From: Phycisphaeraceae bacterium
Lineage (GTDB): Bacteria > Planctomycetota > Phycisphaerae > Phycisphaerales > UBA1924
Length of the DNA stretch: 64,000 nucleotides
Direction of reading: 5' to 3'
Assembly: GCA_019636655.1 (NCBI GenBank)
Contig: JAHBXB010000001.1
Location: 1,116,001-1,180,000, forward strand
The notes under the pieces were generated by a model, which saw only the letters and a program-made list of their open reading frames with translations, was not told the origin of the DNA and did not search any database. Positions 1 to 64,000 of this stretch are shown one piece after another (position 1 is the first letter of the stretch; every line of letters starts with the position of its first letter). The position numbers were made by a program, and so were the translations under genes.

Positions 1-77
1 TGTTAGACTGCCGCACCAGCCCCCTGGATACGGCGATCTCTTGTTGCCGGCTCCCTCACCTTCCGAAGGGATGATTC

Positions 78-842
78 ATGTTCAAGGTGTTCAAGAGCCT
101 CGACGACCTGCTCCGCGGCAAGCGCATCGGCGACATGACAGTCGGCGATGATCCGCTGATCGAGATCCCGCTGCGCACCTTCGTCCCGCTCGCGATCGGC
201 CTCGGCGCCACCTACGGCTTCTTCATGGGCTGGTACCGCGTCGCGATGTGGTGGGGCCAGGATGTGTCCGATGGCTACCTCCAGACGCTCTCTTCGATGA
301 TCAAGATCCCGGCGCTCTTCCTGCTCACGCTCGCCGTCACCTTCCCTTCCCTCTACGTCTTCAGCGCCCTGCTCGGCGGACGGCTGCGCTTCGGCTCGCT
401 CCTCCGGTTGCTGCTGGGCACAACGGTCGTGAGCCTCACGGTCGCGGCGTCGTTCGGGCCGATCCTGGCGTTCTTCACCCTCAGCACGACCAGCTACCCG
501 TTCATGGTGATCCTCAACGTTGCGCTGCTCGCGATCAGCGGGTTCGTCGGGCTCGGATTCCTGATCAAGGCGCTGCGACGCCTGTCGCCGCCCCTCACCC
601 CCCCGGCCCCGCCGACGTCAGCCCCCGCAGCCGCGAACTCGCATCCAACCTCCGCGGACGAGGGCTCCACGCTCATCTTCGCGGTCTGGATCTTGATCTA
701 CGGCGCGGTGGGCGTGCAGATGGCGTGGCTGCTCCGGCCGTTCATCGGGCACCCGAGCGTGCCCTTCTCATGGTTCCGTCTGCGGGTCGACAACTTCCTC
801 GTCGGCCTCTTCGAGAACCTCCGCAATCTTGTGGGCAACTAG
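78..842 (+). CDS. multi-pass membrane protein, paralogue of next gene
   Basis: Unrecognised integral membrane protein of 254 residues. About five hydrophobic segments can be read (near residues 37-55, 78-105, 110-135, 145-165 and 200-222), with a Pro/Ala-rich linker at about 172-192 before the last one. The end of the last segment reads WLLRPFIGHP, which matches WILRPYIGVP in the next gene. The two genes are therefore tandem paralogues of one family. The ATG has a GAAGGGA Shine-Dalgarno-like stretch about 8 nt upstream. Function is unknown; a role in membrane organisation would be a guess. The 77 bases before it hold no recognisable gene. Confidence 0.75.
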   Translation: MFKVFKSLDDLLRGKRIGDMTVGDDPLIEIPLRTFVPLAIGLGATYGFFMGWYRVAMWWGQDVSDGYLQTLSSMIKIPALFLLTLAVTFPSLYVFSALLGGRLRFGSLLRLLLGTTVVSLTVAASFGPILAFFTLSTTSYPFMVILNVALLAISGFVGLGFLIKALRRLSPPLTPPAPPTSAPAAANSHPTSADEGSTLIFAVWILIYGAVGVQMAWLLRPFIGHPSVPFSWFRLRVDNFLVGLFENLRNLVGN

Positions 843-843
843 C

Positions 844-1557
844 GTGGACACCGCGCACCCCACCCCGCGCACGCCCGCCCTCACCGATCGCTTTGAGGAT
901 CTGTGCGCCCGCATCGGCCGCCCCGGGCGCGACGCCGCGGGCCCGCCCGTGGGCATCCGCGCGCTCCTCGCGGCGATCGCCGTGGGCGGGGCCGTCTTCG
1001 GCGCGGTGATGGGCACCTACCTCGTCGGGGAAGCGGGTCGGTGGCCGCTCGTGGCCTACTCCGCGATCAAGGTGCCGTCGCTGCTGATGGTGACGACGGC
1101 CGTGTGCCTGCCGGCGTTCTTCGTCCTCAACACCGTGCTGGGTCTGCGGGACGACTTCGGCCACGCCGTCCGCGCCGTGCTCGCCGGCCAGGCCGGGCTC
1201 GCGCTCGCACTGGCCTCTCTCTCGCCGCTGACGCGTGTCGCCTACGAGAGCGGCGTCTCGCACGGAACCGCCCAGTTGTTCAACGCCGGCCTCTTTGTCA
1301 TCGCCACCGGCGTCGCGCAGATCGTCATGTTCCGCCACTACCGCGCGATCATCGACTCGAACCCCGCGGCGGCCACCAAGCACCGCACCATGCTCTGGGC
1401 CTGGGTGGCGATGTACGCGTTCACCGGGATCCAGACCGGATGGATCCTGCGGCCGTACATCGGCGTCCCCGACATGGACGTCCGCTTCTTCCGGGCCGAT
1501 GCGTTCAGCAACGCCTACATCTACTTCCTGCAGCTCGTGCTGAGGCGCGGGCTCTAG
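844..1557 (+). CDS. multi-pass membrane protein, paralogue of preceding gene
   Basis: A 237-residue membrane protein with four to five hydrophobic segments. It ends in the same WxLRPxIGxP block as the upstream gene, followed by FFRADAFSNAY. GTG at 844 is taken as the start, one base after the upstream stop; an in-frame TTG at 829 would overlap that gene. The tight spacing implies co-transcription and perhaps translational coupling. The stop shares the tetranucleotide CTAG with the stop of the convergent lpxK. Function unknown. Confidence 0.72.
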   Translation: MDTAHPTPRTPALTDRFEDLCARIGRPGRDAAGPPVGIRALLAAIAVGGAVFGAVMGTYLVGEAGRWPLVAYSAIKVPSLLMVTTAVCLPAFFVLNTVLGLRDDFGHAVRAVLAGQAGLALALASLSPLTRVAYESGVSHGTAQLFNAGLFVIATGVAQIVMFRHYRAIIDSNPAAATKHRTMLWAWVAMYAFTGIQTGWILRPYIGVPDMDVRFFRADAFSNAYIYFLQLVLRRGL

Positions 1558-2681
1558 CGCCGCACGCAGGCGCTCTCCGCGTCGCCGGGCGGCCCGATGC
1601 GGGCCGAAGTCGGGCCCACCGCACCGACCACCAGCGCATCCAGCGCCCCCTCCCCCTCAACGAAGGCCATCTCCAGCTGCGCCCGCGCCACCGGGCACGG
1701 CCACATCGGCACCTCCCGCAGCTTGGCCCAGTCCTTCTCCGTCGTCACGATCACCCCCGCCCGCCGCAGCCGCACCGTCTCCATGATCCGGTTCACCGTC
1801 CACGCCCGGTACGGGTCGTGGTCCGGCAGCACAACCTCCCCGACCAGCTCCGTCCCGGTCTCGACCACTCCCCTCAGGAATCCAGCCGGGTTGCCGATCG
1901 CGCACACCCCCACCGCCCGCTGACCGGCGAGCCACTCCACCGGCTCCGTCACATCCGCCCCGGCGCCCGGCCGCGCCACCAGCAGCCCGGTCCACTCGTG
2001 CCGCGCCGTCGCGACCATCGCGCCGGGATTCGTCTCGCGCACGCTCATCTCGATCGCCCGCAGCCGGTCCTCACCTACCATCTCCGCGTGGGTGATTACC
2101 ACCGCGCCCGCCCGCCGCAGCGAGCCCGCAGGCTCCCGCAGCCACCCCGCCGGCAGCAGCCGGTCCTCGAACGGCGACCGCGAGGCATCGATCAGCACGA
2201 TGTCGAGATCCCGCGCCAGCCGCCGGTGCTGGAACCCATCATCGAGCACCACGCAGTCGACCATCACGCCCCGCTCAAGCAGCCCCCGCACCCCGGCAAT
2301 CCGGTCCGGCTGTGCAACCACCGGCACCCCCGGCAGCAACTCCGCGTACATCCGCGCCTCATCGGACCGCACCGTCTCCCCCGGCGCCGCCCCGGAGAGC
2401 CTGAAACTCCGCATGTACCCTCGCATTGCGACGCACGGCCGGCGACCCGCCGCGAGCAGCGTCCGCGTCACGTGCACCACCATCGGCGTCTTGCCCGTCC
2501 CGCCGACCGACAGGTTGCCGACGCTCACCACCGGCACGGGCAGCCTCGTCACCCCGACGCCGTCATCCCACTTCCGATTCCGGCGCGCCACCGCCCGCGC
2601 GTACACCCCCTCCAGCGGACGGCCGAGCCACGCCGGCACAGGGCCGCTGCCGGGATCGCCCAGGCCCTTACGGCGCGCCAT
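1554..2681 (-). CDS. lpxK: tetraacyldisaccharide 4'-kinase
   Basis: LpxK phosphorylates the 4' position of the lipid A disaccharide precursor at the inner membrane, using ATP. The protein (375 residues) has the family's N-terminal segment followed by the P-loop SVGNLSVGGTGKTP at about residues 52-65, then the LDDGFQHRRL block characteristic of LpxK, and the late TTEKDWAKL motif. ATG at 2681 is preferred over a GTG two codons upstream because GGTGGGG lies just before it. It overlaps the upstream membrane-protein gene by 14 bases, so maf, the small membrane protein and lpxK look like one operon. It shows that the organism makes lipid A. Confidence 0.93.
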   Translation of the reverse strand: MARRKGLGDPGSGPVPAWLGRPLEGVYARAVARRNRKWDDGVGVTRLPVPVVSVGNLSVGGTGKTPMVVHVTRTLLAAGRRPCVAMRGYMRSFRLSGAAPGETVRSDEARMYAELLPGVPVVAQPDRIAGVRGLLERGVMVDCVVLDDGFQHRRLARDLDIVLIDASRSPFEDRLLPAGWLREPAGSLRRAGAVVITHAEMVGEDRLRAIEMSVRETNPGAMVATARHEWTGLLVARPGAGADVTEPVEWLAGQRAVGVCAIGNPAGFLRGVVETGTELVGEVVLPDHDPYRAWTVNRIMETVRLRRAGVIVTTEKDWAKLREVPMWPCPVARAQLEMAFVEGEGALDALVVGAVGPTSARIGPPGDAESACVRR

Positions 2682-3090
2682 CCCCACCCGTCCTGCCGGC
2701 CTTGGCCCCCGGCATGCGCTGCGCCAGTTCCTGCCTCAGCCTCCGGCGCGCCGCGGCGGCGATCCGCCACGTGTTCATCACGTCCAGCAGCGCCAGGCAG
2801 ACCACCACCCCCAGCAGGAACACGATCGACGTCCACACGATGACGAAGACCTGCGGCTGCGACGTCGTCACCACGCACAGGGCGTAGCCCATCAGCGCCG
2901 TCACGAACATCATCACCAGGCCGTTGGTCGTCCGGAGCCGCCGCCGGCTCGCCGGCATGTCCGACTTGGGCAGCACCAGCACGTGCGCCGCGATCGCCAT
3001 CATCAGCGCGCACGCCAAGGGCACCACCAGCAGCGCCGGAAGCAGCGGCGTCGTGCTCGCCGCCATCGTGTTCAGAATCGGGACCGGCAT
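2668..3090 (-). CDS. small membrane protein between maf and lpxK
   Basis: A 140-residue protein with three or four hydrophobic segments (about residues 12-40, 52-75 and 82-105) and a basic C-terminal tail (AAAARRRLRQELAQR). No family was recognised. It starts 21 nt after maf ends and overlaps the start of lpxK by 14 bases, so it is very probably translated from the same transcript. A link to lipid A or envelope assembly rests on position only. Confidence 0.7.
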   Translation of the reverse strand: MPVPILNTMAASTTPLLPALLVVPLACALMMAIAAHVLVLPKSDMPASRRRLRTTNGLVMMFVTALMGYALCVVTTSQPQVFVIVWTSIVFLLGVVVCLALLDVMNTWRIAAAARRRLRQELAQRMPGAKAGRTGGDGAP

Positions 3091-3111
3091 CCGGTGACCG
3101 CGCCTCCAGCG

Positions 3112-3756
3112 CTACACCCGGGTTAGGCCCCATCGGTCCCCCGCGCGGCCGGCCGCGACCCGTTGGGAAAACCGCTCGAGCCGCCCGGGCAGCGACTCCA
3201 TCGGCAATCCCATGATCGTGGTGGGGTCGCCAACGAAGTCAATCGGCCACCCGTCCTCGATGCGCTCATAGAGGTTGTACGCCCCGGCCTTCCCCAGCCA
3301 CTGACCGGACGCCACGTACGCCCCGATCCGCTCCCCGCCGATCTCGCCGACCCGGACCGTCGACTGATCTGAGTACATCTCCCGCGCCCCGGTCGCCAGG
3401 TCGATCATCGCCACCCCTGTCACCACCCGGTGCTCGCCGTTCTCCAGCGAGCGGATGATCTCCAGCGCATGCTCGGAGTTCCGGGCCTGCCCGATCAGCC
3501 GCGTCCCCTTCACAACGACCGTATCCGCCCCGAGAACCACCGCCGCCCCCGGCACAGCGTCGCCGCAGGTCATCGCCTCGCGCGCGACCGCCGCCTTGAG
3601 GTACGCCAGCGCCTTCACCCAGTGCTCCGGCGCCACGGCGCCGGACTCAAGCCCGCCGTCGTCGATGATCGCCGCGATGACATCGTGATCGATGCCGTGC
3701 TCCGCGAGGAGCCGGCGCCGCCGCGGCGACCTGCTCGCCAGGTATACCTTCGGCAT
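3112..3756 (-). CDS. maf: Maf-type nucleotide pyrophosphatase
   Basis: A Maf/YceF/YhdE-family pyrophosphatase, expected to hydrolyse non-canonical or specific nucleoside triphosphates to monophosphates in the cytoplasm. The start at ATG 3756 places the family signature LASRSPRRRRLL at residues 5-16; an upstream in-frame start would add about 29 residues not found in the family. The later blocks VLGADTVV and GKAGAYNLYE are also typical. Length (214 residues) is normal. It appears to be the first gene of the maf-membrane protein-lpxK operon. Which nucleotide it prefers cannot be read from the sequence. Confidence 0.92.
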   Translation of the reverse strand: MPKVYLASRSPRRRRLLAEHGIDHDVIAAIIDDGGLESGAVAPEHWVKALAYLKAAVAREAMTCGDAVPGAAVVLGADTVVVKGTRLIGQARNSEHALEIIRSLENGEHRVVTGVAMIDLATGAREMYSDQSTVRVGEIGGERIGAYVASGQWLGKAGAYNLYERIEDGWPIDFVGDPTTIMGLPMESLPGRLERFSQRVAAGRAGDRWGLTRV

Positions 3757-3927
3757 CTGGAGGCCCCGGGCCAGCGCACCGTCCAACGGCCGCGGCGTGG
3801 GGCCGCACGAACCGCCCCGGATTGTGCTCTGATGGAGAACCATGCAACAATCTCATTCGGATCCAACCGGCAATCGTTGCACGGGTTGCGAACCCCCTCT
3901 GCCCACCCGGCCAGGAACACGGCCTCT

Positions 3928-4737
3928 ATGACACATACGCGCGCCCACCTCGTTCAGTTCGACATCTCGTGGGAAAACAAGCAGGCGAACTACGCCAAGG
4001 TCCGCACACTGCTGGAATCCTCGGGTATCGCCCCGGGCGACCTGGTCGTGCTCCCCGAACTGTTCGATACCGGGTTTTCACTCAACCTGAACATCACCGC
4101 CGATTCCGACGGCCGCACGCTCGCATTTCTCCGGGAACTTTCCGCCGGACTGCGCATCACTCTCCAGGGAGCACGCACCGTCATCGGTTCCGACGGGCGT
4201 GGACGCAACCGCGCCACGATCACGGGGCCCGATGGCGCGGTTCTTGCCGAATACGACAAAGTCCACCCATTTACCTTCGGGCGCGAGGCCGAGTTCTTCA
4301 CCGGCGGCGACGAGGTCATCACGTTCCCATGGACGCCGGCACCCGCCGGACCCGTCGCCGATTCCACGATCATCTGCCCCGCCATCTGCTACGACCTCCG
4401 CTTTCCCGAACTCTTCCGCATCGGCCTCGCCCGCGGCGCCGAGATCTTCACCATCGGCGCCAACTGGCCCGCCGCACGCGCCGAACACCGCCGAGCCCTC
4501 TGTATTGCACGCGCCATCGAGAATCAGGCCTGCGTTCTCGCCGTCAACCGCATCGGCAGCGATCCGAACCTCGCCTACGCCGGCGGCACCCTGGTCGTCG
4601 GCCCCAAGGGCGAGGTCGTCGCCGAAATGGGGGAGGAGCAGGGCGTCCTCAGCGTTGACCTCGACCTCGCTGCCCTGCGACAATGGCGTGCGACATTCCC
4701 CGCGTGGCGAGATCGGCGGCTGACCTCGATCTCATAA
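3928..4737 (+). CDS. carbon-nitrogen hydrolase (nitrilase superfamily)
   Basis: A 269-residue nitrilase-superfamily hydrolase, most like the omega-amidase/YafV branch. The Glu-Lys-Cys triad is visible: E44 in LPELFDTGF, K111 in EYDKVHPF and C154 in ICYDLRFPE. ATG 3928 gives the normal family N-terminus (HLVQFDISWENKQAN); upstream in-frame sequence is antisense to maf. It is divergent from maf across 171 bp. A YscW-type lipoprotein gene follows 51 nt later. Omega-amidase activity (alpha-ketoglutaramate or alpha-ketosuccinamate hydrolysis) is likely but not certain. Confidence 0.88.
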   Translation: MTHTRAHLVQFDISWENKQANYAKVRTLLESSGIAPGDLVVLPELFDTGFSLNLNITADSDGRTLAFLRELSAGLRITLQGARTVIGSDGRGRNRATITGPDGAVLAEYDKVHPFTFGREAEFFTGGDEVITFPWTPAPAGPVADSTIICPAICYDLRFPELFRIGLARGAEIFTIGANWPAARAEHRRALCIARAIENQACVLAVNRIGSDPNLAYAGGTLVVGPKGEVVAEMGEEQGVLSVDLDLAALRQWRATFPAWRDRRLTSIS

Positions 4738-4788
4738 TCGCCCCGCGACTCGCCCCCTTCGCCCGCCCCGGGCCCGGAGCTCCCACTG

Positions 4789-5205
4789 ATGCGACCCGCC
4801 CTGCTCGCCCTCGTCCTGCTCGCCGCGGCCGTCTTCGTCCCCGCATGCCAGAAGGAGAAGCCACCGCCCCCCGGCCAGTTGTTCCTCAGCGGAACCGTCA
4901 CCTACGCCGACAAGATGGCGATCTCCAAGGACGCCATCGTCGACATTGCCCTCCGCGACGTCACCCAGGCCGACGCCCCATCCAAGACCGTGGCCATCGA
5001 GCGTTTCGCCGCGAAGGACCAAGTCCCGATCCCCTTCCAACTCGCCTACGACCCCGGCCGAATCGACCCGCTCCGCCGCTACGCGCTCGAGGCGACCATC
5101 TCCGTCAACGCGAAGGTCCTCTTCAGCACCACATCACCAGTTCCCGTGCTGACCCAGGGCGCGCGGGATTCGGACGTAGTCGTCACGGTCACGCGGACGC
5201 CCTGA
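4789..5205 (+). CDS. YbaY/YscW-family lipoprotein
   Basis: A 138-residue probable outer-membrane lipoprotein. It has a signal peptide with the lipobox FVPAC (acylated Cys at residue 20). A single beta-sandwich domain follows, with blocks typical of the YbaY/YscW family: SGTVTY, the segment AIVDIALRDVTQAD, the FQLAYDP stretch and YALEATI. It sits just after the nitrilase and is convergent with the FHA-ATPase gene. The family is best known for a type III secretion chaperone-like lipoprotein, but most members have no defined job. Confidence 0.82.
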   Translation: MRPALLALVLLAAAVFVPACQKEKPPPPGQLFLSGTVTYADKMAISKDAIVDIALRDVTQADAPSKTVAIERFAAKDQVPIPFQLAYDPGRIDPLRRYALEATISVNAKVLFSTTSPVPVLTQGARDSDVVVTVTRTP

Positions 5206-5237
5206 TCACCCCCACTCCCCTTTCCCCGCCGCCCGGC

Positions 5238-6881
5238 TCACCGCACCGTTGCGACCCGGTCGACCTCTTCCAGAGTGGTCACGCCGCGCGCCACCAGCTG
5301 CCAGCCGCTCTGCACGAGCGTCGTGAACAGACCGCTCTCGATCACCTTCTTCATCGACTGGATCGTCGCCCCTCCCAGGACCACGTCCCGCAGTTCATCC
5401 GTGAAATCCAGCAGTTCGAAGATCGCCCGCCGGCCGCGATAACCCGTCCGCAGGCACTGCTGGCACCCCGTCGCCACGTACACCTGCTTCTGGTTCTCCA
5501 GATACCGCCCCATCCGCGTCGCCTGCGCCGGCGACACCGGCACCGCGCGCTTGCAGTTCTCGCAGAGCAGCCGCACCAGCCGCTGTGCAAGGATCACCTC
5601 CAGCGAGTTCGCCACCAGGTACGCCTCGACCTTCAGGTCCAGCAGCCGGAACACGCTGCTCATCGTGTCCTTCGCGTGAACCGTCGAGAAGACCAGGTGC
5701 CCCGTCATCGCGGCCTGCATCGCCGTCCGCGCCGTCTCCTCGTCGCGGATCTCGCCAACCAGGATCACGTCCGGGTCCTGCCGCAGCACGCTGCGCAGCA
5801 GGCTGCCGAACGTGTTCCCCCGCCGCTCATCGATCGGGATCTGCGTCACCCCCTCGATGTGGTACTCCACCGGGTCCTCGATCGTCACCACGTTCTTTGT
5901 CGCCCGGTCGATCTCGCGCAGGGCGTTGTACAGCGTCGTCGTCTTGCCGCTCCCCGTCGGCCCGCACACCATCAGCATCCCGGCGTCCTGCTGGCACACC
6001 TTCCGGATGCGGTCGTACATGTACGGCGGCAGGTCCACCTCGCCGAGGTTCTTCGGAGCATCCCGCGCATCGAGGATCCGCACCACCAGTTTCTGCCCGT
6101 GCATGCTCGGCGTGAACGAGATCCGATAGTCCACCCGCCGCCCGCCCGCGGCCCCGTTCGATCCGGTGCTCTGGATCCGCGTCGAAATATGCCCGTCGAG
6201 CACCGCCTCCTTCCCCGCCGCCTGGAACTGGCACGCGTTCTTGATCAGCCCGTACGCCAGTTCGCACACCTGGTTGGGCAGGTCCAGGATGCTCACCATC
6301 TGCCCGTCCACGCGCAGCCTCACGTGCGCCGTATCTCCCTTGGGCTCGATATGGATATCCGTCGCGCGGCTCTTGCTCGCCGCCAGCAGCAGCAGCCGCA
6401 CCGCAACCGGCCCGGCGTTCTCCGCGTGCAACGCCTCGCTGGGCTTCCCGCGACCGTCGATCATCGTGACCTTGTCGTCCAGCCCTCCCTTGGGGGGCAG
6501 CATGTCGATCAGTTCCCGCAGATCGCTCATCCACGGCGCATCGCTCAGCGGCGCCTTCAGCCGCGCCTCCGCCTGCCGCTCCTTCAGTGTCGCCTCCGCC
6601 TCCACCGTGAACTCGTGGCTCCCCAGTTTCAGCACGTCCCCAGTCGTCAGCGGCGCATCGGTCACGCGCAGCCCGTTGACCTTCGTCCCGTTCCTCGACC
6701 CCAGGTCCCGCACCCGGATGCCCCCCTCACCATCGGGCTCCACGATGCAATGAAACCGGCTCAGCCGCTCGTCGTTCAGGCAGACCGCGTTGTCCGCGTG
6801 CCGGCCGAAGGTCACCGGCTTTCCCTCCGGCGACACCGTCACGCTCGTCCCGTTTGATCCAGTTAACTGAAAGGTTGGCAT
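5238..6881 (-). CDS. FHA-domain fused secretion ATPase (GspE/PilB family)
   Basis: A 547-residue protein. Residues about 1-90 form an FHA phosphothreonine-binding domain (GRHADN, LSRFHC, SRNGTKVNG). The rest is a type II secretion/type IV pilus ATPase: Walker A GPTGSGKTT near residue 306, the Asp box IEDPVEYH, Walker B region LVGEIRDEET, His box FSTVHAKDT, and a four-cysteine zinc site (CENC and CQQC). It replaces the usual N1E domain with FHA. It stands alone, with no pilus genes beside it, 50 kb from the window's second, conventional GspE. Phosphorylation-dependent recruitment to a secretion or pilus machine is an inference from the FHA domain. Confidence 0.92.
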   Translation of the reverse strand: MPTFQLTGSNGTSVTVSPEGKPVTFGRHADNAVCLNDERLSRFHCIVEPDGEGGIRVRDLGSRNGTKVNGLRVTDAPLTTGDVLKLGSHEFTVEAEATLKERQAEARLKAPLSDAPWMSDLRELIDMLPPKGGLDDKVTMIDGRGKPSEALHAENAGPVAVRLLLLAASKSRATDIHIEPKGDTAHVRLRVDGQMVSILDLPNQVCELAYGLIKNACQFQAAGKEAVLDGHISTRIQSTGSNGAAGGRRVDYRISFTPSMHGQKLVVRILDARDAPKNLGEVDLPPYMYDRIRKVCQQDAGMLMVCGPTGSGKTTTLYNALREIDRATKNVVTIEDPVEYHIEGVTQIPIDERRGNTFGSLLRSVLRQDPDVILVGEIRDEETARTAMQAAMTGHLVFSTVHAKDTMSSVFRLLDLKVEAYLVANSLEVILAQRLVRLLCENCKRAVPVSPAQATRMGRYLENQKQVYVATGCQQCLRTGYRGRRAIFELLDFTDELRDVVLGGATIQSMKKVIESGLFTTLVQSGWQLVARGVTTLEEVDRVATVR

Positions 6882-7086
6882 CGCTACTCCGCGCCCTCGC
6901 CCCTGGCCCTGAACCCATCGCCCGGTCCCCCGCCGCGGTATCTTAACCGCCCGCTGGTCCGCTGCGCCTCAGACGCTTCCCCGACCGCCGGTGTGATCCT
7001 CCAGCCGCTTTTTTCCGCAAACCGCTCTCCCCTCCCATTCCATCGTCCCCCCGGCCTCCCGCCCCCGATTCCCGCCACCCCCCGCC

Positions 7087-7092
7087 TACGCT
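7087..7092 (+). promoter_or_regulatory. probable -10 element of serS, leaderless type
   Basis: TACGCT lies 8 nt before the serS ATG and there is no Shine-Dalgarno sequence in the C-rich gap. This spacing would put the transcription start at or next to the start codon. No convincing -35 was found. Confidence 0.45.
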
Positions 7093-7100
7093 GCCCCCCG

Positions 7101-8534
7101 ATGATCGACCTCAAGCAACTCCGCGAAAACCCCGACCGATTCCGCGACGGCGCGGCGAAGAAATCCATCCCGGTCGACTTCGACCGTCTCCTCAGCCTCG
7201 ATGAGCAGCGCCGGGCCCTGATGACCCGCCAGGAATCGCTCCGGGCCGAGCAGAAGAAGATCGAGAAGGACCTCGGCCCGCAGATCGGCAAACTCTCGGG
7301 CGCCCTCAAGTCGGCCGCCCCCGACGACAAGCCTCGCCTCGAGGCCGAACTCGCCGAACTCAAGGCCAAACCCGCCCGCCTCAAGACCGAGATCCAGGCC
7401 CTCGACGCCCAGATCGCCGAGGTCGATCCCCTGCTCAACGCCATCCTCCTCACCGTCCCCCAGCCCCCCGACGCCGATGTCCCCGTCGGCACCTCCGCCG
7501 AGGACAACAAGGAACTCCGCCGCTGGAACCCCGCGCCCACCGCGGCCGGTCCCGGCTTCGACACCGCCAGGTCCTTCGAGCAGAACAGGGGCTTCAAGCC
7601 CAAGTCCCACATCCAGCTCGTCCGCGACCTCGGCCTCGCCGATTTCGAACGCGGCGTCAAACTCGCCGGCACCCGCTCCTACGTCCTCACCGGCGACGGC
7701 TTCCTCCTCCACAACGCCATCCTCCGCTACGCCTTCGACTTCATGACCCTCAAGCAGGGCTTCAAGGCGATGTCCGTTCCCGTCCTCGTCCGCGAGGAGG
7801 CCATGGTCGGCACCGGCTTCTTTCCCGCCGGCCGCGAGCAGGCGTACCACATCGAGGAGTCCCGTCGCGGCGGCGGCTACGACCAGTTCCTCACCGGCAC
7901 CGGCGAGGTCGGCCTCATGGGCCTGCACGCCGACGAGATCCTCAGCGAGGATCAACTCCCGCTGAAGTACACCACCGTCTCCACCTGCTTCCGGCGAGAG
8001 GCCGGCGCCGCGGGCAAGGATACCGCGGGCCTCTACCGCATCCACCAGTTCGACAAGGTCGAGCAGGTCGTCATCTGCCGCGCCGACGAGGCCGAGTCGC
8101 GCCAGTGGCACAAGACCATGCTCGGCTACGTCGAGCAGATCCTGCAATCCCTCTCCCTCCCCTACCGCCTGCTCCAGTGCTGCACCGGTGACCTCGGACC
8201 CAAGAACGCCGACATGGTCGACGTCGAATGCTGGATGCCCGGTCGCGATGCCGCCGAGACGCCCGCGGGCGCCGACCCCGCATCCCCCGCCGGCGCCTAC
8301 GGCGAGACCCACTCTGCCTCCCGCCTCTACGACTTCCAGTGCCGCCGCCTCAACATGCGCTACAAGCCCGCGGCGGGCGGCCCCAACGTCTTCTGCCACT
8401 CCCTCAACAACACCGTCGCGGCCTCGCCCCGGATCCTCATCCCCCTCCTTGAGATCCACCAGAACAAGGACGGCTCGGTCACCATCCCCGAGCCCCTCCG
8501 CCCCTACATGGGCGGCAAGGACCGCATCGGCTGA
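7101..8534 (+). CDS. serS: serine--tRNA ligase
   Basis: Charges tRNA-Ser (and tRNA-Sec where present) with serine in the cytoplasm. The 477-residue protein has the N-terminal long coiled-coil arm (roughly residues 30-110, beginning after MIDLKQLRENPD). The class II catalytic core follows, with motif 2 (CFRREAGAAGKDTAGLYRIH) and motif 3 (LNNTVAASPRILIPLLE). Motif 3 has the LNNT form found in Thermus-type enzymes. The ATG at 7101 gives the canonical family N-terminus. Divergent from the FHA-ATPase gene. Confidence 0.97.
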   Translation: MIDLKQLRENPDRFRDGAAKKSIPVDFDRLLSLDEQRRALMTRQESLRAEQKKIEKDLGPQIGKLSGALKSAAPDDKPRLEAELAELKAKPARLKTEIQALDAQIAEVDPLLNAILLTVPQPPDADVPVGTSAEDNKELRRWNPAPTAAGPGFDTARSFEQNRGFKPKSHIQLVRDLGLADFERGVKLAGTRSYVLTGDGFLLHNAILRYAFDFMTLKQGFKAMSVPVLVREEAMVGTGFFPAGREQAYHIEESRRGGGYDQFLTGTGEVGLMGLHADEILSEDQLPLKYTTVSTCFRREAGAAGKDTAGLYRIHQFDKVEQVVICRADEAESRQWHKTMLGYVEQILQSLSLPYRLLQCCTGDLGPKNADMVDVECWMPGRDAAETPAGADPASPAGAYGETHSASRLYDFQCRRLNMRYKPAAGGPNVFCHSLNNTVAASPRILIPLLEIHQNKDGSVTIPEPLRPYMGGKDRIG

Positions 8535-8672
8535 CCGCGCGGGGAGCCTCTCCGCAGCGCGAGTGACGCCGTTGTGCGCCAAATTCAGTCAATGCTGGCA
8601 TCCGCGCCCGCCGCGTGCCATCATCCCCCATCGCGCCCAGGCATGTCGCCAAGGGCACTCTCCGGGGGACTC

Positions 8673-9275
8673 ATGACCACCGCCACGCTCGACCTCGCCG
8701 CCGTCCGATCCCGCGCCATCCTCACCCTTGACCGCATCGTCCGTGCGATCGACCAGCCGATGCGGGACGCCGCCGGCGATGTCATCCCCGCGCCGATCAT
8801 CGCGCAGGCCCGCCTCGCCGCCGCCGCGATCCTCCGGCTCCCCGAGCCCGACGCTGCCGACAGCCCCGAGACGCCCGATCCCCGTTACGGCGACTCCCGC
8901 TCCAGCCCCGCCGGCGCCCTCCCGTGCCGCCCTCCGGAGATCGGCCTCGCCCCATCCTTAATCCGCGGTCAATCGAGCAGCTCCCCAGCGGCCCTCCTCG
9001 CCCGCGTCGGCGCCGCCGCCGCCACCAACTCGGAACTGGCCAGGGCCTTCGTCACACTCGGCGCTCTCACGCAACGCTCATCCGCATCGCCAGCAACACC
9101 GGCCACCCCACGTACCGCGCCGCCCGCGGCATCCGCCTCGCCAACTCCTCATCCACCGTGTGCTCCGACATCGCCTCGATCCGGAGCCCCGCCCCAACCG
9201 CCGCCATCACATAGTCGCTCACCAGGTTCGGCGCACTCGCGAGCCGTACCTCCCGCCCCGTCGCCGGGTCCGTGA
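8673..9275 (+). CDS. small protein of unknown function, uncertain C-terminus
   Basis: ATG 8673 has a good GGGGGAC Shine-Dalgarno sequence 3-9 nt upstream. The first 130 or so residues look like protein: AVRSRAILTLDRIVRAIDQP, then ARLAAAAILRL, then LLARVGAAAATNSELARAFV. After that the sequence becomes Pro/Ser/Ala-rich and runs 209 bases antisense into the 3' end of the methyltransferase gene, so the true protein may be shorter in effect or the tail may be unselected read-through. No family recognised. Lies 138 nt after serS. Confidence 0.4.
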   Translation: MTTATLDLAAVRSRAILTLDRIVRAIDQPMRDAAGDVIPAPIIAQARLAAAAILRLPEPDAADSPETPDPRYGDSRSSPAGALPCRPPEIGLAPSLIRGQSSSSPAALLARVGAAAATNSELARAFVTLGALTQRSSASPATPATPRTAPPAASASPTPHPPCAPTSPRSGAPPQPPPSHSRSPGSAHSRAVPPAPSPGP

Positions 9276-9771
9276 ATCTCGCCTGCACCCCCTTGAGCAT
9301 CATCGCGGGGTGCATCACCGACACCACCACCGCCCCATCCCCACGGCACAGCCGCACGAACTCCCGGAAGAGCGCCCCCACCTCGTGCACGTGGTCCAGC
9401 ACCAGGCAGCAGATCACCCGGTCCGCGCACCGGTCCGCCAGCGGCGACGGCCGCCCGATGTCATGCCGCACCCACGTCACCCTCTCGGCGCCCGCCTTCG
9501 TCCTCGCCCGCGCCAGCATCCCCTCCGAAAAGTCCACCGCCGTCACCCTCGCCCCCGCCGCCGCAAGCCGCACCGCGTGACGCCCCGTGCCGCACCCAAG
9601 GTCCACCACCTCGAGCCCTCGCACCTCACCAAGAAGCCCCGTCACGACAGGCTCCTCGAGCGCAATCAGCGGATTCCCCTCCCCGTCATAGATCTCCGCC
9701 CAGCGGTCGTACCCCTGCTGCGTGTCGACATGTTCCGCCTCGGCGCCTCCGGCCCTTTCGTCCACCGCCAT
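9067..9771 (-). CDS. class I SAM-dependent methyltransferase
   Basis: A 234-residue methyltransferase (UbiE/methyltransf_11 type). It has motif I VVDLGCGTGRHAV, the acidic end of strand 2 VTAVDFS, and LVLDHVHEV in the motif IV region. ATG 9771 is 5 nt after the glycosyltransferase stop, so the two are coupled. Position as the last gene of a PIG-L/GT4/methyltransferase operon suggests a sugar, lipid or glycan-linked acceptor, but the substrate cannot be read. Confidence 0.88.
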   Translation of the reverse strand: MAVDERAGGAEAEHVDTQQGYDRWAEIYDGEGNPLIALEEPVVTGLLGEVRGLEVVDLGCGTGRHAVRLAAAGARVTAVDFSEGMLARARTKAGAERVTWVRHDIGRPSPLADRCADRVICCLVLDHVHEVGALFREFVRLCRGDGAVVVSVMHPAMMLKGVQARFTDPATGREVRLASAPNLVSDYVMAAVGAGLRIEAMSEHTVDEELARRMPRAARYVGWPVLLAMRMSVA

Positions 9772-9776
9772 ATCGA

Positions 9777-10991
9777 TCAATCTCCTTCCAGCACCTTCAG
9801 GTACACCCCCGCGAGCCGCTCCACCGAGGCCCGCAGGCTGAACCGCTCCTCCACGATTCTCCGTCCCCGCTCCCCCATCGTCTTCATCCTCGCTCCATCG
9901 CGCAGGATCTCCACCGCCCGATCCCCCATCGCCGCCGCGTCCCCCAGGCCCACCAGCACCCCGCTCTCGCGCCTCCGATCCGTCTCGACAAACTCCCGCA
10001 GCGCCGGCAGATCGAACGCCACCACGGCCTTCCCCGCCGCCATCGCCTCCAGCACCGCAAGCCCGAACCCCTCCGAGAGGCTCGGGAACACGAACAGGTC
10101 GCACGACGCCAGCAGCAGCGGCACATCGTGCCGGTCCCCCAGCAGCCGCAGGCACCCCCCAAGCCCAGCCGCGCGGAACGCCCCTTCGATCTCTCCGCGC
10201 CGCTCGCCGTCCCCGACCAGCGCGAGCACTGCACCGGGTGACGCGGCGACCACGCTCCGCATCACCTCGGTAAGGTGCTCGTGCCCCTTCCCCGCTACCA
10301 GCCTCGCCACGTACATCAGCACCGGCCCTGTTCGTTCCCCGAGGATCTCGCGCCGAAGGGCGCCGACCGTCGCCGGCTCGGCGCGGAACCGCCGCGTGTC
10401 CAGCCCCGACGTCACCACGCTCACCCGATCCTCCCCCTTGCCGATCTGCCGCAGGTACGCCGCCCACGCCTCCCTCACCCGCTCCGACACCGCGACGAAG
10501 TGCCGCGTCGTCATCGCGGTCAGCCGGTCCCGCCCGGTCACTTTCAAGCGGTCCTTGAACCCCAGCGTGGCCACCGCCGCGGCGTCCCCGGTGCAGGTGG
10601 GCGGCGGCTCCGCGTGCAGCGTGTTCACCACCGGCAGCCCGCACGCCAGCGCACAGAGCTGCCCGAAGAACCGGTCCGCGCCGGTGTTGTTCGTGTGGAC
10701 CAGGTCGATCCCCCGTTCGCGCACCACCCTCCGCAGCCTGCGGAGCCCCCCCATCACCCCGGCCACGCCCGCGACCCCGAGAAACTCCACCTCCACCCCG
10801 CCCGCCTCGTACTGCGCCAGCATCCCGCGCCCATCCCTGATGCTGCACACCACGTGCGAGAACCTCGATGCCGGGCTCGTCCCCACGCCGCGAAGGTCCT
10901 GCATTCCCACGATGTTCCGCAGCACCACCTGCTGCCCGCCGCCGACCTCCAGATCCGGCAGGACGTGCAGGATCGTGTACTCCCGCTTCAC
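9777..10991 (-). CDS. family 4 glycosyltransferase
   Basis: A GT-B glycosyltransferase of 404 residues. The N-terminal acceptor domain begins ILHVLPDLEVGGGQQVVL, where the GG loop is typical of GT4. The C-terminal donor domain has VLMYVARLVAGKGHEHL and the E-x7-E nucleotide-sugar motif in SEGFGLAVLEAMAAGK. GTG 10991 is chosen as start because it overlaps the PIG-L stop as GTGA, which is typical translational coupling; upstream in-frame codons lie inside PIG-L. Probably transfers a sugar onto a cell-surface glycan or glycolipid. Donor and acceptor are unknown. Confidence 0.9.
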   Translation of the reverse strand: MKREYTILHVLPDLEVGGGQQVVLRNIVGMQDLRGVGTSPASRFSHVVCSIRDGRGMLAQYEAGGVEVEFLGVAGVAGVMGGLRRLRRVVRERGIDLVHTNNTGADRFFGQLCALACGLPVVNTLHAEPPPTCTGDAAAVATLGFKDRLKVTGRDRLTAMTTRHFVAVSERVREAWAAYLRQIGKGEDRVSVVTSGLDTRRFRAEPATVGALRREILGERTGPVLMYVARLVAGKGHEHLTEVMRSVVAASPGAVLALVGDGERRGEIEGAFRAAGLGGCLRLLGDRHDVPLLLASCDLFVFPSLSEGFGLAVLEAMAAGKAVVAFDLPALREFVETDRRRESGVLVGLGDAAAMGDRAVEILRDGARMKTMGERGRRIVEERFSLRASVERLAGVYLKVLEGD

Positions 10992-11851
10992 GCCCCACCC
11001 CCGTTCCGGACCACGAAGAACATCTCCCACCGCCCGAAGAAGTGCCGCAGGAACGCCCGCGGCAGCACGCCCCACCCCGGCTCCCCCGTCAGGTTCTCCA
11101 TCTGCGATCGGTGCGCCGCGATCGCCGCACGCTTCCGGTCAAGCAGCCCGTCTGTGCTCACCAGTCTCACCCGCAGCGTCACCATCGCCGCCAGCGGCCG
11201 CCACGCGAGCCGCACCACCGAACCCACACCCACTCGCCCCGGGCCCATCCACGTGCGAAACGTCCAGAACCACACCGGGTACTCCAGCAGATCGCCCGCA
11301 AAGCGCCCCGCCGCCGCGAGGTCTCGCACGATCGCCGCGATGTCGCGGTGGTCCGCGTTGCGGTCAATCCCGCTCGGCGAGTACACCTCCTCCGCCCCTC
11401 CCGCCGCTGCCTCCGCCTCGATCACCGCACGCAGCCGCCGAGTGGTTTCCTCCCGCCGCGCTCCCACCTCCTGGTCCGGACACCCGATGAACACCACCGC
11501 ATCATCCCCCACCCCCATCACGCGGCAGGCCTCGATCGCCTCACGCCGCCGCATCGCCACCAACTCCTCGGCCGTCACCGACTTCGAATCATGCGACCGC
11601 CGCCCATCCGTCACGATCACCACCCGCACCCGCTTCCCGGCGCCGACCTTCCGCATGATCACCGCGCCGCACCCCAAGGTCTCGTCGTCCGGGTGCGGCG
11701 CGATCACTACAGCCGAACGCTCCGCGGCCCGCAGCGTCGCGTCCCGCCCGCGCAGCGTCAGCACCGCCCGCATCAGGCCGAACTTGAACGCCTCGAATCG
11801 CTCGACCACTCGCCTCATGCCGGCCGCACTGCTCCCTTCGCCTTCTCCCAT
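10988..11851 (-). CDS. PIG-L/LmbE-family deacetylase
   Basis: A zinc-dependent N-acetylglucosamine-type deacetylase fold. The metal site is seen as APHPDDETLGCG (residues about 51-62) and ADHRDI further on. ATG 11851 is chosen because upstream in-frame starts would read into the divergent fkbM-type gene; ATG 11818 is possible. Length is 287 residues. First gene of the three-gene operon with the glycosyltransferase and methyltransferase, which supports deacetylation of an amino sugar during assembly of a surface glycan or glycolipid (inference). Confidence 0.88.
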   Translation of the reverse strand: MGEGEGSSAAGMRRVVERFEAFKFGLMRAVLTLRGRDATLRAAERSAVVIAPHPDDETLGCGAVIMRKVGAGKRVRVVIVTDGRRSHDSKSVTAEELVAMRRREAIEACRVMGVGDDAVVFIGCPDQEVGARREETTRRLRAVIEAEAAAGGAEEVYSPSGIDRNADHRDIAAIVRDLAAAGRFAGDLLEYPVWFWTFRTWMGPGRVGVGSVVRLAWRPLAAMVTLRVRLVSTDGLLDRKRAAIAAHRSQMENLTGEPGWGVLPRAFLRHFFGRWEMFFVVRNGGGA

Positions 11852-11879
11852 CGCGACACACCCTGATCGGTCCGCCGGG

Positions 11880-11889
11880 ACGATACTCT
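11880..11889. promoter_or_regulatory. overlapping divergent -10 elements
   Basis: The ten bases ACGATACTCT can serve as a -10 on both strands: TACTCT reading toward the FkbM gene and TATCGT reading toward the PIG-L gene. They sit near the middle of the 70-bp divergent gap. No clear -35 was seen on either side. Confidence 0.35.
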
Positions 11890-11921
11890 TGCCCGTCGGG
11901 CCCGCGCCGACCGCCACCACC

Positions 11922-12692
11922 ATGCCCCCAATCGTCCCACGCCTGATCGCCCGCGCCAAACGCATGTCCTGGTCGGTGCGCACACTGACCATCCGCTCCG
12001 GCCCCGCGGCGGGCCTGCGCTTCCGCCAGCCCGGCAGCCACATCGACTTCTCCTCCGGCCGCGTCGAGCCTGCCGTCCAGGCCCAGTTCCAGCATCTCCT
12101 GAGACCCGGCGACGTCGTCTACGACATCGGCTCCAACTACGGGTTCCTCGCGATCCTGGCGGCACGGTGCGTGGGCCCCGGCGGAAAAGTCATCGCCTTC
12201 GAGCCCGTCCCCGCCAACGCCGGGCACATCCGGCACAACGCCGCGATCAACGCGATGCCGAACATCCGCGTCATCCAGGCCGCCGCCGCTTCGCAGCCAG
12301 GACACCTGGACCTGATCCTCGCCCACCACCCCGGCGGAGCCGTCCTCTCTTCCGCCCAGGCCCCGCCGGATGCCTCCGGCCGCTTGCGGGTCGAGACGGT
12401 CACCATCGACGACCTCGTTGCAAACTCGCAGGTTCCCCCGCCTTCGCTCGTGAAAGTCGACGTCGAGGGCGCGGAGTTCGAGGTTCTCGCCGGGATGGAG
12501 CAGACCCTCGCCCGCCACGCCCCCAGGCTCATCGTCGAGTTCGACGCCGCCACCGAGCCCGAGGTTCAGACCAAGCGGGACCGCTTCGAATCCTGGGCCC
12601 GCGAGCGCGGCTACACGACCGAACTGCTGGAGCGCTCCTACGAGGACTCCAACTGGTGCGTCGTCCACATCCTCGCCACGCAATCGCAATGA
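11922..12692 (+). CDS. FkbM-family methyltransferase
   Basis: A 256-residue SAM-dependent O-methyltransferase of the FkbM family. Motif I reads VYDIGSNYGFLAILAAR, followed by GKVIAFEPVPAN, and the family block LVKVDVEGAEFEVLAGM is present. FkbM enzymes methylate hydroxyls on polyketides, and in environmental bacteria are common in polysaccharide clusters. It is divergent from PIG-L and convergent with the LamG-like gene 12 nt away. ATG 11922 is used; ATG 11964 is an alternative. Confidence 0.9.
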   Translation: MPPIVPRLIARAKRMSWSVRTLTIRSGPAAGLRFRQPGSHIDFSSGRVEPAVQAQFQHLLRPGDVVYDIGSNYGFLAILAARCVGPGGKVIAFEPVPANAGHIRHNAAINAMPNIRVIQAAAASQPGHLDLILAHHPGGAVLSSAQAPPDASGRLRVETVTIDDLVANSQVPPPSLVKVDVEGAEFEVLAGMEQTLARHAPRLIVEFDAATEPEVQTKRDRFESWARERGYTTELLERSYEDSNWCVVHILATQSQ

Positions 12693-12703
12693 ACGCCGTT
12701 CGG

Positions 12704-14923
12704 TTACACCGTCTCGCCGCGCCGCGCCCGCGCGATGAACCGGTGAAAGCGCGTCCCGGTGTCGTTCCCGAACTCCCAGTTCACGCACACCCCGACCCGG
12801 TTGATCTCCAGCCGTCTCGCCCCCGGGTACACATCTTCCAGCGACCTCCACAGGACCGGCTCATCATCCACGAACGCCAGGTACCGCATCCCGTCGAACG
12901 CCACGCGGAGCCGGAACCGCTTCCCCCACGTGACCCGCGCTCCCACGTTGGTCCACACCGCGTCGTACACATCCTCGTGCCCGTTGAGGTAGAAGAAGGA
13001 AGAGATCGACGAACCCGCGAACATGTCGTCGAGCCACAGGTTGACGACGATGTAGTTGTCCTCATCCTGCCACAGCACCACCCCGCCGCGGCCCCGCTCC
13101 CCCTGCCCCCGCGCCGTGCCGGGCGGGGTCATCTCGACCTCGACATCGGCAAACGCCGGGTCCCCCCACGCCACGGTGTGCAGCAGCCGCCCCGGATTCG
13201 GCCTGCTCGTGCTGGCGTCAACACGCGCCCCGACCCCGGCCAGCCCGTCGCTCCCGGCGACCTCGATCCGCCCCGCCCCGAGATCCCGCCGCCACACCAC
13301 GCCCGCGGCCTCGCGCCCGTGCAGGTCGCCGCCGCCGCCGGCCTCGAAGTCATCTTCGACAACAACAGCCTCCCCCCGCTCGCACCACGCCGCCTCGAAG
13401 CCCAACTCTTCGGGGATCGGGATCTCCCGCGGGTGCGCCTCGAACTGCCGCAGCCGCCACCCGCCATCGGCAACGGTGAGCCGGACACCGACCGCCGTGC
13501 CCTCGGACAGGCGGGAGTCCCACACCGCCTCGCCGAACACCGGCGCCCCATCGAGCCACACCCGGATCTCCTCGCCGTCGTCGCTGATCTGAAGCGACTG
13601 CACAGTGCCGACCTTGATCTTGACCTCCTCCGACGTCGCCACGGTCGACCACAGGCCGTCCCGTCGGATCAGCAGTTCCGACCGGTCGGCCCCCAGCATC
13701 ACCGACCAGCAGTCCCCCCCTCCACCCCCACTCCCCCCGCCACCTGCGGCGGCACTTCCAACATCGTTCTTCACACCTCGGAAGAGGACGCCCGCGCGAC
13801 CCTCCGCTCCTCCCTGCACCAGCACGTGGATGAGCCCCGTGGCCCCGCGCGGCGTGAGCGTGAGCACCGACTCGGACATGATCGATCTCGCGCCACCCTC
13901 AAGCCGCTGGAGGCTCCCTCGCTCGGCGCGCCACGTGCCTCCGCTCGACGCCTCGGTCCCCTCGACCGCGCCGCCGCCTTCCAGCGCATCCGCGGCGTGC
14001 GCTGTGCCCCACCAGTTCGCCAGCGACGGCAGCGGCAGCACCCGCACGCGCGACACCCGTGTGTCCACGCTGAACCCGATCTCGCCCAACACACTCTGGT
14101 GCACCCCCGCGTACAACCTCCGCTCCGAGGCCGCGGCATCGATGGCGATCGGCCGCATCGCGGGCCACGAGCCGACCGCGTGGGCTCCGTTCAGCGAGGC
14201 CGCGTAGTACGCCGCGCCACGGTCCCGCAGCACGATGACGTACCACATCGGCAGGTTCTGGACGTTCCGCGAGACGCTGACCGATCCCCCGGCCGCGCGG
14301 ACGCACAACTCGCCGTTCTCGTGGTTGGCCGCGCGCATGACCATGGCCTGCCCCTCGGCGCCGGCGTCGAGGGGGATCTCCGTCGGGAACAGTCCGACGC
14401 TGAGGTTGTCCACCAGCCCCGGCTTCCCGTGCCCGCGCCGGCTCTTCCACCAGCACTCAAGCCGCCGCCGCGCCGACTCCCGCGCCATGCGGCCGCGCCA
14501 GCGAACCAGCCGCCACAGCAGCGAATCGGTCCCGGGGCACCCGAGCACCCAGCGTGCGACCCGCTTGGGGAACCGGTCGGTCAGCGAGTAACTCTGCGAG
14601 GTGTTGTGACCATTCAGGATCTGGACCGCGAACGCGAGCCCCGGCCGGCGCTGGAACGGCCCGTAGACCACCCCCGCCCGGCCCCAGCCCGGCTGGGCGA
14701 GCATGCCGATCCGCAGCGCCCCGTGATCGATCGAGATGACCCCTTCGGCGTCGATTCCGCGCCGGCGCAGGCCCGTACCGGCCACGCTGCCGATCACACG
14801 GCCCGGCGGCTGGTCGTCCGTAAAGTCATCGCTGAAGCCGACTTCGGCGTCGGGCGCGGCCTGGTGCGCCGGCGTCGTGGCCATCGGGCCCCAATCCCGA
14901 GTATGGGAGGCAGAGCGTGTCAC
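12704..14923 (-). CDS. large protein with LamG/concanavalin A-like beta-sandwich repeats
   Basis: An unrecognised 739-residue protein rich in beta strands. Two to three segments resemble LamG/ConA-like (DUF1080-type) domains, for example VVLWQDEDNYIVVNLWLDD followed by a YLAFVDDEPVLWRSLEDV strand near the C-terminus. The middle segment holds VLFRGVKNDVG and LQISDDGEEIRVWLDG. A Gly/Ser linker (GGGGSGGGGG) splits the middle. No clear signal peptide is visible, so location is uncertain. GTG 14923 is chosen because TATTCT lies 7 nt upstream; ATG 14884 is the alternative. Its place beside glycosyltransferase, deacetylase and FkbM genes suggests glycan binding or processing. Confidence 0.75.
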   Translation of the reverse strand: MTRSASHTRDWGPMATTPAHQAAPDAEVGFSDDFTDDQPPGRVIGSVAGTGLRRRGIDAEGVISIDHGALRIGMLAQPGWGRAGVVYGPFQRRPGLAFAVQILNGHNTSQSYSLTDRFPKRVARWVLGCPGTDSLLWRLVRWRGRMARESARRRLECWWKSRRGHGKPGLVDNLSVGLFPTEIPLDAGAEGQAMVMRAANHENGELCVRAAGGSVSVSRNVQNLPMWYVIVLRDRGAAYYAASLNGAHAVGSWPAMRPIAIDAAASERRLYAGVHQSVLGEIGFSVDTRVSRVRVLPLPSLANWWGTAHAADALEGGGAVEGTEASSGGTWRAERGSLQRLEGGARSIMSESVLTLTPRGATGLIHVLVQGGAEGRAGVLFRGVKNDVGSAAAGGGGSGGGGGDCWSVMLGADRSELLIRRDGLWSTVATSEEVKIKVGTVQSLQISDDGEEIRVWLDGAPVFGEAVWDSRLSEGTAVGVRLTVADGGWRLRQFEAHPREIPIPEELGFEAAWCERGEAVVVEDDFEAGGGGDLHGREAAGVVWRRDLGAGRIEVAGSDGLAGVGARVDASTSRPNPGRLLHTVAWGDPAFADVEVEMTPPGTARGQGERGRGGVVLWQDEDNYIVVNLWLDDMFAGSSISSFFYLNGHEDVYDAVWTNVGARVTWGKRFRLRVAFDGMRYLAFVDDEPVLWRSLEDVYPGARRLEINRVGVCVNWEFGNDTGTRFHRFIARARRGETV

Positions 14924-14930
14924 GACCCGC

Positions 14931-14936
14931 AGAATA
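14931..14936 (-). promoter_or_regulatory. probable -10 element of the LamG-like gene
   Basis: TATTCT on the minus strand lies 7 nt before an in-frame GTG, with no Shine-Dalgarno between them. This spacing suggests a leaderless transcript starting at the GTG. Confidence 0.4.
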
Positions 14937-15016
14937 GCAGACCTCGCGGGACCCATGCGGCGTCCACGCGATCTGTTCCTCCGCCATCCGGCGGCCGATA
15001 TCTTCACCGGTCACCT

Positions 15017-16261
15017 ATGCCACCCAGCACCGAACAGTTCGACATCGCCGTCATCGGCGGCGGCATCGTCGGCCTCGCGACCGCCATGGCCCTGAGTGAG
15101 TCCGCCTCCGTGATCGTCCTCGAGGCCGAGGCCGCGCTCGCGACACACCAGACCGGGCACAACTCCGGCGTGATCCACTCCGGCCTCTACTACAAGCCGG
15201 GCTCGCTCAAGGCCACGCTCTGCGCCGCCGGGCGCGACGCCATGTACGAATTCTGCGCCCGCCACAACGTGCCGCACGACCGGTGCGGCAAGATCGTCGT
15301 CGCGACCGATCCATCGGAGATCCCGCGCCTCGACGAACTGGAGCGGCGCGGCCGGGCGAACGGGCTCCAAGACATCCGGCGGCTGACGCCCTCTCAGATC
15401 CGCGACCTCGAGCCCGCCGGCGCCGGGATCGACGGCCTCCACGTGCCCATTACCGGAATCGTCGACTTCCCCGCCGCGGCCCGCGCGATGGCGGCGGTGG
15501 TCTGCACCCGCGGCGGACAGGTCCGCACCGGCGCCCCGCTGATGCACGTCCACCGGACCTCCGGGACCGGCGGCGGCTTCGTGCTCGACACGCCCCTCGG
15601 CGAGATCGGCGCGCGGTCGCTCGTGAACTGCGCCGGGCTGCAGTGCGACCGCGTCGCCATGCTCTGCGGATCGGATCCCGGTGTGCGGATCGTGCCATTC
15701 CGAGGCGAGTACTACGACCTCAAGCCGCACGCCGTCGGCCTGGTCAAGAACCTGATCTACCCGGTCCCCGACCCGAGATTCCCGTTCCTGGGCGTGCACT
15801 TCACGCGGATGATCCACGGCGGAGTCGAGGCGGGGCCCAACGCCGTGCTCGCCCTGGCGCGGCACGGGTACGGCTGGCAGGACGTCTCGCTGCAGGACAC
15901 GGCCCGCATGCTCGCGTTCCCCGGATTCTGGAAGATGTCGATGGCCCAGTGGCGCACGGGCATGATGGAGTTGCGGCGGTCCTGGTCCAAGCGCCGCTTC
16001 GTTGCCGACCTGAGGCGATTGATCCCGGTTCTGACCACCGACGACGTGGTCGCCGCGCGCTCGGGTGTGCGGGCCCAGGCAGTGGACGCAAACGGAAAGC
16101 TCCTTGACGATTTTCACGTGGTGACCGGTGATCGGATGGTGCACGTGCTCAACGCGCCTTCGCCGGCCGCCACGGCGTCGATCGCCATCGGCAGGTCGAT
16201 CGCTGACACTGCTCGCAAGGCGTTCGCCCTCCCCAGGATCGCCGAACCGTCGCTGATCTGA
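15017..16261 (+). CDS. lhgO: L-2-hydroxyglutarate dehydrogenase/oxidase
   Basis: FAD-dependent oxidation of L-2-hydroxyglutarate to 2-oxoglutarate. The 414-residue protein opens with the Rossmann FAD motif VIGGGIVGLATAMAL and continues with the LhgO-type blocks THQTGHNSGVIHSGLYYKPG, CGKIVVA, TGIVDF, FRGEYYDL and FPFLGVHFTRM. Length and block order match the family well. It stands alone, divergent from the LamG-like gene. A TATCTT hexamer 12 nt before the ATG may be the -10. Confidence 0.94.
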   Translation: MPPSTEQFDIAVIGGGIVGLATAMALSESASVIVLEAEAALATHQTGHNSGVIHSGLYYKPGSLKATLCAAGRDAMYEFCARHNVPHDRCGKIVVATDPSEIPRLDELERRGRANGLQDIRRLTPSQIRDLEPAGAGIDGLHVPITGIVDFPAAARAMAAVVCTRGGQVRTGAPLMHVHRTSGTGGGFVLDTPLGEIGARSLVNCAGLQCDRVAMLCGSDPGVRIVPFRGEYYDLKPHAVGLVKNLIYPVPDPRFPFLGVHFTRMIHGGVEAGPNAVLALARHGYGWQDVSLQDTARMLAFPGFWKMSMAQWRTGMMELRRSWSKRRFVADLRRLIPVLTTDDVVAARSGVRAQAVDANGKLLDDFHVVTGDRMVHVLNAPSPAATASIAIGRSIADTARKAFALPRIAEPSLI

Positions 16262-16610
16262 TCTGGCTCGCCGGTCTGCAACGGCCCATGCTCGGATCTG
16301 TACGAGCGGGATCGGACAATCGTGGCGGCCGGCGCTTTTTGCAGACCTATACGTCAGGAACAGGTCCGCGGCGGTCAGCAGGGCCGTCTCACTCTCAGAT
16401 CATGCTCGTTTGTTTATTGTTGCGCAAGAACCGCGCAGCGGTGAGCAGCGAAGAGTTGTTCTCCATCTCGCCCAAAGCGCCGAAACGGCTTGCCTTTCGG
16501 ACCAGTTCTGCTACGGTGACATCACGCGCGTCAGGAGCGGGGTCATCCCCGGAACACGGTTGGGCCGATGTGTAGCGAGAGCCTGTGACTCGTGCATGGA
16601 GCGCTCCAGA
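16262..16610 (+). other. 349-bp intergenic region before the giant surface protein
   Basis: No gene was seen here. A possible sigma-70-type promoter is TTGCCT (16490-16495), a 16-nt spacer and TACGGT (16512-16517), giving a leader of about 90 nt for the downstream gene. No strong terminator hairpin with a T-run follows lhgO. Confidence 0.35.
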
Positions 16611-19600
16611 ATGATCAGCAGCGGCACCCGTTGGACGTGGGGATTGGCTGTCAGCGTGCTGCTGGCAGGGCAAGGTCAGGCTCAGACCGTTCTGCATGTC
16701 AACGCCGCGGCCCCGCCGGGGGGCGACGGGCTGTCGTGGGTCACGGCGATGAGCTCGCTCGAATCCGCGCTGGAGGCGGCGGCGCTCATCCCGGAGTTGA
16801 GCCGCGACGTCGAGGTGTGGATCGCCGCCGGAACGTACAAGCCGACGAACGAGTTGACGCCGGGAACGCCGCAGACGGCGACGTTCTCCATGCTCAACAA
16901 GGTCCGCGTGTACGGCGGGTTTGCCGGGAACGAGACGCTGCTCGGCGAGCGGCTCCCGGCCGTGCACGTCGTCACGCTCAGCGGCGACCTCGCGGGGGAC
17001 GATCTTCCGAACTTCTCCTACGGGCCCGACAACGCGTACCACGTCGTCACCGCGGATGGGGTTGACGCCACGAGCGTGCTCGACGGGGTGACGATCTCCG
17101 GCGGCGCGGCGGTGGCCTCCCCCTTTCTCAATCAGCGCGGCGGGGGAATGCGGGTCAACGCCTCGACCTGCGCGGTGACCGGGTGCACCTTCCGTGGGAA
17201 CACCTCGAACCGCAGTTCCGACATGTCCGGCGGCGCCGTGTACATCTTCGACGGGGCGCCCGTGTTCACCGGCTGCGTGTTCGACACGAACCGGTGCACG
17301 AACTTCGGCTTCGGCGGGGCGGTCGCCTCCGAGGGGGCCGCCACGGTCATGAATCAGTGCGCGTTCACGGCGAACCGCGCCTCGGTCGGAAACGGCGGTG
17401 CGATCGCGCTCAGCGGCGGCACGCTGCTGCTCTTCGAGTGCAGTTTCGATGGCAACCTGGCGTCGGTCGCCGGCGCCGTCCAGAACTTCGCGGGGGACAT
17501 GCTGGCACGCCGGTGCACCTTCGCGTCCAACGTGGGCGGCGAGTCCACCGCCGGCGTGGTGACCAGCCCGGGTGCGGCGAGCGACTTCCTGGGCTGCACG
17601 TTCAGCGGGCACTCCTCGCCGGCCGGGCCGGGTGCGGTCTCGGGCGGGCGCAACTTTGTTAACTGCGGTTTTTTCGGCAACGGGGCGGTCTTCGGCCCCG
17701 GCGCCGTCGGCGGGGGCGAGTTGTTCGTCGACTGCGTGTTCAGCGGGAACTCGGCGGTCGCGTTCCAGGGCGGGAGCGCGCTGAACTGCAACGCGGCGCT
17801 GGTCCGCGTCGTCGGGTGCACGTTTGTCGAGAACTGGAGCACGTCGTCCGCCCCCCAGGCCGCGGCGCTGCGGTACTCCGGGGTCGGCTCGCTCGCCGTG
17901 GACAACAGCATCTTCTGGCGCAACAGCGCGGGCCCACTCCAACGGACCGATGAGGCGACGCAGGTCGGCTCGTCGGGGCCCGGGCTTGCGGTGAACTCCT
18001 GTTTCGTGCACGGGCTCACCGGGTCGCTCGGCGGGACGGGGAACATCGGCGGCGGGCCGAACCCCGATCCGGGGCTGGTCAACCTCGCCGGGGCGGACGG
18101 GATCATCGGGACGGTCGATGACGACGTCCGCCTCAGTTCGTGTTCGCCGTGCATCGACGCCGGCTCAAACACCCTGCTCGCGGCGGATGTGCTGGACCTC
18201 GACAACGACCTGGACCTCCTCGAGCCGACGCCGTTTGACCACTCCGGGCTCGGACGCCGGCAGGACGACCCCGCGACGCCCGACACCGGCGCTGGAACGG
18301 CCCCGATCGTGGACATCGGCGCGTACGAGTACCAGCCCGCCGATCATGCCGTGTGGACGGCGGCCGCGGGCGGCGCGTACTCGAACAGCGGCAACTGGAT
18401 CAACGGCCCGACGACGGTGGCGACGAGCGGCGCGTTCAAACTGGCCTCGGCCTACAGCGTTACGGTCGCGAGCGACCAGTCGGCGCGGTCGCTCGAGGCC
18501 TGCGCCGGGGCGGTGACGCTGCAGATCGCCCCGGGCGTGGTGGTCACCACGGGAGTCGCAGCGGATTACGGCCTGTGCGTGGGTGCTCATCCCAGCGCGG
18601 GGGCCTCGGTCCTGGTGAACGGCGGCAGCCTCGCGGCGACGAGGTCGCTGGTGGGCGACTTCGGCACGCTCGGCGGCAACGGTGTTGTCCTGGGTGATGT
18701 CGCCTGCGTCGGCACCATCGCGCCCGGCGCCGACGCGGCGTCGACCGGGAAACTCGAGATCGATGGCTCGCTGGCGATGACCGGGCCGAGCACGTTGAAC
18801 GGGTTCGCACGCTCGGGGCGGGTGCGGGCGAGGATCGGGGGCAAGGGCGCGGGGCAGTTCGACTCCCTGAGCATCACCGGCGGGGCCTCGCTCGGCGGCC
18901 TGCTCGACATCACGCTCGTCGGCGGGTTTCAGCCGGGCCCGGGCGTACTGAACCTGCCGATCCTGACCGCCGATGCGCGCCAGGGCATGTTCGACGTCGC
19001 CCTGATGCCGGCGCTGTCAGACGGGCGGTACCTCGGCGTGGCGTACCAGACGCTGCGCGGCACGAGCGAGGTGGCCGCGCTGACCACCGCGACGCTCCCC
19101 GCGACGATCGCGTTTGTCGGCCCGAAGACCCGGCAGGTTGCCGGCCGGCCGACCGCGATAGCGATCGGCGACCTCAACGGCGACGGTCGGCCGGATCTTG
19201 TGATCGCGGTGCCCAACCCGGCCAACCCGACAGGGCTGCCGGGCTCGATCCACATCCTCTACAACGGCGGCAACGGACCGAGCGGGTGGAACGGCTTTGA
19301 CACCTCGGTCGAGGTGCCGCTCGATTTCGGCCCGTCCGACCAGGGGATGGAGCCGGCGGGGCTCGCGCTTGCCGACTTCAACCAGGACCTGCGGGTGGAT
19401 ATCGCGGTCGCGTGCGCTTCGAGCCACAACGTGATGGTGCTCCAAAACACGAACAACATGGGCGCGTTCTCGCTGGCGACGAGCATCGGCGACGTGGGCG
19501 AGGAGCCGCGGGCGATCGTGGCCGGCGACATCGATCAGTTCGAGGGGATCGATCTGGTCGTGGCCAGTGCGGCGTCGGATGTGGTCACCGCCCTGCTCGG

Positions 19601-20432
19601 CGCTTCGCCGCCGGCGATCTCGTTCACCGCGGCGACCCCGGCGGCGACCGGGCGTCGGCCGGTGTCGATGTGCCTGCTCGATGCGGATGGGGACGGCGAT
19701 CTGGACCTGATCGTGGGAAACGAAGTGGACTCGTCGCTGACGGTGCTGCTCAAGCAGTCCAAGCCGACGCTGCCGTACCGGACCGAGCGGCGGCTGCCGA
19801 TGGCGGGACCGGCGGTGCGGCTCGCCGCGGCGGACATTGACGGTGATGGCGCGCCGGATGTGGTCGTGTCGGATGGGACGGGGAACGCCGTGTCGGTGGT
19901 GCTGAACCGGACGGTGTCGCTCAACACGCTCGAGTTCGCCCCGCGAGTTGATCTGCCGGCAAGCGGCGCCACCTCTGGGCTGGTGATCACGGACCTGGAC
20001 AAGGAGTCAGACCGGGACGTGGTGGTGCTGGCGGGCGGCCAGATGCGGGTGCTCCGCAACGACTTGAACTCGGGGGAACAGCTCCAGTTCGCTCCCCTGG
20101 CGGGCCTGCCGATGGGCGCCGCGCCGACGCTGCTCGGCACGGCGGACGTCGACCTGAACGGCCTGCCGGACCTGATCGCGGTGAGCGACGCGGCCGCGCC
20201 GATGAACGACGTGGTCGTCCGGAGGAACATCTCGACGCTGACGTGTCCAGCAGACCTGGACCGCAACGGCGCGGTGGAGCCGCTGGACATCGCGGTGTTT
20301 GTGCAGATCTGGCTCGCCAGCATCCAGAACGGGACCCTGATGGGCGACTTTGACCACAGCGGCGTGGTCGACCCGCAGGACATCTCGGCGTACGTCACGG
20401 CGTGGTTGAGCGGGGCGGGCGGAGGGTGCTAA
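16611..20432 (+). CDS. giant exported beta-helix/FG-GAP protein with dockerin-like C-terminus
   Basis: A 1273-residue secreted protein. A signal peptide covers about residues 1-25 (hydrophobic GLAVSVLLAG, likely cut after GQGQA). A right-handed parallel beta-helix of the polymorphic outer membrane type spans about 30-560, with recurring CxFxxNxA/GGA rungs. Then comes a G-rich region, and from about 850 to 1200 at least six FG-GAP/VCBS repeats with Ca-binding loops (DLNGDGRPD, DADGDGDLD, DIDGDGAPD). Two dockerin-like EF loops follow near 1215-1270 (DLDRNGAVEPLDIAVF and DFDHSGVVDPQDISAY), and the protein ends in GGGC. ATG 16611 has GGAG 8 nt upstream. Likely a calcium-stabilised surface or matrix protein. 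Confidence 0.9.
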   Translation: MISSGTRWTWGLAVSVLLAGQGQAQTVLHVNAAAPPGGDGLSWVTAMSSLESALEAAALIPELSRDVEVWIAAGTYKPTNELTPGTPQTATFSMLNKVRVYGGFAGNETLLGERLPAVHVVTLSGDLAGDDLPNFSYGPDNAYHVVTADGVDATSVLDGVTISGGAAVASPFLNQRGGGMRVNASTCAVTGCTFRGNTSNRSSDMSGGAVYIFDGAPVFTGCVFDTNRCTNFGFGGAVASEGAATVMNQCAFTANRASVGNGGAIALSGGTLLLFECSFDGNLASVAGAVQNFAGDMLARRCTFASNVGGESTAGVVTSPGAASDFLGCTFSGHSSPAGPGAVSGGRNFVNCGFFGNGAVFGPGAVGGGELFVDCVFSGNSAVAFQGGSALNCNAALVRVVGCTFVENWSTSSAPQAAALRYSGVGSLAVDNSIFWRNSAGPLQRTDEATQVGSSGPGLAVNSCFVHGLTGSLGGTGNIGGGPNPDPGLVNLAGADGIIGTVDDDVRLSSCSPCIDAGSNTLLAADVLDLDNDLDLLEPTPFDHSGLGRRQDDPATPDTGAGTAPIVDIGAYEYQPADHAVWTAAAGGAYSNSGNWINGPTTVATSGAFKLASAYSVTVASDQSARSLEACAGAVTLQIAPGVVVTTGVAADYGLCVGAHPSAGASVLVNGGSLAATRSLVGDFGTLGGNGVVLGDVACVGTIAPGADAASTGKLEIDGSLAMTGPSTLNGFARSGRVRARIGGKGAGQFDSLSITGGASLGGLLDITLVGGFQPGPGVLNLPILTADARQGMFDVALMPALSDGRYLGVAYQTLRGTSEVAALTTATLPATIAFVGPKTRQVAGRPTAIAIGDLNGDGRPDLVIAVPNPANPTGLPGSIHILYNGGNGPSGWNGFDTSVEVPLDFGPSDQGMEPAGLALADFNQDLRVDIAVACASSHNVMVLQNTNNMGAFSLATSIGDVGEEPRAIVAGDIDQFEGIDLVVASAASDVVTALLGASPPAISFTAATPAATGRRPVSMCLLDADGDGDLDLIVGNEVDSSLTVLLKQSKPTLPYRTERRLPMAGPAVRLAAADIDGDGAPDVVVSDGTGNAVSVVLNRTVSLNTLEFAPRVDLPASGATSGLVITDLDKESDRDVVVLAGGQMRVLRNDLNSGEQLQFAPLAGLPMGAAPTLLGTADVDLNGLPDLIAVSDAAAPMNDVVVRRNISTLTCPADLDRNGAVEPLDIAVFVQIWLASIQNGTLMGDFDHSGVVDPQDISAYVTAWLSGAGGGC

Positions 20433-20491
20433 AGGCGGTCGTCAGACCGGCCCATCTGAGGCCGATCGCGGCCCATCCGCGGGCGGAGAAA

Positions 20492-20565
20492 CGCGGGCGG
20501 AAGGAGTCGAACCTTCAACCTCCTGATCCGTAGTCAGGTGCTCTATCCAATTGAGCTACGCCCGC
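20492..20565 (-). tRNA. tRNA-Arg (anticodon ACG)
   Basis: Complete cloverleaf on the minus strand. The acceptor stem is GCGGGCG/CGCCCGC. The anticodon arm has stem CCTGA/TCAGG around loop CTACGGA (anticodon ACG), and the T arm contains GGTTCGACTCC. Length is 74 nt including discriminator G. The 3' CCA is not encoded. The ACG anticodon predicts inosine modification at position 34 to read CGU, CGC and CGA. Confidence 0.95.
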
Positions 20566-20642
20566 AACGCCCTCCGGCAAGGAGGACGGTAACACTAAGC
20601 GGGCCGGGGGCAATCGGCAAGGCGGGGACGGCGGGCCGGGCC

Positions 20643-20670
20643 TTGATTCGACGCGCCGGGGTGCGATACT
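20643..20670 (+). promoter_or_regulatory. candidate rpsT promoter
   Basis: TTGATT, a 16-nt spacer and GATACT form a plausible sigma-70-type promoter. It would give a 5' leader of about 65 nt before the rpsT ATG, which has a GGAG Shine-Dalgarno sequence. Confidence 0.45.
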
Positions 20671-20741
20671 TCCCTTCCGCCGGAGCGGTCGGTGTCGGCC
20701 CAGGGGCGAGGTCCTCGCTTTGACGGTTTTTCGGAGTTCTC

Positions 20742-21017
20742 ATGGCTCACTCAGCGTCCGCAAAGAAGCGCATCCGCCAGAACGAGAAGCACCGCGCCCG
20801 CAACCGCTGGCGTCTGAAGACGATGCGGACCGCCATCAAGGAGCTGCAGGACAAACTCCTTCACGGCACCCCGGCGGACGCCGAGGCCGCGTACGCGGTC
20901 GCCGCGAAGATCATCGATCGCACGGCGGCCAAGGGCGTGATCCACAAGAACCAGGCCGCCCGCCGCAAGAGCCGGCTGACGGCCAAGGTCAAGAGCAAGA
21001 AGGCCGCCAAGGCCTAA
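20742..21017 (+). CDS. rpsT: 30S ribosomal protein S20
   Basis: A 91-residue basic protein binding 16S rRNA in the small subunit. It begins MAHSASAKKRIRQNEKHRAR and has the S20 core (helices with RTAIKEL, then AAKIIDRTAAKGVIHKNQAA) and the lysine-rich tail. GGAG lies 7 nt before the ATG. A strong hairpin terminator follows, so it is probably monocistronic. Confidence 0.97.
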   Translation: MAHSASAKKRIRQNEKHRARNRWRLKTMRTAIKELQDKLLHGTPADAEAAYAVAAKIIDRTAAKGVIHKNQAARRKSRLTAKVKSKKAAKA

Positions 21018-21047
21018 GGCCCGTTCGCCGAAATCCCAGTTCACTCC

Positions 21048-21087
21048 CGCCCCGTTCGGACGCACCCGGACGGGGCGATTTGCTTTT
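21048..21087 (+). terminator. rho-independent terminator after rpsT
   Basis: A 12-bp stem (CGCCCCGTTCGG with CCGGACGGGGCG, one G-T wobble) closes a 6-nt loop and is followed by ATTTGCTTTT. It lies 30 nt past the rpsT stop. Confidence 0.8.
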
Positions 21088-21163
21088 GGCGGGCGCGCCG
21101 CACTCCCCCCATCGGGGCCCCCAACTCGCCGGATTATCGTTCCGTTGCCGATATGCATGGCGG

Positions 21164-22045
21164 ATGATGCCGACCCGTAGACCACCGCCCCGCCGATCGC
21201 GATCCGCCTCGCCAGCACGGAAGCCTGCCCCTGCGCCCGAATCGGCCGCCCCCAGGCCGCTTCCCCGCCTGGAGCCGAAGGGGTACTGGGCGCTCTCGAC
21301 GCGGCCGCTGCACATCCTGGCGTTCCTGGCGCCGCTGATCGCGGCGTACGAACTGGGGTCGGCGCTGTACCTTGTTTCGGGGCCGGAGGGGGCCCATCGC
21401 ACCATTCAGGCCCAGAGGCTGCTGGGGGACTTCTTCCACCTCTTCGGGGTCGTGGGGCTCTTTCTGCCCGGGATCGCCCTGGTGACCGTGTTGCTGGTCT
21501 GGCACGTGCTCCTGCGGGACCGGTGGCGGTTGGAGTTGCCGGTCCTGATCGGGATGTTCATCGAATCGGCGGGGTGGACGCTGCCCTTGCTGGTGCTGGC
21601 CGCGGTCATGGGGAGGGCCTCGATGGTGCAGATAGGGGTCCCCCCCCCACACCTCCCTCCCCTCCCCCTCGCCGGCGGGGGGGCGGGCGTGGACCTGTAC
21701 ACGCTCCCGTGGCAGGCGCGGCTGACGATTTCGATCGGCGCCGGGCTGTACGAGGAGATGCTCTTCCGGCTGGTGCTGATCGCGTTCCTGCACCTGGTGC
21801 TGGCGGACCTGGCGCGGCTGCCGGGGAAGATGGCGTACGCCCTGTGCATCGCAGGCTCGGCGTTGACCTTCGCCCTGTATCACGACACGACGCTGGCGAC
21901 CGGGGGGACGGACTGGATGAAACTGGGGTTCTTCGCCGCGTCGGGGGCGTACCTGGCGACGGTGTACGTGATGCGGGGGTTCGGGATCGCGGTGGGCGCG
22001 CACGCGATGTACGACACGCTGGTGCTGGTGCTGCTGAGGCAGTAG
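21164..22045 (+). CDS. CPBP-family intramembrane metalloprotease
   Basis: A 293-residue polytopic membrane protein of the CAAX-processing/bacteriocin-immunity (CPBP, Abi) family. The catalytic motifs are visible: EEMLFR near residue 197, the YHD histidine later, and AHAMYD near the C-terminus. An Arg/Pro-rich cytosolic N-terminus of about 45 residues precedes the first membrane helix. A loop before the EE motif carries a Pro/Gly insert (VPPPHLPPLPLAGGGAG) coded by a long C-run and G-run, unlike its surroundings. MM at 21164/21167 gives two adjacent starts. Substrate unknown. Confidence 0.85.
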   Translation: MMPTRRPPPRRSRSASPARKPAPAPESAAPRPLPRLEPKGYWALSTRPLHILAFLAPLIAAYELGSALYLVSGPEGAHRTIQAQRLLGDFFHLFGVVGLFLPGIALVTVLLVWHVLLRDRWRLELPVLIGMFIESAGWTLPLLVLAAVMGRASMVQIGVPPPHLPPLPLAGGGAGVDLYTLPWQARLTISIGAGLYEEMLFRLVLIAFLHLVLADLARLPGKMAYALCIAGSALTFALYHDTTLATGGTDWMKLGFFAASGAYLATVYVMRGFGIAVGAHAMYDTLVLVLLRQ

Positions 22046-22054
22046 CCGGGCTGT

Positions 22055-22288
22055 CTATTCGTCGTCGTCGCGGTCCTGGGCTTCGCCCATCCAGAGCATC
22101 TGTATGGTCTCGAGGATCTTTTCGTTGACCGGGTGACCGGCCTCCTCGCGGAAATCCGGGAGCGCCTCGACCATTGCTCGCAGTTCGGTGAACCGGAGGG
22201 CCACGGGGCTGACGCCGGGGTGGGCGTCGGCGAGTTCCTCGGCGATGCGGTGAACATCGAGCCAGCCGAATGTCTTGGAGAGGGCCAT
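22055..22288 (-). CDS. iscX: Fe-S cluster assembly protein IscX
   Basis: A 77-residue acidic protein matching IscX along its whole length: WLDVHRIAEELADAHPGVSP, then VALRFTEL, then NEKILETIQMLWMGEA. IscX binds the cysteine desulfurase IscS and modulates sulfur transfer. It lies 32 nt downstream of the 2Fe-2S ferredoxin gene and is probably co-transcribed. The rest of the isc cluster (iscS, iscU, hscA, hscB) is not here. Confidence 0.9.
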   Translation of the reverse strand: MALSKTFGWLDVHRIAEELADAHPGVSPVALRFTELRAMVEALPDFREEAGHPVNEKILETIQMLWMGEAQDRDDDE

Positions 22289-22320
22289 GGCGAAGGGCTG
22301 GGGAGGCGGCCGATCCTGCG

Positions 22321-22716
22321 CTAGTGCGGGACTTCTTTCACGGCGTTGCGGTTCCACGAGGGGACCTTGACGGTGATCGCGCCGGCGCGGCGGATCTCGC
22401 ACTGGCACGAGAGGCGGCTGTCGCGCTGCAGACCCGGGGCCTCCTCGACGCGGTCCTCCTCGGCCTCGGTGGGCTCGGAGAGGTTGGACATGCCCGCGGT
22501 TACGTGGACGTGGCAGGTGGAGCAGGCGCAGACGCCGCCGCAGGCGTGCTCGATGTTGATGCCGGCGCCGAGGGCTACCTCGAGGAGATTCTGGCCTGGG
22601 GCGGCCATGACGATCTGCTGGGATGCGCCGTCCTTGCCGGTGAGGGCGGCCGGGTCCTCCATGATGAAGGTGACCGGGATGGTCGCGGTCTTGGGGTCGA
22701 TGGGACGGACGTGCAT
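22321..22716 (-). CDS. fdx: ISC-type [2Fe-2S] ferredoxin
   Basis: A 131-residue ferredoxin that donates electrons in iron-sulfur cluster assembly. Cluster ligands follow the adrenodoxin/Fdx pattern C59-x5-C65-x2-C68 (ACGGVCACSTCHVH) with C104 (RLSCQCE) 36 residues later. An extra cysteine at 63 and C106 are also present. The pairing with iscX supports an ISC role over a catabolic one. TAGACT lies 5 nt before the ATG and there is no Shine-Dalgarno. Confidence 0.92.
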   Translation of the reverse strand: MHVRPIDPKTATIPVTFIMEDPAALTGKDGASQQIVMAAPGQNLLEVALGAGINIEHACGGVCACSTCHVHVTAGMSNLSEPTEAEEDRVEEAPGLQRDSRLSCQCEIRRAGAITVKVPSWNRNAVKEVPH

Positions 22717-22721
22717 GACCA

Positions 22722-22727
22722 AGTCTA
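22722..22727 (-). promoter_or_regulatory. probable -10 element of fdx-iscX
   Basis: TAGACT on the minus strand lies 5 nt before the fdx ATG. The gap is short for a leadered message, so a leaderless transcript is likely. Confidence 0.35.
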
Positions 22728-22794
22728 GGAGGATTTCGTTGGGATTGAAGCGTCCGGAGAGGGGGAATCTCGCGGCCCAGAGAGGCCCGGCGTC

Positions 22795-22800
22795 TACACT
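22795..22800 (+). promoter_or_regulatory. probable -10 element of the GT2 gene
   Basis: TACACT sits exactly 8 nt before the ATG of the glycosyltransferase gene. No Shine-Dalgarno is present, so a leaderless start is likely. Confidence 0.42.
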
Positions 22801-22808
22801 TTCGGTCC

Positions 22809-23666
22809 ATGGGATCGGACGCCAAAGCCCTGCCGGAGATCGAACTGAGCGTTGTCGCCCCGGCGCACAACGAGGAGGACAATGTCGCCGCGCTGGCGGA
22901 TGAGGTGGCGCGGAGCCTGGAGCCCCTTGGAATCCCCTTCGAACTCGTGGTCGTGGACGACGGGTCGACCGACTCCACGCGCCTGCGGCTGGTGGACCTG
23001 ATGCGATCCCGCCCGTGGCTGCGCTGCGTGGCGATGACCCAGACCCCCGCGGGGTCGGGGAACGGGCAATCGGCGGCGTTTCACGCGGGGTTCCGCGCGT
23101 GCCGCGGCCGGCTGATCGGAACACTCGACGCCGACCTGCAGAACAACCCGGCGGACTTCCCCAAGATGCTCGACCTGCTGCGGCGCGAAGGGGCGGACAT
23201 GGTGCAGGGCGACCGCTCGCACGCGAGGCGCGACAACGCGGTGCGGAGGGTCGGGTCCGTCGTGGGGCGCGTGTTCCGGAGGATGCTGCTGGGGGACACG
23301 ATCCGTGATACCGGGTGCTCGCTGCGGGTGATGAAGCGTGAGATCGCCGTGAGGCTGCCGCTGGAGTTCAAGGGGATGCACCGGTTCATCCCGGTGTCGG
23401 CGCGGCACATGGGGTACACGGTGGTCGAGATGCCGGTGAACCACCGGGCGCGAATGGCCGGGACGACCAAGTACGGCTTCGGGATCACCAAGCGCGCGAT
23501 CCCGGGGCTGATCGACTGCTTCGCAGTGCGGTGGATGCGCGGCCGGCGGCGGCCTGTGGAGTCGGCGGAGATCGGGCGCGGCGGGCAGATCGAGGCCGAT
23601 TCCGCGAACGGCATGGTCGAGGTGCGCAGCCCGGCCGGGGTCGGGGCCCAGAGGGTCGGCGCGTGA
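22809..23666 (+). CDS. family 2 glycosyltransferase, dolichol/undecaprenyl-phosphate type
   Basis: A 285-residue GT2 enzyme like polyprenol-phosphate mannosyl- or glucosyltransferases. The opening strand reads LSVVAPAHNEEDNVAALADE. The nucleotide site is VVDDGSTDST, the DXD-like motif sits in LIGTLDADLQNNP, and the RDTGCSLRVMKRE and RARMAGTTKYG blocks are family typical. It probably loads a sugar onto a lipid carrier at the inner membrane. It overlaps the next gene (LAB_N) as GTGA; GT2-LAB_N pairs are a known arrangement in lipid A/glycolipid modification. Confidence 0.92.
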   Translation: MGSDAKALPEIELSVVAPAHNEEDNVAALADEVARSLEPLGIPFELVVVDDGSTDSTRLRLVDLMRSRPWLRCVAMTQTPAGSGNGQSAAFHAGFRACRGRLIGTLDADLQNNPADFPKMLDLLRREGADMVQGDRSHARRDNAVRRVGSVVGRVFRRMLLGDTIRDTGCSLRVMKREIAVRLPLEFKGMHRFIPVSARHMGYTVVEMPVNHRARMAGTTKYGFGITKRAIPGLIDCFAVRWMRGRRRPVESAEIGRGGQIEADSANGMVEVRSPAGVGAQRVGA

Positions 23667-24382
23667 AGTGGGAGCCGGCGGCGCTGATGGCGATCGTGCT
23701 GGCGCTGGGGCTGTGGATCGCGTTCGGCCCGCCGAGCCAGCCGCGGGTCGCGCTCCGCGATGGGGCGATGACGCAGGACGTGCGGATCGGGCACAAGCGC
23801 GGCGTTCTGGAGGCGGTGCGGGATCCGAAGACCGGCGAGTTCACGTTTCGCGTGCTGATCGGCGACTCGACCGCGGGCGGCGAGGTCATGAGCCGGGAAC
23901 TGGCGGAGCGGGTGCTCGATCCCGAGATCGTGGCCGAGGCGATGCAGCCGCGGACGAACTGGCTGTTTCGCCTGCTGAACATCACGTCGTGGGTGAACGT
24001 CGTGTGGGTGTGCATCGGGCTCGGGGGGCAGCTGGCGTTCTCGGGGCGGATGGTGCTGCAGTGGCTCGTCAGCGAGCGGCGGCGGGAGAGCGTCATCACG
24101 GAGTCGTTCTGGTGGTTCAGCCTGCTGGGAGCGGTGCTGTTGTTTGCCTACTTCGTGTGGCGACAGGATCCTGTGGGGATCCTGGGGCAGGCATCCGGGC
24201 TGGTGATCTACGCCCGCAACATCCGGCTCATCCGCAAGAAGAAGAGAAGGGAAGTGCGGGCCGGGGAGCTGGTGCGCCTGGAGGGCGAAGGGAACGGAGC
24301 GCACATCGCCGCGGACCCGGCGCCGGAGCCGATGCTGACCCTGGGCAACCCCGCCAAACCAGGCGATCACACCCGAAGGTAG
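23663..24382 (+). CDS. LAB_N-domain membrane protein (lipid A synthase N-terminal domain-like)
   Basis: A 239-residue protein with an N-terminal hydrophobic anchor, a periplasmic-type segment of about 80 residues, and a LAB_N domain. The LAB_N part covers about residues 108-195 and reads LGGQLAFSGRMVLQWLVSE, then SFWWFSLLGAVLLFAYFVWR, then IYARNIRLI. LAB_N is named for the N-terminus of some lipid-A-disaccharide synthases and is also found alone beside polyprenol GT2 enzymes, as here. The GTG start overlaps the GT2 stop by four bases. The N-terminal 100 residues were not recognised. Stop is convergent with the acyltransferase gene, overlapping by 16 bases. Confidence 0.85.
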   Translation: MKWEPAALMAIVLALGLWIAFGPPSQPRVALRDGAMTQDVRIGHKRGVLEAVRDPKTGEFTFRVLIGDSTAGGEVMSRELAERVLDPEIVAEAMQPRTNWLFRLLNITSWVNVVWVCIGLGGQLAFSGRMVLQWLVSERRRESVITESFWWFSLLGAVLLFAYFVWRQDPVGILGQASGLVIYARNIRLIRKKKRREVRAGELVRLEGEGNGAHIAADPAPEPMLTLGNPAKPGDHTRR

Positions 24383-25554
24383 ATTCGCCGGCGGTGCAGC
24401 AGCCAGGCGACAGCGAACCACGCGGCGGTGACAACCGCGGCATAGAGCAGCGACGCGATCTCCGGGCCGATCGTGAGCGATGAGGGCATTCGTGGCAGCA
24501 GGAGGTGCTCGTACAGGACCTGCTGCGGGGTTGTCTTCTCGCCGCGGAACGTGACCGGTAGTTTCGTGAGGACCTTGGCGAGGAGCAGGGAACCGACGTA
24601 GATGAGGATGGCGTTGCGGCCGAGGATGGTGAACGCGCCGGTGCGGGGCGCAGAAGGCTGGTCAGAGCCCTGTTGAGGTGGCTCGCGATCCGGCGCTCGG
24701 TCGAGGAGCGCGGAGCACGCGACGAGCACGACCGCCGCGAGGCCGCCGGTGAAGAGCACGTACGCCGGTGTCCAGAGCTGCTTGTTGATCGGGATCCCGC
24801 CGAAGCGGCCGAGTCCGAGCCCGGCGAGGGCGAGCATCATGCCCGATGCGAGCACGCGCCGACCCAGCGTCCGCCGTACACGGGGTGCGATGCCCGGCGA
24901 CACGGAAGCCCGCAGGGCCAACCCCGCGACAAGGCCGAGGCAGGTTGTCGCGATCGCGGGGATCGTCGAGAGGAGCCCCTCGGGATCGAATGGCTGCTGC
25001 CCGAGCATGTGCGCCTGTCCAAGGACAATGCGGTCAACAGAGCCGACCAGGTTGCCGGCCACCGAGAGGTCCGGCGCGACCGAGCCCGGCGGTGACACCA
25101 GCAGCAGCACGGCCTGGTACGCCACGAGCAGGGCGAACGCCAGACCGAGTTGAACCCCCGGCGAGAGCCACAGGGCGCCCAGCGCAACCGCGGCGTAGCA
25201 GATGCCGATGCGCTGCAGCACACCGAGATACCGGAGCGACGAGAGTTCGAAGCGGGGGAAGGCCGAGATGAACAGCCCCAGCGCGATGATGATCGCCGCG
25301 CGCTGGAGAACCACGCGTGTCGCGGCGCTCCGCCCGGCGCCGGCGAGGCGGCGTGAGAACGCGATCGCGGCCCCCATGATGAACAGGAAGAACGGGAAGA
25401 CCAGGTCGGCGAGCGTCCAGCCGTTCCAGTCGGCGTGCGCGAGAGGCGGGAAGGTGTGCTCGAACGAACCGGGGTTGTTGACCAGCAGCATCGCCGCGAC
25501 GGTCGCGCCGCGGAAGACATCAAGAGATCGCACGCGCCCGGCGGGTTGCGGCAT
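24367..25554 (-). CDS. HGSNAT/DUF5009-like membrane acyltransferase
   Basis: A 395-residue polytopic protein with roughly ten membrane helices. The N-terminus SLDVFRGATVAAMLLVNNPG followed by WNGWTLADLVFPFFLF matches the heparan-alpha-glucosaminide N-acetyltransferase (YeiB/DUF5009-like) group. Members transfer acetyl groups across the membrane to amino sugars. ATG 25554 is chosen over 25575 because TACCGT lies 5 nt before it and residues after it match the family start. Substrate is unknown; a surface glycan is plausible. Confidence 0.87.
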   Translation of the reverse strand: MPQPAGRVRSLDVFRGATVAAMLLVNNPGSFEHTFPPLAHADWNGWTLADLVFPFFLFIMGAAIAFSRRLAGAGRSAATRVVLQRAAIIIALGLFISAFPRFELSSLRYLGVLQRIGICYAAVALGALWLSPGVQLGLAFALLVAYQAVLLLVSPPGSVAPDLSVAGNLVGSVDRIVLGQAHMLGQQPFDPEGLLSTIPAIATTCLGLVAGLALRASVSPGIAPRVRRTLGRRVLASGMMLALAGLGLGRFGGIPINKQLWTPAYVLFTGGLAAVVLVACSALLDRAPDREPPQQGSDQPSAPRTGAFTILGRNAILIYVGSLLLAKVLTKLPVTFRGEKTTPQQVLYEHLLLPRMPSSLTIGPEIASLLYAAVVTAAWFAVAWLLHRRRIYLRV

Positions 25555-25559
25555 GCACG

Positions 25560-25565
25560 ACGGTA
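25560..25565 (-). promoter_or_regulatory. probable -10 element of the HGSNAT-like gene
   Basis: TACCGT on the minus strand lies 5 nt before ATG 25554, again without a Shine-Dalgarno sequence. Confidence 0.32.
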
Positions 25566-25606
25566 GGTGACGCATCCGCCCGACCTGCCGCTGGGCCCCG
25601 CACGGC

Positions 25607-26617
25607 TCAGGCCATCGCCCGGGTCCGGCGCAGCAGCACGATGAACGCCGGACCGCCCAGCAGCGCGGTCAGCACGCCGATGGGCAGGCGCCCGGACGCC
25701 AGGTCCAGCGACTTGACCAGCGCATCGGCAGCGACAATCAGCGAAGCGCCCAGGAGCGCCGAGGCGAGGACCAGCACGCGGTGGCCGGCCGAAGCGCCGC
25801 GGCGGCCGGTCAGCAGGCGGGCCAGGTGCGGGCAGATGAGCCCGACGAATCCGATCGGGCCCGCGATCACGACCGCCCCCGCAGTCATGGCGCCGGCGAG
25901 GATGAACAGCGCCAGGCGCAGTCGCGACAGGGGGACACCGACGGAGACGGCCTCGTCGTCGCCCATGGCCGCCGCGTCCATCGCCGGGCCCGCCCAGAGG
26001 CCGGCGCCGAGGCCGATGACCGCGATCCCCCCCACCGCGGCGAGTTGCGGCCACGTGACATCGTCGGAGATCGCGCCCATGAGCAGGCGGGCGGCGCCGA
26101 TGCCGCGGTCGGGCATGAGGTGCTGCAGCAGCATCGTTGCCGCGCCGCACATGATGGAGACGATGACGCCGATGAGCACGAGCGTCGGCGGGTCGACGAG
26201 CCCCCGGCGCTGGGAGAGGGCGTACACCAGTGCGAGGGCGGCGATCGACCCGAGCAGGGCCGGACCGGCGTGCCATCCGGCGACCGAGTACGGGGCCGAC
26301 TCGGTCGACGATCCCGTCCACGTCGCCGCGAGGTACATCGCGAGCATCACCGCGAGCGCCGCGCCGGAACTCAGGCCGAGCAGGTCCGGGGAGGCGAGCG
26401 GGTTGCGCAGGAGCGACTGCAGCATGACGCCGCCGATCGCGAGGGACATGCCGACGACGATCGCGGCGAGGGCCCGCTGCTCGCGGAGGATCCAGACTTG
26501 GCCGCGGGCGGCCTCGGGGAGCGAATCCAGCGATCCGCCGACGCCGAGGCGCAGCGCCACGGCCCCGATCAGGACCAGCACGAGCACCCCGATGGCAATT
26601 GCGGCACGGCTCGACAC
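25607..26617 (-). CDS. FecCD-family ABC transporter permease
   Basis: A 336-residue inner-membrane permease of the iron-siderophore/cobalamin (BtuC/FecCD) type. Family blocks are REQRALAAIVVGMSLAIGGV, then LQSLLRNPLASPDLLGLSSG near the N-terminus, and GPIGFVGLICPHLARLLTGR toward the C-terminus. About ten helices are expected. GTG start. No periplasmic binding protein, ATPase or TonB receptor is adjacent, so its partners must be encoded elsewhere; the cargo cannot be named. Confidence 0.93.
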   Translation of the reverse strand: MSSRAAIAIGVLVLVLIGAVALRLGVGGSLDSLPEAARGQVWILREQRALAAIVVGMSLAIGGVMLQSLLRNPLASPDLLGLSSGAALAVMLAMYLAATWTGSSTESAPYSVAGWHAGPALLGSIAALALVYALSQRRGLVDPPTLVLIGVIVSIMCGAATMLLQHLMPDRGIGAARLLMGAISDDVTWPQLAAVGGIAVIGLGAGLWAGPAMDAAAMGDDEAVSVGVPLSRLRLALFILAGAMTAGAVVIAGPIGFVGLICPHLARLLTGRRGASAGHRVLVLASALLGASLIVAADALVKSLDLASGRLPIGVLTALLGGPAFIVLLRRTRAMA

Positions 26618-26736
26618 GCCGACAGGCTACGGGAATCCACCGCGGAACGCCGCCGCCCCGGCGGGGGGTAACGGCGTAGACTTGGGGCCCCGAATCCGGC
26701 TCTTTCAGTTCGGGGTCTTTCAGGAGTCGGCTCGAC

Positions 26737-27183
26737 ATGGCCCAGAAGAACTTCGAGTGCCGTCTGATCACGCCCGAGGCCAAGGTGTTCGACCAGGCCG
26801 CGACCGCTGCGGTGCTGCCGGCGTGGGACGGCTCGATGGGGATCCTGCCGAACCGGGCTCCGATCGTCGCCAAACTGGGCGCCGGGGAGATGCGGCTGGA
26901 TTTCCCCGATCAGGGCGACTCGAAGGGTGGGAGCCGCTCGTTCTACGTCGAGGGCGGCTTCATCCGCATGGCGGGCAACACGCTGACGATCCTGGCGACC
27001 AAGGCGATCCCAGCCGAGAAGATGTCCGAGAGCACGGCCCAGGCCGAGCTCGCCGAGGCCGAGGCTCGCAGGGCGGACCCATCCGATCAGGCGGCCGTTG
27101 CGAAGGTTCGGCTGGAGCGTGAGCGGGCGCGTCACAAGTTGCGTGTTGCCCGCGGCTTCCGCAACCGGGGCGGCGGAATCTAG
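26737..27183 (+). CDS. atpC: F-type ATP synthase epsilon subunit
   Basis: A 148-residue epsilon subunit of the F1 central stalk. The N-terminal beta-sandwich reads FECRLITPEAKVFDQAATAA, then WDGSMGILPNRAPIVAKLG, then SFYVEGGFIRMAGNTLTILA. The C-terminal helical hairpin follows (AEAEARRADPSD, then ERERARHKLRVARG). CAGGAG precedes the ATG. A TAGACT -10-like hexamer at 26677 would give a leader of about 50 nt. It is not next to other atp genes, unlike the usual AGDC order. Confidence 0.92.
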   Translation: MAQKNFECRLITPEAKVFDQAATAAVLPAWDGSMGILPNRAPIVAKLGAGEMRLDFPDQGDSKGGSRSFYVEGGFIRMAGNTLTILATKAIPAEKMSESTAQAELAEAEARRADPSDQAAVAKVRLERERARHKLRVARGFRNRGGGI

Positions 27184-27356
27184 GCACAGCCTTCCTCGAT
27201 ACGGCACAGCCGCTGAACCCGACCGGATTTCGGGCCGATATCTCTCCGCGGCCGGTGTGTGGCGGCCGCGATGCTCCGCTGGAAGAGAGGCATTGGATCC
27301 GAAGCGGGTCGGGGTCTAGCGCGCGATGGGCGGCGAGCCGTCCTTCGCCCCCGGGC

Positions 27357-27842
27357 CTAGACCCGCTTTGACATCGCGCGGTCGATGTCGCGCCGCGATT
27401 CGCGCTCGGCGATCGACTGCCGCTTGTCGTGCCGCGCCTTGCCCTCGGCGACGCCGACGAGCACCTTGGCGAAGCCGTTCTTGAAGTACATCTTCAGGGG
27501 GACGAGCGTCATCCCGCGCTTGGACGTTTCCTTGGCAAGGCGCAGGATCTCGCGCTTGTGGGCCAGGAGCCGGCGGGGCCGCACGGGCCGGTGCTGCTGC
27601 GCGCCGGCGGGGGGAAACTCGGCGATGTTGATCGAGTAGAGCACCAGATCGGGCGGCTCGTCGGTGGCGCGCACGTATCCCTCGGCCAGCGAGACCTTGC
27701 CGTCGCGGACGGACTTGACCTCCGATCCGACGAGCACCACCCCGCATTCGAGTGTGTCGTGGATGAAGTAGTCGAACCGGGCGCGACGGTTCTCGATCAT
27801 CGGGTCCTGCCGTTTTTTGAGTTTCTTGCCCGCCTTGGCCAT
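27357..27842 (-). CDS. smpB: SsrA-binding protein SmpB
   Basis: Binds tmRNA and brings it to stalled ribosomes for trans-translation. The 161-residue protein has the conserved blocks NRRARFDYFIHDTLECGVVL, GSEVKSVRDGKVSL, LAHKREILRL and the basic tail KARHDKRQSIAERESRRDID. No tmRNA gene was seen in the flanking intergenic DNA. Convergent with atpC; divergent from the tricorn protease gene. Confidence 0.96.
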   Translation of the reverse strand: MAKAGKKLKKRQDPMIENRRARFDYFIHDTLECGVVLVGSEVKSVRDGKVSLAEGYVRATDEPPDLVLYSINIAEFPPAGAQQHRPVRPRRLLAHKREILRLAKETSKRGMTLVPLKMYFKNGFAKVLVGVAEGKARHDKRQSIAERESRRDIDRAMSKRV

Positions 27843-27950
27843 GCGTGTCCGGGAAAACTGAAACCCCCGGTCCCCGCCGGGTGTAGACGGTATCCTGCCC
27901 GATTCAGGCCCGCAGGCGCGGGCGGGGCAGGTCGAGCAAGAGGAAGTGCC

Positions 27951-30900
27951 ATGTCGAAACTACGTGTGATCCGCGGTGCGATGCGAGGTGCGGTGCGAGC
28001 GGGGGTCTGGGTCGGGCCCATGGCGGCGGCGATGCTGACCGCCTCGTGCACCGCGTCGCCGGCGCCAAGCCGCCAGGGATCCGCCGAGAAGCCCGACGGC
28101 GCGGCGGTGCGCCAACCGGGGGCGATCCACCCTCACGCCACGATGCTGCGGTTCCCGGCGGTCAGCGCGACGCACATCGCGTTCGTCTACGCCAACGACG
28201 TCTGGCTCGTGCCCCGCTCCGGCGGCACGGCGACGCCGCTCGCCGGTCCGCCGGGGATGGAGATGTACCCCAAGTTCAGCCCGGACGGGGCGACGCTCGC
28301 GTTCATCGGCAACTACGACGGCAACCGGGATATCTACACCGTGCCCGCCGCGGGCGGCATCGCCACGCGCGTGACCCACCACCCTGCGGGGGAGGAGCTG
28401 TGCGGGTGGACGCCCGACGGCAAGGTGCTGTTTCTCACCAACGGCGTGGCCGGGCTGTCGCGCCAGACGCAGCTCTTCACCGTTCCTCCGACGGGCGGAT
28501 TGCCCGAGCAGGTCGGGGTGCCGTACAGCGGGTTCGCGGCGATCAGCGACGACGGCCAGTGGCTCGCGATGACGCCGTACTCGATCGACAACCGCACGTG
28601 GAAGCGGTACCGCGGCGGGATGGCGACCGACCTGTGGCTGGTCAACCTGAAGACGCACGAATCGAAGCGGATCACCGACTGGGAGGGGACCGACACGCTG
28701 CCGATGTGGCACGGCACGGATGTGTACTACCTCAGCGACGCCGGGCCGCAGCACCGGCTGAACATCTGGAAGTACGACACCAAGACGGGGAAGAACGAGC
28801 AGGTCACGACCTTCGCCGACGACGATGTGCGGTGGCCGTCGATCGGCCCGGGCAACGGCGGGCAGGGCGAGATCGTGTTCCAACTCGGTTCGCAGATCCG
28901 CCTGCTGGACCTCGGGACGCGGCAGGTCGCGAGCGTCGATATCGCGATCCCTGGGGACCGGCCCACGCTGCGTCAGCGGAACGTCGATGCGGCGGACACC
29001 ATCCGCGGCGCGAGCCTCTCGCCGGGCGGAAAACGCGTCGCGATCGAGGCCCGCGGCGACCTCTGGTCCAACCCCGCCAGGGAGGGCGCCGTCCAGAACC
29101 TGACCCGCACGGACAACATCTTCGAGCGGGATCCGTCGTGGTCGCCGGACGGGAAGTCGATCGCCTACTTCTCCGATCGCACGGGGGAGTACGAACTCTG
29201 GGTGATGCCCGCCAGCGGGCGCGGCGAGGCCCGCAAACTGACGGACCTGGGGCCTGGCTTCCGGTACAACCCGGTCTGGTCGCCGGACTCGAAGCTGATC
29301 ACGTTCACCGACAAGGCCGGCGGGCTGTGGCTGTGCACCGTCGAGTCGGGCGAGCTCAAGCAGATCGACACCGATCCGTGGGCGAACCGCATGTCCACCT
29401 CGTGGTCGCACGACTCGGCGTGGCTCGCGTACGCCCGGGCGGATGATGAGAACGCCCAGGGGTGCATGTGGCTCTACAACGTGGCATCGGGGGAGAAAAC
29501 CCGCGTCACCAGCCCGATGTTCGACTCCGACGGACCGGCGTTCGACCGCAAGGGCGAGATGCTCTACTTCCGCACGACGCGGGAGTTTGAGTCTCCGATC
29601 TACGGGGAGACCGATGCGTCGTTCGTGTACGCGGGCACGCAGATCCTGGCTGCGGCCCCGCTGCGGGCGGATGTGAAGTCGCCCTTCGCCCCCAAGAACG
29701 ATTCCGACGATTCCAAGGACAAGGAGAAGAAGGACAAGAAGGGCGACAAGGACGGTGACGGCAAGAAGAAGGACGACGAGGGGAAGAAGGACGATGGAGC
29801 CGCGAACGGCGACCAGCCCGCCGGCGATGCGAAGGGCGGCGAAGAGAAGAAGGACGAGGGCAAGGAGGACGACAAGGACAAGAAGAAGGACGAGAAGAAG
29901 AAGGAGCCCATCACCATCGACCTCGATGGCTTCGAGGGGCGGTGCATCAAGGTCCCCGTTCCGGCCGGGGTGTTCGGCGGGATCGGGGTCAGCGATTCGG
30001 GCAAGCTTGTCTACGTCCGCCGCACGCCCCGAGGCATCAGCGGCGACCCGTCGGTCATGATCTTCGACCCCGGTGCGGAGAAGAAGGAAGAGAAGACCGT
30101 CGTTGCGGGCGTGGGCGCCTTCGACCTGAGCGCCGACGGCAAGAAACTGCTCGCCTACAAGGGCGGCAAGACCATGGCCGTGATCGATCCCGCTGCGGGG
30201 CAGGACCTGAGCAAGCCGGTGGTCACCGGCGGCATGCTCTCGGCGGTCGACCCCCGGGCCGAGTGGAACCAGATCTTTGCGGATGCGTGGCGGCTGGAGC
30301 GGGACTTCTTTTACGACCCCAACATGCACGGCGTGAACTGGCCGAAAATGCGTGACCACTACGGGCCGATGATCGACGACTGTGCGTCGCGCCAGGACGT
30401 CGGCTACGTCATCGGCGAGCTGATCTCGGAACTCAACGTCGGCCACGCGTACGTCACCTCGCTGGGCGACACGGAGGACGAGCCGCGGACGCCGACGGGC
30501 CTGCTGGGCTGCGACTTCGAGCTCGGGCAGAAGGACGGGGCGACCGCGTACCGCATCAGCCGCATCTACGGCGGGGCGCCGTGGGACATCGATTCCAGGG
30601 GTCCGCTCGCCGAGCCTGGGCTGGGCGTCAAAGTCGGCGATTTCCTGCTCGCCGTCGACGGCGAGCCCGTCGACACCGCCAAGGACCCGTGGGCGGCGCT
30701 GGTCGGAACAGCGGGCAGGACCGTCGTCATCACCGTCAGTGAGAACGCGGCGATCGACGACACGGCGCGGGATGTGGTCGTCAAGCCGATCTCGAACGAG
30801 GCCGCGATCCGGTACCGCAGTTGGGTCGAGCAGAACCGCCAGCACGTGTTCGAGGCCTCCGGCGGCAAGGTCGGGTACATCCACGTCCCGGACACGGGCG

Positions 30901-31493
30901 TCAACGGTCAGAACGAACTCGTCCGGCAGTTCTACGGCCAGCGGATGATGGATGCGCTCATCATCGACGACCGCTGGAACGGCGGCGGGCAGATCCCCAC
31001 CCGCTTCATCGAACTGCTCAACCGCCCCGCGAGCAACTACTGGGCCCGGCGCGATGGGAACGACTGGCCCTGGCCCAATGACGCCCACTTCGGGCCCAAG
31101 TGCATGCTGATCAACGGCAGGGCCGGGTCGGGCGGGGATGCGTTCCCGGCGTACTTCAAGGCCCGCGGCCTGGGCAAGCTCATCGGGCTCCGGACCTGGG
31201 GCGGGCTCGTCGGGATCAGCGGCAACCCCGGCCTGATCGACGGCGGCACCATCACCGTGCCCACCTTCGGCTACTACAAGCTCAACAGCACCTGGGGCAT
31301 CGAGGGCCACGGAGTGGACCCTGACATCCAGGTCTTCGACGACCCGGGCAAGATGGCCTCGGGCGCCGATCCGCAGCTGGATGCCGGCGTGGCGCAGATG
31401 CTCAAGGAACTCAGCGAGCGCCCGTTCGTGAAGCCCAAGCGACCTGCCTACCCCGACCGGTCGGGCATGGGGATCCCGGACCAGGACAAGTAG
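27951..31493 (+). CDS. tricorn protease homologue, lipoprotein form
   Basis: A 1180-residue tricorn-type serine peptidase. The N-terminal signal has a lipobox-like LTASC near residue 30, so periplasmic anchoring is likely. Beta-propeller repeats fill about residues 60-580 (FSPDGATLAFIG, WSPDGKSIAYFSD, WSPDSKLITFTD). An unusual Lys/Asp/Glu-rich stretch at about 582-655 follows. The core region begins near 780 (RLERDFFYDPNMHG), with a PDZ domain near 850-930 and the peptidase domain with GRAGSGGDAFPAY (nucleophile Ser near 1059). AGGAAG lies just before the ATG. Likely degrades peptides in the periplasm. Confidence 0.93.
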   Translation: MSKLRVIRGAMRGAVRAGVWVGPMAAAMLTASCTASPAPSRQGSAEKPDGAAVRQPGAIHPHATMLRFPAVSATHIAFVYANDVWLVPRSGGTATPLAGPPGMEMYPKFSPDGATLAFIGNYDGNRDIYTVPAAGGIATRVTHHPAGEELCGWTPDGKVLFLTNGVAGLSRQTQLFTVPPTGGLPEQVGVPYSGFAAISDDGQWLAMTPYSIDNRTWKRYRGGMATDLWLVNLKTHESKRITDWEGTDTLPMWHGTDVYYLSDAGPQHRLNIWKYDTKTGKNEQVTTFADDDVRWPSIGPGNGGQGEIVFQLGSQIRLLDLGTRQVASVDIAIPGDRPTLRQRNVDAADTIRGASLSPGGKRVAIEARGDLWSNPAREGAVQNLTRTDNIFERDPSWSPDGKSIAYFSDRTGEYELWVMPASGRGEARKLTDLGPGFRYNPVWSPDSKLITFTDKAGGLWLCTVESGELKQIDTDPWANRMSTSWSHDSAWLAYARADDENAQGCMWLYNVASGEKTRVTSPMFDSDGPAFDRKGEMLYFRTTREFESPIYGETDASFVYAGTQILAAAPLRADVKSPFAPKNDSDDSKDKEKKDKKGDKDGDGKKKDDEGKKDDGAANGDQPAGDAKGGEEKKDEGKEDDKDKKKDEKKKEPITIDLDGFEGRCIKVPVPAGVFGGIGVSDSGKLVYVRRTPRGISGDPSVMIFDPGAEKKEEKTVVAGVGAFDLSADGKKLLAYKGGKTMAVIDPAAGQDLSKPVVTGGMLSAVDPRAEWNQIFADAWRLERDFFYDPNMHGVNWPKMRDHYGPMIDDCASRQDVGYVIGELISELNVGHAYVTSLGDTEDEPRTPTGLLGCDFELGQKDGATAYRISRIYGGAPWDIDSRGPLAEPGLGVKVGDFLLAVDGEPVDTAKDPWAALVGTAGRTVVITVSENAAIDDTARDVVVKPISNEAAIRYRSWVEQNRQHVFEASGGKVGYIHVPDTGVNGQNELVRQFYGQRMMDALIIDDRWNGGGQIPTRFIELLNRPASNYWARRDGNDWPWPNDAHFGPKCMLINGRAGSGGDAFPAYFKARGLGKLIGLRTWGGLVGISGNPGLIDGGTITVPTFGYYKLNSTWGIEGHGVDPDIQVFDDPGKMASGADPQLDAGVAQMLKELSERPFVKPKRPAYPDRSGMGIPDQDK

Positions 31494-31843
31494 CCGCCGC
31501 GGGGGAACCCGCGAGTCCTCAAGTGAGTCCTATAACGCTGCGATCGCGGCCCGGTGCGGTTTCCCCGCATCGGGCCGCGTCAATTCTGGGACGTTCGGCG
31601 CCCCAGACTGGCTCGCGCAACTACGGGAAAATACTGGACTTGTGGGCGAATCACCTTGCTGAGCCCCAGCGGGGATATACACTCAAAGTGAGATCCGTGC
31701 CGTGCCTGCCCGGATCGTCTGGAGTCGAGATCGAGAGATGCACCGGCGTTGTTGTTGTGTTGCCCCCGCGTTGCTCTTGCATCGCGTTGGCGCACCGACA
31801 CGTGGACCGGGGCGGGTGGAGCCGCCGGAAAGGCAGGAGAGCG
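31494..31843 (+). other. 350-bp intergenic region with hairpins
   Basis: No gene was seen. A 6-bp hairpin (CGCGGG/CCCGCG, 31498-31513) and a strong 14-bp hairpin (31546-31578, GCGGCCCGGTGCGG with its complement, one G-T pair) lie after the tricorn stop. The second lacks a good T-run, so it may be an mRNA 3'-end stabiliser or weak terminator. TATACA near 31676 is a possible -10 for the downstream gene. Confidence 0.45.
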
Positions 31844-32506
31844 ATGCGAGGGCAGAAACGCGCAGCAGTAGTCGGGTTGATCGCCTCAGCGGCCTTGGGG
31901 GCCACCTCGAGGGCGGATGTCATCAACTCCGCGGCGTACGGCAACGATCTTGCCGGTGCCAGGGTGACCGTTGACTTTCAGATCATGACACCCGATGGCC
32001 TCGTGCCGGGGCCGAGCCTGACCACCATCTGGGTAGCCAACGGCCCCGACTCGGGCGAGGCCTACCTGAGCGATTCGTTCCGCCTGTCGCTGTACGGCCA
32101 CAGCTACCACGACTTCTGGGTGCTCGACAACCTCGCGCCCTCAATGTTCATCAAGCAGGTCTTGATCGACCTGACCACCTCGTACTCGCTGTTCGACAAC
32201 AACTCGTCGCCGTCCTCTCCCGGCAGCAACGAGGGCCTGGCGGGCGTCGAGTACTCGGACGGGCTCTCCACCGCCCCGGCGCCGATCGCGGCGTACGAGG
32301 CGCTCCCCTGGGCCTCGCCGACCAACCTCGGCGACATGTTCCAGAAGGAGTACATCGTCTGGAACGACGGCGCCTTCGCCTACGGCCAGACGTTCTGGTT
32401 CCGTGACGATACCGACACGACCGATGTGCTCCTCCCCGCTCCCGGCAGCGCCGCCGTGGTGGGCGGCCTGATGCTCCTCGGCGCCCGTCGCCGCCGGCGA
32501 GCCTAA
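31844..32506 (+). CDS. exported protein with PEP-CTERM-like sorting tail
   Basis: A 220-residue secreted protein. The signal peptide covers about residues 1-24 (VVGLIASAALGATSRA). The body is unrecognised (GNDLAGARVTVDFQIM, then SFRLSLYGHSYHDFWVLDN). The C-terminus reads LPAPGSAAVVGGLMLLGARR then RRRA. This is a Pro-x-Pro-like motif, a hydrophobic helix and an Arg cluster, which is the layout of planctomycete PEP-CTERM sorting signals handled by an exosortase. AGGAGA lies 4 nt before the ATG. No exosortase gene is in the window. Confidence 0.82.
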   Translation: MRGQKRAAVVGLIASAALGATSRADVINSAAYGNDLAGARVTVDFQIMTPDGLVPGPSLTTIWVANGPDSGEAYLSDSFRLSLYGHSYHDFWVLDNLAPSMFIKQVLIDLTTSYSLFDNNSSPSSPGSNEGLAGVEYSDGLSTAPAPIAAYEALPWASPTNLGDMFQKEYIVWNDGAFAYGQTFWFRDDTDTTDVLLPAPGSAAVVGGLMLLGARRRRRA

Positions 32507-32581
32507 TCCTCCAGCACGATCACTCTCGGGGGCCCTCGCCATGCGGCGCAGGGTTCCTTTTTCATTGCAACGGCACGGGTG

Positions 32582-33292
32582 TCATTCCACTGTCACGCGG
32601 CTGGAGAGCACGCCCAGGTGCTCGATCTCCACTTCGACCCGGTCGCCGTGGCGCAGGAAGACCGGCGGCGTCATCCCCGTCCCGACGCCGGCAGGGGTTC
32701 CGGTCAGGACCACCGTGCCGCGGCCGAGCGTCATCCCCTGCGAGAGTTCGCTGATCAGCGCCGCGACCGAGAAGATCATCGACCGCGTGGTGGCGTCCTG
32801 CCGCGTCTCGCCGTTGACGCGGCACCGGATGCGGAGCGACTGTGGATCCGGCACCTCGCTCGCCGGCACCACCGTCGGCCCCAGCGGGCAGAAGGTGTCG
32901 AACGACTTGCCGCGGCACCACTGCCCCCCCGAGCCGGACTTCTGCCACCAGCGGGCGCTCACATCGTTCGCGCAGCAGTAGCCGAGCACATGCGAGAGCG
33001 CCGCGGCGATCGGCACATCACGCACGGAAGTGCCGATGACCACCGCGAGTTCCGCCTCGTAGTCCACCTGCTCCTGGTCCTGGCAGATGCGCGGGATAAT
33101 GATCTCTTCGCCGCTCAAACCGAGGCTGAACGGGCTCTTGGTGAAGACAACGGGACGATCGGGCACGGCGTTGCCGAGTTCCTTGGCGTGCTCCGCGTAG
33201 TTGCGGCCGATGGCCAGAACATACCGGAGCAGGACCGGGTCGCCGGCGCCCGTGTCCACCGCCACGCCGTGATCTGTGCGGACGAGGTTCAT
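32582..33292 (-). CDS. fumarylacetoacetate hydrolase family protein
   Basis: A 236-residue FAH-fold enzyme (hydrolase, isomerase or decarboxylase acting on 2-oxo acid-type substrates, Mg-dependent). Seen are IGRNYAEHAKELG, FTKSPFS, the metal-binding segment VDYEAELAVVIG, CCANDVSARWWQ, GKSFDTFCPLGP and LTGTPAGVGTG. The length is that of the short, single-domain members such as acylpyruvases. Likely acylpyruvase-like, but the exact reaction is unsettled. TAGACT 6 nt before the ATG suggests a leaderless message. Confidence 0.9.
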   Translation of the reverse strand: MNLVRTDHGVAVDTGAGDPVLLRYVLAIGRNYAEHAKELGNAVPDRPVVFTKSPFSLGLSGEEIIIPRICQDQEQVDYEAELAVVIGTSVRDVPIAAALSHVLGYCCANDVSARWWQKSGSGGQWCRGKSFDTFCPLGPTVVPASEVPDPQSLRIRCRVNGETRQDATTRSMIFSVAALISELSQGMTLGRGTVVLTGTPAGVGTGMTPPVFLRHGDRVEVEIEHLGVLSSRVTVE

Positions 33293-33298
33293 GGCCCC

Positions 33299-33304
33299 AG
33301 TCTA
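33299..33304 (-). promoter_or_regulatory. probable -10 element of the FAH-family gene
   Basis: TAGACT on the minus strand, 6 nt before the ATG, with GGGGCC and no true Shine-Dalgarno in between. Confidence 0.38.
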
Positions 33305-33339
33305 CTGCGCGCACGGCGGGGGAAGGGAGGGCCCCCCAC

Positions 33340-33615
33340 TCACCAGGCCCTACCCCCGCCGCCCTGACGCGGCCCCTTGGGCTTGGCCTCGTTGACGGTC
33401 AGCGCCCTCCCGCCGTGGTCCTGCCCGTTGAGCGCCTCGATCGCCTTCATCCCCTCATCGGGGCTGGGCATCTCGACAAACCCGAACCCGCGCGACCGGC
33501 CGGTCTCACGATCCATCACGATGCGGGCCGAGGCGACCGTTCCGAAGGGCGCGAAAAGAGCCTGGAGTTCCGCATCGGTCATCCGGAAGGGCAGGTTTCC
33601 GACGTAGATGTTCAC
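33340..33615 (-). CDS. small RRM-type RNA-binding protein
   Basis: A 91-residue protein made of one RNA recognition motif. RNP2 is IYVGNLPF (residues 3-10) and RNP1 is RGFGFVEM near residue 43, with a short Gly/Arg-rich tail (PRQGGGGRAW). This is the glycine-rich RNA-binding protein layout found in cyanobacteria and planctomycetes, often cold-linked. GTG 33615 is chosen because GAGGAGG lies about 9 nt upstream and it puts RNP2 at the usual distance from the start. Confidence 0.92.
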   Translation of the reverse strand: MNIYVGNLPFRMTDAELQALFAPFGTVASARIVMDRETGRSRGFGFVEMPSPDEGMKAIEALNGQDHGGRALTVNEAKPKGPRQGGGGRAW

Positions 33616-33807
33616 GCTCGGGGCCTCCTCGCCCGTCAGGCAACGAGGGATGCCGGGCACGCAGCGTCCGGGCTCCCGCTGCGGGCCCGTGGGCGCCGCC
33701 CCGCTGCTCGCCGGGGTCGGCGACGCTCCACTCTAGCACACGGCGCAAGTGCACAGGCTCCGGGTCACAACCCCCGGGCGTCGAGCTCGCCACGCTGGCG
33801 GTGGCCG

Positions 33808-35235
33808 TCACGGCCGCGTATTGATGATGTAGTCCGACCCTTCGCCCCCGCTCTTCAAGGCCTCGGTATTCGCTCGGGTGCTAGGCGTTCCCCGGTCGTC
33901 CTGACCATCGAGGCCCACGCTGTACAGCAGGTAGCCGCGGCCGAACCGATCGCTCGCGGGATCATCGACCAGTCGGTAGCCGAACGGTGCGCCGCTGAAG
34001 GGATCAATCGGCAGCGACGGCAGGATCTCCGGGACCAGAGCGCTGAGTGTCTGTGGCAATCGGCCGTACCTGGCCCGGTACATCTCGACCGCGATCATCG
34101 TGCGGACCCCGGCGATGTCAGTGAGATACATGTCGTTCGCGGCGATCACGAGATCGATGCTCGCAAGCAGGTTCTTGACCAAGACGTAGCGGCCTGGGAG
34201 GTTGTCGACAAACGCGCCGACCTTGAACGGGTGCGCGTCCCGCTGCGACCGCGGAAGGTCCGCCGACACCATCGCATTGTCAAAGAACTCGTTTACCTTC
34301 GCTGTCGAGTCGGCCTTGGACGGATACAACAGGCCAATGACATTGACGATCCGGTGAGATCCCAGCCAACCGGTCCGCGGAACTGCCGGGATCAACATCC
34401 CGCCCACCTTGGAGTAGATCATCGTTCCGTCGCCGTGCCCGTTGTCGGTGTGGGTCCACTGGATCGTGTCGAGGGAGAGGAGCCGCTCCCCGTTGAGCAT
34501 CACCGACAGCGGCGGAACAGGCCCGAGGTGGTGGTCCATTGCATCGAGGAGTTCGGCCAGTTCATCCGCCGAGAACCGTGCCGATGTCATCTCGGACCTC
34601 AGTTCACCCAGCGTAAGCGACGCGATGGAAATGCCAACGAGCCGGCTGACCATGATCGGCTGCGAAGCAAGCGCCCGCACTATGACCAGGTTCTGCTCGA
34701 ACGCGGCAAGCCTCTCAGCCCGATCGCCTGCGCGGTTTGCGAGGTGCATCCGCGCGACGTTCATCTTCGCGATGTCGCGGAGGGGACCGAAATCCAGCGT
34801 GATCGACTCGAGCAAGTCTCCATCGTGCTTGGGTTGGACGAATCGCTCGCTCCGGGCGAGCTGCGCGAGTTTGTCGAAAAGGCCGCACTGCTTCATGTAC
34901 GCCATGGCATCAATCGACGACTCCAGCACTTCGGGCGGCGAGGCCGGGTCTGTGGTCGACAAAAAGTCTGGCGGATACGCTGCCTTGGCAATCTCATCGT
35001 TCAGCGTGTTTCGCAGTTGAGCGATTTCCATGAGCAGCGGCCACGCGTTTTCCTTGCCCTCCGTCGCCGCCTGGGCCGCCTCGCTGATCTCGACCATCCT
35101 TGCCCCGTAGTCGACCGATCGCCCCGGCTGCGCCGTGTAGGCCCAGCACGCCGCGACAACGACAATCAACACGATTGCCACGACAACCGCGGCGGCGATA
35201 TTCCTCGGCCGGTACCAGCGATCTCGCATCGTCAC
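33808..35235 (-). CDS. membrane-anchored protein of unknown function, tandem paralogue 1
   Basis: A 475-residue protein with one N-terminal membrane anchor (about residues 12-35) after RDRWYRPRN, then a largely helical outside domain. Near the C-terminus a block reads LPQTLSALVPEILPSLPIDP, then FSGAPFGYRLVDD, then GYLLYSVGLDGQDDRG. Such LP-DPFxGxPxxY-YSVGxDGxDD ends occur in pseudopilin-like and related planctomycete proteins. The start at GTG 35235 is uncertain (ATG 35229 is next). The upstream neighbour is a close paralogue. Function unknown. Confidence 0.82.
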   Translation of the reverse strand: MTMRDRWYRPRNIAAAVVVAIVLIVVVAACWAYTAQPGRSVDYGARMVEISEAAQAATEGKENAWPLLMEIAQLRNTLNDEIAKAAYPPDFLSTTDPASPPEVLESSIDAMAYMKQCGLFDKLAQLARSERFVQPKHDGDLLESITLDFGPLRDIAKMNVARMHLANRAGDRAERLAAFEQNLVIVRALASQPIMVSRLVGISIASLTLGELRSEMTSARFSADELAELLDAMDHHLGPVPPLSVMLNGERLLSLDTIQWTHTDNGHGDGTMIYSKVGGMLIPAVPRTGWLGSHRIVNVIGLLYPSKADSTAKVNEFFDNAMVSADLPRSQRDAHPFKVGAFVDNLPGRYVLVKNLLASIDLVIAANDMYLTDIAGVRTMIAVEMYRARYGRLPQTLSALVPEILPSLPIDPFSGAPFGYRLVDDPASDRFGRGYLLYSVGLDGQDDRGTPSTRANTEALKSGGEGSDYIINTRP

Positions 35236-35292
35236 CGCTGCTCTGCCTCCGCCTCTCTTCCCCAGTCCATGATACGTGCCAGCGAACGGGCT

Positions 35293-36765
35293 TCACGGCG
35301 GCGTGTTGATGATGTAGTCCGACCCCTTGCCCTCTGTTCGCAGGGCATCAAAGTTCGCGCCCTTGCTCGCTGTCCCCTGGTCGTCCTCGCCGTCGAGGCC
35401 CACGCTGTACAGCAGGTAGCCGCGGCCGAACCGATCGCTCGCGGGATCATCGACCAGTCGGTAGCCGAACGGTGAGCCGCTGAAGGGATCGATCGGCAGC
35501 GACGGCAGGATCTCCGGGACCAGAGCGTCGAGTGTCAGTGGCAATTGGCCATGGCGGGCCCGGTACATCTCCACGGCGACCATGGCCCGGACCCCGGCTA
35601 CTTCGGCGAGGAAGATGTCGTTGGACGAGATCGTCCGATCGATCGCGGGCAGCAGCAGTTTGAGAAGCACGTAGCCGCGGGGAAGATTGTCGGCAAACGC
35701 ATCGATCCTGAACGGGTGCGCCGCACGCTTCGATCGTGGGAGATCCGCCAGGACAGCGGCGTTGTCAAAGAACTCGTTCGCCTTCGCGGTCGAATCGGCC
35801 TTGGACGGGTACAGGAGGCCCATGACATTGACGATCGGGTGAGACGTGAGCCTGGCCATTCCAGGGGCCGCCGGCGACGGGTTCTGCAGCCCATCGAGTT
35901 TGGAATAGATCAGCGTCCCGTCGCCGTGCCCGTTGTCGGTGTGGGTCCACTGGATCGTGTCGAGGGAGAAGAGCCGCTCGCCGTTGAGCACCACCGACAG
36001 CGGCGGGACGGCCCCAAGTTGACGATCCATCACACCGAGGATCTCGGCCAGTTCATCCGCCGAGAACCTCGTCGACATCATTTCCGATTTCAGTTCCCCC
36101 AGCGTGAGCGCCGAGATAGCGGCGCCAGTGAGCCGACTGATCAGGATCGGCTGGGAGGCGAGAGCCCGCACCATGACCAGGTTCTGCTCGAACGCCGCGA
36201 GTCGCTCCGCCCGGTCACCTGTGCGGTTGGCGATCGCCATCCTCGCGACGTTCATCCTCGCAAGGTCCCTGGCCGATCCCAACTCTGGCAGAAGCACCTG
36301 GATCAACTCGCCCTCGTACTCTGGCAGGATGAACCGTTCGCCCTGAGCCAGCAGCGCGAGCTTGTCGAAGAGGCCCCGCTGCTTCATGTAGGCCATGGCG
36401 TCGAGCGACGACTCCACCACTTCGGGCGGCGCACTTGGGTCCAGGATTGCCATGAAATCAAACGGGAATGCGTACTTTTGGGGCCACCCGGCAGGCGCCT
36501 CACCGGCGGCCTTGCCGATCTCATTGCGCAAGGTGTCCCGCAGCCGCGCGATCTCGATGAACAGCGGCCACGCGTTCTCCTTGCCCGCCGTCGCCATCTG
36601 GGCCGCCTCGCAGATCTCGACCATCTTCGCGCCGTAGTCGACCGAACGCCCCGGCTGTGCGGTGACGGCCCGGTACACCGTGACGCTGGCGACCACCGCC
36701 AGCGCCACGCCGATCATCCCGGCGACATTCCTGGGCCTGTACCAACGCCGCCGCGTGGTGCTCAT
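35293..36765 (-). CDS. membrane-anchored protein of unknown function, tandem paralogue 2
   Basis: A 490-residue paralogue of the downstream gene, colinear over its whole length. Shared blocks include the anchor with RRWYRPRN, AQPGRSVDYGAKMVEI, GKENAWPL, RAERLAAFEQNLVMVRALAS, IQWTHTDNGHGDGT and DPASDRFGRGYLLYSVGLDG. It has a 15-residue insert near residue 75 that the other copy lacks. ATG 36765 follows GAGGCGAG. The two genes are 57 nt apart and likely arose by recent duplication. The invariant HTDNGHGDG segment is the most motif-like part and could mark an active or binding site (inference). Confidence 0.82.
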   Translation of the reverse strand: MSTTRRRWYRPRNVAGMIGVALAVVASVTVYRAVTAQPGRSVDYGAKMVEICEAAQMATAGKENAWPLFIEIARLRDTLRNEIGKAAGEAPAGWPQKYAFPFDFMAILDPSAPPEVVESSLDAMAYMKQRGLFDKLALLAQGERFILPEYEGELIQVLLPELGSARDLARMNVARMAIANRTGDRAERLAAFEQNLVMVRALASQPILISRLTGAAISALTLGELKSEMMSTRFSADELAEILGVMDRQLGAVPPLSVVLNGERLFSLDTIQWTHTDNGHGDGTLIYSKLDGLQNPSPAAPGMARLTSHPIVNVMGLLYPSKADSTAKANEFFDNAAVLADLPRSKRAAHPFRIDAFADNLPRGYVLLKLLLPAIDRTISSNDIFLAEVAGVRAMVAVEMYRARHGQLPLTLDALVPEILPSLPIDPFSGSPFGYRLVDDPASDRFGRGYLLYSVGLDGEDDQGTASKGANFDALRTEGKGSDYIINTPP

Positions 36766-36840
36766 GTTGCTCGCCTCGGTAACCCCTCCCCTGATACGTC
36801 CATGTCCCGAACGGGTTGCGTCCCCCTCCTCCGGCTGTTG

Positions 36841-36846
36841 TACGCT
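36841..36846 (+). promoter_or_regulatory. probable -10 element of the MgtC-like gene
   Basis: TACGCT lies 9 nt before the ATG, without a Shine-Dalgarno sequence. A TTGCGT at 36816-36821 could be a -35 with a long 19-nt spacer. Confidence 0.42.
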
Positions 36847-36855
36847 TGACCCTTG

Positions 36856-38100
36856 ATGCCCGACTTCGCGAACGATTTCTGGAACCTTCTCATCTCGCTT
36901 GGGCTCGGGCTGCTCATCGGGATGCAGCGGGAACGGACCAAGCCCCGCCTCGGCGGTATCCGCACGTTCGCGCTCATCGCCATTTTCGGCTCGTTGTGCG
37001 CGATGCTGACGTCGCTCACCGGCGGCTGGGCCGTCGCCGCGGGGCTGCTGGGCGTGACCGCGACGGCCGCGATCGGCAACCTCTTCGCGCTCCGCGAGGG
37101 CCGCGGCTCGCCGGGCGTGACGACCGAGATCGCCATGCTCGCGACCTTCGGCGTCGGCGCCCTGGTGCCCTCGGGCCACCGCGAAGTGGCCATCGCGATC
37201 GGCGCGGGGATCGCCATCCTGCTCAACGCCAAACCGGTGCTCCACGGCGTCGTCGCCAAACTCGGCGACCAGGACGTCCGCGCGATCATGCAGTTCGCGC
37301 TGATCACCCTGATCATCCTCCCGGTGCTTCCCAACGAGACGTTCGGCCCCTTCGACGTCCTCAACCCGCACAACATCTGGCTCATGGTCGTGCTTGTCGT
37401 CGGCATGAGCCTCGGCGGGTACCTCGTCTACCGTTTCATCGGCGAAACCGCGGGGCTGCCGCTGGCGGGGATCCTCGGCGGGCTCATCTCCAGCACCGCG
37501 ACCACCGTTAGTTACTCCCGCCGGGCGGCGGAGAATCCCAAGGCGGTGCCCGCGGCCGTAGCGATCATCATGATCGCCGGCACGGTTGTCTACGGCCGGG
37601 TGCTCGTCGAGATCGGTGTCACCGCACCCTCCCTCCTGCCGCACGCGGCGGGCCCGGTCCTGACCGTTGCCCTGACCTCGGTCATCCTCGCCGTGGTCGC
37701 CTGGAGGCGCACTCGCAACGGCACCGACGGCCTCGGCGATCAGAAGAACCCGACCGAACTCAAGTCCGCGCTGGTCTTCGGCGGCATCTACGCCGCCGTG
37801 CTGCTGGCGGTCGCCGCGGCCAAGCACACCCTCGGCGACAAGGGCCTCTACGCCGTCGCTCTCGTCTCGGGCCTGACCGACATGGACGCGATCACACTCT
37901 CGTCATCGCGGCTGGTGTCCGAGGGCCAGATCGAGCCGGGCACGGCGTGGCGGGCGATCATCCTCGCGGCGGCGTCCAACAACGTCTTCAAGACCGGCGT
38001 GGTCGGCGCGCTGGGCGGATGGAGGCTGCTAAAACCCGTCGCGACGCTTGTCGCGATCAAGCTCGCCGTCGTCGCCGCCGTGCTTGTTTTCTGGCCGTGA
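36856..38100 (+). CDS. MgtC/SapB N-terminal and DUF4010 membrane protein
   Basis: A 414-residue polytopic membrane protein. The N-terminal quarter is MgtC/SapB-like (LGLLIGMQRERTKPRLGGIR, then TFALIAIFGSL). The rest matches the DUF4010 part of the YhgE-like fusion family: GYLVYRFIGETAGLPLAGIL, then GGLISSTATTVSYSRR, then LTDMDAITLSSSRL, and SNNVFKTGV near the end. Transport or magnesium-linked functions are often suggested but not established for this fusion. Convergent with the hydroxyacyl-CoA dehydrogenase gene 15 nt away. Confidence 0.88.
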   Translation: MPDFANDFWNLLISLGLGLLIGMQRERTKPRLGGIRTFALIAIFGSLCAMLTSLTGGWAVAAGLLGVTATAAIGNLFALREGRGSPGVTTEIAMLATFGVGALVPSGHREVAIAIGAGIAILLNAKPVLHGVVAKLGDQDVRAIMQFALITLIILPVLPNETFGPFDVLNPHNIWLMVVLVVGMSLGGYLVYRFIGETAGLPLAGILGGLISSTATTVSYSRRAAENPKAVPAAVAIIMIAGTVVYGRVLVEIGVTAPSLLPHAAGPVLTVALTSVILAVVAWRRTRNGTDGLGDQKNPTELKSALVFGGIYAAVLLAVAAAKHTLGDKGLYAVALVSGLTDMDAITLSSSRLVSEGQIEPGTAWRAIILAAASNNVFKTGVVGALGGWRLLKPVATLVAIKLAVVAAVLVFWP

Positions 38101-38115
38101 GCCGGGAACCCCGCA

Positions 38116-38979
38116 CTACTTCTGCGGGTACTCGTAGACCCCGCGGCCGGTCTTGTCGCCCAGCCGCCCGGCGACCACGAGCTGCTTGAGCAGGGGGCAC
38201 GCGCGGTAGCGGTCGTTGTTCAAGCCGTCGGCGAGCACGTTCATGATGTGCACGCACGTGTCAAGGCCGATGAAGTCCGCCAGCCGCAGCGGGCCCATCG
38301 GGTGCGCACAGCCGAGTTTCATGATCTCGTCGATGTGCTGCGGCTCCGCGACGCCTTCCATCCAGGCGTAGAACGCCTCGTTGATCAGTGGCATCAGCAC
38401 GCGGTTGCTCACGAAGCCGGGGCGGTCGTTCGCGGGGATGGGCGTCTTGCCCATTTGCGTGGCCAGGGCGATCGTGCGCTCCGTCGTCTCCTTGCTCGTC
38501 TGCAGACCCTTGATCACCTCGACCAGCTTCATCACCGGCACGGGGTTGAAAAAGTGCATCCCGATCACCCGGTCCGCCGCCGCGCCGGCCGCCGCGGCGA
38601 TCTCGGTGATGCTGATCGACGAGGTGTTGCTCGCCAGGATCTGACCGCCGGTGAACATCTTCGCCAGGGTTGCAAACAGGTCCCGCTTGACCTTCGCGTC
38701 CTCGACGATTGCCTCGATCACGACGTCCGCGCCCTTGAGTTCCTCGAGAGTCGTCACGTACTGCAGCCGGCCCAGCGATTCGGTTGCCTGCGCCTGGGTC
38801 ATCTTGCCCTTCTCGACATCCCGGGCCAGCCGCTTCGAGTGGCCCTCCTTGCAGCGGCCGACCGCTCCAGCGGCGGCGTCGAAGACCATCACCTTGAACC
38901 TCGCGACCGCCGCGACCTGCGCGATGCCGCCGCCCATCTGACCCGCCCCGATGACGCCGATTGAACCGATGGACTGCAT
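38116..38979 (-). CDS. 3-hydroxybutyryl-CoA dehydrogenase
   Basis: NAD(P)-dependent oxidoreductase interconverting (S)-3-hydroxyacyl-CoA and acetoacyl-CoA. The 287-residue protein has the Rossmann motif VIGAGQMGGGIAQVAA at the N-terminus, ASNTSSISITEIA, the signature HFFNPVPVMKLVEV, and the C-terminal dimer domain (NRVLMPLINEAFYA, DKTGRGVYEYP). Length fits the Hbd type and not the FadB fusion. ATG 38979 has GGAGG upstream. No other beta-oxidation or PHB genes are adjacent. Confidence 0.95.
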   Translation of the reverse strand: MQSIGSIGVIGAGQMGGGIAQVAAVARFKVMVFDAAAGAVGRCKEGHSKRLARDVEKGKMTQAQATESLGRLQYVTTLEELKGADVVIEAIVEDAKVKRDLFATLAKMFTGGQILASNTSSISITEIAAAAGAAADRVIGMHFFNPVPVMKLVEVIKGLQTSKETTERTIALATQMGKTPIPANDRPGFVSNRVLMPLINEAFYAWMEGVAEPQHIDEIMKLGCAHPMGPLRLADFIGLDTCVHIMNVLADGLNNDRYRACPLLKQLVVAGRLGDKTGRGVYEYPQK

Positions 38980-39096
38980 GGATCGCCTCCGACCCCCTCC
39001 CCCGGTCACGCACGGCCAGACCATCCGGGCCGTCAGGCGTTAGGATAAGCGGCGGAACCGGCGACGACGACCGTCGCCGACCGCCGGGGTGTGCGC

Positions 39097-39405
39097 ATGT
39101 CGAGGCTGGACAAACTGAAACGGCTGCTGGAGGTGGACCCCGCGGACCCCTTCGTTCTCTACGGCATCGCCCAGGAGCAGGCCAACGCGGGGAACTACGC
39201 CGAGGCCATCACGTTCTACGACCGCTGCCTCGCGGCCGACCCGGCGTATTGCTACGCCTACTTCCACAAGGCCCGGGCGCAGCAGGCGCTTGGCCAGATC
39301 GAGGCCGCCATCGTGACCACGAGGGAAGGCGAAGCCGCGGCGAGGGCCGCCGGCGACGGCAAGGCGAGCGGTGAACTGGCTTCGCTGCTGGATGAGTTGT
39401 CATGA
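39097..39405 (+). CDS. small tetratricopeptide-repeat protein
   Basis: A 102-residue protein with about two TPR units: DPFVLYGIAQEQANAGNYAE, AITFYDRCLAADP and AYFHKARAQQALGQIEAAI. A GTG two codons upstream is an alternative start. The ATG of recX overlaps its stop (ATGA), so the two are translationally coupled. TPRs mediate protein-protein contacts; the partner is unknown. A TTAGGATAAG stretch 50 nt upstream could hold -10 elements for both this gene and the divergent dehydrogenase. Confidence 0.8.
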   Translation: MSRLDKLKRLLEVDPADPFVLYGIAQEQANAGNYAEAITFYDRCLAADPAYCYAYFHKARAQQALGQIEAAIVTTREGEAAARAAGDGKASGELASLLDELS

Positions 39406-40160
39406 ACCGCCGGGGTCCTCGATCGCCGCGAACCTCACCCCGCACCGGACCGCCGGCCGGATCGGACGACGCCGGCGGAGTGATCTCGTCGCTGTCGGTA
39501 TCGCGGCGAGATCCTGACCGCGTCACGGTGCGCATCGGGCGAGCGAAGTTTGGGCCGATTGACCGTCGCGACGCGGAGGAACTCGGGCTGCGGCCGGGAG
39601 TGGAATGGACCAGGACACTCGCCGGGCAGGTCGCCGCCGCGCAGGCGCGGGCCGGGGCAAGGCGGTACGCGCTCCGTGCTCTCGCCGCCCGGCCGATGAG
39701 CCGACGCGAACTGACCGACCGGATGACGGCCCGCGGCTGCAACGCGCTCGCGGCCGAGTCGGTGGCGGCAAGGCTGGAAGACCTGGGGCTGATCGACGAC
39801 GCCGCGTTCGCCCAGTCCTACGTGCGGTCCCAGTTGGCCCGAAAGCCCGCCGGCAAGGCGCTGCTGGTCGCCAAACTGATGCAGAAGCGCATCGAACCGG
39901 GAACGGCCAGGCGGGCTGTTGAAACAGCCTTGAAGGGGACCGACCAAGCGGCGGCCGCGGCGGTTCTTGCCCAGAAGCGGGCCCTGCGCATGAGCCCTGA
40001 ACTGGGCCGGGACGTCGTCCGCCGCCGCCTGATGGGCCTGCTCGCCCGGCGCGGGTTTGACGGCGAAGTCTGCCGGGGGGCGGTCGATATCGCTATGAAA
40101 TCATGGCAGAAACACGCTCCTGCCGGGACGGGGCGGGCGGACGAGGAGGGCTTGGGGTAG
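39402..40160 (+). CDS. recX: RecX-family regulatory protein
   Basis: RecX modulates RecA filament assembly in DNA repair. The 252-residue protein has the three-helix repeats typical of RecX: YALRALAARPMSRRELTDRM, then VAARLEDLGLIDDAAFAQSY, VRSQLARKPAGKALLVAKLM and RRLMGLLARRGFDGEV. About 60 extra residues precede the repeats. recA is not adjacent, which is a common separation. Coupled to the TPR gene upstream by a 4-base overlap. Confidence 0.9.
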   Translation: MNRRGPRSPRTSPRTGPPAGSDDAGGVISSLSVSRRDPDRVTVRIGRAKFGPIDRRDAEELGLRPGVEWTRTLAGQVAAAQARAGARRYALRALAARPMSRRELTDRMTARGCNALAAESVAARLEDLGLIDDAAFAQSYVRSQLARKPAGKALLVAKLMQKRIEPGTARRAVETALKGTDQAAAAAVLAQKRALRMSPELGRDVVRRRLMGLLARRGFDGEVCRGAVDIAMKSWQKHAPAGTGRADEEGLG

Positions 40161-40195
40161 ACTGTCGTTCAACCGGGGTGGCGGCGGAGGGTGCT

Positions 40196-40804
40196 ATGCG
40201 GCGATGGACAACAGCAACGGCGGTGCGGGCCGTGGCGGGTGCGGGGGCGTTGAGTTCGCTGCTCGCGCTGGGCGCGTGCGTGGACAATCAGAACAATGAC
40301 CTCACCATCGGATCCGCGCCCGACCGGGTCACGCTGCCGGCGCTGGAGACCCGCGCCAACCTGGCGTCGGCCCAGCCCCCTATCGATGAGGCCCCGCCTC
40401 CTTCGGTGGTCGGCGTGATGCGCGACAACTGGCAGCGCGTCACCTTCAAAGTGCCCATCGAGTACGTGAGCCATCAGGCCACTTCGGCGACCAACCCGAC
40501 GTACACGGACGAGAACGCCCGGCAACTCGGCCAGTACCCGACCGAGGCCTCGTGCGTGGAGCGGCCGACGAGCCGGTCGTACGGCGATGAGGCGTGGGAG
40601 GGGCTCGCCGCGCCGTTTTATTGCGGGCTGGATGTCGTCATGGCCCTGCCGCGAATGTTCGTGGCTCCCCCGTGGACGCTGCAGCGGAGCCCCGGAACGG
40701 CGTATGAACGGCGGCCCGACGAGGTCCCGGCGTTCTACAAGATCGCCCCGGCGGGCCAGACCCCGGCGGTGGACCCGGCCGGTGCGCCGTCGGAGGCCCA
40801 CTGA
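40196..40804 (+). CDS. lipoprotein of unknown function
   Basis: A 202-residue exported lipoprotein. The signal peptide ends in the lipobox LGAC (Cys near residue 28). The mature part is unrecognised (TFKVPIEYVSHQ, ARQLGQYPTEASC, GLAAPFYCGLDVVMALPRMF, PPWTLQRSP). Two cysteines in the mature domain could form a disulfide. CGGAGG lies 5 nt before the ATG; TAGACT at 40158 may be a -10. Its stop overlaps the rhodanese start (TGATG). Confidence 0.75.
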   Translation: MRRWTTATAVRAVAGAGALSSLLALGACVDNQNNDLTIGSAPDRVTLPALETRANLASAQPPIDEAPPPSVVGVMRDNWQRVTFKVPIEYVSHQATSATNPTYTDENARQLGQYPTEASCVERPTSRSYGDEAWEGLAAPFYCGLDVVMALPRMFVAPPWTLQRSPGTAYERRPDEVPAFYKIAPAGQTPAVDPAGAPSEAH

Positions 40805-41220
40805 TGTCCGAGGGGCTCAAGCCGATCCCGCAACTCGACGCCCGCGGACTGCCGGTGGGGTATGCCTACCAGCCAGACTACGAGGTGACGCCGCGCGAGA
40901 CCAGGTCGCTCCTGGAAGCCGCGGCGGGAACGAGTGACGGCACGCTGCTCGTGGACTGCCGGCGGCAGAACGAGTGGGAGACGTGCCGGATCGAAGGGGC
41001 CGTGCTGATCCCGATGGAGGAGATCGCGATGCGCCTCGACGAACTCGAGGGACCCGACGGCGAGCGGGACCGGCCGATCATCGTGCAGTGCCACACCGGG
41101 CGGCGGTCGCTCAAGGTGACGCACCTGCTTCGGGAGGCGGGGTTCTCCGACGTCAAGTCGATGGCGGGCGGGATCGAGCTGTGGTCGATCGACATCGATC
41201 CGAACGTGCCGCGGTACTAG
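40804..41220 (+). CDS. single-domain rhodanese-like sulfurtransferase
   Basis: A 138-residue rhodanese domain with a short N-terminal extension. LLVDCRRQNEWETCRIEGAV is the opening block. The active-site loop is VQCHTGRRS, with catalytic Cys and a CxxGxR pattern, followed by REAGFSDVKSMAGGIELWS. Expected to carry sulfur as a persulfide; GlpE-like in size. Translationally coupled to the lipoprotein. Its stop shares CTAG with the convergent PEP-CTERM-like gene. Confidence 0.9.
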   Translation: MSEGLKPIPQLDARGLPVGYAYQPDYEVTPRETRSLLEAAAGTSDGTLLVDCRRQNEWETCRIEGAVLIPMEEIAMRLDELEGPDGERDRPIIVQCHTGRRSLKVTHLLREAGFSDVKSMAGGIELWSIDIDPNVPRY

Positions 41221-42035
41221 CGCCGGCGGCGGGCGGCGAAAAGGCCGGCGAATCCCAAGAGGATACCCGAGCCGGGTGCGGGGAAAATCCCCATAATGAG
41301 TCCGAACCCAGTTGTCGTGTACGGCTGGACCGCGCCTCCTTGCAGGTCGCTCCTCGTGATCCCAAGGAAGTTCACACTGCCATCGGCGCCCGACTCGGGA
41401 TCGGGGGGAGTGGCCGAAGATGGCAACCACCCGAGAATCGGCCCGGCGGACCCGGTGACGGAGAACTGCACGAATTGATTCTCTTGTACCAGGTTGGCGT
41501 GGAACCGAAACACGTTTGTAAACGAGTTCGCGCCGAGTGAGCCTGGAATCGGGGTTGTCGGTTGTGGACTTGCATCAGGCCAAGGGGCCGATGCGCCGCC
41601 GACGATGTCGCGGAACGACTGGACGAAACTGCCCGGCGTTGCGGCGTTGCCCTCGATCACGTTCGTGCCCACCAGCGTGCCACCGTATTCGGTTGACGGG
41701 CCGCTGTTGAAAGGTGCCACTCTTGACGTGGCACTATCGACTGCCAATGTGTCGCCCGGCGCGAAACCCACCATTGATACTCGCCCCGTCCAGTTGAACA
41801 GGCCCTGATTGCTCTGACCAAGATCCTGCCCCGTCAGGTTGAAGATTCCAACCTGGACGGTGATGGTGTACACGCCACCTGCATTGCCTGCCAAGGTATT
41901 GCCGCCAGACATCAACAATGTCTGGCCATCCGGCCGGGTAACCGAGAAGCGGATTTGCGTCGTCCACGTCGTCGCAGCGGTGGCGGAAGCGGCGAATCCG
42001 GCGGCGCACAGAACTCCTGCTAGGGCTGTCTTCAT
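41217..42035 (-). CDS. PEP-CTERM-like exported protein, family copy 1
   Basis: A 272-residue secreted protein. The signal peptide is near residues 1-22 (ALAGVLCAAGFAASATA). The body carries family blocks shared with the two copies at 42864-43688 and 43949-44758: TWTTQIRFSV, the block TVQVGIFNLTGQ followed by SNQGLFNW, then GASAPWPD and NVFRF. The C-terminal tail reads FPAPGSGILLGFAGLFAARR then RR. This is the most divergent of the three copies. An AGGAACG Shine-Dalgarno and a TTGACG-17-TACGTT promoter lie upstream. Likely surface or extracellular; function unknown. Confidence 0.85.
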   Translation of the reverse strand: MKTALAGVLCAAGFAASATAATTWTTQIRFSVTRPDGQTLLMSGGNTLAGNAGGVYTITVQVGIFNLTGQDLGQSNQGLFNWTGRVSMVGFAPGDTLAVDSATSRVAPFNSGPSTEYGGTLVGTNVIEGNAATPGSFVQSFRDIVGGASAPWPDASPQPTTPIPGSLGANSFTNVFRFHANLVQENQFVQFSVTGSAGPILGWLPSSATPPDPESGADGSVNFLGITRSDLQGGAVQPYTTTGFGLIMGIFPAPGSGILLGFAGLFAARRRR

Positions 42036-42077
42036 GGGAGCGTTCCTGTGAGAGCTGGGACGATACAACGACATCAT

Positions 42078-42106
42078 AACGTACATGATTCTGGTGGATC
42101 CGTCAA
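42078..42106 (-). promoter_or_regulatory. sigma-70-type promoter of PEP-CTERM-like copy 1
   Basis: On the minus strand: TTGACG (42106-42101), a 17-nt spacer and TACGTT (42083-42078). The leader is about 35 nt. The layout is nearly the same as before the other two family copies. Confidence 0.65.
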
Positions 42107-42141
42107 TGTTAGGTATTTGAGAAAGACACTTCCTCGATCGG

Positions 42142-42738
42142 CTACGCATTCGCGAGCCAGTACAGGGCAGTTGCGGCGATCGCGGTCAGAGAGAGTGATG
42201 CGAGCAGCACGATGGCGAGTCGCAGGCGGCTCCGGCGGCGGTGGCGATCGCGGGCCTGGCGCAGGGGCGGGAGGAAGTCGATCGAATCAAGGGCCGTGCG
42301 GACCGCGGCGACGGCGTCGGCGCCCTTGGGGTACATCATGGCGAGGACCGGGGCCATTTCAGAGTCGGCACGCTCCAGGTGGCGGGCGGCGGCGGTGCGC
42401 GAGGAGTCCATGGCCCGGGCGACGACGACGCTATTGAGCTGGTCGAGGCGGGCGAGCAGCCAGGCCTCGCGGCACTGCTCGGGCATGGCATGGGTGGCGT
42501 GGAGAACGGCGAGTTCGGGGCGCGGCGTGTTCGACGCGGGCGCGGGCCGGTGACGGCGCAGGACGCGCCGGGCGGCGGTGATGCAGACGCGGTCGAGGCG
42601 GGCGGGGTCGATGCGGTCCAGACGCGGGGCAAGGGCGAGGGTCGCCGCGAGGATCCTGGCGGTGAGGAAGGGGTCGCCGCCGGCAAGGAGGAAGGCCAGG
42701 CGCGAGGCGCGGCGATCGGCAGCGTCCTGGCGGGTCAT
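42142..42738 (-). CDS. membrane-anchored sigma-region-4-like protein
   Basis: A 198-residue protein. Its middle (about residues 88-130) reads MPEQCREAWLLARLDQLNSV, then VVARAMDSSRTAAARHLERA. This follows the sigma-70 region 4 pattern of ECF factors: LPxxxRExxLLxxxxxLxxxEIAxxLxxSxxxVxxxLxRA. A basic stretch (RDRHRRRSRLR) and a single membrane helix (about 170-193) end the protein. Region 2 is not obvious, though the first 60 residues are helical. It sits between two PEP-CTERM-like genes. It could be a degenerate, membrane-tethered sigma or anti-sigma-like regulator; confidence in any function is low. Confidence 0.65.
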   Translation of the reverse strand: MTRQDAADRRASRLAFLLAGGDPFLTARILAATLALAPRLDRIDPARLDRVCITAARRVLRRHRPAPASNTPRPELAVLHATHAMPEQCREAWLLARLDQLNSVVVARAMDSSRTAAARHLERADSEMAPVLAMMYPKGADAVAAVRTALDSIDFLPPLRQARDRHRRRSRLRLAIVLLASLSLTAIAATALYWLANA

Positions 42739-42772
42739 GTGCGGATGATACGGGGATGGGGCCGAGCGAACG

Positions 42773-42810
42773 GAAAAGAACAAGGGCCCCGGGGAACACC
42801 CGGAGCCCTT
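42773..42810 (-). terminator. rho-independent terminator of PEP-CTERM-like copy 2
   Basis: On the minus strand a 12-bp stem (AAGGGCTCCGGG with CCCGGGGCCCTT, one mismatch) closes a 5-nt loop and is followed by GTTCTTTTCC. It lies about 54 nt past the stop at 42864. Confidence 0.75.
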
Positions 42811-42863
42811 GCGTGAGTCAGATTGACCGCGGGTCGAGACCCGCAGCGAGTCACCGAGCGCTA

Positions 42864-43688
42864 TTAGGCGCGACGGCGACGGGCGGCGAGGAGGCCGCCG
42901 AGGCCCAGGAGGGCAACGGAGCCCGGAGCCGGGATGCGGGGCAGCGTGAAGCTGGAGTCCGCAAAGGCAGACAGCGGGCCGCCGTCAGCCGTGCCACGGG
43001 TGATCCCGAGGAAGGTCACGGAGCCCGGATCGCCCTCGAAGGGGGGGTTGACGCCGAAGGGCGACCACGCGAGTACCGGGCCAGCGGAGCCGCTAAAGGT
43101 CGTCACGATCGGGTCGGTTCCGCTGCCAACAATGATCTGGAAGCGGAAGACGTTGGTGTAGGTGTCCGCACCGAGCGCACCGGGAACCGGGGCGGTCGGC
43201 TGGGGGTCGCCATCGTTCCACACGGCGCTGGCGCCGCCAGCGACATCGCGAGAAGCCTGGATCAGGCTGCCCGGGGTCACGGAGTTACCGTCGATGACGT
43301 TGCCGCCAACCACAGCGCCGCCGAAGGCGGTCGAGGGGCCGAAGTTGAAGGGGCTGATGCGGGACGTCGCGTTGGCAACGACGTAGTTCTCGCCAGCGCT
43401 GAAGCCGGTGCCGGTGGCGCGAGCGGCCCAGTTGAACAGGCCCTGGTTGCTCTCACCAGCGCCAGCGCCCTGAAGGTTGAAAATGCCAACCTGGACGGTA
43501 ACCGAGTACACGCCGGCGACCGTCACATTGGTCGGGCCGACGCCGCCGGAGTTGATGATTGTGCTCGAGTAACCGCTGCCCGCAGGCCCGGTCACCGAGT
43601 AGCGCATCTGCGTAGTCCACGTCGCCGCGGCGCTCGCCGAGGCGGCAAGGCCAGCGATACCAAGAATACCGACAACAACGTTCTTCAC
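42864..43688 (-). CDS. PEP-CTERM-like exported protein, family copy 2
   Basis: A 274-residue paralogue of the neighbouring copies. The signal peptide is near residues 1-20 (VVVGILGIAGLAASASA). Family blocks are TWTTQMRYSVTGP, TVQVGIFNLQG, SNQGLFNWAARA, TSRISPFNFGPSTAFGGAVV, GSVTFLGIT and the sorting tail PAPGSVALLGLGGLLAARRR then RA. GTG 43688 is the start because GGAGGAGAG lies just before it. It has its own TTGACA promoter and terminator, so it is a single-gene unit. Probably abundant and surface-bound (inference). Confidence 0.87.
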   Translation of the reverse strand: MKNVVVGILGIAGLAASASAAATWTTQMRYSVTGPAGSGYSSTIINSGGVGPTNVTVAGVYSVTVQVGIFNLQGAGAGESNQGLFNWAARATGTGFSAGENYVVANATSRISPFNFGPSTAFGGAVVGGNVIDGNSVTPGSLIQASRDVAGGASAVWNDGDPQPTAPVPGALGADTYTNVFRFQIIVGSGTDPIVTTFSGSAGPVLAWSPFGVNPPFEGDPGSVTFLGITRGTADGGPLSAFADSSFTLPRIPAPGSVALLGLGGLLAARRRRA

Positions 43689-43739
43689 GGGTCTCTCCTC
43701 CAAAAGGGGGGTCAGAATGACGACTCACTCTCGACGGAT

Positions 43740-43767
43740 AAGGTAATCGATTCCTGCGGGCTGTCAA
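43740..43767 (-). promoter_or_regulatory. sigma-70-type promoter of PEP-CTERM-like copy 2
   Basis: On the minus strand: consensus TTGACA (43767-43762), a 16-nt spacer and TACCTT (43745-43740). The leader is about 45 nt and ends in a strong Shine-Dalgarno sequence. Confidence 0.65.
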
Positions 43768-43869
43768 GTACCTCAACAAGAAAGAACCCCAAGGCTGTCC
43801 CCTAGTTTTTGGAAACTCGTACTTTTCAGCCTACGCCTCGGTACGACCATCGATAGCCGAAAGCCAATG

Positions 43870-43898
43870 AAAAAGGCCCCGAGCCGAAGCTCGGGGCC
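43870..43898 (-). terminator. rho-independent terminator with UUCG loop
   Basis: On the minus strand a perfect 10-bp stem (GGCCCCGAGC/GCTCGGGGCC) closes a TTCG tetraloop and is followed by five T. It lies about 51 nt past the stop of PEP-CTERM-like copy 3. Confidence 0.9.
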
Positions 43899-43948
43899 CT
43901 GGTCGTTGCGGTGGGCACCTCGTTCCCGGTGTAACCGGGAAAGGGGGG

Positions 43949-44758
43949 TTAGGCCCGGCGGCGACGGGCGGCGATCAGGCCACCCAGGCCGAGAAGGGCC
44001 GCCGCGCCCGGGGCGGGGACGCGGACGATGGTAAAGCTGGAGTCAGCGAACGGACGGAGCACGTTCGGGGTCGCGTTCGTGATCCCGAGGAAGGTCACGG
44101 AGCCCGGATCGCCATCGAACGGGGGGGTGACGTTGAAGGGGGACCAAGCCAAGACAGGTCCGGCCTCGCCAGCGAAGGTCATGACGATGTCGCTGCCGAC
44201 CGTCTCAGTCACGGTGATGGTGTAGCGGAAGACGTTGGTGTAGGCGTCGGCGCCGAGCTGGCCATTGGTGGGCGCCGTCGGCATCGGGGAACCGTCCGGC
44301 CACACGGCGGAGGCGCCGCCGGAGACGTCACGGGAGGCCTGGATCTTGCTGCCGGGGGTGACAGCGTTGCCATCGATGGCCGTGCCGCCGTTGACCACGG
44401 CACCGCCGAAGGCGGTCGAGGGGCCGAAATTGTAGGGGGAGATTCGCGAGGTGGCGTTGGCGACGACGAGGGACTCGCCAGCCATCAGGCCGGTGCTGGA
44501 GCCGCGAGCGGCCCAGTTGAAGAGGCCCTGGTTGCTCTGGCCCGCCTCCTGGCCGGTCAGGTTGAAGATGCCAACCTGGACCGTGACACTGTACACGCCA
44601 GCTGCGCCGACAGGCATACTACCGCCGCTGGGGACGAGAACAGCCGAAGCGCCGGGCGCTGTGATGCTGTAGCGCATCTGGGTTGTCCAGTTGGCGTCCG
44701 CGACCGCGGAGGCGGCGAGACCCGCAACAGCAATAATACCACACAGGGCAGTCTTCAC
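43949..44758 (-). CDS. PEP-CTERM-like exported protein, family copy 3
   Basis: A 269-residue paralogue, closest to copy 2. The signal peptide is near residues 1-20 (ALCGIIAVAGLAASAVA). Shared blocks are NWTTQMRYSI, TVQVGIFNLTGQEAGQSNQG, TSRISPYNFGPSTAFGGAVV, GSVTFLGIT and the tail PAPGAAALLGLGGLIAARRR then RA. GTG 44758 follows GGAAGGAG. Own promoter upstream and UUCG terminator downstream. The tail predicts exosortase-type sorting; function unknown. Confidence 0.87.
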   Translation of the reverse strand: MKTALCGIIAVAGLAASAVADANWTTQMRYSITAPGASAVLVPSGGSMPVGAAGVYSVTVQVGIFNLTGQEAGQSNQGLFNWAARGSSTGLMAGESLVVANATSRISPYNFGPSTAFGGAVVNGGTAIDGNAVTPGSKIQASRDVSGGASAVWPDGSPMPTAPTNGQLGADAYTNVFRYTITVTETVGSDIVMTFAGEAGPVLAWSPFNVTPPFDGDPGSVTFLGITNATPNVLRPFADSSFTIVRVPAPGAAALLGLGGLIAARRRRA

Positions 44759-44815
44759 GTGGAACTCCTTCCGATATATGGGGCAGTGAGAGGGAACGAC
44801 TACAACGACAAGGCA

Positions 44816-44844
44816 AACATACCTCAAGCTCAAAAGACCGTCAA
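44816..44844 (-). promoter_or_regulatory. sigma-70-type promoter of PEP-CTERM-like copy 3
   Basis: On the minus strand: TTGACG (44844-44839), a 17-nt spacer and TATGTT (44821-44816). The leader is about 50 nt. The AT-rich upstream stretch GTTTTTTTCACGAG could act as an UP-like element. Confidence 0.68.
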
Positions 44845-44982
44845 GGCTCTCGTGAAAAAAACGCCGGTTTGGGGGATGATCAGGCCTGGGGGATCCCGGT
44901 GGTTACCGGTCCATTAGATACTGGTACAGCAATGACTTAGGTCGCATCGTCCCCGGCCGGCGGGGACCGCGCAAGAGTTGTG

Positions 44983-46218
44983 TCAAGGCTTCTGCAACGC
45001 CACCGCGACGATCTCGTAGGCGTAGGCATCCCCCTCAGCGGGCCCGATCAGCAGGAACGAGCCGCGGGTCGTCGTTGCCCGCGGAATTGAAGCCATCGAA
45101 ACGACCGGGACGGCCTGCCGGCCGGTGGTGTCTGGTGTCGGCTGCGCCGAGACCACTCCCTTCGGGGTGCCCACGAGGAATGCGCCGGACGCCTCTCCCA
45201 TCCACGCCGCGGCGAACGAGTTCGGGGCCAGCGAGAGGAGCGAACCATCGGAGGGTGAGAATGCGACAATTTGGTGCTGCGCCGGGTGGAAGAGCGGGAT
45301 GAGCCCTGAGGGGAGGCCGCCGCGGGGCAGGACGACCGGGGTCTGGCTCGACGCGATCGACTGGTAGGCGTCGATCATGCCGCCGGAGGATGCGAGCCAG
45401 GTGCGGGGGCCGGGGAGAAGGGAGCCGGACGCGGGGTCGGTGGCGACAGCGAGGACCTCGATGCCGTCAGGAGCGATGGCGAAGACGGCCAGGACGCCGG
45501 GGATATCGCCGAAGGTCGGGAACGCGAGATCGGTCCCGCCCGGCGCCAGTTCCAGAGCGGGCTGGCCGGGGGAGGGGATGACGACGAGGGATGCCGGCGC
45601 GCGCGGGTTCGCACGGCGCGTGTACGCGAGTTCGCCAGCCGGGCCGAGAACGGCGTGGGCACTGACGTTCTTGTCGCGGACGAGCCAGTCCACCGCGCCG
45701 GTTTTCCAGGCGACCTTGCCGATCCAGCGAGAACCGTCGCCCTGCGGGGCCTCCACGAGGAATCCGTCCTGATCCGCTGATCGACCCAGGAGCAGACCGG
45801 CGGGAAGGGGCGCTGTCAGGGTGCGAGGAGCGAGGCCGGTGTCGGTGATGTCGACGACGGCGATCTCGCTGCCCAGGGGAGGGGGCGAGCCGGGCTGGGC
45901 GAGGATGGAGGGCCACGTGGGCGGTCGGCCCTGCTGCAGGGCGATGTGGTCGCCGGCGGGCGAGACAAGCGGCTGGGAGAGCCCGTCGTAGCGGACCCGG
46001 CCGAGGGGCTTGATGGCGAAAGTGAGGCGGGAGGTGCGGGTGGAGTCGATGGGGGCGGGGCGTGCGGCGGAAGCCGTTGGGAGGGTTGGCGACGGCTGGT
46101 CCGAGGGCTTTGGAGCGGGGACGGTGATGCAGGCGCTGCACGCGGCCGCGGCGGCGGACAGGAGCAACCTCGTGGCGATCCGGGGCCAACGACGCGGTGC
46201 GGTGCGGCGTGGTTGCAT
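44983..46218 (-). CDS. lipoprotein at the end of the type II secretion operon
   Basis: A 411-residue exported protein. The signal region RLLLSAAAAACSAC has a lipobox, with acylation likely at the first or second Cys near residues 28-31. The mature part is beta-rich with propeller-like repeats (LVSPAGDHIALQQG, AVLGPAGELAYTRR, FPTFGDIPGVLAVFAIAPDG, IVAFSPSDGSLLSLAP). It starts 11 nt after gspD ends, which suggests co-transcription and a role near the secretin. It is too large and not similar to known pilotins. No family recognised. Confidence 0.78.
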   Translation of the reverse strand: MQPRRTAPRRWPRIATRLLLSAAAAACSACITVPAPKPSDQPSPTLPTASAARPAPIDSTRTSRLTFAIKPLGRVRYDGLSQPLVSPAGDHIALQQGRPPTWPSILAQPGSPPPLGSEIAVVDITDTGLAPRTLTAPLPAGLLLGRSADQDGFLVEAPQGDGSRWIGKVAWKTGAVDWLVRDKNVSAHAVLGPAGELAYTRRANPRAPASLVVIPSPGQPALELAPGGTDLAFPTFGDIPGVLAVFAIAPDGIEVLAVATDPASGSLLPGPRTWLASSGGMIDAYQSIASSQTPVVLPRGGLPSGLIPLFHPAQHQIVAFSPSDGSLLSLAPNSFAAAWMGEASGAFLVGTPKGVVSAQPTPDTTGRQAVPVVSMASIPRATTTRGSFLLIGPAEGDAYAYEIVAVALQKP

Positions 46219-46229
46219 GACGGTGGATT

Positions 46230-48833
46230 CTACTGGCGGCCCTCCGCGGGTGGTGGCGGCGGGGGCGCGGTGGGCGTGTTGGGATTGTCGTTCGGCAGGG
46301 GCGGGAGGGGCTCCTCGCCGGGGGGGGCGATCTCGTCGGGCTTGAGGGTGTTTCGGAGTTGGTCGAGACGCTGGCGGTAGGGGACGTTGGCGTCGTAGGA
46401 CGTGGTCGGGTTGTCGATCACCAGCGGCGTGACGAAGACGAGCAGCTCGGTCTTGGACTTCTGCTTGTCGATGGACTGGAAGAGCGGACCGATGAGCGGG
46501 AGATCGCCCAGGAGGGGGACCTTGCGGACGACGTCGGAATCCTCGGATCGGATGATGCCCGAGAGGACGATCGTCTGGTTGTTCTGCACGATGAGCTGGG
46601 TCGTGGTCTGGCGGCGGTCGACGATGAATCCGCCGAAGAGCGTCTGGTTGGGCTGGATGCGGGAGAGCTCGACGTCGATGCGGACGTCGACATCGTGGTT
46701 CACGGTGATGCGCGGGCGGATGCGGAGTTGGAGGCCGACGGCGCGGTAGTCGAAGGACTGGATGAGGCCGGTGTCGGTGGACTGGGTGTCGGTGATGAAG
46801 GGGATGTCCTGGCCGTCGAAGAAGGCCGCTTCCTGGTTGTCGGAGGTCCAGATGCGGGGCTCCGAGAGGACGTTGACGGTGGTCTTGGTGTTGAGAGCCT
46901 GGAGGAGGAGGTTGGCGCTGACATTGACGTTGAGGACCGAGGTATCGAAGAGGCCGGGGAAGACGTTGTTGGCCACGTTCTCGGAGCCGATACTGCCGCC
47001 GATGGTGTTCTCGCCGTCGCCCGGGGTGATCGCCTGAGAAGAGACGCGCAGGCCCAGGGCGGTGGCGTCGTCGAGCGCGACCTCGGCGATGATCGCGGAG
47101 AGAAGGACCTGACGACCGGGTTGGTCGAGGGTCTGCGCGAGTTGAACAAGAGCAGCCTGGTATTCCGGTGGCGCCATGATCATGACAGCGTTCTGCCGCC
47201 AGACGGGGACGATGCGGATCTTGCTGACGAGGGCTGAAGAGCCGGCGTTGTCGGAGGGCGGGCGGGCCCGCTGCCACCAGAAGGTGATGGTCTCGGAGGT
47301 GGTGGCGCCCTGGTTCTGCTGCTGGTTGTTCGCGGTGGAGCCGGTGGAAGGGTCGGCGGCGAAGGGGGACGCGCCCGCCGCGCCGCCGGTGGTGAGGCCG
47401 CTGGCCGAGCGGCGGATCTGGGCGAGCGTGCCCTCCTGAGCGAGGAGAGCGTTGAGTTGCTCGGCGAGTTCCTCGGCGTTGGCGTGCTTGAGTTCGATGA
47501 CCTTGGGGAGGCCGATGGAGAGGGGCTTGTCGAGGTCTTCGATGATCTTGTCGATGACCGAGAGGTTGTCGGGGGACTTGGAGATCACGACGAGCCGGCC
47601 GGCTTCGGGGATCGCCTGGAAGGAGAACTGCCCGCCGAGGCGGCTGCTCTGGCCGGTGGTGGATGAAGCGGCGCCGGTGGAGCCCGAGGTGCCGCCGCCG
47701 AAGAGGCCCTCGAGGAGATCGCGGACCTTGACGGGATCGGAGTTCACGAGGTTGTAGATGCGGGGGACGACGGCCTCTTCGGGGAGTGGCTTGTCCCAGA
47801 CATCAAGGATCTGGCGGCGGATCTGCGAGAGGACGATCGGCTCGGCGAGGACGGTGACGGAGTTCTGCTGGGTGTTGGCGGTGACGCGGAGGTTGGCGGA
47901 GGGGCTGGTGTCGTCGGCGCCGCCGGCGCGGGCGGGCTGGTTGGCGGCGCCGCCGGCGTTCCGGCCGGCCTGGGCCCCGGGCCCGCCGCGACCGCCCTGT
48001 CCGCCGCCGCCCTGCTGGCGGAAGAACTGCTGGAAGGGGCTCTGCTGGGTGTTCTGCCGGTTTCCGGTGGCGGTGCGACCGGCATCGGTGGAGTAGAGCT
48101 CGCGGATGTTCTCGGCGATGTGGGTGGCGTCGGCGTACTTGAGGATGAAGGTCTCGGTGGAGAGGGAAGCGGCGCTGGGGCGATCGAGCGAGAGGACGAT
48201 GCGTTCGAGGCGCTGGAGCAGGGCGATGTTGCCCATCACAACAACCTGGTTGGACTCCGTATCGACGTAGAACTTGGCGAAGTCGGGGAGGGAGTCCTTG
48301 AGGATCTTGCCAAGGTTCTCAGCGGAGGCGTAGCGGAGGGCGAAGACCTTCTCCACGACGGACCCGGGGTCGGTGCGATCGAGGGTAGAAACGTCCGGGC
48401 CGAGGACGGGGACATCCTGGCGGGTGATCTCGGCGATGTCGCGGAGGATGACGAGGTCCTCGGTCTCGACGACGCCGATGCCGGCCTGCTGGAGGGCCAG
48501 GAAGACGAGGTTGAGGGCCTTGGAGCGGTCGATGGGCTGGTCGTTGATGATGGTGATTCGTCGGGCGAGGACGTCCTGCTGGGGCATGACGACCTTGCCG
48601 GTGCACTCGACGATGAACGGGATGATCTGGTCGAGGGGGACGTTCTTGAAGGCGATCTTGGTGGGCTCGGTGGATTGCGGCCGTCGCCCGGAGGGATCAA
48701 CGACGCCCGGGATCGCCGGCTCGGCGCCGGGCGCCTGCGCGAGAGCGAGCGAGGACCCGGAGAACATCGCCGCGGCGGCCAGGAGGGCGCGGGGGCTGGT
48801 GGCGGGGCGGGCGTTGGGAGGGCGGATGTTCAT
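46230..48833 (-). CDS. gspD: type II secretion system secretin
   Basis: Outer-membrane channel of the type II secretion system. The 867-residue protein has a signal peptide, an N0-type domain (KIAFKNVPLDQIIPFIVECT), several N1-type KH-like domains (VFALRYASAENLGKIL, FILKYADATHIAENIREL, IELKHANAEELAEQLNALL) and the C-terminal secretin domain. The latter shows VLLSAIIAEVALDDATALGL and the signature VPLLGDLPLIGPLFQS. A Gln/Gly-rich loop lies near residues 260-310. The Pro-rich C-terminus could be the S-domain region. It overlaps gspC by ATGA. Confidence 0.95.
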   Translation of the reverse strand: MNIRPPNARPATSPRALLAAAAMFSGSSLALAQAPGAEPAIPGVVDPSGRRPQSTEPTKIAFKNVPLDQIIPFIVECTGKVVMPQQDVLARRITIINDQPIDRSKALNLVFLALQQAGIGVVETEDLVILRDIAEITRQDVPVLGPDVSTLDRTDPGSVVEKVFALRYASAENLGKILKDSLPDFAKFYVDTESNQVVVMGNIALLQRLERIVLSLDRPSAASLSTETFILKYADATHIAENIRELYSTDAGRTATGNRQNTQQSPFQQFFRQQGGGGQGGRGGPGAQAGRNAGGAANQPARAGGADDTSPSANLRVTANTQQNSVTVLAEPIVLSQIRRQILDVWDKPLPEEAVVPRIYNLVNSDPVKVRDLLEGLFGGGTSGSTGAASSTTGQSSRLGGQFSFQAIPEAGRLVVISKSPDNLSVIDKIIEDLDKPLSIGLPKVIELKHANAEELAEQLNALLAQEGTLAQIRRSASGLTTGGAAGASPFAADPSTGSTANNQQQNQGATTSETITFWWQRARPPSDNAGSSALVSKIRIVPVWRQNAVMIMAPPEYQAALVQLAQTLDQPGRQVLLSAIIAEVALDDATALGLRVSSQAITPGDGENTIGGSIGSENVANNVFPGLFDTSVLNVNVSANLLLQALNTKTTVNVLSEPRIWTSDNQEAAFFDGQDIPFITDTQSTDTGLIQSFDYRAVGLQLRIRPRITVNHDVDVRIDVELSRIQPNQTLFGGFIVDRRQTTTQLIVQNNQTIVLSGIIRSEDSDVVRKVPLLGDLPLIGPLFQSIDKQKSKTELLVFVTPLVIDNPTTSYDANVPYRQRLDQLRNTLKPDEIAPPGEEPLPPLPNDNPNTPTAPPPPPPAEGRQ

Positions 48834-49615
48834 CGAATCTCCGATCGGGACGAATCGGTCGCGGACGGGGAGGAGGGGGCGGGCTCGGGCTGGGGATCGG
48901 GTTGCGGCTCCGGCTGCGGCGGCGGATCGTGCGGGGGATCCGGGAGCGGATCGGGATCAGGAGCGGGCTCAGGCGGGGGCTCGCCGGGAGCCGGCGGCTG
49001 GGGATCGGGCGGGGAGCCGCTCGGGCGGGGGGGCGCGGGCCGCTTGGGTGGGGGCTCGGCTTCCAGCGGAGCGGGTGCGCTCGCGTCGGCGATGAGGGGG
49101 CTGCGCTCGAAAAGGGAGACGGTGAACTCGACGCCCTCCCACTCGACGCGCGCGGTCCAGGGCGGGGTGATCTCGATGACCTTGAGATCGACCGTCTCGG
49201 AGCGGGCGTCGCCGGCGCGGAGGCGATCGCCGTTGGCGAACCACGCGGTGTCGTTGATCATCGCGATCAGGGCCGGACCGGCGTAGCGCGTGGGGCGCGA
49301 GGGGCCGGGGTCCGGCGTGCGATTGTCGGTGGTTTCGACACGCGGGGGGGGCGGCGGGCGGGGTGTGAAGAAGAGCGATCGGCCCGTGATGCGTTCGACG
49401 TAGAGGTTCAGGTCGGCGGCGAGCGCGGAGCTGTCGGCGGTCTGGGCGGCGGGCTTGTCATCCGGCGGGCTCATGGCCAGAGCGCGGACCAGGGGCCAGG
49501 CACGGACGAGGGCGAAGGCGAACGTGAGGGCGAGCGCCACGAGGGCGATGAGGCCGAGGCGGCGGGGGCCCGCGGCGATCGCCTTGAGCTTGTTCCAGGA
49601 GAGCCCTTCGGACAT
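48830..49615 (-). CDS. GspC-like inner-membrane component with proline-rich tail
   Basis: A 261-residue protein. One membrane helix (about residues 19-42) is followed by a periplasmic part with an HR-like domain: YAGPALIAMINDTAWFANGD, then RLRAGDARSETVDLKVIEIT, then WEGVEFTVSLF. This resembles GspC, which links the inner-membrane platform to the secretin. No PDZ domain is seen; instead the last 80 residues are Pro/Glu/Asp repeats (PEPQPDPQPEPAP). Position between gspM and gspD fits. Called GspC-like on domain and place. Confidence 0.75.
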   Translation of the reverse strand: MSEGLSWNKLKAIAAGPRRLGLIALVALALTFAFALVRAWPLVRALAMSPPDDKPAAQTADSSALAADLNLYVERITGRSLFFTPRPPPPPRVETTDNRTPDPGPSRPTRYAGPALIAMINDTAWFANGDRLRAGDARSETVDLKVIEITPPWTARVEWEGVEFTVSLFERSPLIADASAPAPLEAEPPPKRPAPPRPSGSPPDPQPPAPGEPPPEPAPDPDPLPDPPHDPPPQPEPQPDPQPEPAPSSPSATDSSRSEIR

Positions 49616-50241
49616 CAGCGGTTGCCTCCCGTTGAGGTGGACGGGAGCGAGCGGACCCAGGCCTCCGCGGCGAGTTCGGCGCGGACGGTGTTGGATCCGG
49701 ACTCGGAGCGACCGGACCTGGAATCGGCGCGCCGGATGGCCACTCGGGAAACGGCTGTCACCTCGTCGGAACGCTCGAGTTCGGCGAGCACGGTGGCGAC
49801 GGTGGCGGGATCGGCCTCGAAGGTGACGTCGAGGATTAGGCGATCGATGCGCTCGCCGGGCTGGGCGAGGATGGCGGCCTGTTCGGCGGCGAGAGAGACC
49901 TGCTTCTGGGCGATTTCAGCGCGGATGTTGTGGGCATCGAGGATTGTGTTGACGCGGGCGAAGAGGGCGGCGGTTCGGCTCGTTACGGGGCCGGGGAGGG
50001 CGGGGGTGCCGAAGGTCGTGCGGGCGACGGCGAGGGGGCGTGCGGGGTTGGACCAGTCCGCCGCGAGGGAACGTTCGCGGGCGAGGGAGGCCTCGGCGTT
50101 GTCGGCGGCGGTGACGAATGCGTTGGTGCGGTCGAGGATCGGCTCAATAATGGCAAAGTAGGCGATCATGCACGCGACGAAGACCGTGAGCCAGCGGGCG
50201 GCGCGGGGGAGGGCATGGAATCTGCGGAGAAGGGCGGTCAT
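49615..50241 (-). CDS. GspM/PilO-like inner-membrane component
   Basis: A 208-residue protein with a short cytosolic N-terminus, one membrane helix (about 14-38, WLTVFVACMIAYFAIIEPIL), a coiled-coil-like helix and a small ferredoxin-like domain (LILDVTFEADPATVATVLAE). This is the GspM/PilO architecture. Its start overlaps gspL-like by ATGA and its stop overlaps gspC-like as TGATG. ATG 50241 is preferred over an upstream start lying inside the previous gene. Confidence 0.8.
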   Translation of the reverse strand: MTALLRRFHALPRAARWLTVFVACMIAYFAIIEPILDRTNAFVTAADNAEASLARERSLAADWSNPARPLAVARTTFGTPALPGPVTSRTAALFARVNTILDAHNIRAEIAQKQVSLAAEQAAILAQPGERIDRLILDVTFEADPATVATVLAELERSDEVTAVSRVAIRRADSRSGRSESGSNTVRAELAAEAWVRSLPSTSTGGNR

Positions 50242-52085
50242 GGCTTCTTCTCCGTGAGAGCCGCGAGCATGCGCTTCTTGCACTTGTCGACTTCGTCCTT
50301 GAGCCTCTGCTTGGTCGCTTCGTCGAGGCCCGCGGCGTTGGCGGCGGCAGCCCGTTTTCTCATCTCATCGCCGGCGGCCTTGGAGTCGAAGGCGGCGATC
50401 TCGTCGTCGGTGAGCGGGGGCGGGATGTCTATGCCGCGGGGGGCTTCGGCGGGGGGCGCGGAGGCGCGGGGCTGGCGGCGGGTGGTGCGGCTGGACGAGG
50501 GTTCGGCGGAGCGGGAGTCTCGATCGGTGCGCCGCTCGTACCGCGTGGAGGATGCGGCGGCATCGGCGCCGTACATGAGCGCGGCGAGGGACTCCTGGGC
50601 GTAATCGTGGGAGGGGTTGACGCGCATGAGGGGTCCGGCGACGCGGGCCTGGAGGCGGAAGTCGTCGCCGGTGGACTCCGGCGCGTTCGAGGCGGAGGTG
50701 GAGAAACTGACGTCATCGAAGATGCGGAGGTCGGTGAGGTTCTTGCGGAAGGCGGCGATGACCTCGCGGTTGTCGGCGTGGCCGCGGAGGGAGAGACCGG
50801 CGTTGCCGGACTGCTCGGGGTTGAGTTCTATTGATTCGAGTCTCAGGCCGACGGGGGCGGCGCCGGCGACGTCGGCCAGGAGCTTGGTCATGGGCCATCG
50901 GCGGGAGCGGAGCAGTTCGTAGAACGCGGCCTGGGTGTCGGCGTGGTCGAGGCGTTCTCGCAGGGCGTCCTGCCCGCCCGCGCGGCCGAGCACAACCGCG
51001 CTGCGGGTCGCGGCGACGGCGAGGGGCCAGAAGAGGAGCACCGCGAGGCTGGCGGCGATGACGATCGCGGCGCGGCGGGAATCGGAGAGCCAGGTGATCG
51101 CCGCGAGCAACGGGGAGGCCGACTTGTCGGGCGCCGATTCGGAGAGCGACAGGAGCGGGACCAGCGCGGGGTCCCGCGAGGCCCAGGCGATGGCGGCGCC
51201 AAGTGCGATCGCGTGGGTGGTCTTGAGTGATGGGTCGGCAAGGCCGGTGATCGCGGCCTGGTGGACCGGGCTGGCTCCGCGGGTGCCGGAGAGAGCGACC
51301 GAGGGTTCCGGGCCGGTGACATCGATGGGTGCCGGGGGAAGGGCGATCGCCTTTCGGGTCTCATCGACCGCGGCGCGGACCGCGGCGGCGAAGCCATCGC
51401 GGGTGGAGGTGTCGGCCCGGAGGATGCGGGCCACTGACCTCGTCAGTGAGGCGGCGACGATGATCGCGGAACCCGCGGAGGGGTCGGCGTAGACGGCGGA
51501 CTCGACCACGCGGTCAGGCTGAGCCGCGGCTTGGCGCGCGAAGCAGGCGAGGGCGACGGGCTCGGGAATCCATGATTCGGACTCGAAGTCGGCCGTCAGC
51601 GGGAGCGATGCGGGCGCGGGCGATGAATCGGGCCAGCCGATGAGCAGGGCAAGGGGCGGCGTTCCGTTTGCGATCGGCTGGACCAGGCCGCCGGCCCGGC
51701 GCCAGGAGGGGATCGACGATGGGAGGTCCGCCTCGGCGACAAGGGCGAGCGCGGCGGCGGACTCGGCTGGACCGGCGGCGGAGTCAGGGAGGGAGACGGC
51801 GCGGCAGACCGTGGAGGCGGCCGGCAGAATCCTCAGAAGGCGCGTCACGCGGTGCTCGCGGAGCACCGCATCAAGGGCGCGGGCGGAGGCGTCGTCGACG
51901 GAGCGGACCGCGAGCACTTCGACCCCCCCACTCTCGGCGTGCCCTCCGCCGCTGCTCGAACTTGGCGCCGCCGGAGCGATGCTGGCGATCAGGATGCGCC
52001 ACGCGGCACCCTGGCGGTGAAGCACGGCGACCCGCTCGCCGGGGCGGGCGGAGGGGGAGGGCTTGATGGGCGTCGGGCTGGTCAT
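50238..52085 (-). CDS. GspL/PilN-like platform protein
   Basis: A 615-residue protein in the gspL position. The N-terminal 330 residues look like a degenerate actin-like (GspL/PilM) cytoplasmic domain. A membrane helix follows near 345-370 (AAIVIAASLAVLLFWPLAVA), then a periplasmic PilN-like domain (RLRLESIELNPEQSG type strands, AAFRKNLTDLRIFDDVSFS). A charged, Lys-rich helical C-terminus of about 100 residues extends beyond usual GspL. A Ser/Gly linker lies near residue 45. Overlaps both neighbours by ATGA. Confidence 0.78.
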   Translation of the reverse strand: MTSPTPIKPSPSARPGERVAVLHRQGAAWRILIASIAPAAPSSSSGGGHAESGGVEVLAVRSVDDASARALDAVLREHRVTRLLRILPAASTVCRAVSLPDSAAGPAESAAALALVAEADLPSSIPSWRRAGGLVQPIANGTPPLALLIGWPDSSPAPASLPLTADFESESWIPEPVALACFARQAAAQPDRVVESAVYADPSAGSAIIVAASLTRSVARILRADTSTRDGFAAAVRAAVDETRKAIALPPAPIDVTGPEPSVALSGTRGASPVHQAAITGLADPSLKTTHAIALGAAIAWASRDPALVPLLSLSESAPDKSASPLLAAITWLSDSRRAAIVIAASLAVLLFWPLAVAATRSAVVLGRAGGQDALRERLDHADTQAAFYELLRSRRWPMTKLLADVAGAAPVGLRLESIELNPEQSGNAGLSLRGHADNREVIAAFRKNLTDLRIFDDVSFSTSASNAPESTGDDFRLQARVAGPLMRVNPSHDYAQESLAALMYGADAAASSTRYERRTDRDSRSAEPSSSRTTRRQPRASAPPAEAPRGIDIPPPLTDDEIAAFDSKAAGDEMRKRAAAANAAGLDEATKQRLKDEVDKCKKRMLAALTEKKP

Positions 52086-53479
52086 CTGACGACGAGGTCC
52101 TTGATCACGACGGGGAGGGAAGAACGGTCGATGGTGGCGGTCATAACCACCTCGGTGCCTGTCGCCGCGTCCCGGCCGCGGGAGACGACGACAAAGACGT
52201 TGGAGCGGACGGTGATGTAGGGAAAGAGATCGGCGAGTCGATCCCGAGTCATGGAAGGAACCTCGAGCAGATCTGTGAGGGCGACAAAGCCCTGCTGGCG
52301 GGAGCCGCGCTCGAGGATGATGGAATCGGCCAGCGACGAGTCGATCGTCGGCAGGCACTGGAGGACTTCGTCCGAGCAGGTGTTGATGTTGAGTTTCCCG
52401 GGCGCGGGGACGCCCGAGACGGCCGGGAACGCGCACTCCTCCAGGAGGCGGGCGATCTGGTCGTCCGACAGGGGCTGGATCTGGCGTGCGCGGGCCGCAC
52501 TGAACCCGCTGTCCCCGGTGGCGGTGGCGGCGGCCTGCGCAAGGTCGGCGAGGTCCGATCGGAGGAAGTCGACCAGCGTGCCCGACGGGGTCGCCGCGGC
52601 GTAGGCCTGGATCGCCTGGGCCTGGTCGGACGTGAGCGAGGCGGCGCGGGATGCGCCGGAGTTCAGGCGGCTGAGGATCTCCTCGGAGGTAGCGACGGTC
52701 AGGTCGAGCCGGGGCTGGCCGGAGGCGGCCCATCCGCCGTCGAGCCCGTCGCTGCTGGCCGCAGTGAGGTACTCCGACCAGCCGGCGTTCAGGACGCCGT
52801 CCGCATTGTCCGGGGGAAAGAGGCCGGAGGGGGGCGAGCCGTCGTTCTCTTCCGCGTCGAGCGTCCCTGAGAGGTTCCAGTCCTCGCCGCGGAGCAGGTC
52901 GGGCGCGACGCCCTCGACCAGTTCGAGTTCCTGCAGCGTGCGCGGCGGGGCGTTGCGCGGCAGGTAAGGGACGGCCAGGGAGAGGTAGAACGAATCCTCG
53001 GCGCCGAGCGGGCTGGTGTCGTCGTCGGAGTCGATCCAATCCAGGATGGCGTCGGCTGCGTCTTCCGTCATGTTCGGGATGAGCATGAGCGCATCGGCCG
53101 TCATGGTGGCGACGTTCAGCTTGGCGTGAGTGTCGGCGGGGCCATCAACGGTGCGCTTGGAGACGTCGTCCCAGTGGACGACGGAATAGGTCGCGCCGAA
53201 GAGCTCGGCGTGCGAGACGGCGGCGAGGTCGTTGTAGACCGTGTGGGCGTTGGAGGTGTCGGGCTCGGCGGTGTCGAAGGCGATCGCGGCGATGGCGGCC
53301 TCGACACCCGCCTTGGCGGCCCACTTGGCGCGGGTCCGCGCCACGGCTTCCCGCCCGGCGGCGGCGCCGCGCCACGCGACGGTTTGCAACGAGACCAGGA
53401 GGATGGCGACGATGCCGATCACCACGAGAACCATGACCGTGGCGAATCCGGGGCGGGATTTCCGGCGGTGAGTTCTCAT
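52082..53479 (-). CDS. gspK: minor pseudopilin GspK
   Basis: A 465-residue GspK. Unlike other pseudopilins it is large, with a prepilin-like N-terminus (RPGFATVMVLVVIGIVAILL) lacking Glu at position 5, as is normal for GspK. A large alpha domain follows with helix-hairpin-helix-type repeats (MLIPNMTEDAADAILDWIDS, ELVEGVAPDLL, INTCSDEVLQCLPTIDSSLA). GspK caps the pseudopilus tip with I and J. GGGGAGG lies 7 nt before the ATG, and the start overlaps gspJ. Confidence 0.92.
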   Translation of the reverse strand: MRTHRRKSRPGFATVMVLVVIGIVAILLVSLQTVAWRGAAAGREAVARTRAKWAAKAGVEAAIAAIAFDTAEPDTSNAHTVYNDLAAVSHAELFGATYSVVHWDDVSKRTVDGPADTHAKLNVATMTADALMLIPNMTEDAADAILDWIDSDDDTSPLGAEDSFYLSLAVPYLPRNAPPRTLQELELVEGVAPDLLRGEDWNLSGTLDAEENDGSPPSGLFPPDNADGVLNAGWSEYLTAASSDGLDGGWAASGQPRLDLTVATSEEILSRLNSGASRAASLTSDQAQAIQAYAAATPSGTLVDFLRSDLADLAQAAATATGDSGFSAARARQIQPLSDDQIARLLEECAFPAVSGVPAPGKLNINTCSDEVLQCLPTIDSSLADSIILERGSRQQGFVALTDLLEVPSMTRDRLADLFPYITVRSNVFVVVSRGRDAATGTEVVMTATIDRSSLPVVIKDLVVR

Positions 53480-54498
53480 TGCAGGCCTCCCCCTTCCCCC
53501 CCACTCGCGCCACCACCACCGCCGCCGGTGGGCGGCGTTCCCGACCCTCCGGATCTGGGCGTGGAGCCTTGGCCGTTACCGCCGCCCATGGGCCGGCCGC
53601 CTCCGGTTGGCGCGGGGTTGCTGCGCCCGCCGCCACCCGCCCCGCCCTGTCCACCGCCAGCACCCCGTCCTGCTCCACCTCCCGCGCCACCACCGCCGGC
53701 GCCCGCGCCGCTGCCGGAGCCCGAGCCGGTACCGCCGGATGAAGGCGTGGTCGAGGGGGTCGTGGCGGTGGCCGCCGTGTCCTCCTCGGATGCTGCCGCG
53801 AGCGGCGGTGGAATTCGATCAATGGCGACGGTGCGCCGGGCCGCGGCGGTGTAGCGACCGGAATCGTCGGCGGCGACCACGGTAATCCGGACCGCGTGCG
53901 GGTAGCCGGAGAGGTCAGAGTCCCAATCGTCGTACCAGCCAACGCCGTCAAAGGCCTGCACGGCGATGGAGAGGACGCCATCAGCGACCGGCGAGACGAC
54001 GCCCCCGCCGTCGATGACCTCATCGCGGTTGGGATCGGCCCGGCGCAGGAGCGACGCTGAGGAGACCAGGGCGCCCGGGACGCGGTCGGCGCGGTACTGC
54101 ACTTCGAGTTCGCCCCCTTCGGGCGTGGTTCCGAGGGGTCCCGAGGAGGGCCGGACTCGCTTTGCGGTGCGGGAGAACACGAGGAGTCCGTCGAGGCGAG
54201 ACTCTGTGTTCGCCGGGGATCCGGGCTGGATGACGAACCGCGTGGCCGCCAGATCGCCGTCTCGAACAATCGACTCGACGTCCTGGGCCATGCGCTCGGC
54301 GGCGGCCTGAGCCCTGGCAAAGGCGGTGAGCCGGACGGCGGCGCCGTCCCGTGCGCGAACGATCTGTGAGAGCGCGATCGTGGTCGCCGCGGCGATGAAC
54401 GCCACCATGACGGCGGCGACGATCAGCTCGATGAGCGTGAACCCGCGCCGGGGACTCGGCGATCGGAGGGCTCTGGAATGGGCTGGTGCGGCGGGCAT
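53476..54498 (-). CDS. gspJ: minor pseudopilin GspJ with glycine-rich tail
   Basis: A 340-residue pseudopilin. The prepilin peptidase site is RRG/FTLIELIVA with Glu5 present, near residues 18-28. The periplasmic beta domain covers about residues 60-255. An unusual tail of about 80 residues of Gly, Ser and Pro follows (GTGSGSGSGAGAGGGGAGGG and further). Typical GspJ lacks this tail. ATG 54498 lies 11 nt after gspI ends. The tail-coding DNA includes one of the window's recurring CCCCCACTC motifs. Confidence 0.87.
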   Translation of the reverse strand: MPAAPAHSRALRSPSPRRGFTLIELIVAAVMVAFIAAATTIALSQIVRARDGAAVRLTAFARAQAAAERMAQDVESIVRDGDLAATRFVIQPGSPANTESRLDGLLVFSRTAKRVRPSSGPLGTTPEGGELEVQYRADRVPGALVSSASLLRRADPNRDEVIDGGGVVSPVADGVLSIAVQAFDGVGWYDDWDSDLSGYPHAVRITVVAADDSGRYTAAARRTVAIDRIPPPLAAASEEDTAATATTPSTTPSSGGTGSGSGSGAGAGGGGAGGGAGRGAGGGQGGAGGGGRSNPAPTGGGRPMGGGNGQGSTPRSGGSGTPPTGGGGGGASGGEGGGLQ

Positions 54499-54509
54499 GG
54501 TCCGTGCGG

Positions 54510-54974
54510 CTACTGCGGGCGGGTGATCGTCTCGTTGGGGTTGCGGGGCGGATCGGGCTCCTCGGAGCCCGCGACGAGGCGCGGGGCGACGAGCGTCTCG
54601 ATGGCGATCGATTGGGGTGTCGAGGCCCGGGCCCAGGAGATGGTGCACTTCACCCGCACGGGTTCGCTTGCGGAGCCGCCGGTCAGGGCGAGGTCGTATG
54701 TGAAATCCTGGAAAGGTGCATCGCACTCGCCACGGGTGGGGTAGCGACGGGCGTAGTCATCGGGACCGCGGGCCAGGACCAGGCTCAACTGCTCGTCGGC
54801 GAGGGCCGCGGCGGTCTGCAGGTCGCGTCCTCGCGCCTGGGAGGAGATCGCGTGGCCGGAGATGCCGATCGCGACGGCGAGCGCGATGCCCATCAGGACG
54901 GACGCCGTGATCACATCGACGAGCGCGAAGCCGCCGCGGGAGCGGAGGCGGCTGGGCCGTGCCGCGTTTACCAT
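54510..54974 (-). CDS. gspI: minor pseudopilin GspI
   Basis: A 154-residue pseudopilin. The N-terminal site is RGG/FALVDVITASVLMGIALA, near residue 15. Asp replaces the near-invariant Glu at mature position 5, a conservative but uncommon change. The rest fits GspI size and layout (LADEQLSLVLARG, then a beta domain). AAGGGGGAAAG precedes ATG 54974. It overlaps gspH by 7 bases. Confidence 0.82.
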   Translation of the reverse strand: MVNAARPSRLRSRGGFALVDVITASVLMGIALAVAIGISGHAISSQARGRDLQTAAALADEQLSLVLARGPDDYARRYPTRGECDAPFQDFTYDLALTGGSASEPVRVKCTISWARASTPQSIAIETLVAPRLVAGSEEPDPPRNPNETITRPQ

Positions 54975-55621
54975 GGCTTTCCCCCTTGGCCGGTCGCGTC
55001 GAGATCGACGGTGCGGGAGGGCGAAGCGGACAGGCGCGGGGCGGATGAGGCGACGGGCGTGCGGATCGGTTCGATGGCCTCTGGGGCAAGGTCGATCTGC
55101 CAGGAATCGCCGGCGGCGTCGCGGGCTCCCTGACGGCGGGGGGCGATGAGCAGGGCGAGCGATGGGCGCGGCTCGGTCTGGCTGAACTGGACAGCGAACG
55201 ACCCGGTGTCGAGGCGCTGGCCGTCGGCCGTCGCCTCGCGGATCTCTGTCAGCGCGAGCCTCACCGGCGGCACGAGACCGTCCTCGAGCCACGCGGGCTC
55301 TGAATCAACGGATCCCGTCGCGACGCGCCGCACGAACATTGCCAGCGTGCCGGAGGGGGCGTCCCACGCGAGGATCCGGGGCTCGGCGGTGAATGCGTCT
55401 CGCGTCGCGGCGGCGGCGAGCAACGACTCGATGGCCCGCACCTCGTTCTCGGCCCGGCGGCCGTCGTTCCCGGTGAGACGGGGCACAACGACCGAAGCGA
55501 GGATCGAGATCAGGACGATGACGAGGATCAACTCCACCAGCGTGAACGCGCGCGCAGCCGCGAGCCGAGCCCCTTTGGGGCTCCGTGGCAGGCTCAGGGT
55601 TGCGGCGGGCGGTCGCTTCAT
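54968..55621 (-). CDS. gspH: minor pseudopilin GspH
   Basis: A 217-residue pseudopilin with site ARA/FTLVELILVIVLISILAS near residue 25. Ala takes the -1 position usually held by Gly, which prepilin peptidases often require. Glu5 is present. The GspH-like soluble part follows (RAENEVRAIESLLAAAATRD). The C-terminal 60 residues are less typical. In the order G-H-I-J-K. The Ala at -1 may slow or prevent processing, or the peptidase may tolerate it. Confidence 0.83.
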   Translation of the reverse strand: MKRPPAATLSLPRSPKGARLAAARAFTLVELILVIVLISILASVVVPRLTGNDGRRAENEVRAIESLLAAAATRDAFTAEPRILAWDAPSGTLAMFVRRVATGSVDSEPAWLEDGLVPPVRLALTEIREATADGQRLDTGSFAVQFSQTEPRPSLALLIAPRRQGARDAAGDSWQIDLAPEAIEPIRTPVASSAPRLSASPSRTVDLDATGQGGKPW

Positions 55622-55636
55622 CGAGGTGCGTTCGGG

Positions 55637-56116
55637 TCAGGGCTTGATGATGTCGGCGTCTTCTCCCTCGCCGCCTGGCTTGCCGTCGGCGCCGTAGGAG
55701 ACCACGTCAAAGTCCACGTTCTGCTGGCCGGGGATGCGGAGGATGAACTGCTTGCCCCAGGGATCGACCAGGGCATCGCGGTTGTCGACGTAGGGCCCCT
55801 TCCATGCGGCGGCGTCGACATCGGAGGGCTTGTCGAACAGCACGGCGATGGTGGCCCCGCTGGAGGGGAGCTTGCCACAATCGGCGAGGTAGAGCTTCAT
55901 CTGCGTGGCGAGGACGGAGGCTTTTCCCTCGCCGGTGGCGTGCTTGGCCTGGCCGACGCGACCGATCAGTCGCGGCGCGATGAATGTCGCGAGAACGCCG
56001 ATGATGATGATGACGACGATCGCTTCGACGAGCGTGAAGCCGCGGGATCCGGCGGTGACGGGCCGGAAGGACGCGGTGCGTGGCGGGTGGTTCATGTGTT
56101 CTCTCGCGGGGCTCAT
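55637..56116 (-). CDS. gspG: major pseudopilin GspG
   Basis: A 159-residue major pseudopilin that builds the periplasmic pseudopilus. The prepilin site is SRG/FTLVEAIVVIIIIGVLAT near residue 26. The C-terminal calcium-loop region is kept (DPWGKQFILRIPG, then VSYGADGKPGGEGEDADI). ATG 56116 begins 3 nt after the gspF stop; ATG 56095, preceded by GAGAGAA, is an equally plausible start and would give a shorter leader peptide. Confidence 0.94.
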   Translation of the reverse strand: MSPAREHMNHPPRTASFRPVTAGSRGFTLVEAIVVIIIIGVLATFIAPRLIGRVGQAKHATGEGKASVLATQMKLYLADCGKLPSSGATIAVLFDKPSDVDAAAWKGPYVDNRDALVDPWGKQFILRIPGQQNVDFDVVSYGADGKPGGEGEDADIIKP

Positions 56117-56119
56117 TGG

Positions 56120-57397
56120 TTATCTGATGTAATCCTGCATCTGCAGCAGCGGAAGCATGATCGAGGCGACGACGAAACCGACGATCGCGGCAAGGACGAC
56201 CACGAGCAGCGGCGGCAGGACCGTCGTGAACAGCTTGAGGCTTGCGTCCGTGCGGCTCTCCATCGCGTCGGCGGCCTGGGAGAGGAGCTGCGGCAAGCGG
56301 CCGGACCGCTCGCCGACGCTGACGATCTGCACCAGGAGCGGCGGGAACATCCCGGCGCTCTCGAGGGGCTCGGAGATTGTCTTGCCCGCGGCGACCTCGT
56401 CGCACACGCCCTCGATCACGCCCTCCATCGCCTTGTTGCCCAGCGTTGCCTTTGTGGTGCGCAGAGCGGTGAGGGCCGGCAGGCCCGCGGAGACCAGCGT
56501 GCCCAGGGTCCGGGTGAACCGGGCGACGGCGACGTCGCCGAGCAACCGGCCGAGCACGGGGATCCGCAGCAGCAGGGTGTCGACCATCAGGCGGTTGGCC
56601 GGCCGGCGGTAGAACCGCGGCCAGAGCAGCGCGGCGGCGATCGCGATCATCGTCACGAGCCACCACCACGCGCCGAAGAACGCCGCGACGGCCGAGACGA
56701 TCCGCGTCGGCAGGGGCAGCACGATCTTCTGCCCGGCGAACGGAGCAAGGACCTGCGGCACGATCACTGTGACGACGATGACGACGGCGGCGACGACGAG
56801 CACGCCGAGGATCATCGGGTAGGTCGTGGCGCCGATGATCGCGCGACGCAGCTTGACGTCCTTGTCGAGCAGCGCCGCCGCCTGCTCCAGCACCTCCGGG
56901 AGTTTGCCCGAGGCCTCGCCGGCGCGGATGAGGCTGATGGTCAGATCGGTGAACGGCTTGCCCCAGGACTGCGCGGCGTCGGAGAAACTGCGGCCGTGCT
57001 CGAGCTCGCCGACGAGGAACATCAGCATCTCGCGTTGGCGCGAGGAGTGCCCCTGCTTGGCCATAGTCCGCATCGCCTGGGTCAACGTCAGGCCGGCGCC
57101 GACGGCCGTCGAGAGTTCGCGGACGAACGACGCCATTTCCGTCCGCGACATCGTTCCCCGGAGCGAGAACGCGTGGGACGTGCCGGCGACTGCGGTCGGC
57201 GCGGGCTCGGACTGTTCGGTCGATCTCGCGGCGGGCTCGACGCGGGCGCTCGCGCCGTGCACGGGCTCGATGCGAACGGGCGTGATCCCGCGCTGGCGGA
57301 GCAGGCGGACCGCGGCGGCGCGGTCGGGCGCATCGATCACCGACAGCTCGGAGGCCGTGCCATTGGAGGAAAGGGGTTGGAACTGGAATGTCGGCAT
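56120..57397 (-). CDS. gspF: type II secretion inner-membrane platform protein GspF
   Basis: A 425-residue platform protein with two GspF domains, each with a cytosolic helix bundle: SFVRELSTAVGAGLTLTQAM with LIRAGEASGKLPEVLEQAA, and FTRTLGTLVSAGLPALTAL with VSVGERSGRLPQLLSQAAD. Three membrane helices follow the family pattern. The N-terminal 80 residues (MPTFQFQPLSSNGT, then a Pro/Ser-rich linker) are typical for GspF with a small extension. It lies 14 nt downstream of gspE. Confidence 0.95.
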   Translation of the reverse strand: MPTFQFQPLSSNGTASELSVIDAPDRAAAVRLLRQRGITPVRIEPVHGASARVEPAARSTEQSEPAPTAVAGTSHAFSLRGTMSRTEMASFVRELSTAVGAGLTLTQAMRTMAKQGHSSRQREMLMFLVGELEHGRSFSDAAQSWGKPFTDLTISLIRAGEASGKLPEVLEQAAALLDKDVKLRRAIIGATTYPMILGVLVVAAVVIVVTVIVPQVLAPFAGQKIVLPLPTRIVSAVAAFFGAWWWLVTMIAIAAALLWPRFYRRPANRLMVDTLLLRIPVLGRLLGDVAVARFTRTLGTLVSAGLPALTALRTTKATLGNKAMEGVIEGVCDEVAAGKTISEPLESAGMFPPLLVQIVSVGERSGRLPQLLSQAADAMESRTDASLKLFTTVLPPLLVVVLAAIVGFVVASIMLPLLQMQDYIR

Positions 57398-57411
57398 GGT
57401 GTTGAAGCGGA

Positions 57412-59052
57412 CTACTCGATCTTCACCGGCACGGGACGCGGCGAGCCGTTGAATCCGTCGGCGTCCTGGGTAGCCCGGAGCACCTCGTCGACCGTGGTCG
57501 TGCCGGCGGCGGCCTTTTCGAGGCCGTCGCGGCGCATCGTGACGTGGCTCGTGCTGGCGGTGCGGAGCAGTTCGTGCCTGGCGGTGCGGCCTTCGGTGAT
57601 CGCCTCCCTCATGGCGGGCGTGACCAGGAGCATCTCGTGGAACCCGACCCGGCCGCGGAAACCGGAGGCGTCGCACTCGTCGCATCCGGAGCCGACCCAG
57701 CCCTCGCTGGCGGGGAACAGGGCGAGTTCGTCGGCGCTCAGGCGATGGAGCAGGGCCTCGGCGATCGGGTCGCGGCGCAGGCAATGGCGGCAGAGGCGCC
57801 GGCCGAGGCGCTGGGCGATGATCCCCTCCAGGACGCTGGCGACCAGGAACGGCTCGACGTCCATGTCCAGCAGGCGTCCGATGGCGCTCGCCGCGTCGTT
57901 GGTGTGGAGCGTGGAGAAGATGAGGTGGCCGGTCAGCGCCGCCCGGACGGCGATGTCGGCGGTCTCGTTGTCGCGGATTTCACCGACCATGACCACGTCG
58001 GGATCCTGGCGGAGGATCGAGCGGAGGCCGCTGGCGAAGGTCAGGCCTCGCTCGGGGTTCACCGGGATCTGGTTGACGCCGGGGAGTTCGTACTCGACCG
58101 GGTCCTCGATGGTGATCATCTTGAGGGACGGGTCGTAAAGCTTCGTGAGCGCGGCGTAGAGCGTGGTGGTCTTGCCCGAGCCGGTGGGGCCGGTGACCAG
58201 GACCATGCCGTGGGGCAGGTCGAGGAGACGGTCCATCGCGGCGAGGTCGGGCGGCCGCATGCCCAGGAGCGCGAGATCGAGTTTGACGGATTCCTTGTCC
58301 AGGATGCGCATGACCACGGATTCGCCGTAGATCGTCGGCACGGTGGAGACGCGGATGTCGACCTTGCGGCCCTCGAAGCGGAGGGTGATGTGGCCGTCCT
58401 GCGGGACGTAGCGCTCCGCGATATTCATCCCCGCCATGATCTTGATGCGGCTGGTGATGGCGGGCTGCAGGTTCTTCGGCGGGCTGTTGCGCTCGCGGAG
58501 CAGGCCGTCGATGCGGTACTTGACGGTGAGCCGCTTCTCGAACGGTTCGACGTGGATATCGCTGGCCCGCTCGCGGACGGCCTCGAGGATGATCAGGTTG
58601 ACGAGGTTGATCAGGGTCGGCTGCTCGGCCATCCGCCGGACGTCGTCGGCGTCGACGGCCTGGAGGTTGGTCATCTCGTCCGACTCGCCGGCACCCGCGC
58701 CGCCGAGGCGAGCCGCCATCTGGGCCGCGGTCGCGCCGAAGGCCGAACGCAGGAGCAGGTCGAGGAGTTCGGACGTCACGGCGACACGGCTGACAGCGCG
58801 GCCCGCGAGGATCGAGAGCTCGTCCGCCGCAGCGAAATCGTCGGGGTTGACCATCGCGGCGACGAGTCGCTGCCCCTCGAGACGCAGCGGCACGGCGCGC
58901 AGCCGCACGGCGTCCTCCGCGCTGATCAGCGAGGCCGCGGCCGCCTCGAGCGGCGGGAGGTCGCTCTGCTTCGCGAACACGCCGCCGGCGCCGCCGCGCC
59001 CGGTGGATCCGTTCGTGCCGCCGGGATGAGTCTGGGTTTCGAGGCCGTCCAT
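57412..59052 (-). CDS. gspE: type II secretion ATPase GspE
   Basis: A 546-residue cytoplasmic ATPase powering the pseudopilus. An N1E-type domain lies near residues 35-130. The RecA-like core has Walker A GPTGSGKTTTLY near 288, Asp box IEDPVEYE, Walker B region MVGEIRDNETAD and His box FSTLHTNDAAS. A zinc site (CRHC and CDEC) follows near 440-480. The start at ATG 59052 is uncertain by a few codons. It heads the gsp genes proper and is 82 nt below the Spy-like gene. Confidence 0.95.
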   Translation of the reverse strand: MDGLETQTHPGGTNGSTGRGGAGGVFAKQSDLPPLEAAAASLISAEDAVRLRAVPLRLEGQRLVAAMVNPDDFAAADELSILAGRAVSRVAVTSELLDLLLRSAFGATAAQMAARLGGAGAGESDEMTNLQAVDADDVRRMAEQPTLINLVNLIILEAVRERASDIHVEPFEKRLTVKYRIDGLLRERNSPPKNLQPAITSRIKIMAGMNIAERYVPQDGHITLRFEGRKVDIRVSTVPTIYGESVVMRILDKESVKLDLALLGMRPPDLAAMDRLLDLPHGMVLVTGPTGSGKTTTLYAALTKLYDPSLKMITIEDPVEYELPGVNQIPVNPERGLTFASGLRSILRQDPDVVMVGEIRDNETADIAVRAALTGHLIFSTLHTNDAASAIGRLLDMDVEPFLVASVLEGIIAQRLGRRLCRHCLRRDPIAEALLHRLSADELALFPASEGWVGSGCDECDASGFRGRVGFHEMLLVTPAMREAITEGRTARHELLRTASTSHVTMRRDGLEKAAAGTTTVDEVLRATQDADGFNGSPRPVPVKIE

Positions 59053-59134
59053 GGTCAGGACCCCATCGGGTTGTCGCGGCGGGCGTGGCGTGGAACCGTC
59101 CCGACGCGGCGAAGGTCGTTGCGGTCGGGACGCA

Positions 59135-60463
59135 TCAGTCCTGGCCGCGGCGGGGCTGGTTCGCGGGGCCGTCGGCGCCCTGCTGGCCGCCGCGGGCGCG
59201 GCGGGGCTGGCCCGGGCGGGCGTTGGTGTTGTCGTCAAACTGGCCGCGCCCACCGCCGGCATCCCCACGACCCCGCTCGGGGAGCTGCGCCTTCTGGGCT
59301 TCGGTGAGCAGGTCGTTGATCTTCTGGACCATCTGGTCCTCGAGTTTCCGGCGGGCGTCGCGGATCTCCTGCAAGGTGGGGTCGTTGAACCGGGAGAACA
59401 TGGTCTGGGGTGTCACGTTCTTCTCCGACTCCTCGATGGCGGACTCGGCGCGGGCGTTGAGGGCGTTGGTTTCGCGGGTGAACGAGTCCTTGATGGCCGT
59501 CACGCCCTGCTTCTGCGCGGCGTCGAGGTCCGTCATCTTCTCCGCCGCTTCGACGACGCGGCTCGCGTAGCTGGGCCGGTAGATCATCGGGAACGACTCG
59601 CGCTTGAACTCCGCGATGAACTCGGCGCGGGCCTCCTCGGGGAGCATGGCCTCGATCTGGCGCGCGTACTTGCGGTTGACCTCGCGGACCCGCAGCGCCG
59701 CATCGCGGCCCTTCTCGAACATCTCGGTGAGTTCCTTGTTGTCGCCGCCGCCGCCCTGCATCATCTGGAACATGGCCGGGCCGAGGCGGCCCATCTGGCT
59801 CTCGGCCTTGTCGAAGATCTCGTTGCGCTTGACCAGTTCGCGGTCGAGTTCGACCTCGTACTGCTCCATCACGGGCTTGAGTTCGGCCTGGACCGATTCG
59901 GGAACCTCGGCGCGCTCCATCAGGCGGAAGAGGTCGACGCGCTCGCCGCTGATCAGGCCACGACCCATGGTGCGGTTGCGGCGGTACAGCCGCTCCGCCG
60001 AGGGCCAGAGCTGCGTCTGCTCGGGTGTAAGCAGGCCCTGCACGTCGGTCATGAACGAGGCTTCGATCTTCTGGCGGACCTGACGCATCTCACCCATCTG
60101 GCCGGCCATCCCCTGCCAGACGGACGGGTCGCGGGTCTCTCGGAACTCCTCGCGGACGGCTTCCATCTTGTCACGGGCCGCCTTGGCGGCGGGCTGGAAC
60201 TCGGCGTTGGCGGTGTCGAGCAGGGCCTTGGCGGCGTCCAACTGCTCCGGCGTCAGCCCCAGCACCTTGGCCATCGCGTCCAAGTCTCGGGAGGACACGG
60301 GGTTGGAGAGGAAGTCGCCGCCGAAGCCCCGCATCCCGCCACCGCCACCCCGGCCACCCTCGCCCGGCCCCCCCTGCCCGACGGCCGGGGACGTCGCGAT
60401 CACGACGCCGAGGAGCCCTGCGGCAGCAAGGCGGACAGAGCCAGCGAGAAGAGTGAAGCGCAT
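59135..60463 (-). CDS. Spy/CpxP-like exported helical protein
   Basis: A 442-residue secreted protein. The signal peptide ends near SPAVGQ (residue 30), followed by a Gly-rich segment. The long helical body has LTxxQ-type motifs characteristic of the Spy/CpxP fold: LTPEQLDAAKALLDTANAE, LTPEQTQLWPSAERLYRR and LTEAQKAQLPERG. The tail is Gly/Arg/Gln-rich. It has CAGGAG before the ATG. As the first gene before gspE it may be part of the secretion operon and act as a periplasmic chaperone for its substrates (inference). Confidence 0.78.
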   Translation of the reverse strand: MRFTLLAGSVRLAAAGLLGVVIATSPAVGQGGPGEGGRGGGGGMRGFGGDFLSNPVSSRDLDAMAKVLGLTPEQLDAAKALLDTANAEFQPAAKAARDKMEAVREEFRETRDPSVWQGMAGQMGEMRQVRQKIEASFMTDVQGLLTPEQTQLWPSAERLYRRNRTMGRGLISGERVDLFRLMERAEVPESVQAELKPVMEQYEVELDRELVKRNEIFDKAESQMGRLGPAMFQMMQGGGGDNKELTEMFEKGRDAALRVREVNRKYARQIEAMLPEEARAEFIAEFKRESFPMIYRPSYASRVVEAAEKMTDLDAAQKQGVTAIKDSFTRETNALNARAESAIEESEKNVTPQTMFSRFNDPTLQEIRDARRKLEDQMVQKINDLLTEAQKAQLPERGRGDAGGGRGQFDDNTNARPGQPRRARGGQQGADGPANQPRRGQD

Positions 60464-60573
60464 CGTTTGCTCCTGCGGCGCACCGGCCGCGTCAGTTTGC
60501 AGCCCCCCGTATGAGGACTAACGGTGTACGGCGAGGCTATTGCATATGGGTCGTGATGGAGTCGGTGGCACCC

Positions 60574-61830
60574 CTAGGGGGTGCCCGCGGGGCGAGCGGC
60601 TCGCTTGAGTCCACTCCAGGCGGGCTTGCGGGTGGCCATCATGGACACAAAGGTATCGAATAGGTATCCCGCATCGTGCGGGCCTGGGGAGGCCTCTGGG
60701 TGGTGCTGGACCGAGAAGACCGGACGGTCGGGGAGCCTGAACCCGGCAAGGGTTCCATCATTGAGATGGACGTGAGTCGGTTCGCCGCCCGCGGCTTCAA
60801 GAGATTCTGGCTCGACTGCGAACCCGTGGTTCTGGCTGGTGATCTCCACCTTGCCGGTCAGCAGGTTGAGGACCGGTTGGTTCAGGCCACGATGGCCGAA
60901 CTTGAGCTTGAAAGTCTTCGCCCCGACGGCGAGCGAGAGGAGTTGGTGGCCAAGACAAATACCGAACGTCGGAACCGTCTGGGCCGGGTCTGAGGTCCCA
61001 ATAACCTGGCGGAGCGTTGAGATCGTCGAGTCGACCGCAGCGGGATCGCCCGGGCCGTTGGAGACAAACAGGCCGTCGATTTCACCGGACTCAAACATCC
61101 GTTGAATATCAGCGGCGGGGGTGTCGTGCGGGACGACCGTGACCTCGCACCCGCGATCGGTGAGGTTGCGGAGGATGTTGCGCTTGGCGCCGCAGTCAAG
61201 GGCCAGGACACGGAAACGGCGGCGTTGAGGGTCGGGGCCCAAGCCCGACCAATCCCCCAGGGTTTCGGACCAGGAGTGCCGGGCGTTGCACCCGACGGCC
61301 GGCACCAGGTTTTGACCAGCCATGGACGGGGCGGAGCGGGCGGCGGCCACGAGGCTCTCGTCCGAGACCGCCGGATCGTCGGTGATTGCCCCCTGCATCG
61401 CGCCGGCGCTGCGCAGGCGGCGGGTCAGGGCGCGGGTGTCGATCCCCGTGATCCCAAGCACCCCGCTCGCGGCGAGGTACGCGCTCAAGTCTGTATCGGC
61501 GCGGAAGCTCGAGTGGGTCCTGGTCAGTTCTCGCACGACAAAGCCGGCGACCTGCACCTTGGCCGACTCGACGTCGTCCGCGTTCACGCCGGTGTTTCCG
61601 ATGAGGGGGGCGGTCATCACCAGGATCTGGCCGGAGTAGGACGGGTCGGTCAGGGCTTCCTGGTAGCCGGACATCGCGGTGTTGAACACCACTTCGGCGA
61701 CTTGAACGACCCCCTTGCCGACGGCGCCGAAGCCCTGGCCGCGGAACAGGGTGCCATCCTGGAGTGCCAGCCTGGCCGCCGGACGCGAGGGGGTGCCGGT
61801 GGCGGGCGACGATGTCGTTGGGGTGGTCAT
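60574..61830 (-). CDS. carA: carbamoyl-phosphate synthase small subunit
   Basis: Glutaminase subunit supplying ammonia to CarB for pyrimidine and arginine synthesis. The 418-residue protein has the N-terminal CarA domain (LALQDGTLFRGQGFG, MSGYQEALTDPSYSGQI, GITGIDTRALTRRLRSAG) and a class I amidotransferase domain. Active residues are Cys in FGICLGHQLL and His/Glu in QHHPEASPGPHD. carB is not in the window. TACACT 8 nt before the ATG suggests a leaderless message. Divergent from priA. Confidence 0.96.
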   Translation of the reverse strand: MTTPTTSSPATGTPSRPAARLALQDGTLFRGQGFGAVGKGVVQVAEVVFNTAMSGYQEALTDPSYSGQILVMTAPLIGNTGVNADDVESAKVQVAGFVVRELTRTHSSFRADTDLSAYLAASGVLGITGIDTRALTRRLRSAGAMQGAITDDPAVSDESLVAAARSAPSMAGQNLVPAVGCNARHSWSETLGDWSGLGPDPQRRRFRVLALDCGAKRNILRNLTDRGCEVTVVPHDTPAADIQRMFESGEIDGLFVSNGPGDPAAVDSTISTLRQVIGTSDPAQTVPTFGICLGHQLLSLAVGAKTFKLKFGHRGLNQPVLNLLTGKVEITSQNHGFAVEPESLEAAGGEPTHVHLNDGTLAGFRLPDRPVFSVQHHPEASPGPHDAGYLFDTFVSMMATRKPAWSGLKRAARPAGTP

Positions 61831-61838
61831 CAAAGCCA

Positions 61839-61844
61839 AGTGTA
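61839..61844 (-). promoter_or_regulatory. probable -10 element of carA
   Basis: TACACT on the minus strand, exactly 8 nt before the carA ATG, with no Shine-Dalgarno sequence. Same hexamer and spacing as the GT2 gene at 22809. Confidence 0.42.
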
Positions 61845-61866
61845 GACGGGTGTCTCGCGGGGCTGG

Positions 61867-61872
61867 TACCGT
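61867..61872 (+). promoter_or_regulatory. probable -10 element of priA
   Basis: TACCGT lies 9 nt before the priA ATG, with no Shine-Dalgarno sequence. It falls within the region where a carA -35 would sit, so the two promoters would overlap. Confidence 0.38.
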
Positions 61873-61881
61873 CCCGCACGG

Positions 61882-64000
61882 ATGAGCAGTCTTTTCAGTC
61901 ACGATGTCGAGGTCGGACCGCACTTCGTGCGGGTCGCCGTCGAGCGCGGCATCGAGGCCTCGATGGGACGCCGCGGAGGCGGGCACGGGCGGGGAGCCGA
62001 CGGGGCGTTGACGTACGCAGCGGGCGAAGTAGTCGAAGTTGGCGAGCGGGTCGAGGTGCCGCTGGGTCGGTCGAATCAGACGGCGGCTGGCATCGTTGTT
62101 CAGGCCGGCGGGAAGGAACTGCTCGACGGGCTGGATCCGGGCCGCGTGAAGTCGATCGTGCGGAGGACCGGCGCCAGGCTGCCGGCCACTCTGGTTGAAC
62201 TTGCGGTGTGGATGGCTGGGTACTACGTCTGCCCGATCGGCATGGTGTTGGCGACGATGCTGCCCGCGGCGGTGAAGCACGCGACGGGGCTCAAGCGCCG
62301 GGTTGTGGTCGAGGTGACCGGGGCATCGCCGCCCGAAGACACTCGCCTGACGCCGGCCGTGCGGCGGACGTGGGAAGCGATCCAAGCGGCGGCGCCGGAG
62401 TTGGGGGCGTTGGGGCCGATGCCCGCTCGTGAGTTCGCCGCAAGGGTCGGGGCCGCGACAGTCGGACCGATCAACCGGTTGATCGCGATGGGCGTTCTGC
62501 GATCGATCGAACGGACCGAGGTCGCCGCGGCGGCGGGGATGTGGGAGGGTCGGACGATCGAGCAGCAGGCAAGACCCCGTCCGACGCTCACTCCCTCGCA
62601 GCAACACGTGGTGAACGGGATCAGGGAGTCGGCGGGGCGGTTCTCGGTCCACCTGATCCGCGGCGTCACAGGGTCGGGAAAGACCGAGGTGTACCTTCGG
62701 GTGATCGAGGAGGCGCTGCGTGATCGGGCGGATGGTGCGCCGACGGGGGCGGCGATCGTGCTGGTGCCCGAGATCTCGCTGACGCCGCAGACGGCCGGGA
62801 GGTTCATCGATCGATTCGGCGGGGAGGGCGGGCTCGGCGTCGCGGTGCTGCATTCGGGGCTGAGCGCTTCGCAGCGCCACAAACAATGGGCGATGGTTGC
62901 TTCGGGGGAGGCTCGCGTCGTCGTGGGGGCACGCTCCGCGGTCTACTCGCCGATGCCGCGGGCCGGCGTGATCATCGTGGATGAGGAGCACGACTCGTCG
63001 TACAAGCAGGACCAACTGCCGCGATACAACGCCCGCGACGTCGCGATCAAGCGGGGACAGATCGAAGGGTGCCCGGTGGTTCTGGGGACGGCGACGCCGT
63101 CGCTGGAGTCCTGGGTCAACACGCTGCCCCCCGCGAAGTACTCGCTGTGGGAACTGACGGAGCGGGTCGGCGGGGGCCGGTTGCCGCCGGTCGAGGTGGT
63201 GGATGTCGTGGAAGAGCGGCGGCTGGCCGGAGTTGAGGCGTGGTCGGGCGGGCGCGGGGGCGGGTGGCGGCTGATCGGGCCGACGCTGGGGCTGGCGCTT
63301 CGCAAGACGCTGGAACAGGGCGGCCAGGCCATTCTGCTGCTCAATCGGCGCGGGTTCGCGAACTACATCTGCTGCCCGTCCGCCGCGTGCGGCTGGGTGA
63401 TGAAGTGCGATTCGTGCGATGCATCGATGATCTTCCACAAGCATCAGGCCGGCGCGGAGAAGGGATACTTGCGTTGCCACCACTGCCTGGCGGAGCAGCG
63501 GCTGCCGCGGGACTGCCCGGTGTGCGGCCGGCGTGTGATCATCCTCGGGGCCGGCACGCAGCGGCTGGAGGAGGAACTCGGGCGGGACTTCGGGCTGGCA
63601 GCGGGAACGGATTACCTCCGGGTTGACGGTGACACGATGAGGACGGCGGCCGACTACTTTGAGGCGCTGTCGAGCTTTGCTGCGGGCCGGGTGAACCTCC
63701 TGCTGGGCACTCAGATGATCGCCAAGGGGCTGGACTTTCCGAATGTGAGGCTGGTCGGCGTGGTCGATGCGGATACGGCGCTCGCCCTGCCCGACTTTCG
63801 CGCGGCGGAGCGGACGTTTCAGTTGGTCAGTCAGGTGGCGGGACGGGCCGGGCGCGGCGACGCCCCGGGGCGGGTGGTGGTTCAGACGGCCAGCCCGCAT
63901 GTGCCGGCGATCGTTCACGCGGCGAGGCACGACTATGCCTCTTTTGCCGCGGACGAGCTGGAGGTTCGGGCCAGGGCGGGGTTACCGCCCATCACGCGGA
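61882..64000 (+). CDS. priA: primosomal helicase PriA, cut by the window edge
   Basis: Restarts stalled replication forks by loading the replisome. The gene runs off the window end with no stop; about 706 codons are seen. In order: N-terminal DNA-binding domain (HFVRVAVERG), winged-helix part, Walker A GVTGSGKTEVY near residue 268, DEEH box IIVDEEHDSSYKQDQLPRYN, and helicase motif LGTATPSLESW. Zinc-binding cysteines follow (CPSAACGWVMKCDSCDAS, LRCHHC, CPVCG), then motifs LLGTQMIAKGLDFPNV and SQVAGRAGRG. All main elements of PriA are intact up to the edge. Confidence 0.95.
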   Translation, partial: MSSLFSHDVEVGPHFVRVAVERGIEASMGRRGGGHGRGADGALTYAAGEVVEVGERVEVPLGRSNQTAAGIVVQAGGKELLDGLDPGRVKSIVRRTGARLPATLVELAVWMAGYYVCPIGMVLATMLPAAVKHATGLKRRVVVEVTGASPPEDTRLTPAVRRTWEAIQAAAPELGALGPMPAREFAARVGAATVGPINRLIAMGVLRSIERTEVAAAAGMWEGRTIEQQARPRPTLTPSQQHVVNGIRESAGRFSVHLIRGVTGSGKTEVYLRVIEEALRDRADGAPTGAAIVLVPEISLTPQTAGRFIDRFGGEGGLGVAVLHSGLSASQRHKQWAMVASGEARVVVGARSAVYSPMPRAGVIIVDEEHDSSYKQDQLPRYNARDVAIKRGQIEGCPVVLGTATPSLESWVNTLPPAKYSLWELTERVGGGRLPPVEVVDVVEERRLAGVEAWSGGRGGGWRLIGPTLGLALRKTLEQGGQAILLLNRRGFANYICCPSAACGWVMKCDSCDASMIFHKHQAGAEKGYLRCHHCLAEQRLPRDCPVCGRRVIILGAGTQRLEEELGRDFGLAAGTDYLRVDGDTMRTAADYFEALSSFAAGRVNLLLGTQMIAKGLDFPNVRLVGVVDADTALALPDFRAAERTFQLVSQVAGRAGRGDAPGRVVVQTASPHVPAIVHAARHDYASFAADELEVRARAGLPPITR

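Follow-up and report, generated by a model that had tools for sequence, protein, structure and literature searches.

The window, i.e., the whole stretch of 64,000 nucleotides of Phycisphaeraceae bacterium DNA that was analysed, contains on its minus strand (41217-44844) three tandem paralogous genes, termed here P1, P2 and P3, which code for proteins of 269-274 aa with bodies 49-71% identical. The trio immediately follows a T2SS operon of the same strand, the last genes of which are gspD and a putative lipoprotein gene. The features are as follows:

41217..42035, minus strand: P1, ATG start, 272 aa; signal-peptide-like N terminus and PAPGS-TM-RRRR tail
42078..42106, minus strand: P1 promoter, TTGACG-17-TACGTT; GTCGTTGT begins 5 nt later
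42142..42738, minus strand: sigma-70 region 4-like ORF with a C-terminal TM-like stretch; all matches below curated cut-offs
42780..42812, minus strand: terminator-like hairpin after P2, with T tract
42864..43688, minus strand: P2, GTG start, 274 aa; PEP-CTERM-type tail
43740..43767, minus strand: P2 promoter, TTGACA-16-TACCTT; GTCG begins 4 nt later
43873..43900, minus strand: terminator-like hairpin after P3, with T tract and loop TTCG
43949..44758, minus strand: P3, GTG start, 269 aa; occupies the conserved slot next after the lipoprotein gene
44803..44844, minus strand: P3 promoter, TTGACG-17-TATGTT, with GTCGTTG
44983..46155, minus strand: putative lipoprotein, 390 aa; no match in Pfam or NCBIfam
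46230..48833, minus strand: GspD, T2SS secretin (PF00263, PF03958)
48830..49615, minus strand: T2SS operon ORF in the GspC position (by position only; no family match)
49615..50283, minus strand: GspM-like (PF10741)
50238..52100, minus strand: GspL/PilN-like (PF05137); start not fixed
52082..53479, minus strand: GspK (PF21687, PF03934)
53476..54510, minus strand: GspJ-like pseudopilin (PF07963 over, PF11612 below cut-off); start not fixed
54968..55621, minus strand: pseudopilin, GspH/I-like (TIGR02532 over cut-off)
55637..56116, minus strand: GspG (PF08334)
56120..57784, minus strand: GspF (PF00482); coordinates of the listed ORF, the actual start probably lying further in
57412..59268, minus strand: GspE/PilB-type ATPase (TIGR02533, 570.7 bits, below the cut-off of 630.25)

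The initial annotation described the three genes as tandem PEP-CTERM-like paralogues of an unnamed family with a common tail, and the ORFs, identities and tails confirm this description. With P3 as reference, the full-length identity of the other two copies is 72% and 52%, and the tails follow the pattern PAPGx-hydrophobic-ARRRR(A). The N termini show, by eye, a basic start, a hydrophobic core and an AxA-like site. The family is indeed without a name, as the bodies have no match in Pfam or NCBIfam, and AlphaFold runs on alignments of 4 and 6 rows reached a mean pLDDT of 40.4 and 47.3, so that the models were too poor for a fold search. The stop codon of P1 overlaps tail-to-tail with that of a rhodanese gene, and a fourth copy of the body family is carried elsewhere in the genome, off the slot. 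In a genome search with TIGR02595 (cut-off 16 bits) all three copies passed (P2 21.4, P3 18.6, P1 17.1) and, at E<=0.1, were among 24 tails above cut-off, which upholds the assignment to PEP-CTERM-type proteins; when the isolated proteins were scanned by hmmscan, only P2 was above cut-off (16.5), P3 reached 14.2 and P1 had no match. An exosortase elsewhere in the genome was also looked for and two were found, with 151.6 and 149 bits for PF09721 and 114.7 and 107.2 bits for TIGR02602 (cut-off 105.55). Both contain, by eye, the C, R and H that we take to be the active-site residues, and the surroundings of one of them resemble by eye an exopolysaccharide cluster, with Asn_synthase and AAA_31 matches nearby.

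Matched promoters, TTGACR-N16/17-TAYSTT, are present at all three copies, as had been proposed, and exceed chance: the pattern has five sites in the whole 3.66-Mb genome, three of which are the trio promoters (reversed control 2), while TTGACN-N15-18-TANNTT-N3-8-GTCG has exactly three sites, all trio promoters (reversed control 1). The view that these are the best sigma-70 promoters of the window holds for P3 and P2, which are among six sites tied at 9/12 of the E. coli consensus score, and fails for P1, which is not among them. Similarly, the strong Shine-Dalgarno sequence ascribed to each copy is seen at P2 and P3; P1 has merely AGGA. No TGGC-N7/8-TTGC (sigma-54) site was found within 300 nt upstream of P1, P2 or P3, and the bare GG-N10-GC occurs there three times each for P2 and P3, always upstream of the -35, and not for P1. 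No sigma-54-type -24/-12 promoter of the kind found at PrsK/PrsR-controlled PEP-CTERM genes was therefore seen at the trio. An RNA structure in the leader was considered and rejected, since six leaders fold about as their shuffles do (z -1.12 to +1.81).

The two hairpins said to close two of the copies, one with a UUCG loop, were found after P2 and P3 (TTCG in the latter), with none after P1; the terminator scan gave 4 sites vs 3.1 expected in shuffles. Each copy reads, from its sequence, as a transcription unit of its own. The high expression that had been suggested receives no backing from codon usage, in which P3, P2 and P1 rank 38, 40 and 85 among 87 genes (reference, 22 ribosomal genes picked by eye; background, 87 ORFs of the window and of eight other stretches of the same genome, selected on a GC-position rule). 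Independent control, in the sense of different control, is unlikely because one promoter type is common to all three copies.

When 397 genomes of the class were searched with the body at E 1e-3, the own genome alone matched, and a related-locus search of genome contigs found none; homologues outside the strain were nevertheless found in relatives, beginning with G428 in a looser body search of family genomes. A lipoprotein homologue is present in 69 of 163 family genomes, and its neighbourhood was read in all 69. A PEP-CTERM-type gene stands right behind the lipoprotein gene, in what we term the slot, in 16 of them, from 13 genera (own, G428, G456, G029, G431, G488, G168, G018, G031, G455, G430, G461, G439, G034, G017 and G005; in G431 the contig ends after 31 codons of the slot gene, with the tail beyond it, and the G005 lipoprotein is split over two contigs). 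The remaining 53 show no slot gene, six of these contigs stopping <500 nt from the lipoprotein. Among relatives the identity of slot proteins to P3 drops to 16-29%, and slot proteins are recognised by the body profile in 11 of the 16 genomes and missed in G018, G005, G034 and G017, so that a single body family can be claimed for only part of them. At least two slot copies are present in eight genomes (own, G456, G029, G488, G168, G439, G034 and G017), and body-family copies off the slot were seen in G456 (seven), G431 and G520, besides the fourth copy mentioned above.

The lipoprotein gene is adjoined by gspD in 12 of the 16 slot genomes and not in the DNA seen in three; G430 is not judgeable. 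In G168 and G455 roughly 20 kb of DNA flanking the lipoprotein-slot pair on each side contain neither gspD nor any other tested T2SS gene, and in G017 the 3.3 kb upstream contain none, which indicates that it is the lipoprotein gene, and not the T2SS, that the slot tracks. In a GspD tree (G005 counted as slot; rows under 400 aa, L129 and L133, left out, as were G168, G455, G430 and G017, which offer no gspD) a single clade with 14 members and a support of 84 contains every one of the 12 slot rows, and the contigs of its other two members end at the lipoprotein. The promoter is kept along with the slot: 15 of the 16 first slot copies have TTGAC, a spacer of 16-17, a TA-NNN-T -10 and GTCG 5-9 nt further on, and 14 meet TTGACR-N16/17-TAYSTT strictly (G168 has TATGCT, G034 deviates). 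This tally had no shuffle control; the genome and 163-genome pattern scans had a reversed-pattern control. Across the 163 family genomes the promoter with GTCGTTG has 13 sites, 11 of them slot promoters (7 sites for the control columns), and a longer promoter pattern matched five contigs in 84,980 species genomes, all of them this locus. Moreover, GTCGTTGTNGT is retained in several genera. Neither the T2SS neighbourhood nor this conservation of the promoter between genera had been noticed in the initial annotation.

The explanation that we favour, with somewhat better than even confidence in it as a whole, is a lineage-specific expansion of genes with their own promoters, whose products are sorted by exosortase and for which T2SS exit is a first guess. 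One gene, located directly behind the putative lipoprotein gene in some Phycisphaerales, where the latter is usually the last of the T2SS operon, would have given rise to the trio. Each copy would be transcribed alone from the sigma-70-type promoter TTGAC-N16/17-TAYSTT, with a start probably near GTCG and a short unstructured leader. The product would enter Sec and stay anchored in the inner membrane through its PEP-CTERM-type tail until one of the two exosortases cuts it there; it would then cross the outer membrane, perhaps through the adjoining T2SS, and become a cell-surface or matrix protein. New copies are formed by duplication, change rapidly and would eventually be lost, with the promoter kept constant. 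The trio is most likely a set of exosortase-sorted surface or matrix proteins that multiply and diverge behind a fixed promoter, and such duplication and divergence would agree with the idea of variant matrix subunits. The conserved slot beside the lipoprotein gene, usually at the T2SS operon, hints that the T2SS may export these proteins; this is guessed from position, and the three exceptions (G168, G455 and G017) weaken it. A more far-reaching proposal, to which we give perhaps one chance in a few, is that in this Phycisphaerales group a surface protein processed by exosortase would leave through the outer membrane by way of the T2SS, its promoter and leader being found at this locus only; the slot gene, with its lipoprotein partner, would be a main client and would have diversified in the manner of a coat or recognition protein exposed at the surface.

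Several other explanations have to be weighed against the favoured one. The trio may consist of ordinary exosortase substrates that pass the outer membrane in some other way, e.g., through an exopolysaccharide exporter, the proximity of the T2SS being inherited gene order without function; we hold this for a serious alternative, although short of an even chance. It would agree with the pairs that have no T2SS gene in the nearby DNA seen, with the 53 genomes devoid of a slot gene, with the off-slot copies, with the exosortase in an apparent exopolysaccharide cluster and with the long-standing link of PEP-CTERM to exopolysaccharide (PMC1569441), but the gspD-lipoprotein-slot order is kept in 12 genomes with long GspD branches. 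A slightly less probable, though still plausible, reading concerns the promoter: together with the first transcribed bases it may be a regulatory site (for a repressor, an activator or a small RNA), so that the proteins would be made only in certain states. That GTCG is present in every one of the 15 first copies with the promoter, and that GTCGTTGTNGT is conserved, is more than sigma-70 should need, and codon usage shows no sign of constitutive high expression. Against it speak the shuffle-like folding of the leaders and the lack of a common operator by eye upstream of the -35; also, promoter strength can be set by the initial transcribed sequence itself.

Two further candidates were rejected. 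A set for recombination-based antigenic variation, which the genomes with several slot copies and the fast divergence might suggest, is highly improbable, since the longest identical DNA stretches are only 35 bp (P2/P3), 18 bp (P1/P2) and 14 bp (P1/P3); moreover, all three copies possess a promoter of their own, and no silent cassettes were observed. The sigma-70 region 4-like gene could, by its location between P2 and P1 and its weak region 4 resemblance, be taken for a dedicated regulator of the trio, which its distribution and synteny render very unlikely. Of 100 family genomes 20, counting the own one, have a homologue, and among the 15 slot genomes of those 100 only the own and G428 do; in nine relatives' loci that were read it stands beside a rhodanese homologue in three, and a slot gene is its immediate neighbour in none. 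It is probably not a component of the system.

By which route do exosortase substrates cross the outer membrane? To our knowledge this is an open question. The retention of a PEP-CTERM gene beside the T2SS operon across many genera provides a concrete candidate client-exporter pair, distinct from the two systems of C-terminal tags with an established link to T2SS, and a promoter with fixed first transcribed bases in front of a diverging protein offers a handle on transcription in the class, which a 2025 review called not yet tested for genetic accessibility (PMC12078418). The open-access literature on PEP-CTERM/exosortase with T2SS or Planctomycetes, as far as consulted and with subscription papers outside its scope, gave no report of the locus. 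The 2006 paper proposed that exosortase substrates go to, possibly through, the outer membrane, and no more (PMC1569441), and a later one remarks in passing that PEP-CTERM proteins may be brought to the periplasm by T2SS (PMC9850573). The PEP-CTERM proteins of Akkermansia had a low abundance, which was higher in intracellular than in outer-membrane fractions (PMC4960237), an observation that counts against the favoured explanation.

The nearest known system is PEP-CTERM/exosortase (TIGR02595, TIGR02602; Haft 2006, PMC1569441), with which the trio shares the tripartite C-terminal tag, an N terminus that looks by eye like a signal peptide, the presence of exosortases in the genome, a layout in single-gene units (over 65% there), an expansion of paralogues specific to the lineage and conserved upstream DNA. 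The trio differs in having PAPG instead of PEP and a sigma-70-type promoter, where a sigma-54-type motif was reported for proteobacteria (PMC1569441), and its slot gene is tied to one lipoprotein locus, mostly at the T2SS operon. The pepA gene of Aquincola (PMC9850573), RpoN-dependent and acting in flocs, is likewise a lone PEP-CTERM gene with its own promoter, mapped there and read from sequence in the trio; however, that promoter is of sigma-54 type, and no such site was found upstream of the trio. The GlyGly-CTERM/rhombosortase system is alike in tag architecture and different in motif (PMC3237569), and its proteins are T2SS clients (PMC11980579). MYXO-CTERM/myxosortase also combines a C-terminal tag with a sorting protease, and there the T2SS provides the passage through the outer membrane (PMC11980579); yet the protease is of CPBP type, where an exosortase is found here, and the tie to T2SS is here one of gene linkage alone. 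The MYXO-CTERM motif has an invariant cysteine, whereas the tails of the trio contain no cysteine, Cys being present only at residue 10 of P1 and residue 6 of P3.

Directly downstream of a type II secretion system (T2SS) operon, whose order is E, F, G, H/I-like, J, K, L, M, an unassigned ORF and secretin D, and on the same strand, lie a putative lipoprotein gene, which follows the last operon gene, and three paralogous PEP-CTERM-type genes (P3, P2 and P1):

44983-46155, minus strand: putative lipoprotein, 390 aa, without Pfam or NCBIfam match
43949-44758, minus strand: P3, ORF
42864-43688, minus strand: P2, ORF
41217-42035, minus strand: P1, ORF

The proteins of the trio (269-274 aa) can be aligned over their entire length, with body identities (BLAST) of 71% for P2/P3, 51% for P1/P2 and 49% for P1/P3; each has a signal-peptide-like N terminus, no cysteine in its mature part and a PAPGx-hydrophobic-RRRR C terminus. 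A fourth copy, away from the trio in the same genome (L033:4863-5627), is 41% identical to P3 and has no trio-type promoter. In the genome-wide profile search 24 tails, the trio included, stood above the cut-off of the PEP-CTERM tail profile TIGR02595 at E<=0.1; in the single-protein test only P2 of the trio did. Two exosortases are encoded in the genome. The first, a protein of 295 aa, has an EpsI-like neighbour (below cut-off) and lies in a cluster that by eye is of exopolysaccharide type; the second, of 623 aa, carries DUF3485 in the same protein. Both score below the cut-offs of the named exosortase classes. A further protein with a PAPGS-hydrophobic-RRRR end is encoded at 31523-32506 (plus strand; all profile matches below cut-off), and arrays of other PEP-CTERM paralogues were seen in related genomes (L036, L037, L038). 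Also in the window, 33808-35235 (minus strand; no Pfam match) and 35293-about 36700 (minus strand) encode two clearly similar neighbours, both with an N-terminal membrane-like stretch. Between P2 and P1, 42142-42738 (minus strand) encodes a sigma-70 region-4-like protein with a C-terminal membrane-like stretch (all matches below cut-off); 20 of the 100 family genomes searched encode a homologue, which adjoins a rhodanese homologue in three of nine loci.

Homologues of the lipoprotein turned up in 69 of the 163 family genomes, and the neighbourhoods of all 69 were covered (the window, L082, 60 loci and 7 further loci). Tails were sought by a custom pattern, which in the first 62 loci covered up to 7 kb of the same strand. 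The secretin gene gspD adjoins it in 63/69; contigs L117 and L172 stop too early to show gspD, and none was found beside the lipoprotein in L162, L170, L204 and L209. The lipoprotein is a candidate secretin-associated protein. A PEP-CTERM-type gene right behind it, the position termed here the slot, is present in 16 of the 69 genomes, from 13 genera; its tail is visible in 15, the G431 gene being cut after 31 codons, and in G005 the lipoprotein is split over two contigs, with promoter and slot gene after the second piece. Among the 53 genomes without a slot gene, six contigs stop <500 nt from the lipoprotein (L159, L165, L167, L204, L206, L207). Behind the gspD-lipoprotein pair of G460 and G471 (L142, L143) stands an unrelated 177-aa PEP-CTERM-type protein, perhaps a second independent case. 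Within the slot genomes gspD adjoins the lipoprotein in 12/16, G430 lying outside judgement; eight T2SS proteins found no match within ~20 kb on each side in G168 and G455, and none in the 3.3 kb upstream of the pair in G017. Since these three show no T2SS nearby, the slot gene tracks the lipoprotein gene, itself usually but not always accompanied by a T2SS. In G168 (L162) and G017 (L209) a rhodanese homologue lies tail-to-tail just beyond the second, last slot copy, as the rhodanese gene does beyond P1 (window 40804-42035).

TTGACR, 16 or 17 nt and TAYSTT precede every trio gene. In the own 3.66-Mb genome this pattern occurs at five sites, three of them the trio (reversed control, 2), and a looser pattern ending in GTCG at three sites, all trio (control, 1). 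The initial annotation ranked these promoters best in the window; by E. coli consensus those of P3 and P2 score 9/12, level with four other window sites, and that of P1 is missing from this 9/12 top list. Terminator-like hairpins follow P3 (loop TTCG) and P2, in a scan that overall found 4 sites against 3.1 expected. The promoter is conserved across genera: in 15/16 first slot copies TTGAC is followed after 16-17 nt by a TA-NNN-T -10, with GTCG 5-9 nt downstream (counted without a shuffle control), 14/16 fit the strict pattern, and the first copy of G034 has TTGACA with a differing -10. Four of nine second or later copies (P2, P1, G456b, G017b) have it, a count that leaves out those of G439 and G034. 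Transcription would start near the GTCG. TTGACN-N15-18-TANNTT-N3-8-GTCGTTG gave 13 sites in 163 family genomes against 7 in control columns; 11 are slot promoters, one lies upstream of a tRNA-Asp gene (G496) and one in G003. The matches listed for a longer pattern in an 84,980-species collection were five contigs, all Phycisphaerales or Phycisphaeraceae MAGs, corresponding by length to the slot contigs of G431, G428, G455, G018 and G430; the own genome fits the pattern yet is missing there, where near records may be omitted. Six leaders fold about like shuffled sequences.

The GspD tree, with 61 rows, places all 12 slot rows in a single clade of 14 (support 84), whose two other rows (L165, L167) come from contigs that stop at the lipoprotein. 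Outside this clade stand 47 rows without a slot gene, of which L159, L206 and L207 are uninformative. The proteins have diverged widely: identity to P3 is 29% in G428 and 16-21% in the other aligned genera, and BLAST-detected cross-genus pairs share 23-33%, slot copies inside one genome 39-71%. A profile of 19 bodies matches 14/163 genomes, including G462, G439, G520 and G431, which are absent from it, and also picks up seven off-slot copies in G456; the slot proteins of G018, G005, G034 and G017 escape it, so that a common body family is shown for 11/16 slot genomes. G456 (L152 and other contigs) has four slot copies besides these seven. By eye, G428 carries an apparent decayed second copy (L082, about 15063-15360). 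The picture is one of birth, divergence and decay of slot genes behind a fixed promoter.

To the observed layout, tails, exosortases, slot and promoter conservation and divergence a mechanism may be added, in which slot proteins would enter Sec, an exosortase would cut their tails and the mature proteins would be located on the surface or in the matrix. The weakest step is the T2SS as a possible exit across the outer membrane, suggested by position and by analogy with MYXO-CTERM and GlyGly-CTERM proteins (passages in PMC11980579). Against this mechanism were counted the codon usage of the trio, for which the initial annotation had suggested high expression (among 87 genes P2 and P3 rank in the middle and P1 close to last), and structure prediction, which gave no usable model for slot proteins.

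Searches of open-access papers showed no earlier report of a sigma-70-type promoter at one lipoprotein/T2SS locus. The DNA upstream of P1, P2 and P3 yielded no sigma-54-type site. Passages of Haft 2006 (PMC1569441) describe >65% of PEP-CTERM genes as single-gene operons, with sigma-54-type upstream motifs in proteobacteria only. The trio and the slot genes differ from this in having a sigma-70-type promoter bound to one lipoprotein/T2SS locus.
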